Below, piece by piece: positions 1 through 64,000 of a stretch of 64,000 bases of DNA. The notes under the pieces are model-generated. The model was not told where the DNA came from. It saw only the letters and a list, made by a program, of their open reading frames with translations, and did no database searches. The stretch's first letter is position 1; every line of letters starts with the position of its first letter. Made by a program: the position numbers and the translations under genes. The DNA lies in NCBI GenBank assembly GCA_903813345.2, contig CAIIXF020000011.1, positions 22,489,754 to 22,553,753 on the forward strand, read 5' to 3'. Origin of the DNA: Owenia fusiformis (lineage: Eukaryota; Annelida; Polychaeta; Sabellida; Oweniidae).

Positions 1-459
1 CCAGCACTGCCCACTTGTTCCTATGGGTCGGGTTATTCATCAACCACTTCCATGGCTTTTGATTTCGTGTCTGATTAATTACCCAGTGCAAGTCCAAAGT
101 CCTCTTGATTACACATTGACATCATCATCTGGTGTAATGCCTTTAATGCAGGGCTTTACTTCGTGAAACGTAACATATTAAGATAGGTTCTCATTATTCA
201 AGAGCTCCTGTCTGAAGACAAGACAGTACAAGGAATCTTTGCCACTAGAATAGTTTATATTTGGATAAAGGTAAGTGAGCTTGATAGTGCTTGTAGATGA
301 ACATTGAATCACGATCACTTATCTTATGTAATTAAAAATGAGATGATGACACTATTCTAAAATTGTTGTACTAAGTCAATTAAGTTATCATATAGATGTA
401 ATTTGAAGCATTCGGTTGACTTGGCGTTCCTGATCGGGCATACACAATATTAAGTGGAA

Positions 460-473
460 GGGGGGGGGGGGGG
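460..473. repeat. Poly-G tract (14 G)
   Basis: An uninterrupted homopolymer, likely variable in length and prone to sequencing error. No function is inferred. Confidence 0.9.
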
Positions 474-581
474 TAGAGATGATGCAAGGCTTTTTACAAT
501 AATAACCAAAGATTGATCAAACGCCTAAATTTTAGGGTAAAACGTACAAAACGTAGGAAGACAAGATGTCAGGTGATATTT

Positions 582-610
582 TACACTCCTCAACATAAGT
601 TTGGAAACCG
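582..610. repeat. Solo TIR-like end, same family as 6399-6495
   Basis: The sequence reads ACACTCCTC then ATAAGTTTGG. It closely matches the arms of the hairpin element at 6399-6495 and a second solo copy near 58597-58618. No opposite arm is visible nearby, so this is probably a fragment. Confidence 0.5.
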
Positions 611-1180
611 GAAGCTGTTTTTATTGTATAACATATAAGCAACTGTCAATAGAGAGGTTAATTTACACGCCTTTTGGGCGAATCTGAACCCAACCGTGTA
701 ATTTTATGAGACTGCCCCGGGAATTGTTGCCCATCTTTTGGTGAAAACAGAGACCTTATAACAAATCTTTTCCTCTCGTCTTCGTACTCAATTTTGCAAA
801 TAAAGGTCAGTGGGGGATCATAATTTTACATTTTACACGTTCTTCAAAACAGTGCTAACCCAACCTCCCTAATGTTTGATTCTTCATCTTGTCCCTCAAT
901 TATAACATATCAAAAATTAAAGACAAAGTTGAATTTCTTTAAATCATAGAATATAAACAAGCCTCGAAAAAATACCCAAAGTGGGATTCTGGTTGCCATA
1001 CTCAAGGAGGGGGTGTATCAAAATACATCCACGTTTGTATAACTATTAATCAAGCGTACTCTGCTATGATAGATGACGGAATAACATAATTGAAGTTAAA
1101 CAATGTAATGTATTCATTAGTCATTATTCAAACCAGTAAGTCCTATATTCTTATAATTGGCAGCAATTACAGGAATATAT

Positions 1181-1310
1181 AGCAATTATTAGTCTTGCTC
1201 AAAGACTGTATCCACCTCCCCCCCCCGTCACCTTCACTCTCTTTACCTGGCAATATAGGGAAGGATAAAGGGGGGGAGTACAGGGACTTTTAAGCAAGAC
1301 TAAGCAATTA
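1181..1310. repeat. Hairpin repeat with C/G tracts
   Basis: The left arm (1181-1226, containing TTAGTCTTGCT and ending in a C run) is inverted at 1271-1310 (G run, then AGCAAGACTAA). It is a small imperfect palindrome, probably a MITE remnant. No target duplication could be assigned. Confidence 0.5.
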
Positions 1311-3669
1311 TATACCATTTTACAGCAATTATAGGAGGTTGAATATTGCTGGTCTTTGTTAATACACATATTAGCCAAATTGGGACTTCATATACTCATC
1401 ATCAACAATTTTGAAACAAAAATACTTAGTATTGCTAAAATAAAAATCCACTTAAAACAGAGGTTGGTGATGATTGAGGCGTCGAACAGCTCGAACATCG
1501 TAGTCTTCTTAAGCAAGAGAGAAAGTGTGGTTATGATTAGCTTATCTTTAGCATCAGAGACTCTCTTATCATCCCTCTCTTTCTAGTTTTTGTTGGTTTT
1601 CCGCTCGAAATGTAGGCCTACATTGGCTGAATGGAATGTTCTGTTATAAAATGAAGTTTTTGTATAGACCAAGGTGCACGTGGGTGTTATAAATCATTTT
1701 GAAGAGAGAAATATAACGATTTGTTGAGTATTTACATTGGGTATAGCACTTACAGTATACCGAAGTAGTATTTTGATTTGAAAATAGTGTTGTACAAGTA
1801 CTCTTTATTGTAGCATTTCAAGATCAAGTATATTGTTTCATACAAAATTGTACAACTTTAATTTCTATGGCAGCAAAAGACAAGAATGCGTTCTGAATGT
1901 TTCCCTTATAATCCTGATTTAAACAATTCTGAAAAGGGAATTTGAGATATCATTTTATGAATAATAAAAGATATTATAGAAATGTCCAATTTCAGAAATG
2001 TCTAAATTCATTACAATCGATTAAAATATACTTTTTATTGGTCCTTTTGATTATGCAAAGTTAGAACTACAGTCCTGTCTAGTCCGCACGCCATCGGGAC
2101 CGGCTAAAAGCGTTTGGATTATATTAGCAGGTTTTTTCGGATTTCGAGGTTTTGCTTTCTCAAGATTCTGGATTTTGAAGAAATACATAAATGCATTCTT
2201 AATGAATATTGATATTTTTATTGACCACATAGCTTTATGCCATTTCAAATTCCGATTCAAATGAATTTAGTCTGCTAGAAAAACCCATTATGATTGAGAC
2301 AATTTGATAATTTCTTTCAAAAGTTTTGATAGTGTGAGGCCTAAGTTGAAAATATTTGAGCAGTTTTGCAAGAAATGTGTGATACTTTGTGAGTAGTGTT
2401 CGGATTAGACTGATTAACTTTCAAATATGAGCGTTTACTATTCGAGTTAGGAGGTGTTCAGATTTTAAGGTTTTTTAACATGGGAGTCAATGGCCGGGGG
2501 ACCATTTTTTCGGATTGGAAGGTGTTTGGATAAATAAGTTCTACTGTACTGGGCTTTTAGCGTCTCGTCATTGTTGCATTTTAAGCAATAGTTATAAATG
2601 GATAAAAAGTAAATCTGCATCTCTTAAAGATGTTACACAATCTGAAAGTCCATAGGCCCAGGAACATGTATAACTTTGCAAAATCAAAGTTTGTCAAATC
2701 GGAACCCGATTGTCTCTTTGGAAAAATGTTCAAAAGGGGCAGCCAGACTCCAATTGGCCAAACTTGTTAATTATTTTCGTTCCTGGGCCTCTGTGTAAGT
2801 CCATATCAATCACATATTCCCTAAACATATTTTGTTCAAGATAATGCCTTTCATAATTCGATCGATTTCCTACTTATCACACACGACTCAAATTTTACAA
2901 ATGTATGTTGAACAGCCGGCAATATGTTTACTAATAACAGTATAAAAACACATCTTTTGTAAATTATGTTGAAAGTATATGTTGACTTTATCCCTATGAG
3001 AACATCCAAAAAACACCAGGCAATATGTAAACAAGCGCATGTGCAAGGGAAAAAGACAGCGGAATATTACAAAACACAGTAGGGAAAAGAAACTCCAACC
3101 TCCCCATTATTCAAAAACAACTATCATAATGTCACGCCAGTTTTCTCGAGGGAGGTTTGTCGGCAAAAACGACCAGTTAAACACCATTCGGATTCTCCAT
3201 AATCGTCTAGTTTTCAGTATTTGGCCCGGATGTGGGACGTTTTTCAGCCTTTGTAATTCTGGTTTTGATTTTGAAGAACCACGCAAATGAAGGCATTATA
3301 CTTTGATGTCCAAACCTTCAAAATAAGGGGAGGAACTAATTGGGCTTAATACTTAATATTGCATGGTACTATAACATATAAGACTTCCCTCAGAAATCGT
3401 GCAAAATAAATTTCATTGAAAATATTTCGAACCTTTAATATTAGAATTTAAATATTGTACGGAAAGAAGATATTCATGAAGAAAAAAGTTACATTGGATT
3501 GAAATATGCAAAGGGGTCAGGTGTGAACAAATAACTCATTTGAAGAGATTGGTGAACTGTCATCCAAATGAGTCCCGGTTCATAACAGATGGGTGCGTCT
3601 TCAATATATTGTTGATAAAATTTCTAAAATGTGTAATCATAATAGTACTAAAAAGATAAATACAATATA

Positions 3670-4729
3670 CGAGGGGTGATCAGGAATTTCTGGACCGATG
3701 ACTCTATTTTTGCCATTTTTTATCCTTTCTTACTGATTTTTCACATAATATAACCCAAATATATAGGATCACATCATGAAAATTTCATTGTTCTATGACA
3801 TCATTATCCAATTATTTTTGTTCCCATGGTAACTGGTGACGCGGCAAGGTGGAGCTCAGAAAAAATACCAAATTTGAAAAACAACAGTAATTTTATATGA
3901 TGTTTGGACACTGTATTCATTGCTGAATATGTGACATACTATATAGGTTGTATTATTTCATTAAATATATTCATTAATGTTCATCTATTAGTAACTGTCA
4001 TTATTCTCCCATCAATTCTTATCCTTCAAAGTAGTTACCAGTACTTTGTAAGTATTTGTTATGCCTTTTCAGCCAGTCCTGAAAGACGTGATACAGACTG
4101 TCTTTGCCTACTTTGTAACATTGGTGTGTGAATTCCTGAATGATCTCATTTCTGTCCTCAAAGTGAATACCTCATAATTTGGTCTTCACTGTTGGGAAAA
4201 GATAAAAATCACAGCCAGCTAAGTCTGGGGAATATGGTGCCTGCACACGGCCACAGCCGATGGAAACAATCACACTTTGTAAGCAAAGACGGTCTATATC
4301 ACGTCTTTCAGGAATGGTAGAAAAGGCATAACAAATGCTTACAAAATGCTGGTAACTACTTTGGAGGATTAGAATTGATGGAAGAATAATGACAGTTACA
4401 ATGAACATTAATGAATATACTTAATGATATAATACAACCTATTTCATGTCAGTATGTTTGTAACATACTCAGCAATGAATACAGTGTCAAAAAATGGCAT
4501 ATTAAACTACTGTTGATTTTTCAGATTTGGTATTTTTTCTGAGATCCACCTTGTCGTGTCACCGGTTACCATGGTAACAAAAATAGAAGGATAATGATTT
4601 CATAGAACAGTGAAATTTTCATGGTGTGATCCTATATATTTGATTTATATTGTGTGAAAAGATCACTTAGAAAGGATAAAAAATGGCAAAAATAGAGCCA
4701 ACGGTCCAGAAATTCCTGATCACCCCTCG
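3670..4729. mobile_element. Mariner-family foldback element
   Basis: Both ends carry CGAGGGGTGATCAGGAATTT in inverted orientation, and each is flanked by TA (3668-3669 and 4730-4731), the target used by Tc1/mariner elements. The two arms (about 3670-4125 and 4262-4729) are inverted copies of each other over roughly 460 bp, with a ~135-bp unique loop. The loop plus left arm is the contiguous 3' end of a minus-strand transposase. The right arm repeats that same 3' end inverted. This is therefore a head-to-head duplication of the mariner 3' half, not a normal element. It ends about 90 bp before the growth-factor coding start, inside what is probably a 5'-UTR intron. Confidence 0.85.
3990..4261 (-). 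pseudogene. Mariner transposase C-terminal relic
   Basis: Read on the minus strand from about 4240, the translation contains APYSPDLAGCDFYLFP. This is the hallmark around the third catalytic Asp of mariner transposases, followed by the usual FEDRNEIIQEF region and, past a stop, a C-terminal stretch ending in GNYFEG. The catalytic N-terminal two thirds is absent and at least one in-frame stop interrupts it. It is not functional. The same C-terminal stretch is repeated on the plus strand of the right arm (about 4265-4370), also with a stop. Confidence 0.8.
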
Positions 4730-4820
4730 TACGTAGATGTAAATGATTTTGAATGTTTTTATTAATGAAATAAATAAAGAATTGTTCATCTCCATCTTTT
4801 AGATATGATATTATAAGAAG

Positions 4821-4923
4821 ATGCAGTGGGCATATACCTTGACAGTGTTGGCTTGTGTGGCAGTCGCAGTGATTGCACAAGATACGCAACCACAACCAGG
4901 AGTAGGCGGTGGCAGGCGAAGAG
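4821..4923 (+). CDS. Growth factor exon 1: signal peptide
   Basis: The ATG at 4821 starts a short polar N-terminus followed by a hydrophobic core (LTVLACVAVAVIA), then QDTQPQPG and GGGRR. A signal cleavage just before QD is likely. The exon is preceded by a polypyrimidine run and AG at 4801-4802, so a 5'-UTR exon probably lies upstream. A three-codon upstream ORF (4805-4816) precedes the chosen start. The donor is AG|GTAACG at 4924, giving a phase-1 intron. Confidence 0.85.
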
Positions 4924-7874
4924 GTAACGTAACATAATAAGCCAGATTATATTGATATTTTATCATTTTTATTTCAGCAATTAATAATGGTATATAATTA
5001 TACTAGTCATAGGTACTTCAGCACATCGACTAATTTGATGGTGTATAGCAATGTTTAGATCTTCTGATGCTTTGGACCAGCACTATCATATTCCGGACAG
5101 TTTCTCCCCTCTTTCTGGTATATACACTCTCTTTAAACTAATTAAAAGCTGAGAACAGGTTATCAAGACAAATTAATTCGTTGTTAAATACTTCTAACTA
5201 GCTAGATGGCATTTTGGTTCGTTTAGAGCTTACCGATTATATATTTTGGCTTTAAACGTCCAGCACGTATCTTGCTTTCAGATAAGAAACAGAAAAAGGT
5301 GATGAAAAAATCACAGGATTGCGGAGAATGGACATTTGAAGGATCAGAATGTATGCCAAAAGAAGGCACATGTGGGCTAGGGTTAAAACTGGGCAAACGA
5401 ACAGGGGACTGGTGCATGATAACAGAAAAGCGTTTTTTCTGTAAAATACCCTGCCCCGGGGAACCACCTTTAGCTCCAGGTGAAAGTGATCTCATAATGA
5501 AGAAAAAAGGGGGACGAAAACCAAAAAGGAAAGGTTAGGTATATACAGTTGCAGTAGATAGAAACGGGCTTTTCCCATAGATGTTTACTGAGTGAACCCT
5601 GAATGATAATGTATCAAGTCACTGACGTTTCACACAACACATATACATTGTACACCACGACCAAGAGGAGAAAAATACGTAGGTGTGGAGTAACACAGGG
5701 ACTTGATGCATGACTTAACATCGTTTTTGCACGTGGTGTTTGTTCGAAACTGTTCATACAACCGGACCTACGACAACGAGTGACGACTTGTATTTTCTTT
5801 CACCACATGGATGCTCTCCTTCACTACCATATGATAACTCCTTCCTTGCATTGCATTTTAACAATTTGTTCCAGATACGACTGGGCATTCATCATAACCT
5901 ATACAGGTAGCAACTAGGCATCTTGCGTCTGGTCTTTGCGTAACACCACCATATCTGATCCAATCTAATCAGAACCGTTGTAACTTTACTTTTAACTTGT
6001 TTACTCTAACAAGCATTTTCAGCATGTCTTCTTATTTACAGGTTATAAGTAATCTATTAATAAATGATAACAATAATGTCACAGTTGCTTATCTTTGCCT
6101 TGAACGAATCGTAACATTTGGTGTTATCGTATTTGTTAAAGCCAAGCTATTCCGGCCAGACAAGATTACTCCAATGCGTGCAACACTAATCTGGCGAGAC
6201 CAGGATATTCTGTCATAATCGAGTCTCCGATAAATGGTAGAACCATTTTCATGGAAATGCTTTAAACTGAGATGAATATCAATATCTTAGCACAAGTGCC
6301 AAAGGAAGGGACCAAAAATCTCTAAAGAAACCTAGCGAAAAAAAGCAAACTCTAAGCTTACTGTCATAAGTACACGACACGTTCATTATCCTGTTATACA
6401 CTCTCCTCCATAAGTTTGGCAACCTTAGCTCCTACGAGGCTTTAACACGCAGTTCAATGGGGAAGCTAAGGTTGCCAAACTTATGGTGGGGAGTGTAAGC
6501 GACTCTCATACTTTCACTTTCAATATGATTGCAATGCCATCTTTGTATGATTAGGTATTTTTACACCAACTTCAAAACACGTACTTTTTTGTTCAACAGG
6601 TCGTGGAAATGTTTGTAAATACAACAGAAAAACAAAAGAGTGTGGTGAATGTGATACTGTAACCAACACCACCACATGTACGCTACAATTAAAGAAAGGT
6701 CCAGACACATGCGCAGCTACAAAGACAATGACGATTAACAGGTGTATCGTGCCCGGTGAAGGTGGCAGGAAAAGGGGCCGAGGGAAGGGACGTGGGGGTA
6801 AACGTAAGTGATTAACGTTAACTTTATCAAGACACAAAGTGCTGCAAAAGTATGTATTAATGTATGATCGTCAAAACCGACACATTGCTATACTTAAAGT
6901 AAAGTGAAAAATCGTGACATTATATTTTTGTTAAACTATTAATACTACACTAGTACATTGTTATTGAACTAGCTAATTACTCATATTCAAGCATGTAAGT
7001 ACATGAAACCCGCATGGGGAGACTGCAATCCAGAGACAAACACAATGTCCAGAACGCTCACCTTGAAGAAAGGGGATGACACCTGTGAGCCGACCAAGGT
7101 TGTCACTAAAAGATGCAGAAGGTCAGCAAGACAAGCTAAAGGTAAATACACATTTCGTTGGGTCTATATTTCTTATTTCATTATTTAAATAAGAATTGTA
7201 TTCATGAAAATGCACTTGAAAGCAAACTCGTAAATCATAATAGTATTCGTGCACATTAAACTTTTCCTGTTTTAATTAACTTTAAGCTTGCAAGTACCAG
7301 AAGGGCGCGTGGTCGTCATGCGCTGGAGATGCCACCGAACGCACCAGAACACTTACTCTAAAGCGCGGTAATGAAACTGAATGCGAAGCAAGTAAAACTC
7401 AAACTAAACCGTGCAAAGGTATTTGTCAGAAGAAAGGTTTTCGTAGATTTTCTGCTAAATATTTCCTAACTTTTAAATAATATGAGCGTATGTTCGAGAT
7501 GTTTTTCTTATAGTACAATCAAAACTACTCATATTCACACAAACAAAAATGCCATTTTTGGAAAGTACAATGCAGTTTCCTCTTTGTGCAGAGATCTTAT
7601 TACCCTTTGATACTATAGAACACACCAAGAAGTATGTCGGATCATTGTACATTCAGCTCAAATTAATGTAGGGGTCTTGGTATAGAATGTTATTAAAGGA
7701 ACCAATGTATAGCTAACTCTATCGTGATGTTTTGTATTTTTAGACAATTGTACTTATGGGCCATGGACACGTGGAGAGTGTTTGGACGGCAAACTTACCA
7801 AGACAAGAGATGTGTTGAGCGGGGAAGGTTGCAAACGCACAACAAAGACAAAACCTTGTGGAAGGAAGGGATAA
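4821..7874 (+). CDS. Midkine/pleiotrophin-like secreted multi-domain protein (6 exons)
   Basis: Exons: 4821-4923, 5282-5533, 6600-6803, 6992-7141, 7287-7418 and 7744-7874. Together they give 972 nt, or 323 residues plus a stop. All junctions are GT-AG and the frame stays open across every one. The protein has a signal peptide, a 6-Cys N-type domain (exon 2), then four C-type/thrombospondin-like cysteine modules (exons 3-6), separated by Lys/Arg-rich linkers. Midkine and pleiotrophin are secreted heparin-binding growth factors acting on glycosaminoglycans and receptors such as RPTP-zeta, syndecans and ALK. A heparin-binding role here is inferred from the basic linkers. Vertebrate members have one N and one C module in about 140 residues; this one has five modules. 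All internal introns are phase 1, so exons could duplicate without shifting frame. Confidence 0.9.
5282..5533 (+). CDS. Growth factor exon 2: midkine/pleiotrophin N-domain
   Basis: It encodes a Lys-rich lead-in, then DCGEWTF...C...GTCGLG...GDWC...RFFCKIPC. This matches the six-cysteine N-terminal fold of pleiotrophin (DCGEW, CGLG, CKIPC landmarks). Two extra residues of spacing precede CMPKEG. The exon ends in a polybasic linker (KKKGGRKPKRK), a likely heparin-binding patch. Acceptor TTTCAG ends at 5281 and the donor is G|GTTAGG at 5534. Confidence 0.9.
6399..6495. mobile_element. 97-bp hairpin MITE in the growth-factor intron
   Basis: Arms CACTCTCCTCCATAAGTTTG and its inverse (with GGTTGCCAAACTTATGG before GGGGAGTG) enclose a short loop. 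TA dinucleotides flank both ends, as expected for a Tc1/mariner-type non-autonomous element. It sits in intron 2, about 105 bp before the exon 3 acceptor. Solo ends of the same family occur near 582 and 58597. Confidence 0.75.
6600..6803 (+). CDS. Growth factor exon 3: divergent cysteine module plus basic linker
   Basis: The module opens with VCKYNRKTKECGEC and has C...TLQLKKGPDTC...NRC, the C-type pleiotrophin/TSR-like spacing. It lacks the Trp seen in exons 4-6. It ends with a strongly basic Gly/Arg/Lys tail (GGRKRGRGKGRGGK). The tail resembles the basic C-terminal tails of vertebrate pleiotrophin, although here it is internal. Acceptor AACAG ends at 6599; donor C|GTAAGT at 6804. Confidence 0.88.
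6992..7141 (+). CDS. Growth factor exon 4: C-type module
   Basis: It begins CKYMKPAWGDCNPETNTMSR and continues TLTLKKGDDTC...TKRC, directly comparable to the pleiotrophin C-domain pattern CKY..W..C......R..TLK......C......C. It ends with a basic stretch RRSARQAK. Acceptor TTCAAG ends at 6991 and the donor is G|GTAAAT at 7142. Symmetric phase 1-1. Confidence 0.9.
7287..7418 (+). CDS. Growth factor exon 5: C-type module
   Basis: It encodes CKYQKGAWSSCAG...ERTRTLTLKRGNETEC...TKPC, the cleanest match in the gene to the pleiotrophin C-domain. No extended basic linker follows. Acceptor TTTAAG ends at 7286; donor G|GTATTT at 7419. Confidence 0.9.
7744..7874 (+). CDS. Growth factor exon 6: terminal C-type module
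   Basis: It encodes NCTYGPWTRGECLDG...TKTRDVLSGEGC...TKPCGRKG then TAA at 7872-7874. Trp and all four cysteine landmarks are present, and the tail is short and basic. Acceptor TTTTAG ends at 7743. No canonical AATAAA was found within about 150 bp downstream, so the transcript end is unplaced. Confidence 0.88.
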
Positions 7875-8885
7875 AGAAATATTGAAATAATTGACATTCA
7901 TACGTTGGTCTTTTCCATGTATTTTTTTCTATGAAATCAATTTTTTGCTCATCCTAACAGAACAGTTCTGGGAAACATGTATGGATATTCCCAATGACAT
8001 CCGAAGACATTCTCACAATACAGCTCTTCTCAAGTGCCTTAAAGATAAGCAAGGTTCCTCCTAACATTGCGGTGGAACTCTTCAACAAGTTATGAGAACG
8101 AGTTTGAAGAGTTCCTCCACTGTGTTCTTATTAACTCTTATAGTATTGCTAGACATTTAGCGACGAAGATAGTTAAGTCAATTTCAGAAACAATTTACAA
8201 ATTGATTCAGTTAAGAGGCCACGGCGCTAATTATTCAATATATATGCTTGCAAATCAAGGAACATGTTAAACTGAGAGTACATCGTAAAGGTTTGCATAA
8301 TGTTTTAAACCTCAAGTATCCATAACGGTTTGATATACTAAACAATAGAATGGTTTCGGAACTCACTAATAGCATGTTCATTATTCCATTACGCAGCTCT
8401 TTGCGTCCATAGTGTAATTTTAGGGAGTTTAAGCTTGCATATAAAATCGAAGCGCCAACCTATACGTATGGCCAATCCCCCATTCAAATGCATCGCTTGA
8501 ATATTTTCAGTTCACATTTAGGTTGTGAAAAACATTGCAAGCTTAAACTCCCTATTCTTACGTATAGACGTCGATCAAAAGAATATTACGTATAGAGCTG
8601 CGCAATAAATGGTGACCCAGTAGTCAAACGCTTCATAAGTGATACGTTACCAGGTTACTGGAATAATAAACATGCTATAAGTAATATGCGAAATATATAT
8701 TATTTTACGGATACTGAAGTACACGGAGCTAAAAACGTTATGTTTTCCCTCCCATGGATACATCATACACCATATAAAACGTATATTTAATGTGCTTTAA
8801 AGTTATTTAGGAGTGCACTTGTAAAAAATATCCTGTACATATTTACACAAACATATGAAATATATTCTTTTTTCCTAAGTTTTCA
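7875..8885. other. 3' flank of the growth-factor gene, no further gene
   Basis: It contains the presumed 3' UTR and one hairpin element (8388-8606). No other feature is supported. Confidence 0.6.
8388..8606. mobile_element. Hairpin MITE (~219 bp)
   Basis: The outer arms ATTACGCAGCTCT and AGAGCTGCGCAAT are near-perfect inverses. The inner arms TAGGGAGTTTAAGCTTGCAT (8421-8440) and its inverse (8534-8554) also pair, so the element folds along most of its length. No transposase fragment is present. Confidence 0.7.
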
Positions 8886-9640
8886 TTCAATGACTAATAG
8901 ACGAGGAGTGAAAATGAGAATTTGAGGAGATTAATAGTTCAGAGTATATAAGGACGCGTCATACCTTAATCTCTTCGTTTATATATGCTTTCAGTGAAAA
9001 AAGATATATTTTAAATCATAGTGAGGGACAATGATGTTTAAGACGCCCGTTTCCATGGCAACTTAATTTTACCACTGCTAATGAGGACTATTTCTAATAT
9101 TAAATATATCTTTGTCATTTTTTATCCGATTTTGATGATATTAACGCCAAATGAAAGCTTAAGGAACAAAGATAATGATTGGTTAAAAATTATGCAAATT
9201 AGCTCATTTGCATATCAACTGTGACGTCATAATCCAATTTTTTGTTCAATAATATATGTTTTTTTTAATACTTTAAACAATACAAACTATTGTTTCATTG
9301 AATCATTGAGGATAACTTAGGATATCTTATTAAAGTATAAATATTTAACATCATAGCTCCATTATGATATAAAATATGAGGCATAATAAGTATAAATAAG
9401 TATAAGTATAAATGTAGTGTATTGAAGTTGTTTATTTGAAAATTTTAGTGCTGATAAATGTACCTTTATAATGAAACAGGGAACTTGAAATGAAGTTTCA
9501 CAATCTAACTCTTATTATAACATTTTAATAAATACTGTGCCAAATGAAAGCTACCAGTTTAACCTATATGTATTTAATGATAACTAATGCAGAAATGTGT
9601 GTTAGTGATATATCGGTTACCATGGCAACCACATTAAATA
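8886..9640. repeat. Left terminal inverted repeat of the 8.5-kb element
   Basis: It matches the reverse complement of 16630-17392. Shared landmarks in order are GAGGAGTGA, GGAGATTAATAGTTCAGAG, the TGAGGGACAATGATG block, the palindrome ATGCAAATTAGCTCATTTGC (9193-9217), CATCATAGCT, and GGTTACCATGGCAACC near the inner end. Confidence 0.85.
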
Positions 9641-9923
9641 ACAAAAAGATTGTTCCTGTTATCTAGTATATCTGATCATTTATTATCTCTTATATCATTG
9701 TTCAGGCCAATTTCAAACAATTCAATTTTTTCAAGTCATTTAAAATTGTTTTCCAGATCAGGTTTTATTATTCTAGAATTATATCATCCTTTGAACAATT
9801 ATATTTCTGAATTTTTGCTTCTTCTTTCACTATAATGTTTTGTTATACATCCACTTGGCAGTCATGTCTTCAGTTATGTGTGGTTATGTGTTCAGGCTAA
9901 GTAAAAATGATGGCAGTTACGTA

Positions 9924-10290
9924 TTCAGGCATTGGCACTGAATTTGTAGGTAAAGATGGTAGTAGTTATGTCTTCAGGCATTGGCACTGAATTCATAGGT
10001 AGAGATGGTGGAAGTCATGACTTCAGGCATTGGCACTGAATTCATATGTTAAGATGTTGGCAGTTATGTCTTCAGGCATTGGCACTGAATTCATAGGTAA
10101 AGCTGGTGGCAGTTATGTCTTCAGGCATTGGCACTGAATTCATAAGTAAAGATGGTGTTCGTTATCTCTCCAGGCATTGGCACTGAATTCATGGGTAAAG
10201 ATAGTGGTAGTCATGACTTCAGGTATTGGCACTGATTTCATAGGTGAAGGTGGTAGTAGTTATGTCTTCGGGCATTGGCATCGAATTTGG
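9924..10290. repeat. 49-bp minisatellite, about 8 copies
   Basis: Starts of the core TTCAGGCATTGGCACTGAAT fall at 9924, 9973, 10022, 10071, 10120, 10169, 10218 and 10267, an exact 49-bp period. Units diverge by a few bases. The array lies between the left TIR and the 3' end of the nuclease+CXC gene. Since 49 is not a multiple of 3, it is not a coding repeat. Confidence 0.93.
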
Positions 10291-10390
10291 CACGGAAATT
10301 TGCGGAGAATGAGCAGATTTTCTATAATAGACAGATCTTGAAGGCACCCAGTATTTGACCAGTGTCCAAATAAATATCTCACCTCTGAAT

Positions 10391-10785
10391 TTAAGAATAT
10401 ACATTTTTACAAAGAGCTGCATCTCCGAGGCATGGGCATAGAATTGTGCATCCACTAGATGCACATTCACAATTTTTAAGGCATATGGCCTTACCTTTGC
10501 AAGAGCAAAGAAATCCTTCAATGACTTCTGAAGCTGAGGGGCCTTCAAACTTTGTAGTTACAATATCCCCTGCCACCAATGACCACCCATGTCCTATTCT
10601 TTCTGGAAGTTCAGGATATGATTTGTGTGATTGTGTCCATTGCAAACTCTGCCACAAGGCTCTCAGTGCATGTTGACGAAATGCAGGTTCACTTGGTGGT
10701 AATTTGAGTAGGGATTTGTATTTTACTGAGGTTTTCAATAAGTGAGCGCGTAATTTTCCTAGATTGCCTAGTTTTAATAGATCGT
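10391..10785 (-). pseudogene. C-terminal CXC (tesmin/TSO1-like) cysteine domain
   Basis: Reading in the shifted frame from about 10785, the sequence continues LLKLGNLGKLRAHLLKTSVK and then reaches a cluster CSCKGKAICLKNCECASSGC followed by CPCLGDAALCKN and a stop. The spacing C-x-C-x5-C-x3-C-x-C-x4-C-x3-C-x-C-x6-C is that of CXC domains, which bind DNA through a three-zinc cluster. In a mobile element this would be a plausible end- or target-binding module (inference). Confidence 0.75.
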
Positions 10786-11556
10786 GACGTGTTGTTTGGG
10801 ATCATACATATTCCCCACTATTCTTCTTGCATCATCAATGAAGCTATCCATTTCAAGAGTCTTCATCCCATCGAAGCCATCACATCCTACCTTTTCAATA
10901 GTCTTTACAAAAGCCTTTTTGCCATGACCATAGAAAGATGATGTAAAGTCACATCCAGACATGGCATGCAACATTGGTAGTAGACTACAGAACATGTGCC
11001 CCCTTTGGTCAACAATGCAGTGAATAGGAATAAATCTATGGTTGTTGGTTGTCCCAGTGGCTTTCCCAGTTTCAATCCATATCTTTTGTGTGTTGATCAT
11101 TTTTTTGAAATAGTAAACTGCAAGAACAAGAACATCAGTATCTAGAGATTTAATGACTACTTCATGGTTTCCTGGGTCTGCCTCTTCGTTGAGTTTCATG
11201 AGGTGAAATATTACTCGTGTATCAGCTTCCTCGTGTGAGGATGCTAGAGCATCAATACTCGTTTTCTGTTGTTTCGAAATCATCACACATGTTTCACCTT
11301 CTTCTTTGAGTCCTCCTGCTATGTAAAGTTTTTGTGACCCAATCAAATACTTTTGAATAGTGGTCATAACATATTTTGTGATGAAGTCCACAATACAGGC
11401 CTTGTTGTCATCAACATTTAGAAATTTTCTCCAGTCTGGTACCATTCTCTCTGATTTAACCTGATATATCTTTTCATGCACAGCCATTTTTCTCCTTTTT
11501 CTCTCTTCTGCCTTTGGAGAGTCAGCCTTATCATACCTATCAAACACCAGTTTCAC
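10774..11556 (-). pseudogene. FEN1/XPG-like (PIN-type) nuclease region
   Basis: 260 codons beginning LVFDRYDKADSPKAEERKRR. Motifs in order are SSHEEADTRVIFHL, then IKSLDTDVLVLAVYYF, then HAMSGCDFTSSFYGHGKKAF. The spaced acidic pairs (EEAD, DTD, GCD) followed by a Gly-rich turn resemble the XPG-I motif and the helix-turn-helix of flap nucleases (compare GCDYxxGxxGxG). The fold assignment is an inference from motif order. Catalytic activity is untested, and this copy is broken on both sides. Confidence 0.6.
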
Positions 11557-11586
11557 AGTGCTAGCTAGTCTGAGCCAGCATATGAT

Positions 11587-13134
11587 TTAATTAAGGAAGT
11601 GTTGTCCAATTTGGTAAAAGTTGTTGAATTTGTCTCCCAGTATGGCCTGTATAACACACATTCCATCTATTATATATGATGTGTTATCTGGATCAGAGGA
11701 AGGGAAAATAGTCGTTTGATTGAGTTGCAAAACCTTGACAAGGTCTGACTTGACATTCTTCCTCATGCTTCCATCATCATGGAATATTGCAGGAGGGATT
11801 ATGGTAATTGGATGTTCTAGCATAGTATCTATGTTGACATGAGGTCTTTTGCTGCAAATTGTTAATGCTCTTTGGAAGATGGTTTCAGCACCTATTGCAA
11901 CAGCCACAGTCTCTGTCCTTGTTTTAACCTTGGACTTTGGGTGTATGTCACAGAATGTTACAAGTTTGTTTTGTTTTATCGTCTGGTAGAAATTGGTTGA
12001 TTGTTCCTCAAGAGCTGAGGATACAAACTGATACATTTTCATCGAACCAGAATTGACAACAGATAAGAGTGAACGTTGTACATCTTCACTTGCATGAACA
12101 CCCGTTGATATGTTTAGGAGAACATTAGGATGACTATGTACATCAAATGGATTAGTCATTCTGTTCTTTATATGATCTTGGATGAGCTTGACATCATTTT
12201 CGTCACGTATCAAATTAGAATGGCACTCTTGTGGATGAGGCATGTGCTCATTCGAAGATTCACTGCATCTATCTTTAAAAGTAGATATCCTGCTGAATAT
12301 ATGCCTAGTTAGGCTCCATCTGATCATTGTTTGTGGTTTGCTTGTGAGACCAACTCTGCCCCCATCTCCCTTTGCATCTTTAATTACAGTGGTTTCTGTC
12401 CCCATATCTGACCAAATTCCACTAAAACCATGACTTGTTTTGCGGATGGAAAATTTTCCTTCTTCAAATGCACTTTGAACAGCTTCTGGTAGGTTCATCA
12501 TATCAAGGATGTAGACTGGAGACCACCTGGCATAATTTGTTTTGTTTGCTCCAAAAAAGTATGGTAACATCTTAGCCACACTTGTAAGATGCATATCCCA
12601 ATCGCCACCTCTTTCCGCTCTTAGGTTTTCAAGAAAGGTTTCACAAGCTTCTAGGAACATTGTCCAAAAAGTAAATGTTGGTGATTGGTTGCAGCCCCAT
12701 TCTCTGTATTCATTCAGTTGTGGAAGCAGTTTATCTGTAATCCCTTTCTCAAATTCTTTTCTGGAGGTTTTCATCGCCTCACCACCCTCTGTATGTGCAT
12801 TGACACAATCATCAATATGAGTCCAGATTTCAGATACATTATCATTTTCCTCACACCATTTAATGAAAGATAGAAGAAATGTTTGCATCACTGCTTCATT
12901 TGTCAGTGCTATCCCTCGTAAAGCCCTCTTGAACTGCTTTCCCTGTAGCATTTGATCTACAGTATTTGCTGCATTAACTCCAGATTCGACAAGGATATCC
13001 CTAAGCCCAGAGTCACCGCATATCTTTCCAATGCAAGAGATAAAACAACACATCATGTGAAAGCCACCTAGTCTAATAATGCTGTTTCCAAACTCTGCTT
13101 TATCCCACTTAACCTGTAAGGCTAACTTATACAA
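11587..13134 (-). pseudogene. Central part of the nuclease+CXC gene
   Basis: 515 open codons. The first codon in this segment is TTG, and the frame really continues upstream (FDQQLYKLALQVKW context) until the slip near 13165, so this is not a natural start. It contains LGGFHMMCCFISCIGKI, NPFDVHSHPNVLLNISTG and ASEDVQRSLL, with repeated Trp and Cys. The region 13135-13320 upstream reads in the other frame as TAYPPIIDTPPSNIGTVFTT, linking it to the N-terminal part. Function of this region is unknown. Confidence 0.7.
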
Positions 13135-13614
13135 CTGTTGATCAAATGTTTGTATGGTATACGGCTGCCCAATTCATCATTTCCTTACTTTTCGTCATAG
13201 TCGTAAATACCGTTCCAATATTGGAAGGAGGGGTATCTATGATTGGTGGATAAGCAGTGGCAGTGATTAAGTTTGTTCCTTTGCTGCGACCATGTGATAG
13301 TAACCAGTCCACAAAGGGATAATTTGAGCTTCATGAATAGTATTTACCATAGGCAAAGCTCCTCTGCACCCCATGCGTAGCAGTATCCACCCTATATCAG
13401 ATGACAGTGAATTATAGTTTGATTTCTCTATCATTGTTCTGATGGAAACTTTGGCTTCTGGATATTTTGGAGGGCTTGGTCGGGTAATAGGCTTTGTATA
13501 TGGCAAAGGCAAAGTCAGATCAGACTTTTTCTTATCATCAACAGCCAAGGCTCTTGCGGATGATGGATTTATTTTCATTGTGATGTGTTCAAAAGCATCA
13601 TTTGGATCTTGATC

Positions 13615-14793
13615 TTAAAATACTACCCTGGCCATTGAGTGGAAGGAATTTTTTCCATCAATGGTCTCCGCATTTATATCTATGTTGTCATCACCCTCAT
13701 GTATAATATTTCCCCCATCTGACACTGGTTTTATATTTGGTGGGACATACACTCCATCTGTCATTTGATCTGATTCATGCTGCGCTATAGCAGTCGAGAA
13801 GCGGCGTAAGGTATCATAGCTCACACAAAATCCATGAGAATGCAGGTTATCAATGAGTTCCTTCCTGCCATAAGTATGATGTAGCTGTACAGCTAGGCCT
13901 AGAGTAAATGGAGTTATGTTGCTTTTGCGCATGTTTGACAGGAGACATTCAGCAAGTGTTAAAGCTTTGCGCTTCAATACATGGTTGGTGCAATCATTTG
14001 ATTTCAAAGTGTGAGCTTTTGGATCAGCAAGCCAGGGCATCATTGTTTTAAGAAGTTGTGGTAGATTTTCTTCAACTTTGTCCATTTTCATCTGGTCTAC
14101 TTTGGGAAAGTCATCGATGGTTGTGTATATCTGAGCTTCTTTTATCAATGCCACAGCCTCGTGTATAACACTACACTTTCGCTTGTGTTCAGTAATGGTG
14201 GAATCTGGAAGATTTGACATTATCGTGTTTTCTGTAATGGCCTCAATTTCTTCTAGTTTCAAATTATCGAATGCTTTCAAAATATCTACATCTCTTTCTC
14301 TGACTATTGAAGTCATGCCCTGGCCTTGTCTTGTTTGGATAACTATTTCACCTCCGTAATGTTTCTTTAGTTTTCTATATAAATTTGAGGAGCTATAACT
14401 ATGTGACTCATCCAGGAGATATGATTGATATTTATTCACTAGATCAATCATTTTGAAGACTTCACTGTCATTCATCAATCGCTGATTAATGTCTTTTAAA
14501 AGTTCTTCAAAGGAACCTTTGTGAATATCTTTATTTTCTTCTCCTTCTTCTTTCTTTCCCAAAAATTGCAGAATTCTTCTGGCAACATAGCTTGATCTGC
14601 AATTGTTATGATAGCAAGCTTTATTGTAGACAAGATCAACATCTAAGACTCTGCACATCATTGCTTCATCATTTCTCATCACAGCTGTATCCTTAATAGT
14701 TTGGCTAGATTTATCATCTTCAATCCTGTGAGTATTACTGCTGCCTTTATATTTTCTTTTTTGACAAAACATGCATTTTGAATTTTCATTCAC
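13615..14793 (-). pseudogene. N-terminal part: zinc-binding-like region and helical middle
   Basis: 392 codons from the ATG at 14793 to the TAA at 13615. The first 75 residues contain CMFCQKRK and later VYNKACYHNNCRSSYVARR, a CxxC...CYxxxC arrangement suggesting zinc binding. The remainder is charged and helical. It ends DGKNSFHSMARVVF before the stop, and the same frame continues beyond it with similar character. The stop therefore looks like a nonsense mutation. Confidence 0.7.
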
Positions 14794-15208
14794 ATGTTAC
14801 AGGCATTGGAAATGCTGGGGACGTAGTTGGATCTGAAAGATGAATAAATCAGTAATTATAAGATTTATCAGAACAAGTCTCTGCTGTCTTTCAAATGGGC
14901 ATTCTAATTATGACTTGATAACAGCAACAGCAAAGTGTGACAAATCCTATCAAACAGCAAGAAAAAATACTCTATGTTGTTGGTTCATCAATATTTTCTT
15001 TAAATATATGTCCTTTGATACGTTAGCCTCTATATTTTAACAGTTGATAAATGAAAATCTTAAAAATAATAAATTACTTAATTAAAAAAAAGTATCAGCA
15101 AAATAGCTTACTTTTAATAAGAAAAATATTCTGCAGCCAGTGAGCCTAAAATCCTTAGAGTCTAAAGTAATGCATGTTTTGCAGTTTGTTTGTGATGTCA
15201 CCAGTATT
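14794..15208. other. 5' flank of the nuclease+CXC gene inside the element
   Basis: It is non-coding, lies between the gene start and the LINE insertion, and has no promoter motif I can defend. Confidence 0.5.
15192..15208. repeat. Target-site duplication, left copy (17 bp)
   Basis: GTGATGTCACCAGTATT, identical to 16452-16468. It marks the 5' boundary of the LINE insertion. Confidence 0.95.
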
Positions 15209-16451
15209 CGTATTTAATGCAATCATTTATTTTACCAGATAAATTGTTAAATAGAATTAACACCATGATGTTCAAGTTCATATGGGCAAAAGGAAAATTC
15301 AAAGAGGAAGACCTTAAAAAGGTGCCTGATAAAGTAAAAAGAGATATTTTAGTACAAGGCTATGATTGTGGTGGTTTAAAAATGATTAACTGTAAAGACT
15401 TACAAATTGCATACATGATTCAATGGATTAAAAGATTAACAGAGAATGGCGATGGCCACTGGAGAGCTATACCAGAGTATATGTATGGAAAATTAGGTAA
15501 AAAGTTTAGTGTTCTCAACAGCAATATAAGTGCTGATCAGTTGAAAGGTATCGCTCATTTGAGCATTTTCTATAAAAAATTATTATTTACATGGCTTGAG
15601 AATAGCAATTATACAGATGAATCTATAATATGGAATAACAGAAATATTGTATTAAGTAGATATCCCTTGTACTTTCACAACTGGATAGAAAAGGGTTTAA
15701 TCTACATATCAGATGTTGTTGTGAATGGACACTTAAAACCATATGAGGTAATTTCTGAATTGATAGGAAAAAATGCTGAAACTTTAATGCAATATAACAT
15801 TTTAAGAGCTTGTTTAAATCAAGAGAAAATTCATATGTATGGTAATATAAAACCCAGTGAAACACTAGTATTTCGAGGAATAGAAATTGAAAAATTAACA
15901 TCACAGAAAACCAGGAATAAGCTTGTAAAAGAAAGGCAGTGTGATGTACAATTTAATGGTTTGACTATTGGTTCAGACATTTGGAATCAGCTATTTAAAT
16001 GTATGTCAGACACTGGTCTTTTAAGTATCCAATGGAAAATTTTCCATGGTATATATCCACATAGTGGTTTATTAAAAAAATATAACATAGAACAATCTGA
16101 TTTATGTAAACTATGTAACGAAGTTGATAATATTGAACACTTTTTTATACATTGTAATGCAATTAAAAATATTTGGAAAGATGTAGCTTTGAATGATAAT
16201 GAAAAAATAGGGATGGGAATATTAGATAAAAAGTTATTATACAAGTCACTTGTAATAAAGAAAACTATACATGACTTTAAGTTTTCAAAGAATGAGAGAA
16301 AAAATATATCTGTAATGTTTGAATATGAAAAATATGTTAGAAACATTGTTGATTGAGAAAATGTATTTAAAGTTTTTGAAATATTCATTTTGAAATATTG
16401 ATTTGTATGCTAATGAATGATAGAAATAAAAAAATAAATAAATAAAAAAAA
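15209..16451 (+). mobile_element. 5'-truncated LINE insertion
   Basis: A 1,243-bp non-LTR retrotransposon 3' end sits inside the 8.5-kb TIR element. Evidence is a perfect 17-bp target duplication on both sides, an open ORF running in from the truncated 5' edge, and an A-rich tail of AAATAAATAAAT type before the second duplication. Target-primed reverse transcription commonly leaves this structure. The ORF is undamaged and the duplication is perfect, so this is the youngest clearly dated event here. Confidence 0.93.
15217..16356 (+). CDS. LINE ORF2 C-terminal segment (post-RT region and zinc knuckle)
   Basis: 379 codons, open to TGA at 16354-16356. The first residues FILPDKLLNRINTMMFKFIW and KKVPDKVKRDIL...GGLKMINCKDLQIAYMIQWI match the region after the reverse-transcriptase core in L1/Tx1-like LINEs. 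Near the C-terminus is LCKLCNEVDNIEHFFIHC, the zf-RVT CxxC...HxxxxC knuckle. The catalytic RT and endonuclease parts were lost by 5' truncation, so the product cannot mobilise itself. The Met at 15217 is internal to the original ORF. Confidence 0.88.
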   Translation: MQSFILPDKLLNRINTMMFKFIWAKGKFKEEDLKKVPDKVKRDILVQGYDCGGLKMINCKDLQIAYMIQWIKRLTENGDGHWRAIPEYMYGKLGKKFSVLNSNISADQLKGIAHLSIFYKKLLFTWLENSNYTDESIIWNNRNIVLSRYPLYFHNWIEKGLIYISDVVVNGHLKPYEVISELIGKNAETLMQYNILRACLNQEKIHMYGNIKPSETLVFRGIEIEKLTSQKTRNKLVKERQCDVQFNGLTIGSDIWNQLFKCMSDTGLLSIQWKIFHGIYPHSGLLKKYNIEQSDLCKLCNEVDNIEHFFIHCNAIKNIWKDVALNDNEKIGMGILDKKLLYKSLVIKKTIHDFKFSKNERKNISVMFEYEKYVRNIVD

Positions 16452-16468
16452 GTGATGTCACCAGTATT
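16452..16468. repeat. Target-site duplication, right copy (17 bp)
   Basis: Perfect second copy of GTGATGTCACCAGTATT, directly after the A-rich LINE tail. Confidence 0.95.
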
Positions 16469-16629
16469 ATTGATTGTTGTCTTGACAACAACAGAACAAC
16501 AAAACAAAAACAAACAAAAAACAAAAAAAGATTCCTTTTTCGATTAGCTTTCACTCGGTTTCAGTATGATTAAAATCTGATTACTAAGCTATACAAGAAT
16601 AGCTAAGCTAAGCAAGAATATATTTGATA

Positions 16630-17392
16630 TTGAAATATGGTTGCCATGGAAACGAGTGTGTCACACATGATCATTTTTAATGATTTATAAACAGTCATCT
16701 AGAGTAAGTAGCTCTCATTTGGTACTTACATTACAAATTTTACATTAATATAAATTAAATTCATACATAAAGAAACCATATTTTTCATTTAACATTTTTC
16801 ATTGCATTTACTGTATAATTTGTAAACATTTTGAATTTTGAATATGCAACTTGAGAATGCCATAATTGTAATAATTTAAGCTAATAAGCCTCATATTATA
16901 TATCATTGTGAAGCTATGATATTCTAGAAGTGTTTTATAGTGAAATATAATAAATCTACCATGACGGTTTAATTAAATAGCAGTTTATATTGTAAGAAGT
17001 ATTAAAAAAACATCAATAATTAGATATAAATTATGGTTATGACGTCACAGTTGATATGCAAATGAGCTAATTTGCATAATTTTCAGCCAATCATAATTTT
17101 TGTTCCATTAGCTTTCATTTGGTGTATATTTCATCAAAATCTGATAAAAAATGACATAGTTATATCAAATAATAGAAATAGTCCTCATTAACAATGGTAA
17201 AATTCAGTTGCCATGGAAACGGACTTCTAAAACATCATTGTCCCTCACTATGATTTAAAATATACATTTTTTCACTGAAAGCATATATAAATGAAGAGAT
17301 TAAGGTATGACACGTCCTTATATACTCTGAACTATTAATCTCCTTTAAATTGCACAATTGAGGATTTCACTCCTCACCTATAATGGATTGAA
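16630..17392. repeat. Right terminal inverted repeat of the 8.5-kb element
   Basis: Inverse of the left arm. Its inner end has GGTTGCCATGGAAACG, then the GCCTCATATTA block, the octamer palindrome (17057-17081), CATTGTCCCTCACTATGATT, and outer TTTCACTCCTC. Confidence 0.85.
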
Positions 17393-20068
17393 CAGTATTA
17401 TTGGGAATTGGGAACAGCGTATTACATCCGTTTTATAAAATAAATGTTGGATCTGAACTGAAAGATAAAATATTGTTTGTACTTGGTTACTTTGGACCTT
17501 TTGAAGGATGCACAGTAGATGATCTGATAAAGGGTAAAAACTAACACTGGTAATTTACACGGGTAGAAACTAAAGCCCCGCAATGAATTAAGAGTCGCGA
17601 GCAAGTTCCCGCTGAAATTGCGAGGAATAAAAGAAGTGATCTGGAGTTATGTTTACTTGAATTGTATGATGTACAAAGCGTTGTCTTTTAATTTTCTTCA
17701 ATGATTATATGGTATTGAGACTAAAAAAGCAACTGCTGGAGAAAGTATCACGAGCAGTCCTTCTGTGGTTGAAGTTTGAGTTTCTATCTCTATATTTCTA
17801 TACGCCATAGGTGAAGGACGACGTTGTCCTGTGGTTGAAATAATGAGAGTGATTTGAAATAAAAAATATACTGAGTTTCACTTCCTAAATCTTTACATAA
17901 CTTTTTATATTTCAATTTTATAATTTCCCTCAAGGCCAAGCTTTTAGCAGGAGCAACAAAGCAAAGATCCCGCTGAAAACATGAGGAGGTCCCGCTGAAA
18001 TCAGGAGCAAGTGTCTCTCGAAAATAGAGTGAATTCCGATTATACCCTGAAAATCCCCCACTATCATACCCATCTTGATCTACTATTGTGTCTAGTTTGA
18101 TGAATACATTATTTGTTGATACAATTCTCAAAAACAGCATGTACAACTCTATTAATACTTACATATTACGATAAGTTGTAATGGAAAAACGGCAGTATGA
18201 TCTTCCATGCCATTTTTCAGAATACGAAAGGTCACCTAAGAAATGTGGTCGAATGAACTGCAAGAAGTTTAACCTTATTTTCATAATATGATGTAAAAAT
18301 AAATGTTGTAGATTTTACGCATCAAATCCAATCAATCCAACTGTTTGAAGAGTAAGTGGAATTGATTCCATCATATGTGAGTACAAGTCGATATTCAGCA
18401 AGATTCACACGTAAGCTTGCATTAAGGGCAGCCTAAAACGATTGAAGTCAGAAAAATGTTCAGTAATACAATTTTTGTCTCAATCTTCTGTTGCAAGCTC
18501 ACATACAGTGTACTCACTCACTCACCGACGCACTCACGTTTTACCTTCCTTCCTTGCTTTCTTCCTTCCTTTTTAAGTAGTAAAACGGCAAAACAATTGG
18601 GGAGTCATACCATTATTTTGCCGCATTTTGGTGCTTAATTTTTGATTTATAATCGTTTGGTACCATCGTGACGTCAAAATATGGCATTTGACCTCATAAT
18701 ATTGGTACCAAATTAAGGCGGACGTGACAAGCTTCAAGCTAGTTTTGATGTTATGAGTATTGGCTGTCAATTTTTTCAATTTTTCTTCAACATGTATTGT
18801 AATGACTTCAGTATGAATGAAATGTCCCTTGGTGTTCTGGTCCTGGATTGTGATATTGGTTCCCGATTGGAGGGGGAAGTTAGACATTGTTTCTTTTCAC
18901 GTTAGATTATGGTTTTGGGATATATAGGGTCTACTTTTCTTATGACAGATTTACACTTACAGTTTGCTTTTCTTGTTGGGTTTCTTTAAAGTTTTTAGTC
19001 ACCCTTACCTTTGGTATTTGTGCTTATATATTCAAGATGGTACCAAAAATGTCACCATTCATTTGATTAAAATGCTAACTTGAATCAACCCAAAAGGTAT
19101 GTCACTCCCCTACATCATCCATTTTTCAAGCCAGTGAAAAACACCAAAATCTCAAAAAATCCAGGCATCTTCAGGGGTCATTTTTTGGCCCCATTTTATT
19201 CAAAATATCACTTTTCTGGATACCATTTTTTCTCAGAAATGTCTCAATGTCCTAAAACAGTAACACTAGCACTGAATAAGAAAACATGTCCCCATTATGG
19301 AATTATTACACCAAAAGTAGTGCGAAAGTTTTGAAGACATTTAAAGATATAGTTCCTCTTTCTCGTGCATTATCTCATGGAAATGGGCATACCGGCGCAA
19401 AGATCTTTATTCCGTGGTGAAGAATAGCTATCAAACATTGTCCGAAGAGCTGATTTAGCTCAGTACTTCTTCTTTTAGCATGGCGACCTTGACCTTGAAA
19501 ATATATAGCCATTTGGGGTGATAATAGGTGATTCAAAAGTGAAAAAATCGAAGTGATAAACCTCCCCCCAATTTTTGACATTTTTGTTTTCTAGAAGTGT
19601 TCTAAATGATATCAAAGTTTAAGAAAATTTGTATGACTAGAAATAATCTATAAATTAGAGCCATTATGATGGGTTTGGGGGCTTTTCTGCTCTCATGTTC
19701 TACCCCATTTCCAAGGTTGCCATGGTGACTACAAGGCTTCGGTAACCATGCAAACTTGATTTTTTGAAGGATATCCACCTGATAGTGGTTGGGCCAAGTT
19801 TGATGGAAAATGGGCCTGGTTTGATATGCTGGCAGTGATGTTGATTGTGGCAAGTAGTAAAACGTCTAAACAATAGGGGAGTCATACCTGTCTAATCAGT
19901 ACATGTAGTCCCTTTGTGTGTTTTAACGAAATGTTACGTTCTAAACACCGAACACCAGTCGAGTTATTTCTCCTATTCCATAGAATGAGAGGTGCTTTTA
20001 ATATTTGATGTATAACTACATGTACCTTGAACAGTATGTAACTTGCATACTTACGCAATACAAACATG
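17393..20068. other. Non-coding interval with a pair of direct repeats
   Basis: No gene is supported; open frames are short and without motifs. A segment AGTAGTAAAACG...GGGGAGTCATACC occurs near 18576-18610 and again near 19853-19888 in the same orientation. The pair could be ends of an old element, but no LTR-type structure or coding relic was found between them. A CCCGCTGAAA word recurs at about 17610, 17970 and 17990. Confidence 0.5.
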
Positions 20069-20074
20069 TTTATT
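20069..20074 (-). terminator. Candidate poly(A) signal of folate-receptor-like gene A
   Basis: AATAAA on the minus strand, 50 bp past the stop codon of the last exon. The position is typical, but the hexamer is common in AT-rich DNA. Confidence 0.5.
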
Positions 20075-20123
20075 TAAATAACTCATTTGATTCATTTTAG
20101 TCAATTTGAATCGGAATCACTTA

Positions 20124-20410
20124 TTACACGTTCATTAATTGACTAACTAAAATGGCAAATGCAACGATAAGTATCTGTGAATTATCTAAATAGATACTTG
20201 ATGATGTGGATAGAACCCTTGCTCGAGCCTCTGCCACAGCTCGATTTGGGTTATTACCGGAAGTGGCGTCATATGAAAAGTGCATACATGGCTCGTCATC
20301 TGGGACAACCTTGAATGAATTATCCCATATGTTTTCACAGAAACTCTGTGAGTTTGTAAAGTGCTCAGGATATTTAAAACACTGTGAAACGTCATGACAT
20401 CTATTAATCC
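20124..20410 (-). CDS. Folate-receptor-like A exon 4
   Basis: Completes Gly, then INRCHDVSQCFKYPEHF, SFCENIWDNSFKVV, CMHFSYDATSGNNPNRA, and a Ser-rich hinge (STSSS) followed by the hydrophobic tail QILIVAFAILV. It ends QLMNV with TAA at 20124-20126. The Ser hinge plus short hydrophobic end suggests GPI attachment (inference). Confidence 0.9.
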
Positions 20411-21918
20411 CTGGAAATAAATAACAAACGTGTACATTTCCCATGAGAAAGACCTTGAAAATGTTTTAACAGCTGGAGACCAATGATATAATCAGAACAT
20501 GGCCGTACCGTACTCTCTTGCCAATTCAATGAATTTAAATTTTTATCGTTGGTGTCTATAGAGGGATAGAGCATTTTAAAGTTTAGTATGGCAATGACAT
20601 ACCTGAGCTTGTGTTGAATCCTATATACCAGTTATCTGTGCACGTATACTCATCCTGACATGCGTTGTACCATTGCTCGCACACACTTGCACAGATTGGG
20701 ATGTTTTTGAACCTATGCGTGATCACTTTTAAATCAGGGCTCTAAAACATAAACAGTGACAAGTCAAATATTGAATTCTCGTCATAGCTGTTCGTTCGGT
20801 GTGTTTGACAAGGGGGGGGGGCAATGGCAATGAACGAACGGAGGGGGTCGCAGATTAAGTGTTTAATACAGTATAGTAATCCAACATTGAACTTTCGAGA
20901 TGCTCCCTTAATAAGGTTGACCTGTATCAAAGGGAGGTGTCATTTTGATGCTCAGACCCTCTTTGGCCGGGAAATGTGCGTGTCCATCAAAAATAATAGA
21001 TCATGACATAATATGATGTAATATAACATAATATGATATAATATGAAATAATATAATATAATTAGTAAAAATTATGAATAAAAAACGACTGCATCATACA
21101 ACCTGTCCGGGGTACTATAGTAGTTTTTCAAAGAAATCTACAAATATTTCGTTGTGCTTTTATCTTTACATCGTAATTTCCATCATCGCCATCATTTTCT
21201 AAACAAGTTACCTTGAAATATTAGAACCTCATGCTTTTCTCATACTTGTAGAACTTAATGTGACTGTCATTCACCATTTATCAAGCAGTAAAAAATGCCA
21301 CATTGGTAACAAAATGTTTCTAGGTTCCTATTGAATGTCGAGTCTTTCATCATACGAATGTAACTTTAGGCGATCTGTCTGCATTGGGTGTATTTATCTC
21401 AGCCATTCGAAATATTTATCATCAAAGACCCTTACCGCTAAAACGATCCAAGGACCGATATCCGGAGAGCAAAGAAAGAAACAGAGCTCCTCGAAAAACT
21501 GCATATGACACTGTGGTTCAAGTGTCGCTTTCTGAGGACAGTGTGGGAAGTCGGTGATATTCTGCCAGTTATGTTCAGTCATGAAGGGCAGCGTTACTCC
21601 CTTCTTACAGCAGGAATTACCGACAAATGTAGAACACTGAAATGAAGAATGTATTTCAAATTCTTTGCATGGTTGATAGTTCAGAGCAAAATTAATTTAT
21701 TTCTGAAAAACTAACATGTCAAGCCTTACAACACAAACTTTGTTAAAATATCTTACCTCAAGTCCTGGCTCCGGACTCGGTGTTTTCTTGGAGTACTCGG
21801 GAAGCAAGAGCATGCACTTATTTAGGTAGTTGTCCGTAGAGGCAGGGCCTTGAGCGTGGGCCAAAATATCTTCTAATATTGTAGCAAGACCAGCAAAAAG
21901 CGCAATCTTCATTAACAT
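20124..21918 (-). CDS. Folate-receptor-like protein A (4 exons)
   Basis: Exons in transcript order: 21757-21918, 21436-21636, 20603-20741 and 20124-20410. Together they give 789 nt, or 262 residues plus a stop, all GT-AG, with intron phases 0, 0 and 1. The layout is signal peptide, cysteine-rich folate-receptor/riboflavin-binding domain, then a hydrophobic tail suited to a GPI anchor. Family landmarks include CMLLLPEY, CSTFVGNSCC, FFEELCFFLCSPDIGPWI, FKNIPICASVCEQWYNAC, YTCTDNWYIGF and ATSGNNPNRAVAEARA. Length matches vertebrate FOLR proteins (about 250-260). Several residues that line the folate pocket in human FOLR1 are changed, so the ligand is uncertain. Copy B (43999-50883) and a broken third copy (25456-25554) are paralogues on the same strand. 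Confidence 0.9.
20603..20741 (-). CDS. Folate-receptor-like A exon 3
   Basis: 46 codons plus one base. Includes RFKNIPICASVCEQWYNAC and YTCTDNWYIGFNTSSG. This corresponds to the human segment whose Trp/His/Lys residues bind folate; here those positions are Tyr, Ile, Phe and Thr. The donor is at 20601-20602, phase 1. Confidence 0.88.
20810..20821. repeat. Poly-G tract in intron 2 of gene A
   Basis: A short G homopolymer within the intron between exons 2 and 3; likely length-variable. Confidence 0.8.
21003..21062. repeat. ATAATATGAT-type microsatellite
   Basis: A 60-bp run of imperfect AATATGATATAAT words in intron 2 of folate-receptor-like A. Confidence 0.8.
21436..21636 (-). CDS. Folate-receptor-like A exon 2
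   Basis: 67 residues from CSTFVGNSCCKKG to CSPDIGPWIVLA. It contains the double Cys and the GPWI motif shared with vertebrate folate receptors. Acceptor TTTCAG precedes 21636; donor GCG|GTAAGG follows 21436. Confidence 0.9.
21757..21918 (-). CDS. Folate-receptor-like A exon 1
   Basis: Encodes 54 residues: MLMKIALFAGLATILEDILA (signal peptide), then the first conserved cysteine in YLNKCMLLLPEYS and a Pro-rich PSPEPGLE. The Met at 21918 is chosen because copy B aligns from its own Met with equal length; the Met two codons later is an alternative. Donor GAG|GTAAG at 21755-21756, phase 0. Confidence 0.88.
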
Positions 21919-22742
21919 TTTAAGAGTTGCCTAATACCACAGTTTAAGTTTTCTTAATGTAACTTAAAAATCAAAGGTCGTTCTATTCATAAGTCTTTTG
22001 AAATACTAGATACCCGGGACTAGATACCACGAATATTAAAGCTAGTTTAAACATGCTGTGTTAAACGTTCACTGAGAGTTATTTGGTACATTTGACAATG
22101 TACACACATGTAATAAAAAATCAGCTAAACGTTCCATTAAAAGTTCTAGTTGATTGAAAGAAGGAAACTGGGAACGATATAGACTTGCAAAAACGTGAAC
22201 CGAATACAAAATATATGTGAGGTGAGAAATCAAGACTAGACAGGGATTACGTACTGCAAAGCCATCCAGGATGTCGAATGCCATTGACTCAACAGACACT
22301 GATGTATGAAAACAAATATTTCACTCTACTTTCGGTGAACTGTGACCATTTCAGAAGATGATATTCCATTAGCCTCGGGCTTCGTGAAATATCACTTGTG
22401 AAAGATATACAGGTATTCACCTCAATAGAGGGAAGTATTTTATCAGTATTAAATGTTATGTTCACATGTCCCTAATGTTTTGTTTTCAACCTTTTGTAAA
22501 AGTGCGTTTTGCAGACTGCGTTCAGCAGACTGAAATAAGTGGTTTTCCCATTGAAATTGGATTTTTTGCCATGCATTTTTGAATTTGTCAATTCTCACAT
22601 AATATGTGACTGATCTCTTTCATATTTGTGTAACTTACTAATGATACCCTAAGGCTATTCTACAGCTGTTTTCAATTGATAAGAAAACACTTGTCAAAAA
22701 GCGATTCATTTTCCCGTGTTTTTGCTCATGCACAAAAATGTA
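21919..22742. other. Upstream region of folate-receptor-like gene A
   Basis: The promoter is expected here, but no TATA box or other element could be assigned with confidence. No other coding exon was seen. Confidence 0.4.
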
Positions 22743-23079
22743 CCCCAGTCACATTTGTCGTACGGAGGACGTGCGTCGACCGCAGATCAATTAAATCAGT
22801 GTATTTCTGCGGCGAGCGTAGGAAAACTACGCTCGCCTTGCGCCCTCCGTACGGCGTATCCAGTTTTTTTACAGGCCGCAGGGTCGCCGTAGAAATTATA
22901 ACTCGGAGTTATAATATTTGTTCATTTCTGAGGTCCCCGTAGAAATCAACTGGCTCAACAAGATTGAAACATTATTTGTCACTGTTTCACGATCACTTTT
23001 CATTTGATATTACATCCTAGCACTATGAATAACATTTATAAATTGTCCCGATGTAAATAAAATGAAAAAAGTATTATTT
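22743..23079 (+). mobile_element. GC-rich TIR element, copy A (3' truncated)
   Basis: Begins CCCCAGTCACATTTGTCGTA and runs through GC-rich palindromic words (ACTACGCTCGCC, GCGGCCTCC type) and a central AT part. It stops at GTATTATTTA exactly where copy B begins. It has the left 340 bp but lacks the right end. Confidence 0.75.
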
Positions 23080-23564
23080 ACACCCCAGTCACATTTGTCG
23101 TACGGAGGCCGTGCGTCGACCGCAGATCTATTAAATCAGTGTATTTCTGCGGCGAGCGTAGCAAAACTACGCTCGCCTTGCGGCCTCCGTACGGCGTATC
23201 CAGTTTTTTTACAGGTCGCCGTAGAAATTATAACTCGGAGTTATAATATTTGTTCATTTCTGAGGTCCCCGTAGAAATCAACTGGCTCAACAAGAGTGAA
23301 TCATTATTTGTCAATGTTTCACGATCACTTTTCATTTGATATTACATCCAAGCACTATGAATAACATTTATTAATTGTCCCGATGTAAATAAAATGAAAA
23401 AAGTATTATTTATCAACAGAAATTTTTAATTCACCGTGTGGCTGCCGTGGGAAATGTGACTGCAAAAGTATGAGAGCGCGGAAATTCCACGGCGAGCGTA
23501 GAAATGTTACTGGCCGCAGAAATGATAGACCGCAAGGTCGCCGTTGGAAATGTGACTGGGGTGT
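23080..23564 (+). mobile_element. GC-rich TIR element, copy B (complete, ~485 bp)
   Basis: Starts ACACCCCAGTCACATTTG and ends AAATGTGACTGGGGTGT, a 15-bp or longer perfect terminal inverted repeat. The right part repeats the left words inverted (GGCGAGCGTAG, CCGCAAGGTCGCCG). The G+C of the ends is far above the surroundings. No ORF with family features is present; open frames across it are by-products of composition. The superfamily is unassigned because no target duplication is clear. Confidence 0.8.
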
Positions 23565-23879
23565 TATGTCCTAACGATTTTTCCTTTCATATATAGACCA
23601 AAAAGTCGGATTTTAATTTAGCACATTTTGCTCTTAATCTTGGGCACATTGGCTCTGGAGCACAATTTTAATTTTTGTGATAAGACCGGTTTTCCTATGG
23701 CCAGGCTCATTTATCATGTGGCGTGACTTTGTCCCATCGACGATTTTTTTACAATAATATCTTCTAGAAATACGACGTCATATCAGCGCTACAGCAAATC
23801 GTGAAGAATAAAATGCTCTCAAGTCGTGGCATGATAGTATTTTGAACAAAATATTTTAAATGATCGGTTTTTGAGGACG

Positions 23880-24965
23880 GTAGTGAGTTAGACCATTCAA
23901 GGGGTTATATAGAAAGATTCCCATTATTATGGAACCAGACTCCCAAATATTTGAATGAGTCTTCAATTTTGAGTTGATCTCCATCATACAAAAATCTAGG
24001 TGTTTCTTTCTTTCTTTTCTTAGAAAATATGACAACATTGGTCTTTTTAGCATTAACGACAAGTAATTTTTGCTCGCAATATGACTTTGACGCATCAAGC
24101 CCACTTTGTAAACCTAGCTTTGTTTCTGATAAGATAACAGTGTCATCAGCATACATGAGGATAAACAATTTTAAAAGGCAATTAATACATTCAGACAATT
24201 TCAAATATTGACAACCTTGGCTATTTACAATAAAGTCTTCCATATCATTTACAAATAATGAGAATAATAATGGAGATAAAATTTCGCCAGTTCTCAAACC
24301 ATTCATACAGAGAAAAATATTCAGATGTTTCTTCATTAACAGAAATGCATGATTTTGCATTAGAATATACATCTTTGATACAATTCAATATTTTACTGTT
24401 TACCACAAAATTGCTCTATCTATTTTGTCGAAACATTGTTTAAAATCTACAAAAACCGTGTATATTTTTTTCTTTTGCATACTAAGCATAAGATCAATGA
24501 TGTTATATAAACTGAATATTTGATCATTACATCCTTGATTTGGCATGAAGCCAGATTGATCAATATTCATTAAATTGTTTTTAGCTACAAATAAATACAA
24601 GTAGAGCGTTTGTTTAATACTGCTGTAAATAGCCTAAACAAGACAATAATGTGATGCCTCTGTAATTCCAAGAGTTTGTTTGTCTCCGGGTCACCTTATT
24701 CTTAAAAATGGGTTTAATAATTCCAATAAGCATGATTCTGGCACTTTCCCTGAATTCAAAACATTGTTAAATAAAACAGTATAAAAGTTAGTAAGTATGT
24801 CAAAAGTGCATTTGATATATTCATTGAGTATGCCATCTGTACCAGCACTTTTACCATTTTTCAGTTTTTTAACAATTCATCTGCTGTTATTTCAGCATTA
24901 AGCATATCATTTTCCAAACAAAGAATTGTAACAAACTGTTTATCATTGATGCTTTGCAATTATGT
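23880..24965 (-). pseudogene. Dead LINE reverse transcriptase
   Basis: Minus-strand translation from about 24900 gives GKSAGTDGILNEYIKCTFDI and LNSGKVPES (RT fingers). It continues with NIDQSGFMPNQGCNDQI, VFVDFKQCFDKIDRAILW, GLRTGEILSPLLFSLFVNDM, then the catalytic ILMYADDTVILSET and FKYLGVWF. Several stops and frame slips break it (for example around 24400-24372 and 24600-24680), and part of the stretch after ILW is missing. It is a non-LTR retrotransposon relic, flanked by inverted copies of the GC-rich TIR element. Confidence 0.88.
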
Positions 24966-24970
24966 TTCTA

Positions 24971-25456
24971 ACACCCCAGTCACATTTCCTACGGCGACCT
25001 TGCAGTCTATCATTTCTGCGGCCAGTAACATTTCTACGCTCGCCGTGGAATTTCTGCGCTCTCATACTTTTGCAGTCACATTTCCCACGGCAGCCGCACG
25101 GTGAATTTTAAATTTCTGTTGATAAATAATACTTTTTTCATTTTATTTACATCGGGACAATTTATAAATGTTATTCATAGTGCTAGGATGTAATATCAGA
25201 TGAAAAGTGATCGTGAAACATTGACAAATAATGATTCAATCTTGTTGAGCCAGTTGATTTCTACGGGGACCTCAGAAATGAACAAATATTATAACTCCGA
25301 CTTATAATTTCTACGCCTTCCCTGCGGCCTGTAAAAATCTGCATTCGCCGTACGGAGGCCGCAAGGCGAGCGTAGTTTTTCTACGCTCGTCGCAGAAATA
25401 CACCGATTTAATTGATCTGCGGTCGACTTGCGGCCGCCGTGCGACAAATGTGACTG
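24971..25456 (-). mobile_element. GC-rich TIR element, copy C (inverted)
   Basis: It starts ACACCCCAGTCACATTTCCT and is the reverse of copy B along its length. Its far end is degraded to ATGTGACTG, which abuts the third codon group of a folate-receptor exon. With copies A and B it makes a 2.7-kb inverted arrangement around the dead LINE. Confidence 0.8.
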
Positions 25457-25554
25457 CATTTATTCAGGTAGTTGTCAGTTGAGACAACTCCTCGAGCTTG
25501 AGCCAAAATCTGTTCCAATATTGCAGCAGTAAAATTAGCGATATTCATCCACAT
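25456..25554 (-). pseudogene. Truncated folate-receptor-like exon 1 (third copy)
   Basis: 33 codons: MWMNIANFTAAILEQILAQA, then RGVVSTDNYLNKC. The frame is open and closely matches exon 1 of copy B, and similarity continues upstream (to about 25640) into copy B's 5' flank. It stops at the first conserved Cys, where TIR element copy C begins. The rest of exon 1 and exons 2-4 were not found on the other side. This is the stump of a third tandem paralogue. Confidence 0.85.
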
Positions 25555-26011
25555 TTCGACTGTTCTTGATAAGTCAAATAGCTTCCCAAACAGAAATTGT
25601 CTTTTGCAACACTAGCTGTTTCAATTATCCTATACTAGCCAGCACGTGTAAACACGTACGACGAATAAATAATTCCAAAAACATGATGTATTTTTGAGGT
25701 TTCCAAGGGCATGTTATTGAATATTTTTAGACCATACTGATAAATGGTCTTATTATCCCATAGAACGGCTGCTGAAAAATGCCGCCATTTTTGTAAAACT
25801 GGAATTTTGATTACGTATACTGGTTTGGGAAATTGGAAGAAACTTTTAAAATGGCTGCCAAATTCAAAATAGTTACGAGTTTTTATGAAAAAAAATTAAA
25901 TTTTAGTTTCAGAAGTTGATGGATTCCATAGGCTAGTGTCGAGTAGGAAGAGAATTCCTGTTCAAGAAGGAATGTCCAATATGGCTGCTCAATCCAAACT
26001 TCGATCAAATA

Positions 26012-26533
26012 CAGGGTGTTCAAAAAAACGCAACCCAAGGAAATAGCTATATCTTGGAAAATACTCATTCAATTCGTAGTGCATTTGTGGAGTTTCATTA
26101 CTATCACTCTAGGGACTTTACAGTTATGGTCAAAATGCCTTCTTAAGTCTCCCTGAACCAGGGCGTTTGACTGCAATTTGAAAGCATTTCAACCATGACT
26201 GTAAAGTCTTTGAAGTGATTTTGATTTCACTCTACAGATTTACCATACAGTGAATGAAGATGATTTGTGCCAAATTTGAAGAGCCAAAACACTATGGTTA
26301 GAAAGTTATTTAATATTTTTGCGGTTGCAGTCACCCCTGACTGCGTTTTTCGTATTTTCCTAGTACAACTGTCTTTTGAGCAGGTGTCCAAGGCATCATG
26401 TTTTACAACTAACCATTTACAGGAGCTATACATACACAGTCTCTTCTTTATTTTCTGAAAATATGAACATAATTGAACCAGTATTTTTCAAGATATAGTG
26501 ATTTCTTTGGGTTGCGTTTTTTTGAACACCCTG
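26012..26533. mobile_element. Tc1/mariner-type MITE (522 bp)
   Basis: Inverted ends CAGGGTGTTCAAAAAAACGC pair for about 55 bp and are flanked by TA on both sides (26010-26011, 26534-26535). The interior has no transposase motif, so it is non-autonomous. Confidence 0.88.
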
Positions 26534-26755
26534 TACTATCTGTTCAAATTGTATTTGCTGATGCCTTATATATGTGCAAAGGAAACTGCTCAAGAAGGAA
26601 TTTTAAAGATGACTGCTTGATTCAAAATGACCGTCATTTTTGGAAGAACTATAATTTTTGATAACACTTTAATACTCGCCATCGGATTTGATTCAAATCT
26701 CAAAGGCTGGTGCCTCATGGACAAAGGACCTCTATTGTCGAAGGAGTTTCTAATA

Positions 26756-26858
26756 TCACACCGGAATAACCTGACAACGGTAAAGTTAGATACCGTTGTC
26801 ACAAATGGCGGACGTAACGGTATCGGACTTATACTGTTGTCAGGCTATTCCGGTGTGA
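26756..26858. repeat. Hairpin repeat (103 bp)
   Basis: TCACACCGGAATAACCTGAC and its near-perfect inverse (GTTGTCAGGCTATTCC then GGTGTGA) enclose a loop with a second inner pairing of ATACCGTTG-type words. A MITE-like fragment. Confidence 0.7.
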
Positions 26859-27194
26859 ATATGACGTCACTACAGTTCATGCAGGTAGACTTTTTAGAAA
26901 GTACGCAATTTTACTACTGTCTACTTATTTCTATCATGTAGTAGTCAACATGTCGAGGGATTGGATTAAATATATTTTGTTCGATGGGATTTGTTACTCC
27001 TGGAAGTTGCTGTTGTTCTAGTTGCTGAAATTAAATGGGTCGAGGTCAAGAAAGTAGCACGCGTGTGTTTGAAAAAATAATACATTGCTCTAGTTGTTTT
27101 TTGTGATTGATATATAAATTGATAAATAGTGAAAGTGTGAATTATAGGGTTGTGAGAATAGCAGTGCGCTGTATACATATATGACATTAATTTT

Positions 27195-27590
27195 ATTATT
27201 GAAATGATGTAGACGTGAATTACGCGCGTTTAGTCGTAATTCTAGCGAGTAAATAAGCGAGTGAATAAGATAAGTTTCTAAATAGCTGAAAAATGAATGA
27301 AGACCAGTGCTGCCATCTTTTATTCAGATTTTTTCTTGGGCCAGACTTCCATTGACTTTCATATTAGATCTTCCAAAAGTGACTTTATGTTTATTATTGA
27401 AATGATGTAGACGTGAATAACGCGCGTTTAGTCGTAATTCTAGCGAGTAAATAAGCAAGTGAATAAGATAAGTTTCTAAATAGCTGAAAAATGAATGAAG
27501 ACCAGTGCTGCCATCTTTTATTCAGATTTCTTCTTGGGCCAGACTTCCATTGACTTTCATATTAGATCTTCCAAAAGTGACTTTATGTTT
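27195..27590. repeat. 198-bp tandem duplication
   Basis: ATTATTGAAATGATGTAGAC starts at 27195 and again at 27393, and the following 198 bp are almost identical. The unit's second half (GTGCTGCCATCTTTTATTCA) also occurs inverted near 53205-53290, so the duplicated segment is a dispersed repeat. Confidence 0.88.
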
Positions 27591-27964
27591 ATGAATCTTT
27601 ATTGCCTCCATAATATATTGGAGAGTACATAATTATAATATGCAAGAACATGATGTTTAAATGACATAAATACAATATGTACAATATAAATATAACCAGG
27701 TGAGTGCAAGCCATCTTCCCCAAGGTCGATAAGATATCTCAGCCAGGAATAAATGTATGTTAATTGATGAGGTTACATTAGTTTTCAACCGCTACCTCAA
27801 CGTCCCATCAATAACCCATGAAACATTTTTTTTGTACATAAATCATATTACACAGTATACAATCATAAGATTAATTATTGAGCCATTTTTACATCCTAAC
27901 TTAGCTAATATACATTGTATGAATTGCTTTTGCAATTGCTACGTAACTCTCCATTTTTAATATT
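27591..27964. other. Non-coding spacer
   Basis: AT-rich, with no gene or repeat structure that I can define. Confidence 0.5.
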
Positions 27965-29191
27965 AGGTCAGCAGCTGAGCAAATTTAAAAAAATAAGTTT
28001 GTCCCCTAAGTTTCTCACTGGATTCATGTAGAGCAAGGTCTTGGGCTTATTTTGAGCTTGGGTTCTCTGTCCTAGCCCCGGCAACGAATGTGAAAACTGG
28101 TCATATAGGTGGCACCCCCTACAATTCACCCCCAAACTTAAAACTAATTATTATTTTCATAATTTAAACATAAAGACATCTCAAATAGCTTAAATTGATC
28201 AATGGTACATTAAATTATGCATTAAAAATTTTTTCAATTAGTGAAAATCATAATTAATGGAGAAAACGTTGATTAACCCCTTAAAACGCCCCTATTTTAA
28301 AGGGGGTACTTAAGTTAACTTCCGTAACTTTTGTGTTATTCAGGATTTGGGCTTAAAAATATTCCTGAATATGTATAATTATGCTGTTGAGAGACTGCAG
28401 TAACCCTATGTTCATAGCTTTATCACTTTTTGAGAAAATAAATAAAACGTATTTCCATATAATTTGGTTTTCGTATTATTTTCAGATAAACCATCATCTA
28501 TACTTTTTAATTTACTTTCCACACCTTATACCCATGCATAGTATTGATAGTTTTCTTTCATTTCAGACCAATATAGATGACTGGAGTTCATAATAGTTTA
28601 TAATAATAAATAATAAAATAAAATTTAAGCAGAAATAATTGATTTACCCCTTAAAATGCCCCCTATTTTAAAGAGTGTGTGTGGGAGACTAAGGAAATAT
28701 TTTTGAAATTCACATGCATTGAAAGCTTATGATGTTTGGCAATGAATGTTTTAATATGCTGGTATTCATAATGGTGAGTTTAATATTAATAGCAAATGTA
28801 AACCATCCAAAATTTCTGAATAAAAGCAAAATTATAATCGATTTTACATCATGAGACAACCCCAAACCTGATATATCTCCTAGCGACCATTAAGTCCATG
28901 TTTTCACCAAGATCCACAACTGAGTTTTAAATACTCTAGCATGCATTCCAAGAGGATGAACCAATGTATGGGCTTATATAATTAAAGATTCAATCTCTCC
29001 TTGCAGGTTACTTACTAACATGTAAAGTAATTAAAACAATTACTACTTAACATATATTGTTTTTTGGATTGTGCTGTTACAATGACTGTATTGTGCTGGC
29101 ACAATCACGTCAACACAATCAAGAGGTACATTTATTTCTCTTTGTTTGCTTCATCAAGTGATCTGAAAGATGAGAAGTAATAATGTACATA

Positions 29192-29786
29192 CAGGGTATT
29201 TCATATCTTTGCACCCCCCCCATAAACTCATACATCTAGCATTGCTACCCTATCATTTTATGTATCATATCGAAAGTTACATAGGATTGCAAAGTTTCAG
29301 AATCAAGGTGTATCGCTGATACATTGTATCAAAGATTGCGGGTACAGGGTCATTTAGAGGGCATTTCCTGGTGATTTTTGGACTCAGGCTGGTGATCTGT
29401 GCACTTTTTCTCATATCCATTTTTAATGATAGAGGTCGCTCCAGGGTCTCTGGCCTCTCCATAAGCCACTGCAAGAATCCTATCTTGGCGCGTAACTGTC
29501 ACACTCATGTGCACTGTACTCTGCCATGATGACAACTGTTTGAAATTTGCAATACAGAAACTCAATTTCCCCTTAAAAGTGCCTTCAAACTGACCAAAAA
29601 TTCCCCTCGAAATGACCCATACCCACATACTTTGATACGGCATTTCTTTTTTCAAGGATACCGCTGGATTCTGAAACTTTGCAATCTTATGTAACTTTCC
29701 ATAAGGAGCAAAATATATATAACATGATGGTGTGGCAATATGACATGTATGAGTTTATGGGGGATGTATACATATGAAACACCCTG
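29192..29786. mobile_element. Tc1/mariner-type MITE (595 bp)
   Basis: Ends CAGGGTATTTCATAT and the inverse ATATGAAACACCCTG are flanked by TA. The inverted pairing extends about 115 bp, including CCCATAAACTCATACAT and TTGCAAAGTTTCAGAATC. The open frame on the minus strand inside (29350-29655) has no family features and is not called. Confidence 0.85.
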
Positions 29787-29799
29787 TATGCATATATTA

Positions 29800-30710
29800 G
29801 TTAAAGTGTACAGATATAAATATTTTTCCATACAAAGAAAGATATTTACTGGTTGTGTTGAAGTGATTGTGCCAACAAAACCCAGTATATTGTGTCAGCA
29901 CAATACAAAAAGGATAAATAGATAGCTCCAATTAGCTCTTCTATAGCCTTTGGTGATTCCCTAGAATGCCATGGAGGTGCTTTAATAGCCCCCTTTTATT
30001 CCTTAATAGCTTTACTGATAACCAGTATGCCCTGGTTGTGCTTTAATAACCCCTATTGATTCCTTAGTTGCCCTTGGGGACTACTTAGAATGCTTGGTGT
30101 TATTTTAGTAATCCTGTTTGGTTCTTCAATAGCTTTAGTAATGGCCTTAGTGATAAGATCGCATGCCCTGGTTGTGCTTTAATAACCCTTATTGGTTCAT
30201 CAATAGTCTAGGCAATAACCTAGTATATCCTGGTTGTGGTTTAAACATATGGTTCCTAATAGACCTTTGTGATTCCTCTGTATGCTTGGTTGTGCTTTGA
30301 TTTCCCCCATTGGTTCATTAAATAGCCTTAGCAATTACCTACATGTAGTATGCCCTGGTTGTGGTTGAAATAACCTTAGCAATAACAGAGTATGGCTGGT
30401 TGTGGTTTAATATCTCAAATTGGTTCCTTTTAAAGTGATAACCTATTATGCCCTGATTGGCTCTGATTGAACTTTGATACCCACAATTGGTTCCTTAATA
30501 ACACTAAGTGATTCCTCAGTTTGCTTAGTGATGCTTTAATAATCCCTATTGGTTTCTAAATGTGCCTTAGTACTCCCTAATATGCCTTGCTGGTGCTTTG
30601 ATAGCCACAATTGGTACTTTAATATCCATTAGTGTTTCCCAAAGATCCCCTTGTTGTGCTTTTGTCACCCACATTGGTTCCATGAAGCTCTAGCGATTCC
30701 CTAGTCACTG
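29800..30710. repeat. Degenerate tandem array, left side
   Basis: Roughly 60-bp units built on words such as TATGCCCTGGTTGTGCTTTA, TTGGTTCCTTAATAG and TAGTGATTCCCTAG recur a dozen or more times with heavy divergence. The flank GTGTCAGCACAATACAAAAA is inverted near 31675-31695. Confidence 0.7.
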
Positions 30711-30715
30711 GTGAT

Positions 30716-31232
30716 CCGCTCGATTATGCTGGTTACCGAAACGGTTCGTTTTGGTAACAAAATGTCGGAACGTCGAAGGTACGATTTTTCTTTTTTCCTT
30801 ATTTCACGCGTTATAGGCAGAATCCCAACGACGTTTTTTCTCACAAACATGTATCAGCATCATATGTTTTAGAAAATGTACATGCTTGCGAAAAAAAAGC
30901 TCAGAAGACAATAGAATCGTCGATTTAATTCCTCTCTTAAGTTACATAAACGGTTTGGGTTAAAAGTGCAGATCTTAACTGTTTTTCGAAAAACCGTTTA
31001 TGTAACTTAAGTGAGGAATTAAATCGATGGTTCTGTTGTCTTCTGAACTATTTGTTCCCAAATATATACATTTTCTTAAGCAAATGATACTGATACATGT
31101 TTGTGTTAAAAATGTCATGGGAATACTGCCTACAACGTGTGAAATAAGGAAAAAAGAAAAATCGTACCTTCGATGTTCCGACATTTTGTTACCAAAACGG
31201 TTTAACCAGCGTAATCGAGTGGATCACCAGTG
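30716..31232. mobile_element. 517-bp foldback element with 5-bp target duplication
   Basis: Ends CACTGGTGATCC and GGATCACCAGTG are perfect inverses. CTAGT precedes (30711-30715) and follows (31233-31237). The arms (30716-30955 and 30990-31232) pair almost throughout, leaving a ~35-bp loop. It interrupts the degenerate array, so it inserted later. A 5-bp duplication with CAC-type ends occurs in Transib-like elements; CACTG ends occur in CMC elements. The class is unresolved because no transposase is present. Confidence 0.88.
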
Positions 31233-31237
31233 CTAGT

Positions 31238-31790
31238 ATACCCAGGAAGTGTTTAAATTCATAGCTCTTGGAGACCCCTAGTATACCTTGTGGTGCTGCA
31301 GTATTCCTTCATGGTTTCCTAGATACCCTGATTGGTTCGATGGGCTTTCTCTTGAAAGCTCATGATGGTTCCAAGTAGGTCATCATGGTGTTCTGTTAGC
31401 CCCTAAAGAGCACTACAAGGCATATTAGGAAGCACTAATGGGTATTTAGAAACTAATTATAATTGGGTATACTAAGGAATTAATAAGGGATAAAATGAAA
31501 CAAATATGGGGTATTATGGCACAACCAGTGCATATTATGATAGCACTAAGGCTATAAAATAACCAAAGAACCAAAAAAGGATATTACATCACCTCTTTCA
31601 GTCTTTAGCTTACTAGGGGTTCAGTTAAGACTATTGAAAAACCAACTAGGGATATGGTATGTGTAATATTTTTGTATTGTGCTGACCTTATTGACTGGGT
31701 TGTGCTTGCAAAATTCCTGCAACACAACCAACAAATATACCTTTCTTTGTTTATGGAGAAATATTAATGCATGTACACTTTAACAAATAT
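31238..31790. repeat. Degenerate array, right side, with orientation switch
   Basis: Up to about 31390 the units continue in the same orientation as the left array. From about 31390 to 31620 they read inverted (GGCATATTAGGAAGCACTAA, ACAACCAGTGCATATTATG), then come TTTTTGTATTGTGCTGACC and CACAACCAACAAATATACC, inverse of 29840-29905. The centre of symmetry is therefore near 31390. Confidence 0.6.
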
Positions 31791-32392
31791 ATATATTATT
31801 TCTCGTCTTCCTGACCAATAGATACAAAGATACAACATACGAAGAAAATACTTTCTGCTGGTTGTGTTATGATGATTCTTCGAAAAAACATACATACAGT
31901 ATCACAGTGACATCAGATTAATAAGTTCATGCATTACTTACAACACTTTCCAAAAGCTTGATTAGATGGTAATTACAGTTACCACTTCCCTTGCACTTAC
32001 AAAACATGCAACAATTAAAATATATTTGCTTGTATTGGACAGATAATATTTTCTTTTAATTTGTACAGTGTATAACTATCAGATACATAATGGTAATATG
32101 AAAATTGAAACAATAAAGCTGATGAATATTCAAGTTTAGGGGAATTTTCTAATACCCTGCCATGTTCGGCCCCGAATTAGCCTCCTAGCGGTGAAACTGG
32201 TAACTGCCTATTCGCATCTGGTTTATTACATTGTAAAATCAGATCATCAGGTGATATACAGAATATCCTTTGTATCAAGATCATTTTCAAGAACGAAGCC
32301 ATATTCCAATGGGTCAAGTTGAGTATTTGACATAACTGTCGCTTCAACTCTTTATTATATACTCTTTAATATAAAATATATATATATTTATA

Positions 32393-32735
32393 CCACTCTA
32401 AGTCCAATTACAGTTGTATAACATGGGTCTATAACAACGATATACAATGGAGAGTGGTATATCGTCATCGTATACAACTCCCCCGTATACACTCCAGCGT
32501 ATACCACTGTAGAAGTGCATTCTGGGAACTAATGAATAAAAAAATCATGAAAATTTTCATGATTTCCTAGAATCAAGTGATGTCATAAATGGTTCCGGCA
32601 TGATTTGCTAGAATCAAGCCACGTCATAAATGGTTCGAGATCAACATCAGCATTATTGAGTTGGCTATGGGATATTTTTATGGTTTTTAATTGTTATGAT
32701 AGTGCTCGAATCAACTGTAATTGAACTTAGAGTGG
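32393..32735. mobile_element. TIR element (343 bp)
   Basis: CCACTCTAAGTCCAATTACA and the inverse TGTAATTGAACTTAGAGTGG enclose a non-coding core containing two AATCAAG..GTCATAAATGGTTC repeats. One end is preceded by TA; the other is slightly degraded. Confidence 0.7.
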
Positions 32736-32738
32736 CAT

Positions 32739-32897
32739 AATAAGATTATATAATGGTTCATTCTGTATATCGTGCATTTTATACTCTCGTGAGAATATAA
32801 TATATTCACTCGTTCGCTACGCTCACTTGTGAATATATCAAATACTCACTCGAGTATAAACACGATATACAGAAAGAACCATTATATAACCTCATAA
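32739..32897. repeat. Palindrome (~159 bp)
   Basis: TTATATAATGGTTC...CTGTATATCGTG pairs with CACGATATACAG...GAACCATTATATAA, with inner TATACTCTCGTGAG/CTCACTCGAGTATA. It is a near-complete hairpin followed by a TATA run (32898-32912). Confidence 0.75.
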
Positions 32898-33951
32898 TAT
32901 ATATATATATACAATCACTTGGTCCTCGTTTCTCATGGGATTTTATCATCACTAATTCTGTGCATGTATTAAGCTCATGTGATGATGTATTATATGAAAT
33001 CCAAATTTCTATCAAATGGGGTCGTGAATCGCCACAATATAGCGTCTTCAATATCGTCAATGGCAACAGAATCTGAATTTGAGATAATTTACAAAGACAA
33101 CAGCATATGGTAAATTATTTATTTATTTAGGAGCAAAGGTTAACTATTAAGTCTCCCACACACACAAGTCTTCAAATTCAAGGATATTTTCAAGCCTAAA
33201 TCTTGAACGAAACATAAGTTACAGTGAGTTATAGAAGCTATAGTGTATGTATTCCTATATAAGGGGTGTTTTAAGAGGTAAATCAATAATTTCTAAATTA
33301 AATTTTTTATTATTATTTATTTTAAGTGAACTACAGTCATCATATTGGTCTAAAATGAAAGAAAAGTATTAATACTATGCATGGGTATAAGGTGTGTAAA
33401 GTAAATTAAAAAGTATAGATGATGGTTTATCTGAAAATAATACAAATCCAAATTATATGGAAATACGTTTTATTTTTTTTCTCAAAAAGTTATAAAGCTA
33501 TGAACATAGGGTTACTGCAGTCTCTCAACAGCATAATTGTACATATTCAGGAATATTTTTAAGCCCAAATCCTGAATAACACAAAAGTTACGGAAGTTAA
33601 TTTAAGTATCCCCTTTAAAATAGGGGGCGTTTTAAGGGGTTAATCAACTATTTCTCCATAAATTATGATTTTCACACATTGAAAAAATTTTTAATGCATA
33701 ATTTAATGTACCATTGATCAATTTAAGCCATTTGAGATGCCTTTATGTTTCAATTATGAAAATAATAATCAGTTTTAAGTTCGGGGGTGAATTGTAGGGG
33801 GCGCCACCTATAGGACCATTTTTCACATTCGTTGCCGGGGCTAGGACAGAGAACCCAAGCTCAAAATAAGCCCAAGACCTTGCTCTACATGAATCCAGTG
33901 AGAAACTTAGGGGACAAACTTATTTTTTTAAATTTGCTCTGCTGCTGACCT

Positions 33952-34059
33952 ATATGTGACCTTTCCCAAATGTGATTGCTAACTTTGTTTCGTCTGGGCT
34001 GTTATTCGGGATACAATTTGTGCTTAAAACTCGTTGGATTATGTCCCTATCACGTGTGT
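33952..34059. other. Short non-coding link before the LINE nest
   Basis: No supported feature; this may be the 3' tail of the older LINE. Confidence 0.3.
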
Positions 34060-35185
34060 GCTATCCGCATTTAAAGATAAGATGTTCTAACGTTTCAATT
34101 TCAGTCTTGCGGGCATTGCACAAACTTCTATTGTACTGGTCTTGTAACGTTCCCCATTTAGACGTAATTATAATGGCATTTAGATTTCCCTCACCCGTGA
34201 GGAGTAGCATCATCAATCGTTATAGGCAATTATCCACCAAATGCAAGGCTTGCGAAATTCTACAACGCATTTGTATAGTCAGATGTTTGTATAAATCATG
34301 CATTGAAGTCGCCATTTCCAAAGTGATTTATCATACATATTCGCTCTTATATTTCTTTTCCACTCTATTTTAGACGGGATTATCGCAGTGTCTATCATTT
34401 CGTAAATTTGATTATGAATGCTAAGATTTTCGGCTATTTTCATACAGTTCCCTATCGGTGAAATACAGGATAATGAGCGGGACCTGTGGGCTAAGATTCG
34501 CATAATTACAATAAGTTTAATTTGTAAGTATTATTCATAGGCAGGGACAGAAGTTGCCAAATGAGCATCATTTTGTCTACAACTATTTTTGACGTTATGT
34601 CCGTCCCTCCAAGTTGTTGCGTACATACTGGGATCCTTGTGCTCTGTGGTGTGGGAGGCCTTGCAACGTTTTCGCCATGCTTCGATGTGCGGTCTCTAGT
34701 CTGTCATAATCGGCATATTTCAGTGGGAGTATGCTCATGCCGTATGTCATGGTCGGAACACAAATTGACCAGTAGAGCTTAGCAGATGCTGTGAGGGGAT
34801 TGGTTGGGTTGTTGTTGTTAGTGGTCGTCCCGATAAACGCTATCATCGCCCTTCTGCTTTTTGAGATTCTTGTATCGATGAACTCTTTGTTTGATGTGCT
34901 TTGTGTCAATGGGAGGCCTACATGTTCGATATTTGTTGCCACTGGGAGTGTGTGGTTACCAAGCTTAAGCGTCAGTTGTTTCTGCGTTGCATTATTAGTA
35001 AAGACGGTGATTTTGCATTTATTGGGGTGATAAGTGAATCTCCATTTTAAGCTGTAATTGTGAACTATTTAAAAGTGCTTGCATTGTTTTAGGATGATAC
35101 GCTAAGAGGTCCATGTCGTCGGCAAATGTTGGGCATGTGCAGACAATGTTACCGATGGAGCACCATTTGTTGGAATCACAAATTT
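34060..35185 (-). pseudogene. Older LINE (outer layer), 3' part
   Basis: From 35185 leftward the minus strand reads ICDSNKWCSIGNIVCTCPTF and then ADDMDLLAYHPKTMQALLNS, an FADD-type RT catalytic box. It continues with RAMIAFIGT, KLYWSICVPTMTYGMSILPL, YDRLETAHRSMAKTLQGLPH (RT thumb and connection), and near 34075-34135 an eroded knuckle CNARKTEIETLEHLIFKC. Stops and slips are frequent. The missing upstream part lies at 38323-38470, on the far side of a younger LINE. Confidence 0.85.
35180..35185. repeat. Left AAATTT junction of the younger LINE
   Basis: AAATTT here and at 38323-38328. Joining the flanks through one copy gives NELLNEICDSNKW in one frame, showing a short target duplication. Confidence 0.75.
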
Positions 35186-35389
35186 TTATTTTATTTATTT
35201 ATTTATTCAGTAAGCTAAGTATTGAAATACAGACAATGAGCGGGTGACACGAATTGTGTATATTCCCGACAGGGTGGTAAGTTGCCTACATAGAAACAGA
35301 GGGGGATCTGTTTGTGTGCAAATGCTTGCAATGGGTGGTAAGTGAATGGTGTGTCATAGAGCCCAAAATAAAAAGTATACGACTGATAT

Positions 35390-35962
35390 TCAATTATTAA
35401 TAAAGTACTTTTTCAGTTCTCTTTTCATGATGGGAACACTTCGAGAAGATTTTATTTTGTTTGGTAATTGATTCCATATTGTTGGTGCTGTGAAAGTTAA
35501 CATAGAAATACCATAGTCCGTCCGTACCTTAGGTTTATCATAAGAATCCTTGTTTCTAGTATTGTGATCATGTCTCGCCTGGACCATTTTGAAAAAGCTA
35601 GGAAAAATTTTCTAGTAGTAATCAAGCTTATTTATCCATTTATACATGAATAAACATTTCTGTTGTTTGTGTATGTCAAAAATATTTAAAAGGTTTAGCT
35701 GTTTGAATAATGGTAGGGAATGAGCTCTATAATCGCTGTTTGTTGCAATGCGGGTGAGTTTCTTTTGCACAAGATATAGAGAATTTAATGAACTACATGT
35801 TTCACCCCAAATAACATTGCCATATATAAGATGAGAATACATAAGTGAATAATAGATACTCATAAAACAACTGATATTCAACAGTTGTTTAACTCTATAT
35901 AAAATACCAATTGTCCTAGAGATTTTTGCATTAACAGAAGCAATATGCCGTTTCCAGTTCAA
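35390..35962 (-). pseudogene. Younger LINE: C-terminal coding segments
   Basis: 35962-35612 encodes NWKRHIASVNAKISRTIGIL and YSLMYSHLIYGNVIWGETCS (RT thumb region) up to a stop. 35587-35390 continues in the same frame to LKKYFINN and a normal terminal stop. The intervening stop follows KLDYY and appears to be a point mutation. Confidence 0.8.
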
Positions 35963-36036
35963 ATGGTTATCTATTGTTATTCCAAGAAAGTTAATATGAT
36001 CAACTTGTTCAAGTTGTTTGTCATTTAGATAGATTT

Positions 36037-36413
36037 TTATATATTATTTGCATTAAATCTTTTTTGTCTTGAGGAAAAAATGATATATTTTGTTTTATTA
36101 GCATTGAGTGATAATTTGTTTGTGACCAGCCATTCCTCAATATGTTTTAGTTCAGTGTTTAAAGTTTCTGTCAGGTCATGTAGATTTTTGCCTTTAATCA
36201 ATAAATTAGTATCATCTGCGAATAAGACGAAAAATAGTGTCGGAGAAGAAAGATAAATATCATTAATATATAATATAAAAAATAGGGGTCCCAAAATTGA
36301 GCCTTGAGGAATACCATAAGTGATCAACTCACGATTAGAGATTGTTTCCTTATATAACTTTTGCTGAAATGTATTTTTGAAATAACTTTTTATCCAGTCA
36401 AGAGCAACACCAC
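36037..36413 (-). pseudogene. Younger LINE: RT palm after the insertion
   Basis: From the right edge the LINE frame resumes with GVALDWIKSYFKNTFQQKLY, then ITYGIPQGSILGPLFFILYI, FADD catalytic box and KLSLNANKTKYIIF. It is separated from its upstream half by the 36414-38026 element. Confidence 0.85.
36405..36413. repeat. 9-bp target duplication, left copy
   Basis: CAACACCAC, repeated at 38027-38035. Removing the element and one copy restores GIRGVALDW in frame. Confidence 0.93.
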
Positions 36414-38026
36414 TAGCCTTGCCCAAGTCGGTCTCTTTTACTTATCTTGATTTCTATTATGACCGCCTTGTACCAAAGAGAAAAGCCACGTGCTTTACCG
36501 ACAGTTTGTTGATGTCGGTAAAATTTGACCAATCAACGACGGCCCTGCAGCGTTAGCTCATTATTATGCAAGGTCAAAAACAAATGTACACTTTTCACCG
36601 GAACTTTTCACGAACAAATCGTGAACGAATCTGATCACGAATTCATCATGAAAATACAAATATTTTATCAGATAACAAGACGGGCCCCTTGGACCAAGCC
36701 TAGCATTCGACCGATTTACTGATATTTGTCACTCACCGATAGGTCTCGGGAATCGGTATCCATGTTATCTTATGTCAAACTTGTCCTTTGTAAGTTAAAT
36801 GTAAACATATCTTAGATTAAATCGAGGAATCGTTCAAAAATAAACCCAGTACTTAAACTTTTCGAAACCATGTAAACTGCTAAGAATAAGATGACGTCAT
36901 TTATATCCGGGATTGCTTTGCAAACTCCACACAACAGACTGTCCCAGCTTTTCTCCTGCTTTCTCCTGATGCAATTCATACATTACTCGGAGATTAATTT
37001 TAGCATGTTTATTACGATCTAATTCCTGCCAGTATCAATGAATAAATCTATTGACCAACAGATTGGAAATATGTATTCCAGCGATACCCTCATTTTGACG
37101 AAAGAATGGTACAAATATGTCCACTAATTATCGAGATATCGTGTAGAAAAATCGAAGAAAGACATCGCTTAAGAAATTTCTAGACTGAACTGTTCACGCT
37201 CGCAAGTGGCATCTCCATCTCCATATATGGGCAAAAAGGTGGAGTTAACAATAAGCAATGCAGGGATTGACACGATTGACACGAAGAAGTCTCGATGAAT
37301 CTCGCTTAAACTCCGCCCCTTCTTCGTGAAAAATCACGTGAATTCCGGCTTTTGCTGGGACATATCCGGGCATCTCGGCTTCGAAACCAATCAGAAGTTT
37401 CAATTTTGACTGGCGCCGCATACATTATCTCAAGTCTCACCCAATATTTTTATGTATACGTTAAATATCAATGAGAGTTTAGTGGATGCCGGGACATCGA
37501 TCGGATAACCAAAGGTGGGAAGATTTCAACAATAAACGTTGAAACGATCGCTGAACATGTAGAGATTCAATCACCGATCGATCGACGACATGACCCGCTA
37601 CATTGGACTAGGTCTTCGTGCATTTTTATCGCGATATCAGTTTTAAATCAACATTGAATCGCATGATTTAATTTATATTAATGACTCTTACCTTCCAGTG
37701 TACATTTAATTACATAATATATTGTAACTCTAAAGAAACACTCGATCAGATCATTGAATTTCAAGTCGTAGATGGGAAGTTTGTTTTGTTTCTGCAGCTT
37801 AACCTAATAACGTTTTGATTGGTCATTCAGCCTGAAGTCACACGTCGTGTCCACGCGTTATCTGTCAATCAATAAGGTTTCGCGATACCCCTGATAGCGT
37901 AGGTATTATGGAAATCTCGAAACCGTTGAATATTTCAGCATAATAACAGCGGAGATGTATTGGATTGTACAAGGCGGTAATAATTCAAGATCAGATAAGT
38001 AAAAAATACCGACTTGGGCAAGGCTA
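36414..38026. mobile_element. 1.6-kb TIR element with 9-bp target duplication (inner layer)
   Basis: Ends TAGCCTTGCCCAAGTCGG and CCGACTTGGGCAAGGCTA are perfect inverses; weaker pairing extends about 50 bp to ACCGCCTTGTAC. The interior is more GC-rich than its surroundings and has no ORF above 65 codons. The 9-bp duplication fits MuDR-like or Merlin-like elements, but the ends do not let me choose. Being inside the younger LINE, it is the latest insertion of this nest. Confidence 0.9.
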
Positions 38027-38035
38027 CAACACCAC
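38027..38035. repeat. 9-bp target duplication, right copy
   Basis: CAACACCAC, identical to 36405-36413. Confidence 0.93.
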
Positions 38036-38322
38036 GTATACCACAATATTGAAGTTTGTCAAATAGTATGTTATGATCTATTGTATCGAAAGCTTTGGAA
38101 AAGTCAATGAAAAATCCTATTGTAAATTCACCATCGTCGATAGATTTTCTGATCTTTTCAATAAATGTTAACACACCCATGAAAGTTGACCTCTTTTCCC
38201 TAAATCCAAATTGATTAGTATACAGAATGTCAATGATATCTATAAACTTTGTTATTCGTTTATGCATTAGTTTTTCCAAAATTTTAAGTAATACAGATAC
38301 TGGCCGATAATTGGTGAAAAAA
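38036..38322 (-). pseudogene. Younger LINE: RT fingers before the insertion
   Basis: Minus strand from 38318: NYRPVSVLLKILEKLMHKRI, LYTNQFGFREKRSTFMGVLT, GFFIDFSKAFDTIDHNILFD and KLQYCGIRGV, ending at the 9-bp duplication. Confidence 0.85.
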
Positions 38323-38470
38323 AAATTTCATTAAGAAGCTCATTACTATATCTAGCGTATAGATCCATAGACCAGACTCCTCCTTGGTGCACTCCTTGCT
38401 GGACTGGGAATAGCTGCGATATGTTTGAATTGTTCATAAGGAAATGACACATCGACTCTGGCATTGACAC
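38323..38470 (-). pseudogene. Older LINE (outer layer), upstream RT fragment
   Basis: SQLFPVQQGVHQGGVWSMDL then YARYSNELLNE is the RT box before the catalytic FADD. It is cut at the AAATTT junction. The downstream continuation is at 35185 and below. Confidence 0.8.
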
Positions 38471-38911
38471 GTTACTTGTATCCTCTTTATCGCCTCTGCA
38501 CTGGCTGTTACATGATCGGTTCGACCTATGTTCAGTTTAACTGCACATTTATAACCTTCATATTTAATTCATGATTCATCAAAAAGTGTTGGTTGAATCT
38601 GTTTAAAACTTGATTGATATATCATGTGACGACCCTTCTAACATGTGCTTATAATTATTGTGATTTACCATCAAATGTGGGTTGTTAAGCTCATAAACCA
38701 AGGTTTTTGGAGAAATTAAACATTGAATTAATGGAGACTTGGCCCAAGTTTTTAAAAAGTCATCGAAAATGACTTATATATTAATCATAGCTGTATGAAT
38801 CAAAGTTATTCTTGTAGAAAACAGTTCAGTGAATTCAAATGTGCTATTTAAAAGAAGGCAAAGTAAGTGATAAGAGCTTTCAAGCAGAAAGTAATACGCG
38901 TCGAGACGTAT
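38471..38911. repeat. Dispersed repeat, inverted copy at 52920-53205
   Basis: 38560-38875 matches the reverse complement of about 52920-53205. Shared words include TTGGTTGAATCTGT, CAAGGTTTT, TGGGCCAA/TTGGCCCAAG and AGTGAATTCAAATGTGCTAT. No coding content was found. Confidence 0.65.
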
Positions 38912-39072
38912 ACTCAGGGACCCAAGTTCTGAGAAACAGCTAGAAAGTGAAAATGGATATTGGAAAGTATTACGCGAGATTTTTTCAGTTCTTGTTGGAA
39001 AATAAGTTACTTTTATGATGTGGGGTGATATCTAGAGTTTGAGACTTGCGAAAATAAGATATCTTCATCTTT

Positions 39073-40112
39073 ATACCCCCCGCCCTATAATTTTAGGGGG
39101 GTCAGAAGAAAATAGACTTTAATTCATAACTTTGGAAGTATATGAGATACAAACTTCATTTTTTCACCAACATTTATGAAATAACATCAGTAATGAAGAA
39201 AAAATATTTTGAATGAAAAAAAACTAATTTGCATAATTTAACCCTTAAACTGCCATAAAAACTAGTAAATGACGAAATGATGTTATATCACATCTACTGT
39301 TATAGCCTTCATATGAAGTTATAACTTATGAAATAATTCCTAAATATGCATCTATATATGTATAATAAATGTGCAAAATATTAGAAGTGTATCTTACATA
39401 AAGACTGTGAAAAGAATTCTCCCCCTATCCAGATTTTTGAGGGGAGGGGGTCAAATAAAAATGGACTTTAATTCATAATTTTAAAAGTATATGAGGTACA
39501 AACTTAATTTTTTCACCAAAGTTTATGTAATAACATCAGTAATTCAGAAAAAAAATATTTTTGATACGCAAATAAGCTAATCTGCATAATTTAACCCTTA
39601 TACAGTCATAAAAACTGTTAAGTGACGATGCGATAAAATACGACATTTACTCTAATTGACCTCTCATGAAGTTTTAACAAATAAAGCAATTCCTAAAAAT
39701 GCATCTATATATGTATAACAGATGTGCAAAATATTAAAAGTGTATCTTACATAACGACGCTGAAAAAAAATTGTCCCCCTACCCAGATATTTATTTATTT
39801 ATCAAATCGAAATGGACTTTAATTCATAACTTTGGAAGTATATGAGGTACAAACTTAATTCTTTCACCAAAATTTATGTTATAACGTCAGTAATTCGGAA
39901 GAAATATCTTGATATGAAAATAAGCTAATTTGCATAATTTAACCCTTATACAGTCATAAAAAACGTTAAATGACAAAGTGATGAAATACGAAATTTACTT
40001 TAATTGACTTCTATGAAGTTATAACTTGTGAAATAATTCCTAGAAATACATTTACAACGGGTATGCACAATATAAAAAGGGTATTGTATATAATGAGTGT
40101 GAAAAAATCTCA
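39073..40112 (+). repeat. Tandem array of ~350-bp unit, left arm
   Basis: Unit boundaries marked by C- or G-rich runs (CCCCCCGCCC, CTCCCCCTA, GTCCCCCTA, CACACCCTA) fall near 39073, 39420, 39773 and 40110, giving spacings of 347, 353 and 337 bp. Confidence 0.85.
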
Positions 40113-40284
40113 CACCCTACCCTAATATTTTAGGGTTGGGGGAAGTTAAAAGAAAATAATAAACTTTGATTCATAACTTTGAAATCGTATAAGAAAGAGC
40201 TTATACATGTATTTCTTCGCCAGAATATTGAGAAATCACATCAAGAATGAAACAAATATTACATGGAAACAATATTATACTAGT

Positions 40285-40660
40285 AGTAGTAGTAAATTTA
40301 TTAATTAAAGTCTAACACACTAAAGATGTTACATTAAGATACATACATGAATTAAAACAATTCCTGGTTGATGCCAACCTATTAGAGACCATCGCATGTA
40401 ACTATTTCACGCCTTTTGACTAACATATTTATCATACATTTTCCAAGTGTCATTTGAACAGTTTTTTTCATTCATTATTATACAATATTTTCCAAGACTT
40501 GTATACATGTAAAAGTCACTATGGATATCAGTCATTTAGGCAAACAGACTTAATCGTTCATTTTCAAATATATGACATTCTACTTTAAAGTGAGTTTCTG
40601 ACTCCATTGACTGTCCACATGGGCACGATCTCTGGTCTAGGGGAGTTGCGTTATTTTTGT
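40285..40660 (-). pseudogene. LINE 3'-end relic with zinc knuckle
   Basis: Minus strand near 40625: CPCGQSMESETHFKVECHIF then ENERLSLF, the CxC...HxxxxC knuckle at the end of CR1/L2-type ORF2. The 3' side ends in a (TAC)n run (plus CTAGTAGTAGTAGTA at 40282-40296), the microsatellite tail common in this LINE group. Confidence 0.7.
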
Positions 40661-40786
40661 TTATATTTCAATATAAAAACAAACTATCATTGGATGTATT
40701 ACACTTGTTTGCAGCATCCAAAATGATATTAGAGCATTACCACTAACTATGGATGCATTTTTGGTTTATAACAATTATACATTTCA

Positions 40787-41050
40787 ATGAATGCTGACAA
40801 ACCACTTTTTGAGATTCCAGAGCCAGGGAATGGATTTGGATGTCAAGTGGTTCATATTACTCTTGAGACCATTAAAATGACCAAAAAACCGAAACTTGAT
40901 ATAACAAAAATCCCAAAGTCATTTTGCACATGCAAACGATACAAGGACAAAGCGATATGTTAAACCACTTGCTCATGTGCCACTGCAGGTACAGAATGTT
41001 TTGCTGCATGTTCATGCGGCTCAAAGGAAAGTGAGTGTGGACGGGAATAA
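40787..41050 (+). pseudogene. CXC-domain relic inside the foldback
   Basis: From the ATG at 40787, 58 codons run to TAA at 40961 and the same frame stays open to TAA at 41048. Around the first stop the residues are SFCTCKRYKDKAIC, then TTCSCATAGTECFAACSCG and SKESECGRE. The Cys spacing C-x-C-x6-C-x3-C-x-C-x5-C-x3-C-x-C-x6-C is the CXC (tesmin/TSO1-like) pattern, as in the 10391-10785 domain. No nuclease region is visible upstream. It could be the trace of an internal gene of this foldback or a separate insertion. Confidence 0.6.
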
Positions 41051-41685
41051 ATGGATTTACCCAAACATATATGATGACATTTTCACTGCATCAGGTACCT
41101 ACAACCTAGAATATGACACCAGTCCCCACAGTGACTCTGAATATGGTTCAATAAACTTTAGAATTGTTATGGTTACCTTTTTAAGGGTTATTCTGAAACA
41201 TTGCAAGTTCGATTAAACTCAATTTATTCATACATTTAATCATTATGTGTACACATATTATTAATAATAGGTGGCACCACAGGTGATGCTTAAATATCCG
41301 TACATATAGTAGTTAAATCATGAAGTATATCATTATGTTGTCAACGAATCAAACCGGAATGTAATCACAAAAGTTAGATTATAATAAATAAAGGTATGGG
41401 GGATCCATGATGCTCGTTTCATTTGAAGCCAAGAAGGTGCCATATGCCATGGGGAAATTTTATGAATGTGTAGCTTCATTAATTATTATTTAAAGATACC
41501 AGGCTACCGCATTGATGCAAATAATCGTTAAAAGTGTGATTCTTATAAAATATTAGTTATTATTTTACCTTCCCCAAGGTTGGTATGGTCAGAATTATTA
41601 TTTTAGATCTTAAGTAGTTTGGAGCAGCCCCCAGGTTGGCCCATATACCTCCCTTGAGAGCCTACCCTTCTTACTGAAGAAACAA
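41051..41685. other. Foldback core, unassigned
   Basis: Non-coding as far as I can see. The plus-strand open frame over 40977-41216 overlaps the CXC relic in another frame and shows no family motif. Confidence 0.4.
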
Positions 41686-41689
41686 GAAA

Positions 41690-41960
41690 TGATATAGTCA
41701 ACTAATGATTAATAAGCTAAGAGAATATGCTTCTTCAGTTTTGATTTAAGAAAAGAAATGGAATTTGACTTTTTTATTTCTTCTGGGAGATTGTTCCATA
41801 GTATGGAGTAACCACTAAAGGTTTGCCATAATTTTCAGTTTTGCTTTAGGAAGGGTGAAGTTTGATTTGCCTCTAGTATTATATCTATGAAAATCTCCAT
41901 GGGCATTGAAATAGCTTCATAATTGTTGATATCATTTTCCATTTAAATGCTAGTATTAAG
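41690..41960 (-). pseudogene. LINE C-terminal relic
   Basis: Minus strand around 41880-41720, across a frame slip: HRYNTRGKSNFTLPKAKL, then SGYSILWNNLPEEIKKSNSI and SFLKSKLKKHIL. This YNTR...IWNxLP...LK.KLK arrangement is the C-terminus of CR1/jockey-like ORF2, similar to 35390-35587 but from a different copy. Confidence 0.75.
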
Positions 41961-42192
41961 AAAGGATATATCGTCAAAGTCCTTACTTCATGTGAAGTCA
42001 ATTTTAGTATAGAACCACTTTGCCTTATAATGATTCTCATGACTGTTTGAAGCTTAAATTATGCAAATTAGTTGAAATATAGTATGGTCCCCATGTAATA
42101 TTCGTTTCATTATTGATGTGATTTCTCAATTTTCAGCAAAGAAATATAAGCTCTTTCTTAAATTATTTCAAAGTTATGAGTTAAAGTCTATT

Positions 42193-43610
42193 ATTTTCTT
42201 TAACCCCCCCCCCCCGAGCCCTCAAAAGTATTAAGGTAGGGTGTAAGATTCTTTTCACACTCATTATATAAAATAACCTCTTTATATTTTGCATATCTGT
42301 TGTAAATTTTTTCTCGAAGTTATAACTTCATAAAAAGTCAATTAAAGTAAATGCCATATTTTATCACTTCGTCATTTAACGGTTTTTATTACTTTATAAG
42401 GGTTAAATTATGCAAATTAGCTTATTTGCATATCAAAAAATATTTTTTCTGAATTACTGATGATGTAACATAAATATTGGTGAAAAAGTAAGTTTGTACC
42501 TCATATACTTCCAAAGTTATGAATTAAAGTCCATTTTCATTTTGACCCCCCCCCCTCAAATATCTGGTTAGGGGGAGAATTTTTTTCACAGTCGTTATGT
42601 AAGATACACTTTTAATATTTTGCACATCTGTTATACAAATATAAATGCAACTATATGAATTATTTCATAAGTTATAACTTCATGAGAGGTCAATTAAAAT
42701 AAATGTCGTATTTTATCGTTTTGTCATTTAACGGTTTTTATGACTGTATAAGGGTTAAATTATGCAAATTAGCTTATTTGCATATCAAAAATGTTTTTTC
42801 TTAGTTACTGATGTTATTACATAAATTCTGGTGAACAAATAGGTTTATACCTCATATACTTCCAAAGTTATAAATTAAAGTCCATTTTCAGTTGACCCCC
42901 CTGAAATATCTGGGTAGGGGGAGAAAATTTTTCACAATCTATATATAAGATGCACTTTTAATATTTTTCACATCTATTATACATATATAGATGCATTTTT
43001 AGGAATTATTTCATCAGTTATAACTTCATATGAAGGTAATTACAGTAAATGTCATATATTATCATTTTGTCATTTAATAGTTTTTATGGCGGTTTAAGGG
43101 TTAAATTAAGCAAATTAGCTTATTTTTGTTCAAAATATTTTTTTCTCCATTACTGATATTATTTTGTAAATTTTGGTGAAAAAATTAAGTTTGTATCTTA
43201 TATACTTCCAAAGTTATGAATCAAAGTTTATTTTCTTTTGACCCCCTCCCTTCAATTTTAGGGTAAGGGGAGAAATATTTTTCACAGTCGTTATGTAAGA
43301 TACACTTTTAATATTTTGCTCATCTAATATACATATATAGATGCATTTTTAGGAATTATTTCATAAGTTATAACTTCATATGAAGGCAATTACAATAAAA
43401 GTTGTTTATTATCATTCCGTTATTTAATAGTTTTTATGGCGGTTTAAGGGTTAAATTATGCAAATTAGCTTATTTTCGTTTGATATATTTTTTTCTGCAT
43501 TACTAATGTTATTCTATAAATTATGGTGAAAAAATGAAGTTTGTATCTCATTTACTTCCAAAGTTATGAATTAAAGTTTATTTTCTTCTGACCCCCCTGA
43601 AATTATAGGG
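42193..43610 (-). repeat. Tandem array of ~350-bp unit, right arm (inverted)
   Basis: Boundaries near 42193, 42545, 42896, 43243 and 43596 give spacings of 352, 351, 347 and 353 bp. The first boundary carries a run of 13 C. Units are inverted relative to the left arm. Confidence 0.85.
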
Positions 43611-43867
43611 TGGGGGTATAAAGATGAGGATATCTTATTTTCGCAAGCCTCAAACTCTAGATATCACCCCACATCATAAAATAAATATATTTTCCAACAA
43701 GAAAATGAAAAAATCTCGCGTAATACTCTCCAATATTCAAAAACAAAAATATTCAGGCTGGGTCCCTAAGTAGTAATGTAAAGTGTGTTTAGAGGCAAAT
43801 CACGCGCATCAAATTATCAAACGCCATAAGATATCATTTTACTGACCAATCAATCACAATGCCTTAA

Positions 43868-43873
43868 TTTATT
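43868..43873 (-). terminator. Candidate poly(A) signal of folate-receptor-like gene B
   Basis: AATAAA on the minus strand, about 125 bp beyond the stop codon. Confidence 0.4.
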
Positions 43874-43998
43874 TAAACTGAACTTAAATGAATTTGAACT
43901 TAAGGATGTAAAATGTAAACCATATCATGTTTATGCAATGCGAAAACATGTTCAAAAGTCATTTGAATCATTTTGGTCCATGGAGTCGAATTCATCTA

Positions 43999-44282
43999 TT
44001 ATGTGTTCACTTTATAAACCAAAATGGCAAGTCCCACGATAAGTATTTGTGAAATATAGATTCTGAGGCTTGATGATGTGGATAGTTCCTTTGCTCGAGC
44101 CTCTGCCACAGCTCGATTTGGGTTATTACCGGAAGTGGCGTCATATGAAAAGTGCATACATGGCTCGTCATCTGGGACAACCTTGAATGATTTGTCCCAT
44201 ATGTTTTCGCAGAAACTCTTTGAAGTTGGAAAGTACTCAGGATATTTGAGACATTGGGTTCCCTCATGACATTTATTCATTC
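43999..44282 (-). CDS. Folate-receptor-like B exon 4
   Basis: Gly then MNKCHEGTQCLKYPEYF, SFCENIWDKSFKVV, the identical CMHFSYDATSGNNPNRA block, STSSS and the hydrophobic tail QILIVGLAILVYKVNT, with the stop at 43999-44001. Similarity to copy A is highest in the middle of this exon. Confidence 0.9.
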
Positions 44283-47200
44283 CTGGAAAAATCAAACGTA
44301 CAATACATTATCTATTTGAAAGGCATCACGAATGTTTAAACCTGGAAAATATTTAGGACTCTGTCACACTCTCCAACTAATGCAATTATATTTGAATCTG
44401 ATTAATAATAGTTGGTGTCGATAAAGTATTTTAAAGATATAATTATGTTTTAGTTTGTGATATTTAGTAAATTTTACTTTTTGGAAAATGCCATTTAGAG
44501 ATTTTTGGTGACAACTCCTTTGAGATCTACAGAATTCGTTATAATATTGCCGAGTAATGAAATAAACCGTCCTATAAACAAAACATCGCATGACAAGGAA
44601 ATACCTGATGTATTGTTGAATCCTATGTACCAGTTATCCGTACACGTATATTCATCCTGACATGCGTTGTACCATTGATCACATACACTTGCACAGATTG
44701 GGATGTCTTTAAATCTATCAGTCACCGGTTCATCATGAGTCTAAGAACGTAAAAAGGAAAATATGAAATGCAATCTCCCGAGCAGTTGGTACAGGGTGTT
44801 TCTCAGAAGGAGGGACGATTGCAGTGAACGATTTGCTCATTGATTGATCGAAACATTCATCCAATAATGAAGTTTAACTTTGGGCCAAAAAACGCCACTT
44901 TTTTTCAAGACGCTACAACTTTTTTTATTTTCCAGCCTACATACCCAAAAGGTACCGTCCCAACAGACCCCCCTTTCTGCCCCCATCAGAATCAAACTTA
45001 TTTTGCATCTAGAGTATCCTCACAAATGAACTTCACAATAATATTTCAAAATTAGGTCAGATGATGAGTCAATGAGGTCACTGGGTGCAAAAAGGTCAAG
45101 TTGGTAAAATCAATCTAATGATCAAGTAATTTCCTTAAACATACCTAAATAAAATAAAATCATGAGTTAGACCTGACTTTACATTGATTTCCGTGGGGAA
45201 TAGGTATCTAATAGCCTTTGAGTAGTATTTGCACCATACTTAACACAAGGAAAATGTTTAGTAAAAAAAACATGTACTGGTATACTGTCAAAATATTGTA
45301 TTGTAATATATTTGATATTAATATTCTAAAGCTTTGATACAACATATTAGTATTTATTGAATTTCTATGGGTACCAATAGGTACTGTTGCTGAAAGTTGA
45401 ATGTACAGTTTCTAAGGGGTCGGGTCAAAATATCGATGTCCGTCACCTAATGAAATCAGGATTTGACCCCCTCCCCCTAACGAAATTAATTACGTTTTTT
45501 GACGGACATCGACATTTTGACCCGACCCCTAATGTTTGATGAATATCAATACTTTTACACATATTTGGTCACTTATTATACTGATCAACTCCTATCAAAA
45601 ATATTTTAAGTAAAAGCAGGATGAAAATATAAAAAGTTTCATTACTTGAGCTTTAATCTGCTTGTCACAAACAATGCACCTCTCTTAGACTTTGTAGTCA
45701 TGAGAAAGGAGATTTGTATCTTCATAGATGGATTATCTGTTTTTTCACCTTCATCTGCTGGTTGGGGAGGGTAATGTTTTTGGGTCCTGTGAGTGTAATC
45801 CGGCATTTGTAACATATAACTGAATTATCAGGGGGATCTTTGTGATATTTTTCTTTCCATAATTTGCCAAGAGTGTTAGATTTAGTTACTTTTCTCCTAG
45901 AGACAACTGGACTTTGTTTATCACATCCAACACAACGGTACGTTTTGATAGGTGGCATTGTATCCAAAATGGTGGCAGAAATGTTTTAGAAAAAATACCA
46001 AAGAAGTCCAAAAAACTATATGAGCTGTGTTCTCCACCACTTTTTTGCAACTGAAAATGTTGCCTCATTCAATTTTGGATCTGTGTACATCTAAAAATAA
46101 AAGTGGTGGAGAACACAGCTCACCGTGAATTTGTCCATTCAATGAACCATGGTTCATGTTCAATTGAGACGGGTAAATAATGGGGGTCTGGATTATGATC
46201 CCTTTTTATGCCACATATCATGCATCATCACACATAAATCTGCTGGATACATTTCAGTAGGGATTACATGATGCATAATTTACTTAAATACTACTTGAAA
46301 ATTGTTTTAAGGCTTTATTTACTACATTTTCTAAAGAACACTAAAGAATAATGGCTATAGACACCCCTGGGGTCACTTAACATTTTTTGAAAAATGCAAT
46401 GTCGTTAATATCTTTGATATGTAGGATTAAATTGTAGATAAATATGTACATTTTCAAGAAATAGCAATAAAAAGCATTCAAGATTACTGATATAAGTATA
46501 TTTTGGTTGATTTGGGAGGTATGTATCACTTCCTGTGAAAATGTGAATTTTTTTTTGTGTTGACATACTTATTTTTAGAGAGAGGGAGGTCATGATAAAC
46601 TCATGCTTTGTTCATATAACGCCTGGTTCTTACCTAGAAAGGGAGTAAGGGAATAGTGTACTTCTAAGGTACTACTTTAGATATGTAAAAATCTAGGTAA
46701 GGACCAGGCGTGGTGCAAAAATTGAACTTTTCTGCAATTTTCAGCATGAAATGAAATTATGTCAGCCATTTTGAAAATCCTTAGAATGATTGTGACAGTT
46801 GTGTTTTATATATTTGAGTATATTTTCTTTATTCATATGATCTTTTCATGAACTAATATGTATGCTTGCACTGGAGCATGACGTTTTAAGAGTAAAGTCC
46901 AAAGTAACCTTTTAGAAATTGTTTTATTTTATGTGTTTTCAAATGTTGCTCTTTGTGCTTCCTCACTTTGATGTCAAATAATAAATTCAGAACTTTAAAA
47001 CAAACTGTATAAGAGCAATTGATCTCAAGGAAGCACATCAATATATAATTGATTGATATACAATTTTGACTTGTTAATTACTTCATGTGGTTTTTAATGT
47101 TGCCCCTTGTTCTTTCTTTTCTGATATAGTTTTGCAAACTTTTTTGTACACAATAGATCTCAATGAAGTATAAAGAAGATCACTATTCAATATTTTGTTT

Positions 47201-50200
47201 GCATTTTGACTTGCATATTTTATATGTTTTCGAATGTTGCCCATTATGCTTTGTCACTATTATGTTAGATAATACCAAGATGATCAATAAAAAGTCTTGA
47301 ATGACTAAAAATAATGATTATTTTGATCATAAATAGAAACAGTGACAATAATGATGTAAAAAAGTGATTTTTCCGTGAAAAGGTAATTTTATACATCTTA
47401 ATAGAATGACCTATATTTTGAAATATAAAGGTCAGGATGACCTAATTTTTGGATCTGGTTATCAAACAAAGTCTCTTCTTTGATATCCTGTACAATTTTT
47501 TTTAAATATCTTGGGGGCTAAAATAGGGTCTTAAAGACACTCGTTCTTTCACAAATAATCTGCCATGATGGGAGTGGTTACAGAAATGGGACAGAAATCA
47601 TATTTTTTACAAAAATATTCACTATATTTTTCAAAAAAATAAAAATATACATATCAGTTGAGAATATTTTGAATTTTTTTTCAAAAATCTATAATTGCGT
47701 TTTCATAAAATTTCATGAAAGTCCTTAAAGGGATCCCAATAAGACTGTACCTTTTGCAATATAGTGCCAGGGCGGGTTCTTAGTATAATATAATTTAACA
47801 AGTCCTTCGACTTGGATTATATTTGATCTAAAAGAGGAGTTCATGATCAATTGATCCCCCATTCTATTTGATGATATATTTTAAATTTTAGTCGCCTTGC
47901 TGATATAGCAGTATCAATGAAATGTTAGCTAAGTTTTTTTCAACCTGTCTTAATTGCCAGCTTTAGTTCATACAATCTCCTGGAGACCTTCCCATACCGC
48001 ATACTCACTGGGGTTTGCATCAGGGCTATTAGCTTGGCAATCATCAGGCCGTATCATCAGGAATAATTTGTAAATTATGCTTATTTCTCATGGCACACCA
48101 CATGTTTAAGTGAGACGCTGGTGACATATTTTATTCATGTAAAAGTGTAAAATTCATGATCAATGGCTAGATAACAACCTCAAGTTTCATTTGGTATGCA
48201 AATTATGATTTTGTATCAAAAATTAAAAAAAGTTATAGCACTAAAAAAGTGGCGTTTTTTGGCCCACCCTGTGTAAAGTTAAAACCCCATTTAAGTAGCA
48301 AGACAATAAAACTATAGTTTATTTTAAAGAATGTACAGTTGTAACAAAAGACTGGTACATTATTTTTCCATTGTCTGTAAAAAACCGTAATTGGAAAGCT
48401 ATCAACAAGGTATAGTATTAACATGACAACTGCAAAGTGTCACCACCTTGCAAGTTATTGCACATAGTTACAGACGCCGCATATTGTTACAGAAGCCGCG
48501 AATTTTGACAGACGCCGAATGCAAATTGTTACAGTCGCTGAACGCCTTCCAAAAAACGTTTGGTGTTAAATAACAATATGAATGTATATATGTACTCTTT
48601 TATTACTATGCATTCTTTAAAATAAAACATCTTATTGTTTTGTGCTACTATCTGTAGTATTGAGCTAAGTGTAAGTTAAACTGGACCATGGACCATCTAC
48701 CTTTCATAAGAGACAGTGTGGGGTTTAAGTTAGTTTTAAGTTCAAATTTGATCAACTTGATTTGTGTGTTTTTGTCAATTTGTGGATTTATAAAATATTA
48801 TATTTGTTAATACTGTGAAATGTATTATCAAACGTAGAGTAAAATGTAACATAAGCTGCCAATTCAAGCATAGTTTAGGTATTTATCTCAGCTATTCAAA
48901 ACATTAATGATAAAAGACTCTCACCGCTAATTCAATCCAAGGACCGATATCTGGAGAGCAAAGAAAGAAACAGAGTTCCTCAAAAAACTGTTTCTGACAC
49001 TGTGGTTCAAGTGCCACCTTCTGAGGACAGTGCAGGTAATCAGTGATGTTCTGCCAGTTATATTCAGTCATGAAGGGCAGCGTTACTCCCTTCTTACAGC
49101 ATGAATTACCGACAAATGTAGAACACTGAAACAAGGATGAAGGTGAAGAATTAGTTCAAATTTTCCCTCTTTACACTTTTAAGATATGAACAAGTTATTC
49201 GAAATTAGTACATACTTACTATAAACGTCAAATAATAATGCTCTTACAGGTACTAGATATCGTATCTAACGATGAATTATAAAAAGAAATGTACTTTTTT
49301 CATAAAAAATATTTCCTTGCTTTTTTCAGGAAAGTATCATTAGACTGTCTATTTTGGGTAAACCTGGAAACAGGTCAATGGTAGCTCCTGTGTTGTCTGG
49401 AAACTTTGAAAGAAAATTTGGAAAAATAGAAAATAGAAAGTGTGAACTATAAGAATTTCCCAGAGTTCCCATTGAACTCCTACCAGATATTTTAAAAGAA
49501 GACAATGTAATGATACTTTCCTGAAAAAAGCAAGGAAATTGACACATGCCTTCATACTTTATTTTGTACCAGAAAATAACATGTGCAAGATATAGGGACA
49601 GATAATATTCTAACATAGTAAGAGCATTCAATTTACAGTTAGCAAGTGTAAAACAGGCCTTGAGTTTATTGATTTTCTCCCTATATCATGACATGTATAC
49701 CTGTGCAGGTATAGCAATTTTTTACCAAAATGTTTTTTTTTCAGCTGTACCTTAAGGTAACGGTAAAGTTAATCAAAAGTACAAAAAATGGCAGCCATAT
49801 TTTTTGACTAAGTCATAAGATTTTGTATTCTGTATTCCATATATGTGAATGCATTTCCTGACTAAAGAGACATGTCAAAGAAAACTTCACATTTAAACGC
49901 ATTTTTATAACAATGAATTGGAGGTGCATGAGTCCCTAAAGCTAGCATGGAGACAGTGAAGTGAGGATAACTTTTTAAAATTTCAAGGAGTAGGATTGCA
50001 ATGGAGACACATTTGCCTTACCAAGGAACATCAAAGGAGCATAAAAATGTGTACTTCTTGCATTGTTAGAGCATAATAAAGCTCAAACCATTGTAAATTC
50101 TAAATATTTCATGTCCACCAGTTTGTTTGCTGGAACTATTTTCTTGTCCAAAGTAATCCTCACTCATGTATCCATTGTTTACCATTTAAAAAACATCAAT

Positions 50201-50883
50201 TATGTATCTATCATGGATAAAATATACAATTGATAATCCATGCCACTTGGTGGCAAAAACTTGTGTGAGGATTAATCAGGAAGTCTAGAAGTAGTTCCGG
50301 CTAACAAAATGGTGGACATGAAATATTTATAAGAAACTATGGTTTGAGCTTTATCATACTCCAACAATGCAAGAAGTGCATATTCTCATACTCCCTCGAT
50401 GTTCCTTGTTAAGATAAAGAGATTTGTGGAAATTTTGGATTCTTGCAAATGTGTGACTGTTGCAAGGCTACTCCTGGAAACTTTAAAAAATTTGCCTCAT
50501 TTCATGCTCGCTTTAGGGACCCATGCACCTCCAATTCATAGCTATAAAAATGCGTTTAAATGTGAAGTTTTCTTTGACATGTCTCTTTAATAAGGAAATG
50601 CATTCACGTATAAGGAAAACAGAAACAAAATCTTGTGACTTTATCAAAAAAATATGGCTGCCATTTTTTGTACTTTTGATTAACTTTACCGTTACCTTAA
50701 AACACAAACTTTGCTTCTTACCTCGAGCCCTGGCTCTGGACTCGGCGTATCCTTGGAATACTCGGGAAGCAGGAGCATGCATTTATTCAGGTAGTTGTCA
50801 GTAGAGACAACTCCATGCGCATGGACCAAAAGCTGTCCTAATACTGTAGAAATACCAGCAAAAATTGCAATATTCATCCACAT
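43999..50883 (-). CDS. Folate-receptor-like protein B (4 exons)
   Basis: Exons in transcript order: 50722-50883, 48925-49125, 44605-44740 and 43999-44282. Together they give 783 nt, or 260 residues plus a stop, with the same intron phases (0, 0, 1) and nearly the same exon lengths as copy A. The layout is signal peptide, cysteine-rich folate-receptor domain and hydrophobic GPI-type tail. Introns are 1,596, 4,184 and 322 bp against 120, 694 and 192 bp in copy A; the excess is mostly TIR elements, hairpins and tandem repeats. As in copy A, the Trp/Lys/His residues that line the folate pocket of human FOLR1 are replaced, so the ligand is open. Confidence 0.9.
44605..44740 (-). CDS. Folate-receptor-like B exon 3
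   Basis: 45 codons plus one base: THDEPVTDRFKDIPICASVC, QWYNACQDEYTCTDNWYIGF and NNTSG, the last containing an N-glycosylation sequon NTS. It is one codon shorter than in copy A at its start. Acceptor CTTAG ends at 44741; donor GTATTT follows 44605. Confidence 0.88.
45415..45531. repeat. Hairpin (117 bp) in intron 2 of gene B
   Basis: AGGGGTCGGGTCAAAATATC plus GATGTCCGTC is inverted at 45501-45530. The arms are 30 bp with two mismatches and the loop carries CCCCCTCCCCC. Confidence 0.85.
45722..45967 (-). other. Small open frame with CxxC pairs, unassigned
   Basis: 81 codons with TYRCVGCDKQSPVVSRRK and VICYKCRITLTG, two CxxC pairs 42 residues apart, as in a zinc-binding motif. It lies in intron 2 of gene B among repeats, inside the 44880-48268 span and next to a 100-bp hairpin. 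No neighbouring exon continues it. It may be a fragment of a mobile-element protein or chance; I do not recognise the family. Confidence 0.25.
46022..46121. mobile_element. 100-bp hairpin MITE
   Basis: GAGCTGTGTTCTCCACCACT and its exact inverse bound the element, with perfect 23-bp arms. Confidence 0.8.
46619..46711. repeat. Hairpin (93 bp)
   Basis: ACGCCTGGTTCTTACCTAGA and inverse TCTAGGTAAGGACCAGGCGT (one mismatch) enclose a loop in intron 2 of gene B. Confidence 0.8.
46915..47290. repeat. Degenerate ~150-bp tandem repeat, three units
   Basis: TTTTATGTGTTTTCAAATGT (46921), CATGTGGTTTTTAATGTTGC (47084) and TTTATATGTTTTCGAATGTT (47219) each precede a GTGCTT/GTTCTT...CACT block. Confidence 0.55.
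47925..48065 (-). pseudogene. Tc1/mariner-type transposase fragment
   Basis: Minus strand from about 48055: PDDCQANSPDANPSEYAVWE then GLQEIV and a stop. The pattern NSPDxNPxEYxVWxxLQ surrounds the third catalytic Asp in this superfamily. Only this patch survives. Confidence 0.65.
48925..49125 (-). CDS. Folate-receptor-like B exon 2
   Basis: 67 residues, CSTFVGNSCCKKG to CSPDIGPWIELA, the same length as in copy A with few replacements. Acceptor TTTCAG precedes 49125; donor GCG|GTGAGA follows 48925. Confidence 0.9.
49311..49540. mobile_element. TIR element (~230 bp) in intron 1 of gene B
   Basis: TTTCCTTGCTTTTTTCAGGA plus AAGTATCATTA is inverted at 49502-49540, giving near-perfect ~38-bp arms. 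The minus-strand open frames across it are not supported as genes. Confidence 0.75.
49756..50696. mobile_element. 941-bp TTAA-flanked TIR element in intron 1 of gene B
   Basis: Ends GGTAACGGTAAAGTTAATC and its inverse are flanked by TTAA on both sides (49752-49755, 50697-50700), the target of piggyBac and Kolobok elements. Inverted pairing continues about 250 bp (AAAATGGCAGCCAT, AATTGGAGGTGCATG). No transposase is present. It ends 24 bp from the exon 1 donor site, yet the donor is intact. Confidence 0.88.
50722..50883 (-). CDS. Folate-receptor-like B exon 1
   Basis: 54 residues from MWMNIAIFAGISTVLGQLLV to PSPEPGLE, including NKCMLLLPEYS. The start at 50883 is preferred because copies A and C align there. 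An in-frame Met seven codons upstream (50904) would add MRPTHDK before the hydrophobic core. Donor GAG|GTAAG at 50720-50721. Confidence 0.88.
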
Positions 50884-51019
50884 TTTGTCATGGGTTGGCC
50901 TCATATCGACACAGTGCTTGATTTGTCAGAATATAATAGCTTGCGAAACAGACGGCAGTCTTGTTTGGCACTTGTTGTTTCAATATATTAGTCCTAGTAA
51001 GCCGGTACAACGACTTTAG

Positions 51020-52190
51020 TTATTTCAAAAACATACTATCCAATATTTACTTGGCCTATATTATACAATACATGTAAATGTATAAAGTTTAACTGGGCAT
51101 GGACTTTCAGTATGATATAATATGGTCTTATTATTGAACACAGTGGTATAGAATTATTAAACTCGACATGCACATTCTGATGCATGAATAAGGATGAAAA
51201 GGTGGACGAATGATTGACATAACATAAAAAATTCTATTTTAATACATTTTACTACTTTATCCAGGGGTCTCAGTTTGAATATTGTATGAACAAACGAATC
51301 AATACATTTAGTGTAATGTATTGTATCGTATAGCATTATTTCCTTCGGATTGAAAATTTACAATATTTTTATGAACAGTAAATTACATTAATGAATCAAA
51401 GTGTAACATATTCCAAGAAAATGTGTGCCTTTTTATACTTGCATGTCACTTTCTTGTAAATAAATGACTTATACTTTTATGTGATACAGGGGTTAATGAA
51501 TCTGTACATCATTCTACTAATAGTGCGTTTATGTTAATATGTAGAAATTCTAAAATCATGTCATCTTCAATGTTAATGAGTTCACATACATTTTATAAAA
51601 TTCCATAAAAAATTGACATTAATCTAGGATCATTAAAACAGTATCAGTTGTGATTCTACCACATCTCGTGCATTGTGATTTGTAATTAAATATCACCTGG
51701 AAGTTCCAGTTCCCATGATACCAAATGTAGAAATATTGCAAATGCCTATGTTTTAAGAGGATATTTCATCCCAGCTAGCCAATGTATTGCTGGTTAAAGT
51801 TCAGTTTGGATTTGGGCAAATCTGTTCAATTTTGCATTGTTGTTTCTGTTATTAGTTATTTGCATGTGATCATCTAAAACTTAACATCATAATGGCCTGG
51901 GCAGAACAAATCATCCTTTCTTTATTCTCGATAACTTTTTCAATTCTCAATATCTTTTCATGATGTTTTCACAAGATAATCTTCAAAGCACTCATTCTTA
52001 ACATGCAGAATATTTTGTTTGACTCATTTTCATTATTGCTACAGCTTTACAAAAATTATATCTCCACACGTTACACAGAATTTGTATTGTAGTTATTAAG
52101 AGATTTTAATGGGTATTTTGAAGGAAGGCACTGCTATAACAGTATGACAGACGCATACACAAGGTCGACAACAACATATAGATGGCATTG
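51020..52190. other. Upstream of gene B, non-coding
   Basis: AT-rich with no exon or repeat I can define. The 5' flank next to exon 1 (50884-51010) resembles the flank of the truncated third copy at 25555-25640, so it may hold the shared promoter. Confidence 0.45.
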
Positions 52191-52194
52191 GTTG

Positions 52195-52800
52195 TCTGTC
52201 TTCTAAAATCTTCTCTTTAGGGAGGTCACTACTGCCATCTTTGTATCTTTTAAGTAAGTAACAATGCTTTCAGACACAAATGATTCATAAGGGTATGTCC
52301 AACGTACATCTGAAACCGTTACTTTTTGACAGGTCACTACTGTCATCTCTCTCTCTACTTAGTAAGTACTGGCAGGTCACTGCTTCATCTCTCTTCAGAC
52401 ATAAAGAATTCATGAGTGGGTGTCCACTGTACATCTGAAACCGTTACTTCTGGCCAGGTCACAACTGTCATCTCTCTGACTACTATACTAAGTTAGTATC
52501 TATACTTTTTGCCATAAAGGATTCATAAATGGATCTCCACTGTACATCTGAAACCGTTACTTCTGATCAGGTCACTACTGTCATCTCTCTGACTACTATA
52601 CTAAGTTAGTATCCATACTTTTTGCCATAAAGATTTATAAGTGGATCTCCACTGTATATCTGAAACCGTTACTTCTGGACAGGTCACTACTGTCATCTCT
52701 CTGTCTACTAAATTCTGAAATGGTTCATAAGGGGATGTCCAACATACATCAGTCTGAAACCGTTACTTTTTGACAGGTTACTACTGCCATAAATGAAGTC
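52195..52800. repeat. ~115-bp tandem repeat, 5-6 units
   Basis: CATCTGAAACCGTTACTT recurs near 52307, 52431, 52547, 52661 and 52751, each followed by AGGTCACTACTGTCATCTCT. An incomplete first unit begins near 52215. Confidence 0.88.
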
Positions 52801-52919
52801 CTTTGAAGAAGGATGTAGTTTCCATAGCTTTATAGCTTTTGAAATCTCCCTAAACCTCGTTTTTCGTGAGGTTTTAAGAGATTTGCATATTAAACCTCTA
52901 ATGACTTCCATTACCTTCT

Positions 52920-53290
52920 TTTAAATGGCATATTTGAATTCAGTGAAATGTTTTCTCCTATAATAGCTTTGATTTACACAGTTATGTAATTTGAATAATT
53001 TTCTATGACAATTTAAAAAACTTGGGCCAAATCTCCATAGATGCAATGCTAAAATTCTTTAAAACCTTGGATTATTTGTATGTCAACCAACATTTGCATG
53101 TTTAATCACAACATGTACATACATAGGGTCATCGTGTGGTATATCATTCAAGTTTTATACAGATTCAACTAACACTCTTTGATAAATCATGAAAATAAGC
53201 CACTTTTCCAAGATTTTAGCATGTAAGTGAATGGAACTCTAGCCCAAATTAAAAGCTGAATAAAAGATGGCAGCACTAGATTTCATTGCT
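52920..53290. repeat. Dispersed repeat, inverse of 38560-38875 and part of 27195-27590
   Basis: 52920-53205 is the reverse of the 38.6-kb copy. 53205-53290 (AAAAGATGGCAGCACTAG) is the reverse of the second half of the 198-bp unit at 27195. The two may therefore belong to one longer family seen in pieces. Confidence 0.6.
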
Positions 53291-53447
53291 TTTTCTGCTA
53301 TTTAGAAACTATCCTATTGTTAACCTATCTATTCAGTCAACTGGCAAAAGTGTATACCTCAAATGTAAACCTTGACCGGTGGTCTCGGTCAACAGTGCTT
53401 TAAAAGTTTACAGTATCATTGTATATACGTATACAATTTTGCCAGTT

Positions 53448-53712
53448 CTGCAGTGACTGCACTGTATTGCACTGTTCTGCAGTGACTGTACTGCATTGCA
53501 CTGTTCGGAAGTGACTGCACTGCATTGCATTGTTCTGCAGTGACTGCACTGCATTGCACTGTTCTGCACTGACTGCACTGCATTGCAATGTTCTGCAGTG
53601 ACGGCACTGCATTGCACTGTTCTGCAGTGACGGCACTGCATTGCACTGTTCTGCAGTGACGGCACTACATTGCACTGTTCTGCAGTGACTGCACTGCATT
53701 GCACTGTTCTGT
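53448..53712. repeat. 29-bp minisatellite, about 9 copies
   Basis: CTGCAGTGACTGCACTGCAT starts every 29 bp (53448, 53477, 53506...). Because 29 is not a multiple of 3 and the unit lacks minus-strand stops, all three minus frames are open. Those frames are artefacts, not proteins. Confidence 0.95.
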
Positions 53713-55268
53713 ACTTTAATTTATTTCATAACTACTGAAGTTCTTGAAAATAATATAAATCTCTCTTGGTATATCAATTCATCTTCGTTACTATACACTG
53801 GCTTGATTATATCATCATTTCAATTATAAGGAGCACCAATGTAAACCACTCGGCCTTTGTACATGAAGATAACAAAAATGTTAATTCTAAAAAGTGACAA
53901 TTTTCAAATTATGAACTTGTGTAAGATACGAACCCTTTAAGATTAAATTGAGGATACTCATATTGAATATATTGCCACATGTTATCAAATATTTAGATTG
54001 AGATTCTCTGTTTAAAGCATGTCACCCCAGACCTACCCTGTATTGAAACTCTAAGTAAGTTTTTAACATATACAATCACTGTGGTAAAATGGACTTTGAG
54101 GAATCGTTGAGATTCGGTGGACAGGTGTATTAGATATATATTGTAAACTATATTTGACTTGAATTTATTCTATGAAAGGGAATTTGTGCCAAAAGGCATT
54201 TATGGATTGATATTTTAATCGCGGGACTTATATTCTATCGAAAATGTTTATCAAGGATTAGGGCTGGGCTGTTTGTTTAGAAATAATTGTTACAATAGAC
54301 TTGTTGAGTATACATAAACATCTTAACTTATAAATGAACGCTTGTACAAGGTAAGTTATCTTAATTCTTTTATAATTTGATATCAAAATGATTTCATTTT
54401 CTCAGTGAAAATAAATTAGTTAATTGGGGCAACATGAGTGTAGACGATTTAGAGACTGGAGGGTTTCCTTTTGAAAGGTTATTTCTGACACCCCCGACAC
54501 ATCAGGCTTCGTTCACTATGATCAGTACAACATATATTTGACATATGTTCTGTGCAGAACAACGAATGCAATTTATTCATTTCTTTAATTTTATCATATA
54601 TATATATATTGTTTTAACGATTTCAGGGGCGTAGCCAGCAATTATCAAGGGGTGTGATTTTTTAAAATTTACATTGTGCACTGTTCATTCTACATTTCAA
54701 ACTATAATTTGTTAATGTTTTTTCAACAAGTTTTACAAAATTGCTTTTTTTCCTTTTTTTGTGGGGTTGGGAGACCTCCCCTGAATAACCCCCATGGGTT
54801 TCGTGGACGTAGTCAATATGATTGTTTTCTACAAACACTTATTTTTACTTATCAGTCGAATGTTAAACCAATTAATTGGTTGCACATGGTTTCATTGGAA
54901 TCATAACTTTGAGTGGTTGTCGTTTATGATAACTTGATTGATCAACTTTGCTAATTCAAAGACATATTTCTAATGTCAAATAATGCTATTTAAAACAATG
55001 TTAACAGTTTTGAATGAGACCGAGGTTTATATTCACGTGCATTTGTTTATAATACAACATAGGGAGATTTACTATAACAGCGTTATGAATGACATAAATG
55101 TCCATCAATTAAAAGCATTAAGCTGTAAAGAGATAAGTGATGTAAGTGATGAGACAAAATCCAAGTGATCAATTATGAAATATCGTCATATTCGACCAAA
55201 TTCATTTTCAGATGTCAAATAAAGCAACAAATTCAGTGGATGAAGCTAAAGGTATTGTAGGTAAGGCA
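53713..55268. other. Non-coding interval
   Basis: No gene seen. It contains a TATATA run (54596-54609) and a GGGGCGTAGCCAGCAATTAT segment near 54627 resembling one end of the element at 55269-55369. Confidence 0.5.
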
Positions 55269-55369
55269 GGCCCATAGCCAGGGAGGAGCTGGGGGTCCGC
55301 GGGAGCGCTCGATTTTTTAGCCAAAACTGTCAAAAAGCCCCTCCCCCTGGTAAAAACTGGCTACGGGCA
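55269..55369. mobile_element. Short TIR element (~100 bp)
   Basis: GGCCCATAGCCAGG and the inverse CTGGCTACGGGC bound a C/G-run core (GGGGGTCC, CCCCTCCCCC). A compact MITE-like unit. Confidence 0.6.
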
Positions 55370-58300
55370 AGTGAGGTGTAGAAATGTCTAAATTCATTAG
55401 ATTTGAAAAGAGATATTCCCATTTTCAAAACAATCCCCCAAGCTGTAAGGTCTGTAGGTAACATTCAAATCGAATTATAAAGCCACAAATCTAGACAAGA
55501 CATACATATATCGATGTAAGACAAATATATTATAAATTGTATAAAACACAACTAATGGTCGGGCTGGTAGAAGACTTTTTATTACCCTTCGTGTAGCTGT
55601 GTAGAGTCTAGTTATAAACTAGAGTATACGACTAAATTACATCATGATATACCATGACATCTCATTTCTTCTCAGCCCTGAGATGCCATGATATAATGAG
55701 CTTGATTTGGCGATCCAGGAGAGCCCAAAATTGGGGATTTTTGAGATCTTTCATCCCAGCTCATATTTCATTTAATTGGGGTCATTAAACTTGTGTACAC
55801 ATACCTGTGCTAATATCTGCTGTTAAATACAATGCCTATTATGTAATGTATTGACATTAGGTAAATGATTACATGATAACTATCACACTTATTGACAGTT
55901 ATAACTCTTCCCATCTGATGTGCTCAGATCACATAATATGCCTCATAATATCAGAGCATGTTTCAAGTGAAACAGAAAGATGCTATGAGTATCAGAATGA
56001 CTAAATTATAAGACAAGCTCTCTTTAAGAACTGAAGTCGAACGAATGCAAAGGGTAACTTTTTATTTAACCATTGCATTCATTCGTCGTCATCAGTTCTA
56101 AAAGGAGCTTGGAATCGCCTTCAAGTAGTTTGACTCTGCACAAAGGGTATTTTTATTCGAACACTGAAAATGTATTCAGATTTATTGAAAATTAATAGTA
56201 GTGAAAACATTTTCTTAAGTTTCTCTCAGTTTTAAAAAAGAAATATGATGGATATCAAATGAGTTGTATATGGCGGAGGGGTGAAATGAACTTGACATTG
56301 CCAAGGAAACCAAACACATCAGTTCAATTTCCATAATGGATTTATCCAGTTAATTCCGCCTCGCGGTCAAATATACTTGATATATGAGCGCTGTATCAAT
56401 ATAATAAGCAATCAGGACTTGATTTACTGTGTGCAATTGGAGGATGGTTTTGAATCTGACATAACGAATTAATTTTAGAATTATTTATCGGATTTCTTTT
56501 TCTGCTTTTGATGCTGGAGTGTCGATATCCACCGTGGATATCACATTTTCGTTCAGTGGTTCTATATGCATGGCTGTAGTACTAGCCCGACAGTACCAGC
56601 AGGCATTGTGTTAAATGCTCGCATTTCCTTGCCACAGTTTCACCTTATGAATTGTCAATGGGGAGTAGAAGAAATGGGAAAGAGAATGAAACGTGGTGTT
56701 CACCTAGCAATAAGTGAAATCAATATTTTGTTTAACTCAAAATTGTATAAGACGATCATCTATGAGGCGAAGAGAAATCACGGCCTCCTATCAACAATTT
56801 TGCAGCATGCATGCAGACTCATCCCCGTTAATATATTTGCCTTCTACTAGCTGGATAAGGAAATTGGTGGGAAGGGGAGGACCAAAGGTTTATTGCATAA
56901 CTATTCTATCAGTTTCGTCATCTCCCAGTTGCATAACAGAGAGATAACTATCAACATCGATTAGCGACTCGTACACGCTGAAAAAGCTTCGCTCACTGTC
57001 GCTTTTTCCTTATTTGAATTTTCATAATATCGTACATATTTGAAAAAATAGTGTATGGAAAACAGAAATGCCTCTGTAGAAATCATTGGTATCTAGACCC
57101 AGTGCCCCCGCCCTGGCAATATCGTCGTATTAGTCATAGCTAAAATTAATAAGATAAGGTCAACCCGACTCGTGCTGATAGAGCCATTTCGAAGTGTTGC
57201 ACTATCTTATCCAAAGGGGGTTATTACAAAGGAACCTCTCAGATTTGAAAGAAATGATATATTTTTTCATTGTTTCATTTGACAGGAAATAATGAGCAAA
57301 AGTCAGGATTTGCGAATGAAGAACAACGGTGGTATATAATTTGTATTTGTGAATGATTTGCGATAGAAACAAATTTTCAGAATGCGTCTATAACATACTG
57401 TAAATTGTTGAAAACACTTGCCATCTCAAGCGTTCATTATAAATACAAATCAGTCACGACATCTTTTCTTCTTGGATCTGTTGGGGTTAATTTTCCAAGG
57501 AGGGCAATGGGACCTCGGTTTGATATAATTTAAATCATTTATTCAGGCCGACTTAGAACACTGAATTCGGGTTAGAACAAATCAAACTGTTGTTTAGCTC
57601 TGTTCCGTTTAGTTGTTTCTATTGTTCAAGTAAGAGACCAGAGTACATATTTACATAACTTAGGAAATCAAACTAAATGTTTGGATAAAATATTTCCACA
57701 CACGATTTTTGATGTTTTGTACGTTGGTTTATACATTTACCACTCGCACAGTCTTGAATCGAATCTATTAAGGTAAAGATGATAGACAGATCCATCGGCC
57801 GGGCGCGGTACTGAAAATCGAAGCAATCAATCAATTGGACAGACTCTGTGTTCACGGTGACCCTGTCCTCACATGCAGAAGTACTATAGTCAAAGGGAGT
57901 ATAATTATAACTATGGTGACATTTACATATTATTTATTATTTAACACCAATCAACAGGTACAACTGTTATTAAGATGTATGATCGGATATATCCAGATTA
58001 AATTGCTTCTAAAAGTCGTCATCGGCAATTCTGATTTGGGAAACGGCAATTACCTCAATCTCTGATTAAATAGTCTTAAAGTATTGTAGCAATGAATAAC
58101 ACCACTGATAAACATAATCGTCTTAAGAAGATAAACGTAAAAGGACATTTATCTTAAAATTAAACAGGAGTCGCCCGAATGATAAAGAAAACTTTAAAGG
58201 TGATTCTGCTAGTTGTTATATACAATTTGTATGAATATGGTTTGGTTTGAATGTATTGCAACAGGTTCGACTTTCCTCCCCCCCCCCTCCATTGATCTAT

Positions 58301-58777
58301 TCCGGTATCCATTAGAGATCAAATTTTCTTATTGATTCATGTATAATAATGAACACAGAGATTTGTTTTTCTTTGAACTTATGTGCCTTGCTCTATCGAA
58401 AGTGTGTTAAGTAGCAATAGTTTTGGGGTGTTTAGATGTTTGCTTTTTTTTAATTGTAATAGTTGATTGAAGAAACAAATGTTTACATGTTTATATTACA
58501 ATTGTGTGTTCCCATTTTTCAAAGCTGCGCTTGCGTTTTCTCGTTAAATATAGAAAACCATTGAACGTGACCTGATGTAAGACAATGTACAGGAGTACAC
58601 TCCTCTCCATAAGTTTGGAAAGCGGAGGTTTATTGGATATAGAATATCAAAGCCTGATAATATTTTTATTCTAATTTCAACACCTATGTCGATGTTCATA
58701 TTCTGTTTTGTTTTGAGGCATATATCTAATCTCTTCCTGTAATTTCAGACGTCATCGATGAGAACAGATATGATATA
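55370..58777. other. Non-coding interval
   Basis: No exon is supported; the open frame at 56566-56850 lacks splice sites or motifs that would make it convincing. It holds the hairpin at 56010-56108, a poly-C run near 58278-58288 and a solo TIR-like end at 58597-58618. Confidence 0.5.
56010..56108. repeat. Hairpin repeat, second copy at 62362-62410
   Basis: AAGCTCTCTTTAAGAACTGA and GTCGAACGAATGCAA pair with TTGCATTCATTCGTCGTCAT and CAGTTC. One arm (AAGCTCTCTTTTAAGAAGTG, AAACGAATGCAAAGGGTAG) recurs at 62362-62410. Confidence 0.7.
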
Positions 58778-59054
58778 CAGGCCTGTCAACTGTCCCGCAA
58801 TTTGCGTATTTGTCACGCATTTGCTGAAGAATTTGAAGTCACGCCAGTTTTTTTTGCGTGACAGAAAATGTCACGCAAATACGCATTTTACCTGGTAATT
58901 GTCACGCAAAAATATTTCTGTAGAAATTTTTTCGAAATATGTTTACGATACGGTAAAAATACGAACGTCGGAAGAAAACCGAACGCAATTTGTTCGGATT
59001 TGTCACGCGAATCCCGTATATGTCACGCATGTTCATTTGAAATTTTCGTACCTA

Positions 59055-59079
59055 CCCCCCCCCCCCCCCCCCCCCCCCC
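59055..59079. repeat. Poly-C tract (25 C)
   Basis: Homopolymer inside the hAT-like element; likely length-variable. Confidence 0.9.
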
Positions 59080-59118
59080 GTTGACGACATCGCGAGCGTA
59101 TCGAGCGCGAAAAATTTG

Positions 59119-59245
59119 AGGTGTTCAAAGTTTGGCAAAGGTGCTCAAACTTTGGCCAAAGGTGTTTAAAAGTTGGCCAAAGGTGTTCAAAATTTGGACA
59201 AAAGTGTTCAGATTTGGACTTAGGTGTCCAACATTTTGAAGTCAC
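59119..59245. repeat. 20-21-bp minisatellite, 6 copies
   Basis: AGGTGTTCAAAGTTTGGCAA-type units repeat six times with drift, inside the hAT-like element. Confidence 0.85.
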
Positions 59246-59283
59246 TCATATTAGGTGGTCCCAAGTTGACAGCCCTGGATATA

Positions 59284-62200
59284 TGACGGACTTGCTGACC
59301 AGTTTATTTTGATATGGTAGTGTGTGCACTACCCTTAGCCAGAGCTCGACCTTGACAAGACTCTGATTTAGCCCTCTTGATACATATTATGTCAAAAATT
59401 ATATACTCAGTAAATCCCAATAATTTAAGCTCCCCTCCCCTCAATCCGGATCAGCCAATTGTAATTTGAAAAGTCAGGAAAGGAATAGCGCGGTAAATAA
59501 GAATAAATGACTCAGAAGGTTGGAAATTATGTCACGTACATGGAGACTGGAACGCTCATTAGTCTCTTTTAACAGATTTTTATAAACAGATGGTAAGTAA
59601 AAAGTTCAGTTAGGACTAAACGAAGTTAAACTCTACCGGCGTGATATTTACTTCTGGTTTAGAATTCAAACACACGCCAATACCATAAAACCGCAGAATC
59701 ACCCCTTTCAGTGTAAACATGTCAAATAAAGCGATTCGCTTTCACATCCTATGTTCAGATGTTATTGAGTGTACGAGCACTGCGACTACAGTATTATGAT
59801 AATCAACACGTGGAGTATAAACGACGTTACTGAGCTTGACTGTGGAATATTAACTTGATTTTAAACTACAAACACAACTAAAGTAAACTTAGTATGATAT
59901 GAACAAAACTAGGATGCAAAATTGAAAGTTGCAACTGCTAACGCTGGAATATTGCCCATTCAGACCCATAGTGTGATTCGAACATGGAGTAGTACACTTT
60001 GGAGATTTGGAGACTTTAAAACCTGACTTATCGGTAAGTAAATTACATAGAGACTATTCATCGTTAGCCTATATTGAAATTCAAGACTATTTACGTGTAG
60101 CATTGCCAAAGTGCACGTTTGTTACTTTAACAAATCGCACCTAAACCAGTATAGCATACATGACCCATACACGGTGTAAACCGAACTGAAACACTATATA
60201 TAAGAAGTAAGATTGTTTATCATAACGGTGTTACTGTCGGTTAAAGTATGTACACCACCAGCAATATAGCCTACTGTACTGCTGTGTACTATAAATATGA
60301 ACAATATTTATCTTAGTGCATACTGTAAGTTTTGTTTAGTGCCCTATGAAACTCATGTGTGTCTTTAGCACTTAAAATGTCAAGTATCGGAGGAAGTACA
60401 TGAATAAAAACTGTATCTGAAGTCAGAACTGAGGAAGTACATATATCACACATGCATATACCGACTATATTTGCATATATATTGTACCTGAACACACTAG
60501 ATTTGCATGTGACTGTACGCCTTACTATTACAGTGGACATTGGGTATTAAATACTCTTATGATATACAGTACACCCGTAAATATCCTTTGTAGACGTTAC
60601 TTTAAATGATAAACAGTATATAAAAATAAGCACTTCGTATACAAATGTATCTGATATATACATATTGTATACTGGAAAGGTGTGACAGTTGCATCAATCA
60701 GATACAATTACGTCCTTTACAATAAGTACCCTACAGTCGGGGGTAGTGAAAATGAACAAAGTCTAAAAAATATAGGATTAGAGGACTTGTAGTTTGATGC
60801 TTCACTGACACGTTATTTTTGTTAAAAATGCCATGGCTGACACTTCCTAAATTACAAGAAGCCACATGTTAACTGCAAATAAAACTAATTTATCTGAAAT
60901 ATACATTTTGTTTTTTTATTAAAAATATAAACGTATTTTTGAATATAATATCACACTGTGGTCATTGGATTTAATGCTTTTTTCAAAATGACAAGAGGCC
61001 AATGGAAAAATACTAAAGCTGACTTTCTAGACCTTGCCTTTGGAAATGACTGAAAGACCAGCAAAAATTGATACGGATTGAAGATGTCAAATTCTTCACA
61101 GTGAATTTTGGAAGAATTTCTCAAAATTAACATACAATAACATGTATGTGTTGTGTGTTATGGCCTATTTGAAAGCTCGACTCCTGATTTTTGGTTACTA
61201 TGGCAACCTTTTCTAATTAGTTACTGATTAAATATAGTAGTTAAACGTATTGATTACGTTTTGCTAGATTTAATAAGTCATCGTATGTTGCATCATTTTG
61301 CAAACATTTCTTTTCAATACATTAAAAATACGATAACACGAAGACTTTTTGATCACCCTTCGAACATAGACTGTTTTTACATCTGGGAATGGGACACATG
61401 ATAAGACATTAGTGGAGACTGATGCGAGTGTCACAATAGTATGTGTTGAAACCTTTATCAGTTTTCACTGAAGAACGCTTAAAACGACACTGCCCTCAAC
61501 ATAAACACTTACAAATAACTAATATTATCTTCACAACTGTAGCACAATTTCAGGCCATTTGAGGTTTAAAATTTCGAGGTTCACCCGAAACATTTCGAAA
61601 ATGTAATGTTACGTTGCAACAACATCTGCTAAATTCTGCATCATCATCATCTCTCTCTTTATGACTCGTTTACTGAAACATCAGCTGATTATGTGTTCCC
61701 AAAAATCTGGAATATTTTTCTCGTTATATCAGGACCATGTATCATTCCGTGTGGTCCCACTATCGGGTTTCTTATTTCTATGACACCATAATGACCAAGA
61801 TCAACATGGAGAAACTGATTTTAGAGATAATTTGCTGTTTTTTAAACAAAGAGAGAGACTGGCTAATGTCAAACTCTTACAAAATTGATTTTAATACAAA
61901 TCATATTTACATGATGTTTGATATTAGTATATTCGAACCTAAATTGGTTTTATGCCATTTTTAATATTTATAGCATTAGAGGGTTTGAGTCATAACGAGG
62001 GTTGTATTTTCCAAATTTTGCTCAATTTCGAACTGATCGATGACAAACGTATTCCATAGGAAGGCTACGATAAATAAATAGAATGTTTAGCGTATCATCT
62101 TTCCTACTTAAAACTACCATACTGGCGATGTAAAACCACATAAGGGACTTTAAAAGCATGGTGGAGTATAAACAGTGATTTTTATATATTTTTTCTCTTA

Positions 62201-62817
62201 GAATGAAGCAAATGAAATATGTCAGATTAATAAGTTAAGCAGCATAGAGAAGATATGGTCTAAAAAGCCCTCATCCCGTCCTCGATATCACAAAACAATG
62301 CATGTTATGTTGATGGCCTAAAAACTTAAATGAATACTACTACCCTGCTTGCAGAGTCTAGTAAGACGAAGCTCTCTTTTAAGAAGTGAAGTCAAACGAA
62401 TGCAAAGGGTAGAATACTACTATACCTTTGTCTTATTTACGCGATATATAAAAATGTGGTTATTTAATAATCTATGAACAACGCTGCAGAGCAAATTTAT
62501 TAATTAAAATCTCAAGAGTAAATGAAACACGCCTGTGTTTATCAATTTTATTTGAATTTTCCGAAGATTTGCCCGACCTCCCGATGATAAATACGTTGAT
62601 TTCTGTCAGGATAAATTGTTTTTTGTTATTGCGTTTCTAATTCAATAACACGTCGCGTCCTGATCGAGACTGGAAATATTTGAAATATGGCTCCGAGATA
62701 ATTCTTAAACAATGCAACTGTATACTCCAAGACAATAATTCCCTTTTCTATATCAATAGTATTTGACTAACTATCCTAATTGGATGGGATAAGTAGGATA
62801 TTAGAAATAGAGGTGGA
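59284..62817. other. Non-coding interval
   Basis: No gene is supported. It is AT-rich, with no long repeats beyond the 62362-62410 arm. Confidence 0.5.
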
Positions 62818-63822
62818 GATGCAGAACTTTCTTTTTTCTTTCTTTCTTTATTTCCACCCACACTTGTGAGTATAAAATACTTACTTGTACACATATAATA
62901 ATGATACACAATAATACAAATTAGTTTAAATCTTTACTACCAATGATATAATCTTCATTAATTTGCCTAACTTCGCGAAATGCTTGACAATAAACCTTTA
63001 AATTTCAACATGTTTGGTTGTTTACTAGATGCAGAACTTTCTTTTTTCTTTCTTTATTTCCACCCTCACTTGTGAGTATAAAAGAGTACTTGTACATATA
63101 ATAATGATACAAATTAGTTTAAATCTTTACTACCAATGATGTAATCTTCATTAATTTGCCTAACTTCGCGGAATGCTTGACAATAAACCTTTAAATTTCA
63201 ACATGTTTGGTTGTTTACTAGATGCAGAACTTTCTTTTTTCTTTCTTTATTTCCACCCTCACTTGTGAGTATAAAATAGTACTTGTACATATAATAATGA
63301 TACAAATTAGTTTAAATCTTTACTACCAATGATGTAATCTTCATTAATTTGCCTAACTTCGCGGAATGCTTGACAATAAACCTTTAAATTTCAACATGTT
63401 TGGTTGTTTACTAGATACAGAACTTTCTTTTTTCTTTCTTTATTTCCACCCACATTTGTGAGTATAAAATAGTACTTGTACATATAATAATGATACACAA
63501 TAATACAAATTAGTTTAAATCTTTACTACCAATGATATAATCGCGAAATGCTTAATATTTGACAATAAACCTTAAAATTTCAACATGTTTGGTTGTTTAC
63601 TAGATGCAGAACTTTCTTTTTTCTTTCTTTATTTCTACCCACACTTGAGAGTATAAGATAAAATAGTACTTGTACATATAATAATGATACACTGATGATA
63701 CAGATTAGTTTAAATCTTTACTACCAGTGATATAATCTTCATTAATTTGCCTAACTTCACAGAATGCTTAACATTTGACAATAAACCTTTAAATTTCAAC
63801 ATGTTTGGTTGTTTACTAAACA
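62818..63822. repeat. ~195-bp satellite, 5 units
   Basis: GATGCAGAACTTTCTTTTTT starts near 62818, 63028, 63221, 63414 (GATACAG) and 63603, giving spacings of about 210, 193, 193 and 189 bp. Each unit ends CATGTTTGGTTGTTTACTA. The second and third units are almost identical, suggesting recent amplification. Confidence 0.93.
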
Positions 63823-64000
63823 TACACTTTGCAGAATATATAGGCCTATTCAGTAAAAATTAGTTGAGAGTGATCACGACGAGCTGAAACAAACTGAATA
63901 TATTGCGTACGTCATTTGTACTAGTCGTAGGCATAATACTCTTTAAGTCAGTAATGTATTTCTCAGTCATGCGAAAAACCGTTTTGGATCAAATTGATGG

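Follow-up and report, generated by a model that had tools for sequence, protein, structure and literature searches.

The nuclease of the AcademX lineage of DNA transposons is of the XPG type. The papers that define Academ are reportedly those of Kapitonov and Jurka in 2010 and, for the AcademX lineage, of Kojima in 2020. In the passages available from the literature, a DDD/E transposase is ascribed to the Academ superfamily (PMC9587614), a nuclease and target duplications of 3-4 bp are given for AcademX (PMC10045372), and Academ is reported to be common in bivalves (PMC10294476). We analyzed a 64,000-nt stretch of Owenia fusiformis DNA (the window) and found that its 8886-17392 segment is a dead transposon copy. 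It was once an autonomous DNA transposon that most likely belonged to AcademX, a lineage within the Academ superfamily; this assignment is based on architecture and literature passages.

Element structure

Two inverted arms of ~790 bp enclose one degraded gene on the minus strand (Table 1). The ungapped core of the arms (8925-9265 and 17004-17344) spans 341 nt at 89% identity, and the gapped alignment (8842-9673 and 17439-16587) gives 73% across 848 columns. The outer limits (8886-8898 and 17380-17392) were set by eye; the candidate tips are a terminal TTCAAT (8886 and 17392) or TAG (8898 and 17380). Terminal inverted repeats, expected of AcademX, are present in this 8886-17392 element. The candidate target duplications are TAA for this element and GTA for the second element described below, and matches of at least 3 bp were also found in 2,043 of 5,000 random site pairs.

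A truncated LINE separates the gene from the right arm and, together with its 17-bp target duplication, adds 1,260 bp to the length; with the LINE discounted, the element has a net length of ~7.25 kb. Each arm contains duplicated subterminal modules, and a tandem repeat is located 3′ of the gene. These modules, the tandem repeat, and the LINE were all absent from the initial annotation of this DNA. The sequence that gives the subterminal module its name is GTTNCCATGGNAAC.

Table 1. Coordinates of the features identified in the window.
Feature	Coordinates	Strand	Remarks
Left inverted arm	8886..9673	+	Outer limit 8886 or 8898
Outer subterminal module, left arm	9031..9172	+	Holds GTTTCCATGGCAAC (9049-9062)
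31-bp near-palindrome, left arm	9187..9217	+	Common to second element
Inner subterminal module, left arm	9512..9635	+	Holds GTTACCATGGCAAC (9616-9629)
49-bp tandem repeat, 7.8 copies	9901..10280	.	Found by trf
Former transposase gene, ~1,450 codons	10394..14796	-	Reading-frame analysis and homologue L001
C-terminal CXC cysteine cluster	10394..10507	-	
FEN1/EXO1-like nuclease region	10850..11670	-	D (11667), D (11541), HEEAD E and D (D 11223), D.D (11136), GCD-x6-GxG (D 10950)
Candidate DDE core	12895..13938	-	D of DDNID (13689), D of TFDQ (13143), E of TNEAV (12897)
Cys-rich N-terminal region (CMFC ... CYHNNC)	14580..14793	-	Aligned to L001 from NDEAMM onward, E 6e-9
5′-truncated LINE	15209..16451	+	Inside element; zf-RVT, A-rich tail
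17-bp LINE target duplication	15192-15208 = 16452-16468	.	GTGATGTCACCAGTATT
Inner subterminal module, right arm	16536..16671	-	GTTGCCATGGAAAC (16640-16653)
Right inverted arm	16587..17392	-	Outer limit 17380 or 17392
31-bp near-palindrome, right arm	17052..17082	-	Common to second element
Outer subterminal module, right arm	17100..17238	-	GTTGCCATGGAAAC (17207-17220)
Second, non-autonomous element	38911..43772	.	Long inverted arms of ~350-bp tandem units; outer tips putative
31-bp near-palindrome x2, second element left arm	39562-39592, 39910-39940	-	
CXC remnant inside second element	40925..41017	+	
31-bp near-palindrome x2, second element right arm	42405-42435, 42757-42787	+	

Gene decay and homologue

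Between 14793 and 10777 the former gene stays in a single minus-strand frame, apart from a shifted segment at ~13270-13146. In-frame TAA codons at 13617 and 11589 and a stop cluster at 13269-13176 interrupt it, and the frame changes near 13270, 13146, and 10790, the last of these leading into the CXC end at 10394. The motifs HEEADTR, DTDVLVL, and GCDFTSSFYGHGK and the CXC cluster are all located in this former reading frame. The initial annotation had described two ~750-bp inverted arms around a single former ORF of ~1,450 codons with a Cys-rich N-terminus, acidic motifs, and a CXC cluster, and both parts of that description are borne out.

An uninterrupted homologue of 1,466 aa (L001) was found in a metagenome bin by one scan of genome contigs, using a pattern that covered one of two His codons. 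Its domain order matches that of the window gene (Cys-rich N-terminus, long core, nuclease region, and C-terminal CXC cluster), with similarity in the N-terminal piece (E 6e-9), in the core and nuclease region (E 5e-80 at 29%), and in the CXC cluster (E 5e-14). A Pfam search for CXC (PF03638, Tesmin/TSO1-like) with the window piece matched 0 families, and L001 scored 10 bits against PF03638, under the 23.5 cut-off; the cysteine pattern of CXC itself is present.

In a protein search of 392 genomes from the phylum of the L001 bin, L001 alone matched (1/392). Relatives were confirmed in none of eight scans of viral contigs, phage records gave no match to the element, and an NCBIfam search returned nothing useful. 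The 3′ flank of L001 had no significant similarity to the window (best E 0.11) and did not contain the core of the 31-bp motif, and XPG_I was absent from the one genome of the L001 bin (0/1). Two possibly related fragments, 19606-19553 (E 0.013) and 18431-18318 (E 0.70), were set aside after three-frame translation because both are probably chance matches.

Conserved catalytic regions

The core is ~30% identical between the window and L001, and it contains candidate D, D, and E residues that are conserved between the two, which we infer from positions counted by hand in the translation. Both cores matched DUF6589 (PF20231) weakly, at nearly identical profile positions (E 0.0016 for the window and 0.003 for L001), with the window match scoring 17.7 of 27 bits, under the cut-off. 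A single-sequence PDB search with the core segment gave two chance-level rows, and a structure prediction gave a pLDDT of 32 (L001 sequence folded, with the window pieces as the other rows of a 3-row alignment). DDE chemistry is proposed for this core, and its presence upstream of the nuclease region, with the candidate residues and the weak DUF6589 match, does not support the initial view that the element uses a flap-nuclease-like fold instead of a DDE transposase.

The FEN1/XPG-like segment proposed at 10774-11556 does contain ordered acidic residues resembling those of FEN1 and EXO1. Two acidic motifs not listed before, YIID upstream of that segment and LVFD within it, complete the FEN1-like set. 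The candidate catalytic acids are invariant relative to L001 (7/7), against a background of 13 conserved among the 39 window Asp/Glu in the same alignment. A PDB profile search with the nuclease region found EXO1 chains only (4/177,635 sequences, E ~1), over GCD-x6-GxG, and the EXO1 stretch by itself gave E 6.6. An ordered-motif regular expression (D..D..E.D..D.D..GxD-GxG) matched the window, L001, and all four archaeal FEN1 sequences, compared with 0/20,000 shuffles of each protein (window and L001) and 0/15 bacterial frames; the pattern is post hoc, having been drawn up once the sequences were known, and one spacer was widened after the first version had matched one of the four archaeal sequences.

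Other searches with this region were negative. Pfam XPG_N and XPG_I had 0 matches in the window pieces or L001 in scans to E 10, at which HMMER filters discard most matches above 0.1. Comparison with a FEN1 profile by hhalign did not reach significance, with P 0.22 for the region as a whole and 0.1 for its second half (0.45 for the DDE-core control). Neither the second half alone against PDB nor a single-sequence PDB search with the nuclease segment gave any match, and the structure prediction had a pLDDT of 33 (L001 sequence folded, with the window pieces as the other rows of a 2-row alignment). Judged by its motifs alone, the region may be a nuclease with a flap-nuclease fold.

A second element with shared features

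The window holds a second element with inverted arms, likewise absent from the initial annotation; its CXC end is related to that of the first, and it also carries the 31-bp near-palindrome. At ≤3 mismatches, the window has six copies of the near-palindrome, each in an arm of one of these elements; 0 copies are expected by chance. A CXC pattern made after viewing both sites had exactly two matches in the six window frames, one per element, and 0/60 in random 64-kb sequences. The CXC piece of the first element matched the second at E 0.40, and a search with the L001 protein did not detect the second (E ≤1). The second element is probably a related derivative, now broken. Because it retains both the 31-bp motif and a related CXC end, the gene and arms of the first element look like one mobile unit. 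As initially suggested, this gene is probably the one that mobilizes a TIR element. Being common to two otherwise unlike sets of arms, the 31-bp motif is a testable candidate binding site of the protein.

Classification and proposed mechanism

The same initial proposal placed the element in an undescribed transposon group. This is not supported; AcademX as described, with a DDD/E transposase and a nuclease, fits the architecture. In such an element, the cysteine domains at the N-terminus and at the C-terminus (CXC) would bind the duplicated subterminal arm sites, the DDE core would cut and join DNA, and the C-terminal FEN1/EXO1-type nuclease would process a strand or flap at excision or integration. 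If proteins of this kind are common and unassigned in invertebrates, as was claimed for them, they probably act as transposases with a cut-and-paste enzyme and a repair-type nuclease in one protein.

It is unlikely that the element is a DNA transposon outside Academ, a separate lineage of a known kind in which the mobility gene encodes both a DDE core and a flap-type nuclease. The Academ assignment relies on architecture and literature passages, not on sequence comparison, and the available passages of the Academ descriptions do not mention a C-terminal CXC domain; however, the combination of DDD/E transposase, nuclease, and TIRs matches AcademX as those passages describe it. Rather doubtful is a reading in which the two elements form an unrecorded clade. 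In it, a protein with a CXC tail would combine a DDE core with a genuine flap nuclease and recognize the octamer-like 31-bp near-palindrome in the arms; the stagger, and therefore the length of the target duplication, would be set by the flap nuclease and not by the DDE core.

The model of the initial annotation, with the flap nuclease itself as the transposase and no DDE enzyme, is very improbable. The described superfamily of the same architecture carries DDD/E in the passage available (PMC9587614). No standard DDE family was matched, DUF6589 was matched weakly, and the clearest catalytic motifs are those of the nuclease, yet the long upstream core is conserved with L001 and its D and E residues are invariant. 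A host CXC-protein gene caught by chance between inverted duplications, with no transposon gene involved, is the least likely reading: CXC domains occur in host proteins and the CXC match of the second element is weak by BLAST (E 0.40), but that element shares both the CXC end and the arm motif, and the gene is a single reading frame riddled with stops.

Comparison with known systems

Among known domains, DUF6589 resembles the core of both homologues weakly and consistently; the match is under the cut-off, and Pfam assigns the family no function. The nuclease region shares with FEN1, EXO1, and XPG (Rad2) seven ordered acidic residues, with GCD-x6-GxG as in EXO1, and differs in having no Pfam XPG match and a longer spacer between the second and third motifs. 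Among transposons, Kolobok lineages with accessory nucleases show the same recurring design of a DDD/E transposase with a downstream nuclease, whereas their nucleases, in the passage available, are lambda exonuclease-like, DEDDh, or His-Me, and their target is TTAA (PMC9587614). AcademH belongs to the same superfamily as described; for the helicase that characterizes it, the window pieces (leaving out ~97 bp, 13174-13270) and L001 had no Pfam match. The element differs from AcademX in net length (~7.25 kb, compared with a mean of 5,565 bp given for curated bivalve Academ elements in PMC10294476) and in its CXC tail, a feature unmentioned in the passage describing AcademX. The two agree, as far as that passage goes, in being eukaryotic TIR DNA transposons with a nuclease, putative in the present element, beside the transposase, and possibly with a 3-bp target duplication.

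A decayed, probable AcademX element and its inserted LINE

The first element (8886-17392) is probably a dead transposon of the AcademX lineage, and a related derivative lies close by. The observation made in the initial annotation was confirmed and is largely explained by this probable assignment. The inverted arms are real: self-comparison of the window revealed an ungapped core of 341 nt with 89% identity, and the gapped alignment pairs 8842-9673 with 17439-16587. The outer limits (8886 or 8898 and 17380 or 17392) were chosen by eye. The proposed single former ORF was likewise borne out, as the gene occupies a single minus-strand frame from 14793 to 10777 and is one former reading frame of approximately 1,450 codons. 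This is despite stops at 13617, 11589, and in a cluster (13269-13176) inside a shifted-frame stretch, and a final frame change at approximately 10790 that precedes the CXC end. Exact 17-bp target duplications flank the LINE remnant, which is a later insertion into the already-present element and not a component of it. The net length of the element is approximately 7.25 kb.

Features identified in the window and in the homologous contig L001
Feature	Location	Strand	Description
LINE remnant	15209-16451		Inside first element; zf-RVT, E 2.8e-07; 5′-truncated
Reverse-transcriptase-like fragment	23905-24372	(-)	YADD motif; by eye, a further LINE remnant
Inverted copies	27964-28666 / 33259-33952		~700 bp, 93% identity, 4.6 kb between
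Second element	38911-43772		Outer tips inferred near these positions; tandem-unit inverted arms, CXC remnant, 31-bp near-palindrome
Large palindrome	49752-50700		Self-complementary at 76%
Minisatellite	53445-53711		29-bp unit, 9.2 copies
Satellite	62914-63818		193-bp unit, 4.6 copies
L001 protein	L001:2112-6512	(-)	Uninterrupted 1,466-aa frame, 5′ end open

Each arm of the first element contains two copies of a ~140-bp module, and GTTNCCATGGNAAC is present in every copy. This sequence is enriched in the window (13 matches at ≤1 mismatch vs. 0.15 expected, with the palindrome scored on both strands and 5 of the 13 rows located outside the arms). The GTTNCCATGGNAAC modules are similar to RFX X-boxes. 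At 9187-9217 and 17052-17082, the shared 31-bp motif is composed of two inverted octamer-like ATGCAAAT sites, and TGACGTCA and CCAAT-like sites are found close to it. Together, these octamer-like, TGACGTCA, CCAAT-like, and X-box-like sites make up a promoter-like set within the arms.

A homologue in a metagenome bin

A DNA pattern of two motifs retrieved a single contig, L001, from a bin labeled Planctomycetota. Its protein matches the window protein over the whole length (N-terminal, E 6e-9; core plus nuclease, 5e-80; C-terminal, 5e-14), and a 41-aa shifted-frame piece matches it at word size 2 (E 3.6e-4) but not at the default word size. A protein search of the 392 genomes of this phylum found no match besides L001. 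L001 has a G+C content of 0.384, and four further pieces from this bin have values near to it (0.402-0.412). Between transfer and eukaryotic contamination through mis-binning, we consider contamination to be likelier.

Putative nuclease region and core

The nuclease region carries seven acidic residues arranged in the same order as in FEN1; the first (YIID, 11667) is upstream of the segment initially proposed (10774-11556), and the other six are within it. All seven candidate catalytic acids are invariant between the window and L001, compared with 13 of the 39 window Asp/Glu residues in the same alignment, which is partly anchored by the acidic motifs themselves. The ordered-acid pattern, shaped after the sequences had been seen, matches the window, L001, and four of four archaeal FEN1 proteins; 20,000 shuffled versions each of the window and L001 proteins gave no match. 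In the PDB, a two-row nuclease profile found EXO1 chains only (E about 1, over GCD-x6-GxG); this stretch alone gave E 6.6 against EXO1, and the second half of the region alone had no match. Pfam scans of the window pieces and L001 yielded no XPG match, and the FEN1 profile comparison was weak (P 0.22 and 0.1 vs. 0.45 for the DDE-core control). Structure prediction produced no confident model of the region. The missing match for the second half, the absence of an XPG match, the weak profile comparison, and the lack of a confident model count against a flap nuclease. On the basis of its motifs, we call the region flap-nuclease-like.

Upstream of this region, the window protein is well conserved with L001. 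Candidate catalytic residues of the core, by our own assignment, are the D in DDNID, the D in TFDQ, and the E in TNEAV. Both proteins show weak similarity to DUF6589, in each case to an almost identical part of the profile. Because structure prediction gave no confident core model and the core profile found only one chance-level ribosomal protein in the PDB, we infer a putative DDE core from architecture and literature. The suggestions of an undescribed transposon group and of a flap nuclease used instead of a DDE transposase were not supported and seem unlikely.

A related derivative nearby

The CXC cysteine pattern, composed after both sites had been seen, occurs at exactly two sites in the six frames of the window, one per element, and in 0 of 60 random sequences of window length. 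The second site is flanked by long inverted arms with ~350-bp tandem units, and the similarity of its C-terminal stretch to the window gene and to L001 extends past the cysteines (E.P...G.G). BLAST of the window CXC piece against the second element reached only E 0.40, and the L001 protein gave no match there. The 31-bp near-palindrome AAATTATGCAAATTAGCTYATTTGCATATCA has six copies in the window at ≤3 mismatches, where none is expected, and the window-wide search placed them only in the arms of the two elements. This confinement is the strongest argument for the arms and the gene moving as one unit, and it extends beyond the initial finding.

Academ transposons in the literature

The nuclease of AcademX is of the XPG type. 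In our literature searches, no paper had the whole words "Academ" and "XPG" together, and nothing relevant stood among the matches listed for TSO1-like CXC with transposon words. AcademH carries a helicase and has target duplications of 9-10 bp, whereas AcademX carries a nuclease and has duplications of 3-4 bp (PMC10045372). Academ expanded in bivalves, with 100 curated elements averaging 5,565 bp (PMC10294476). PMC8290104 and PMC10799480 were also consulted. Academ is counted among the DDD/E superfamilies, and accessory nucleases are described in Kolobok lineages (PMC9587614).
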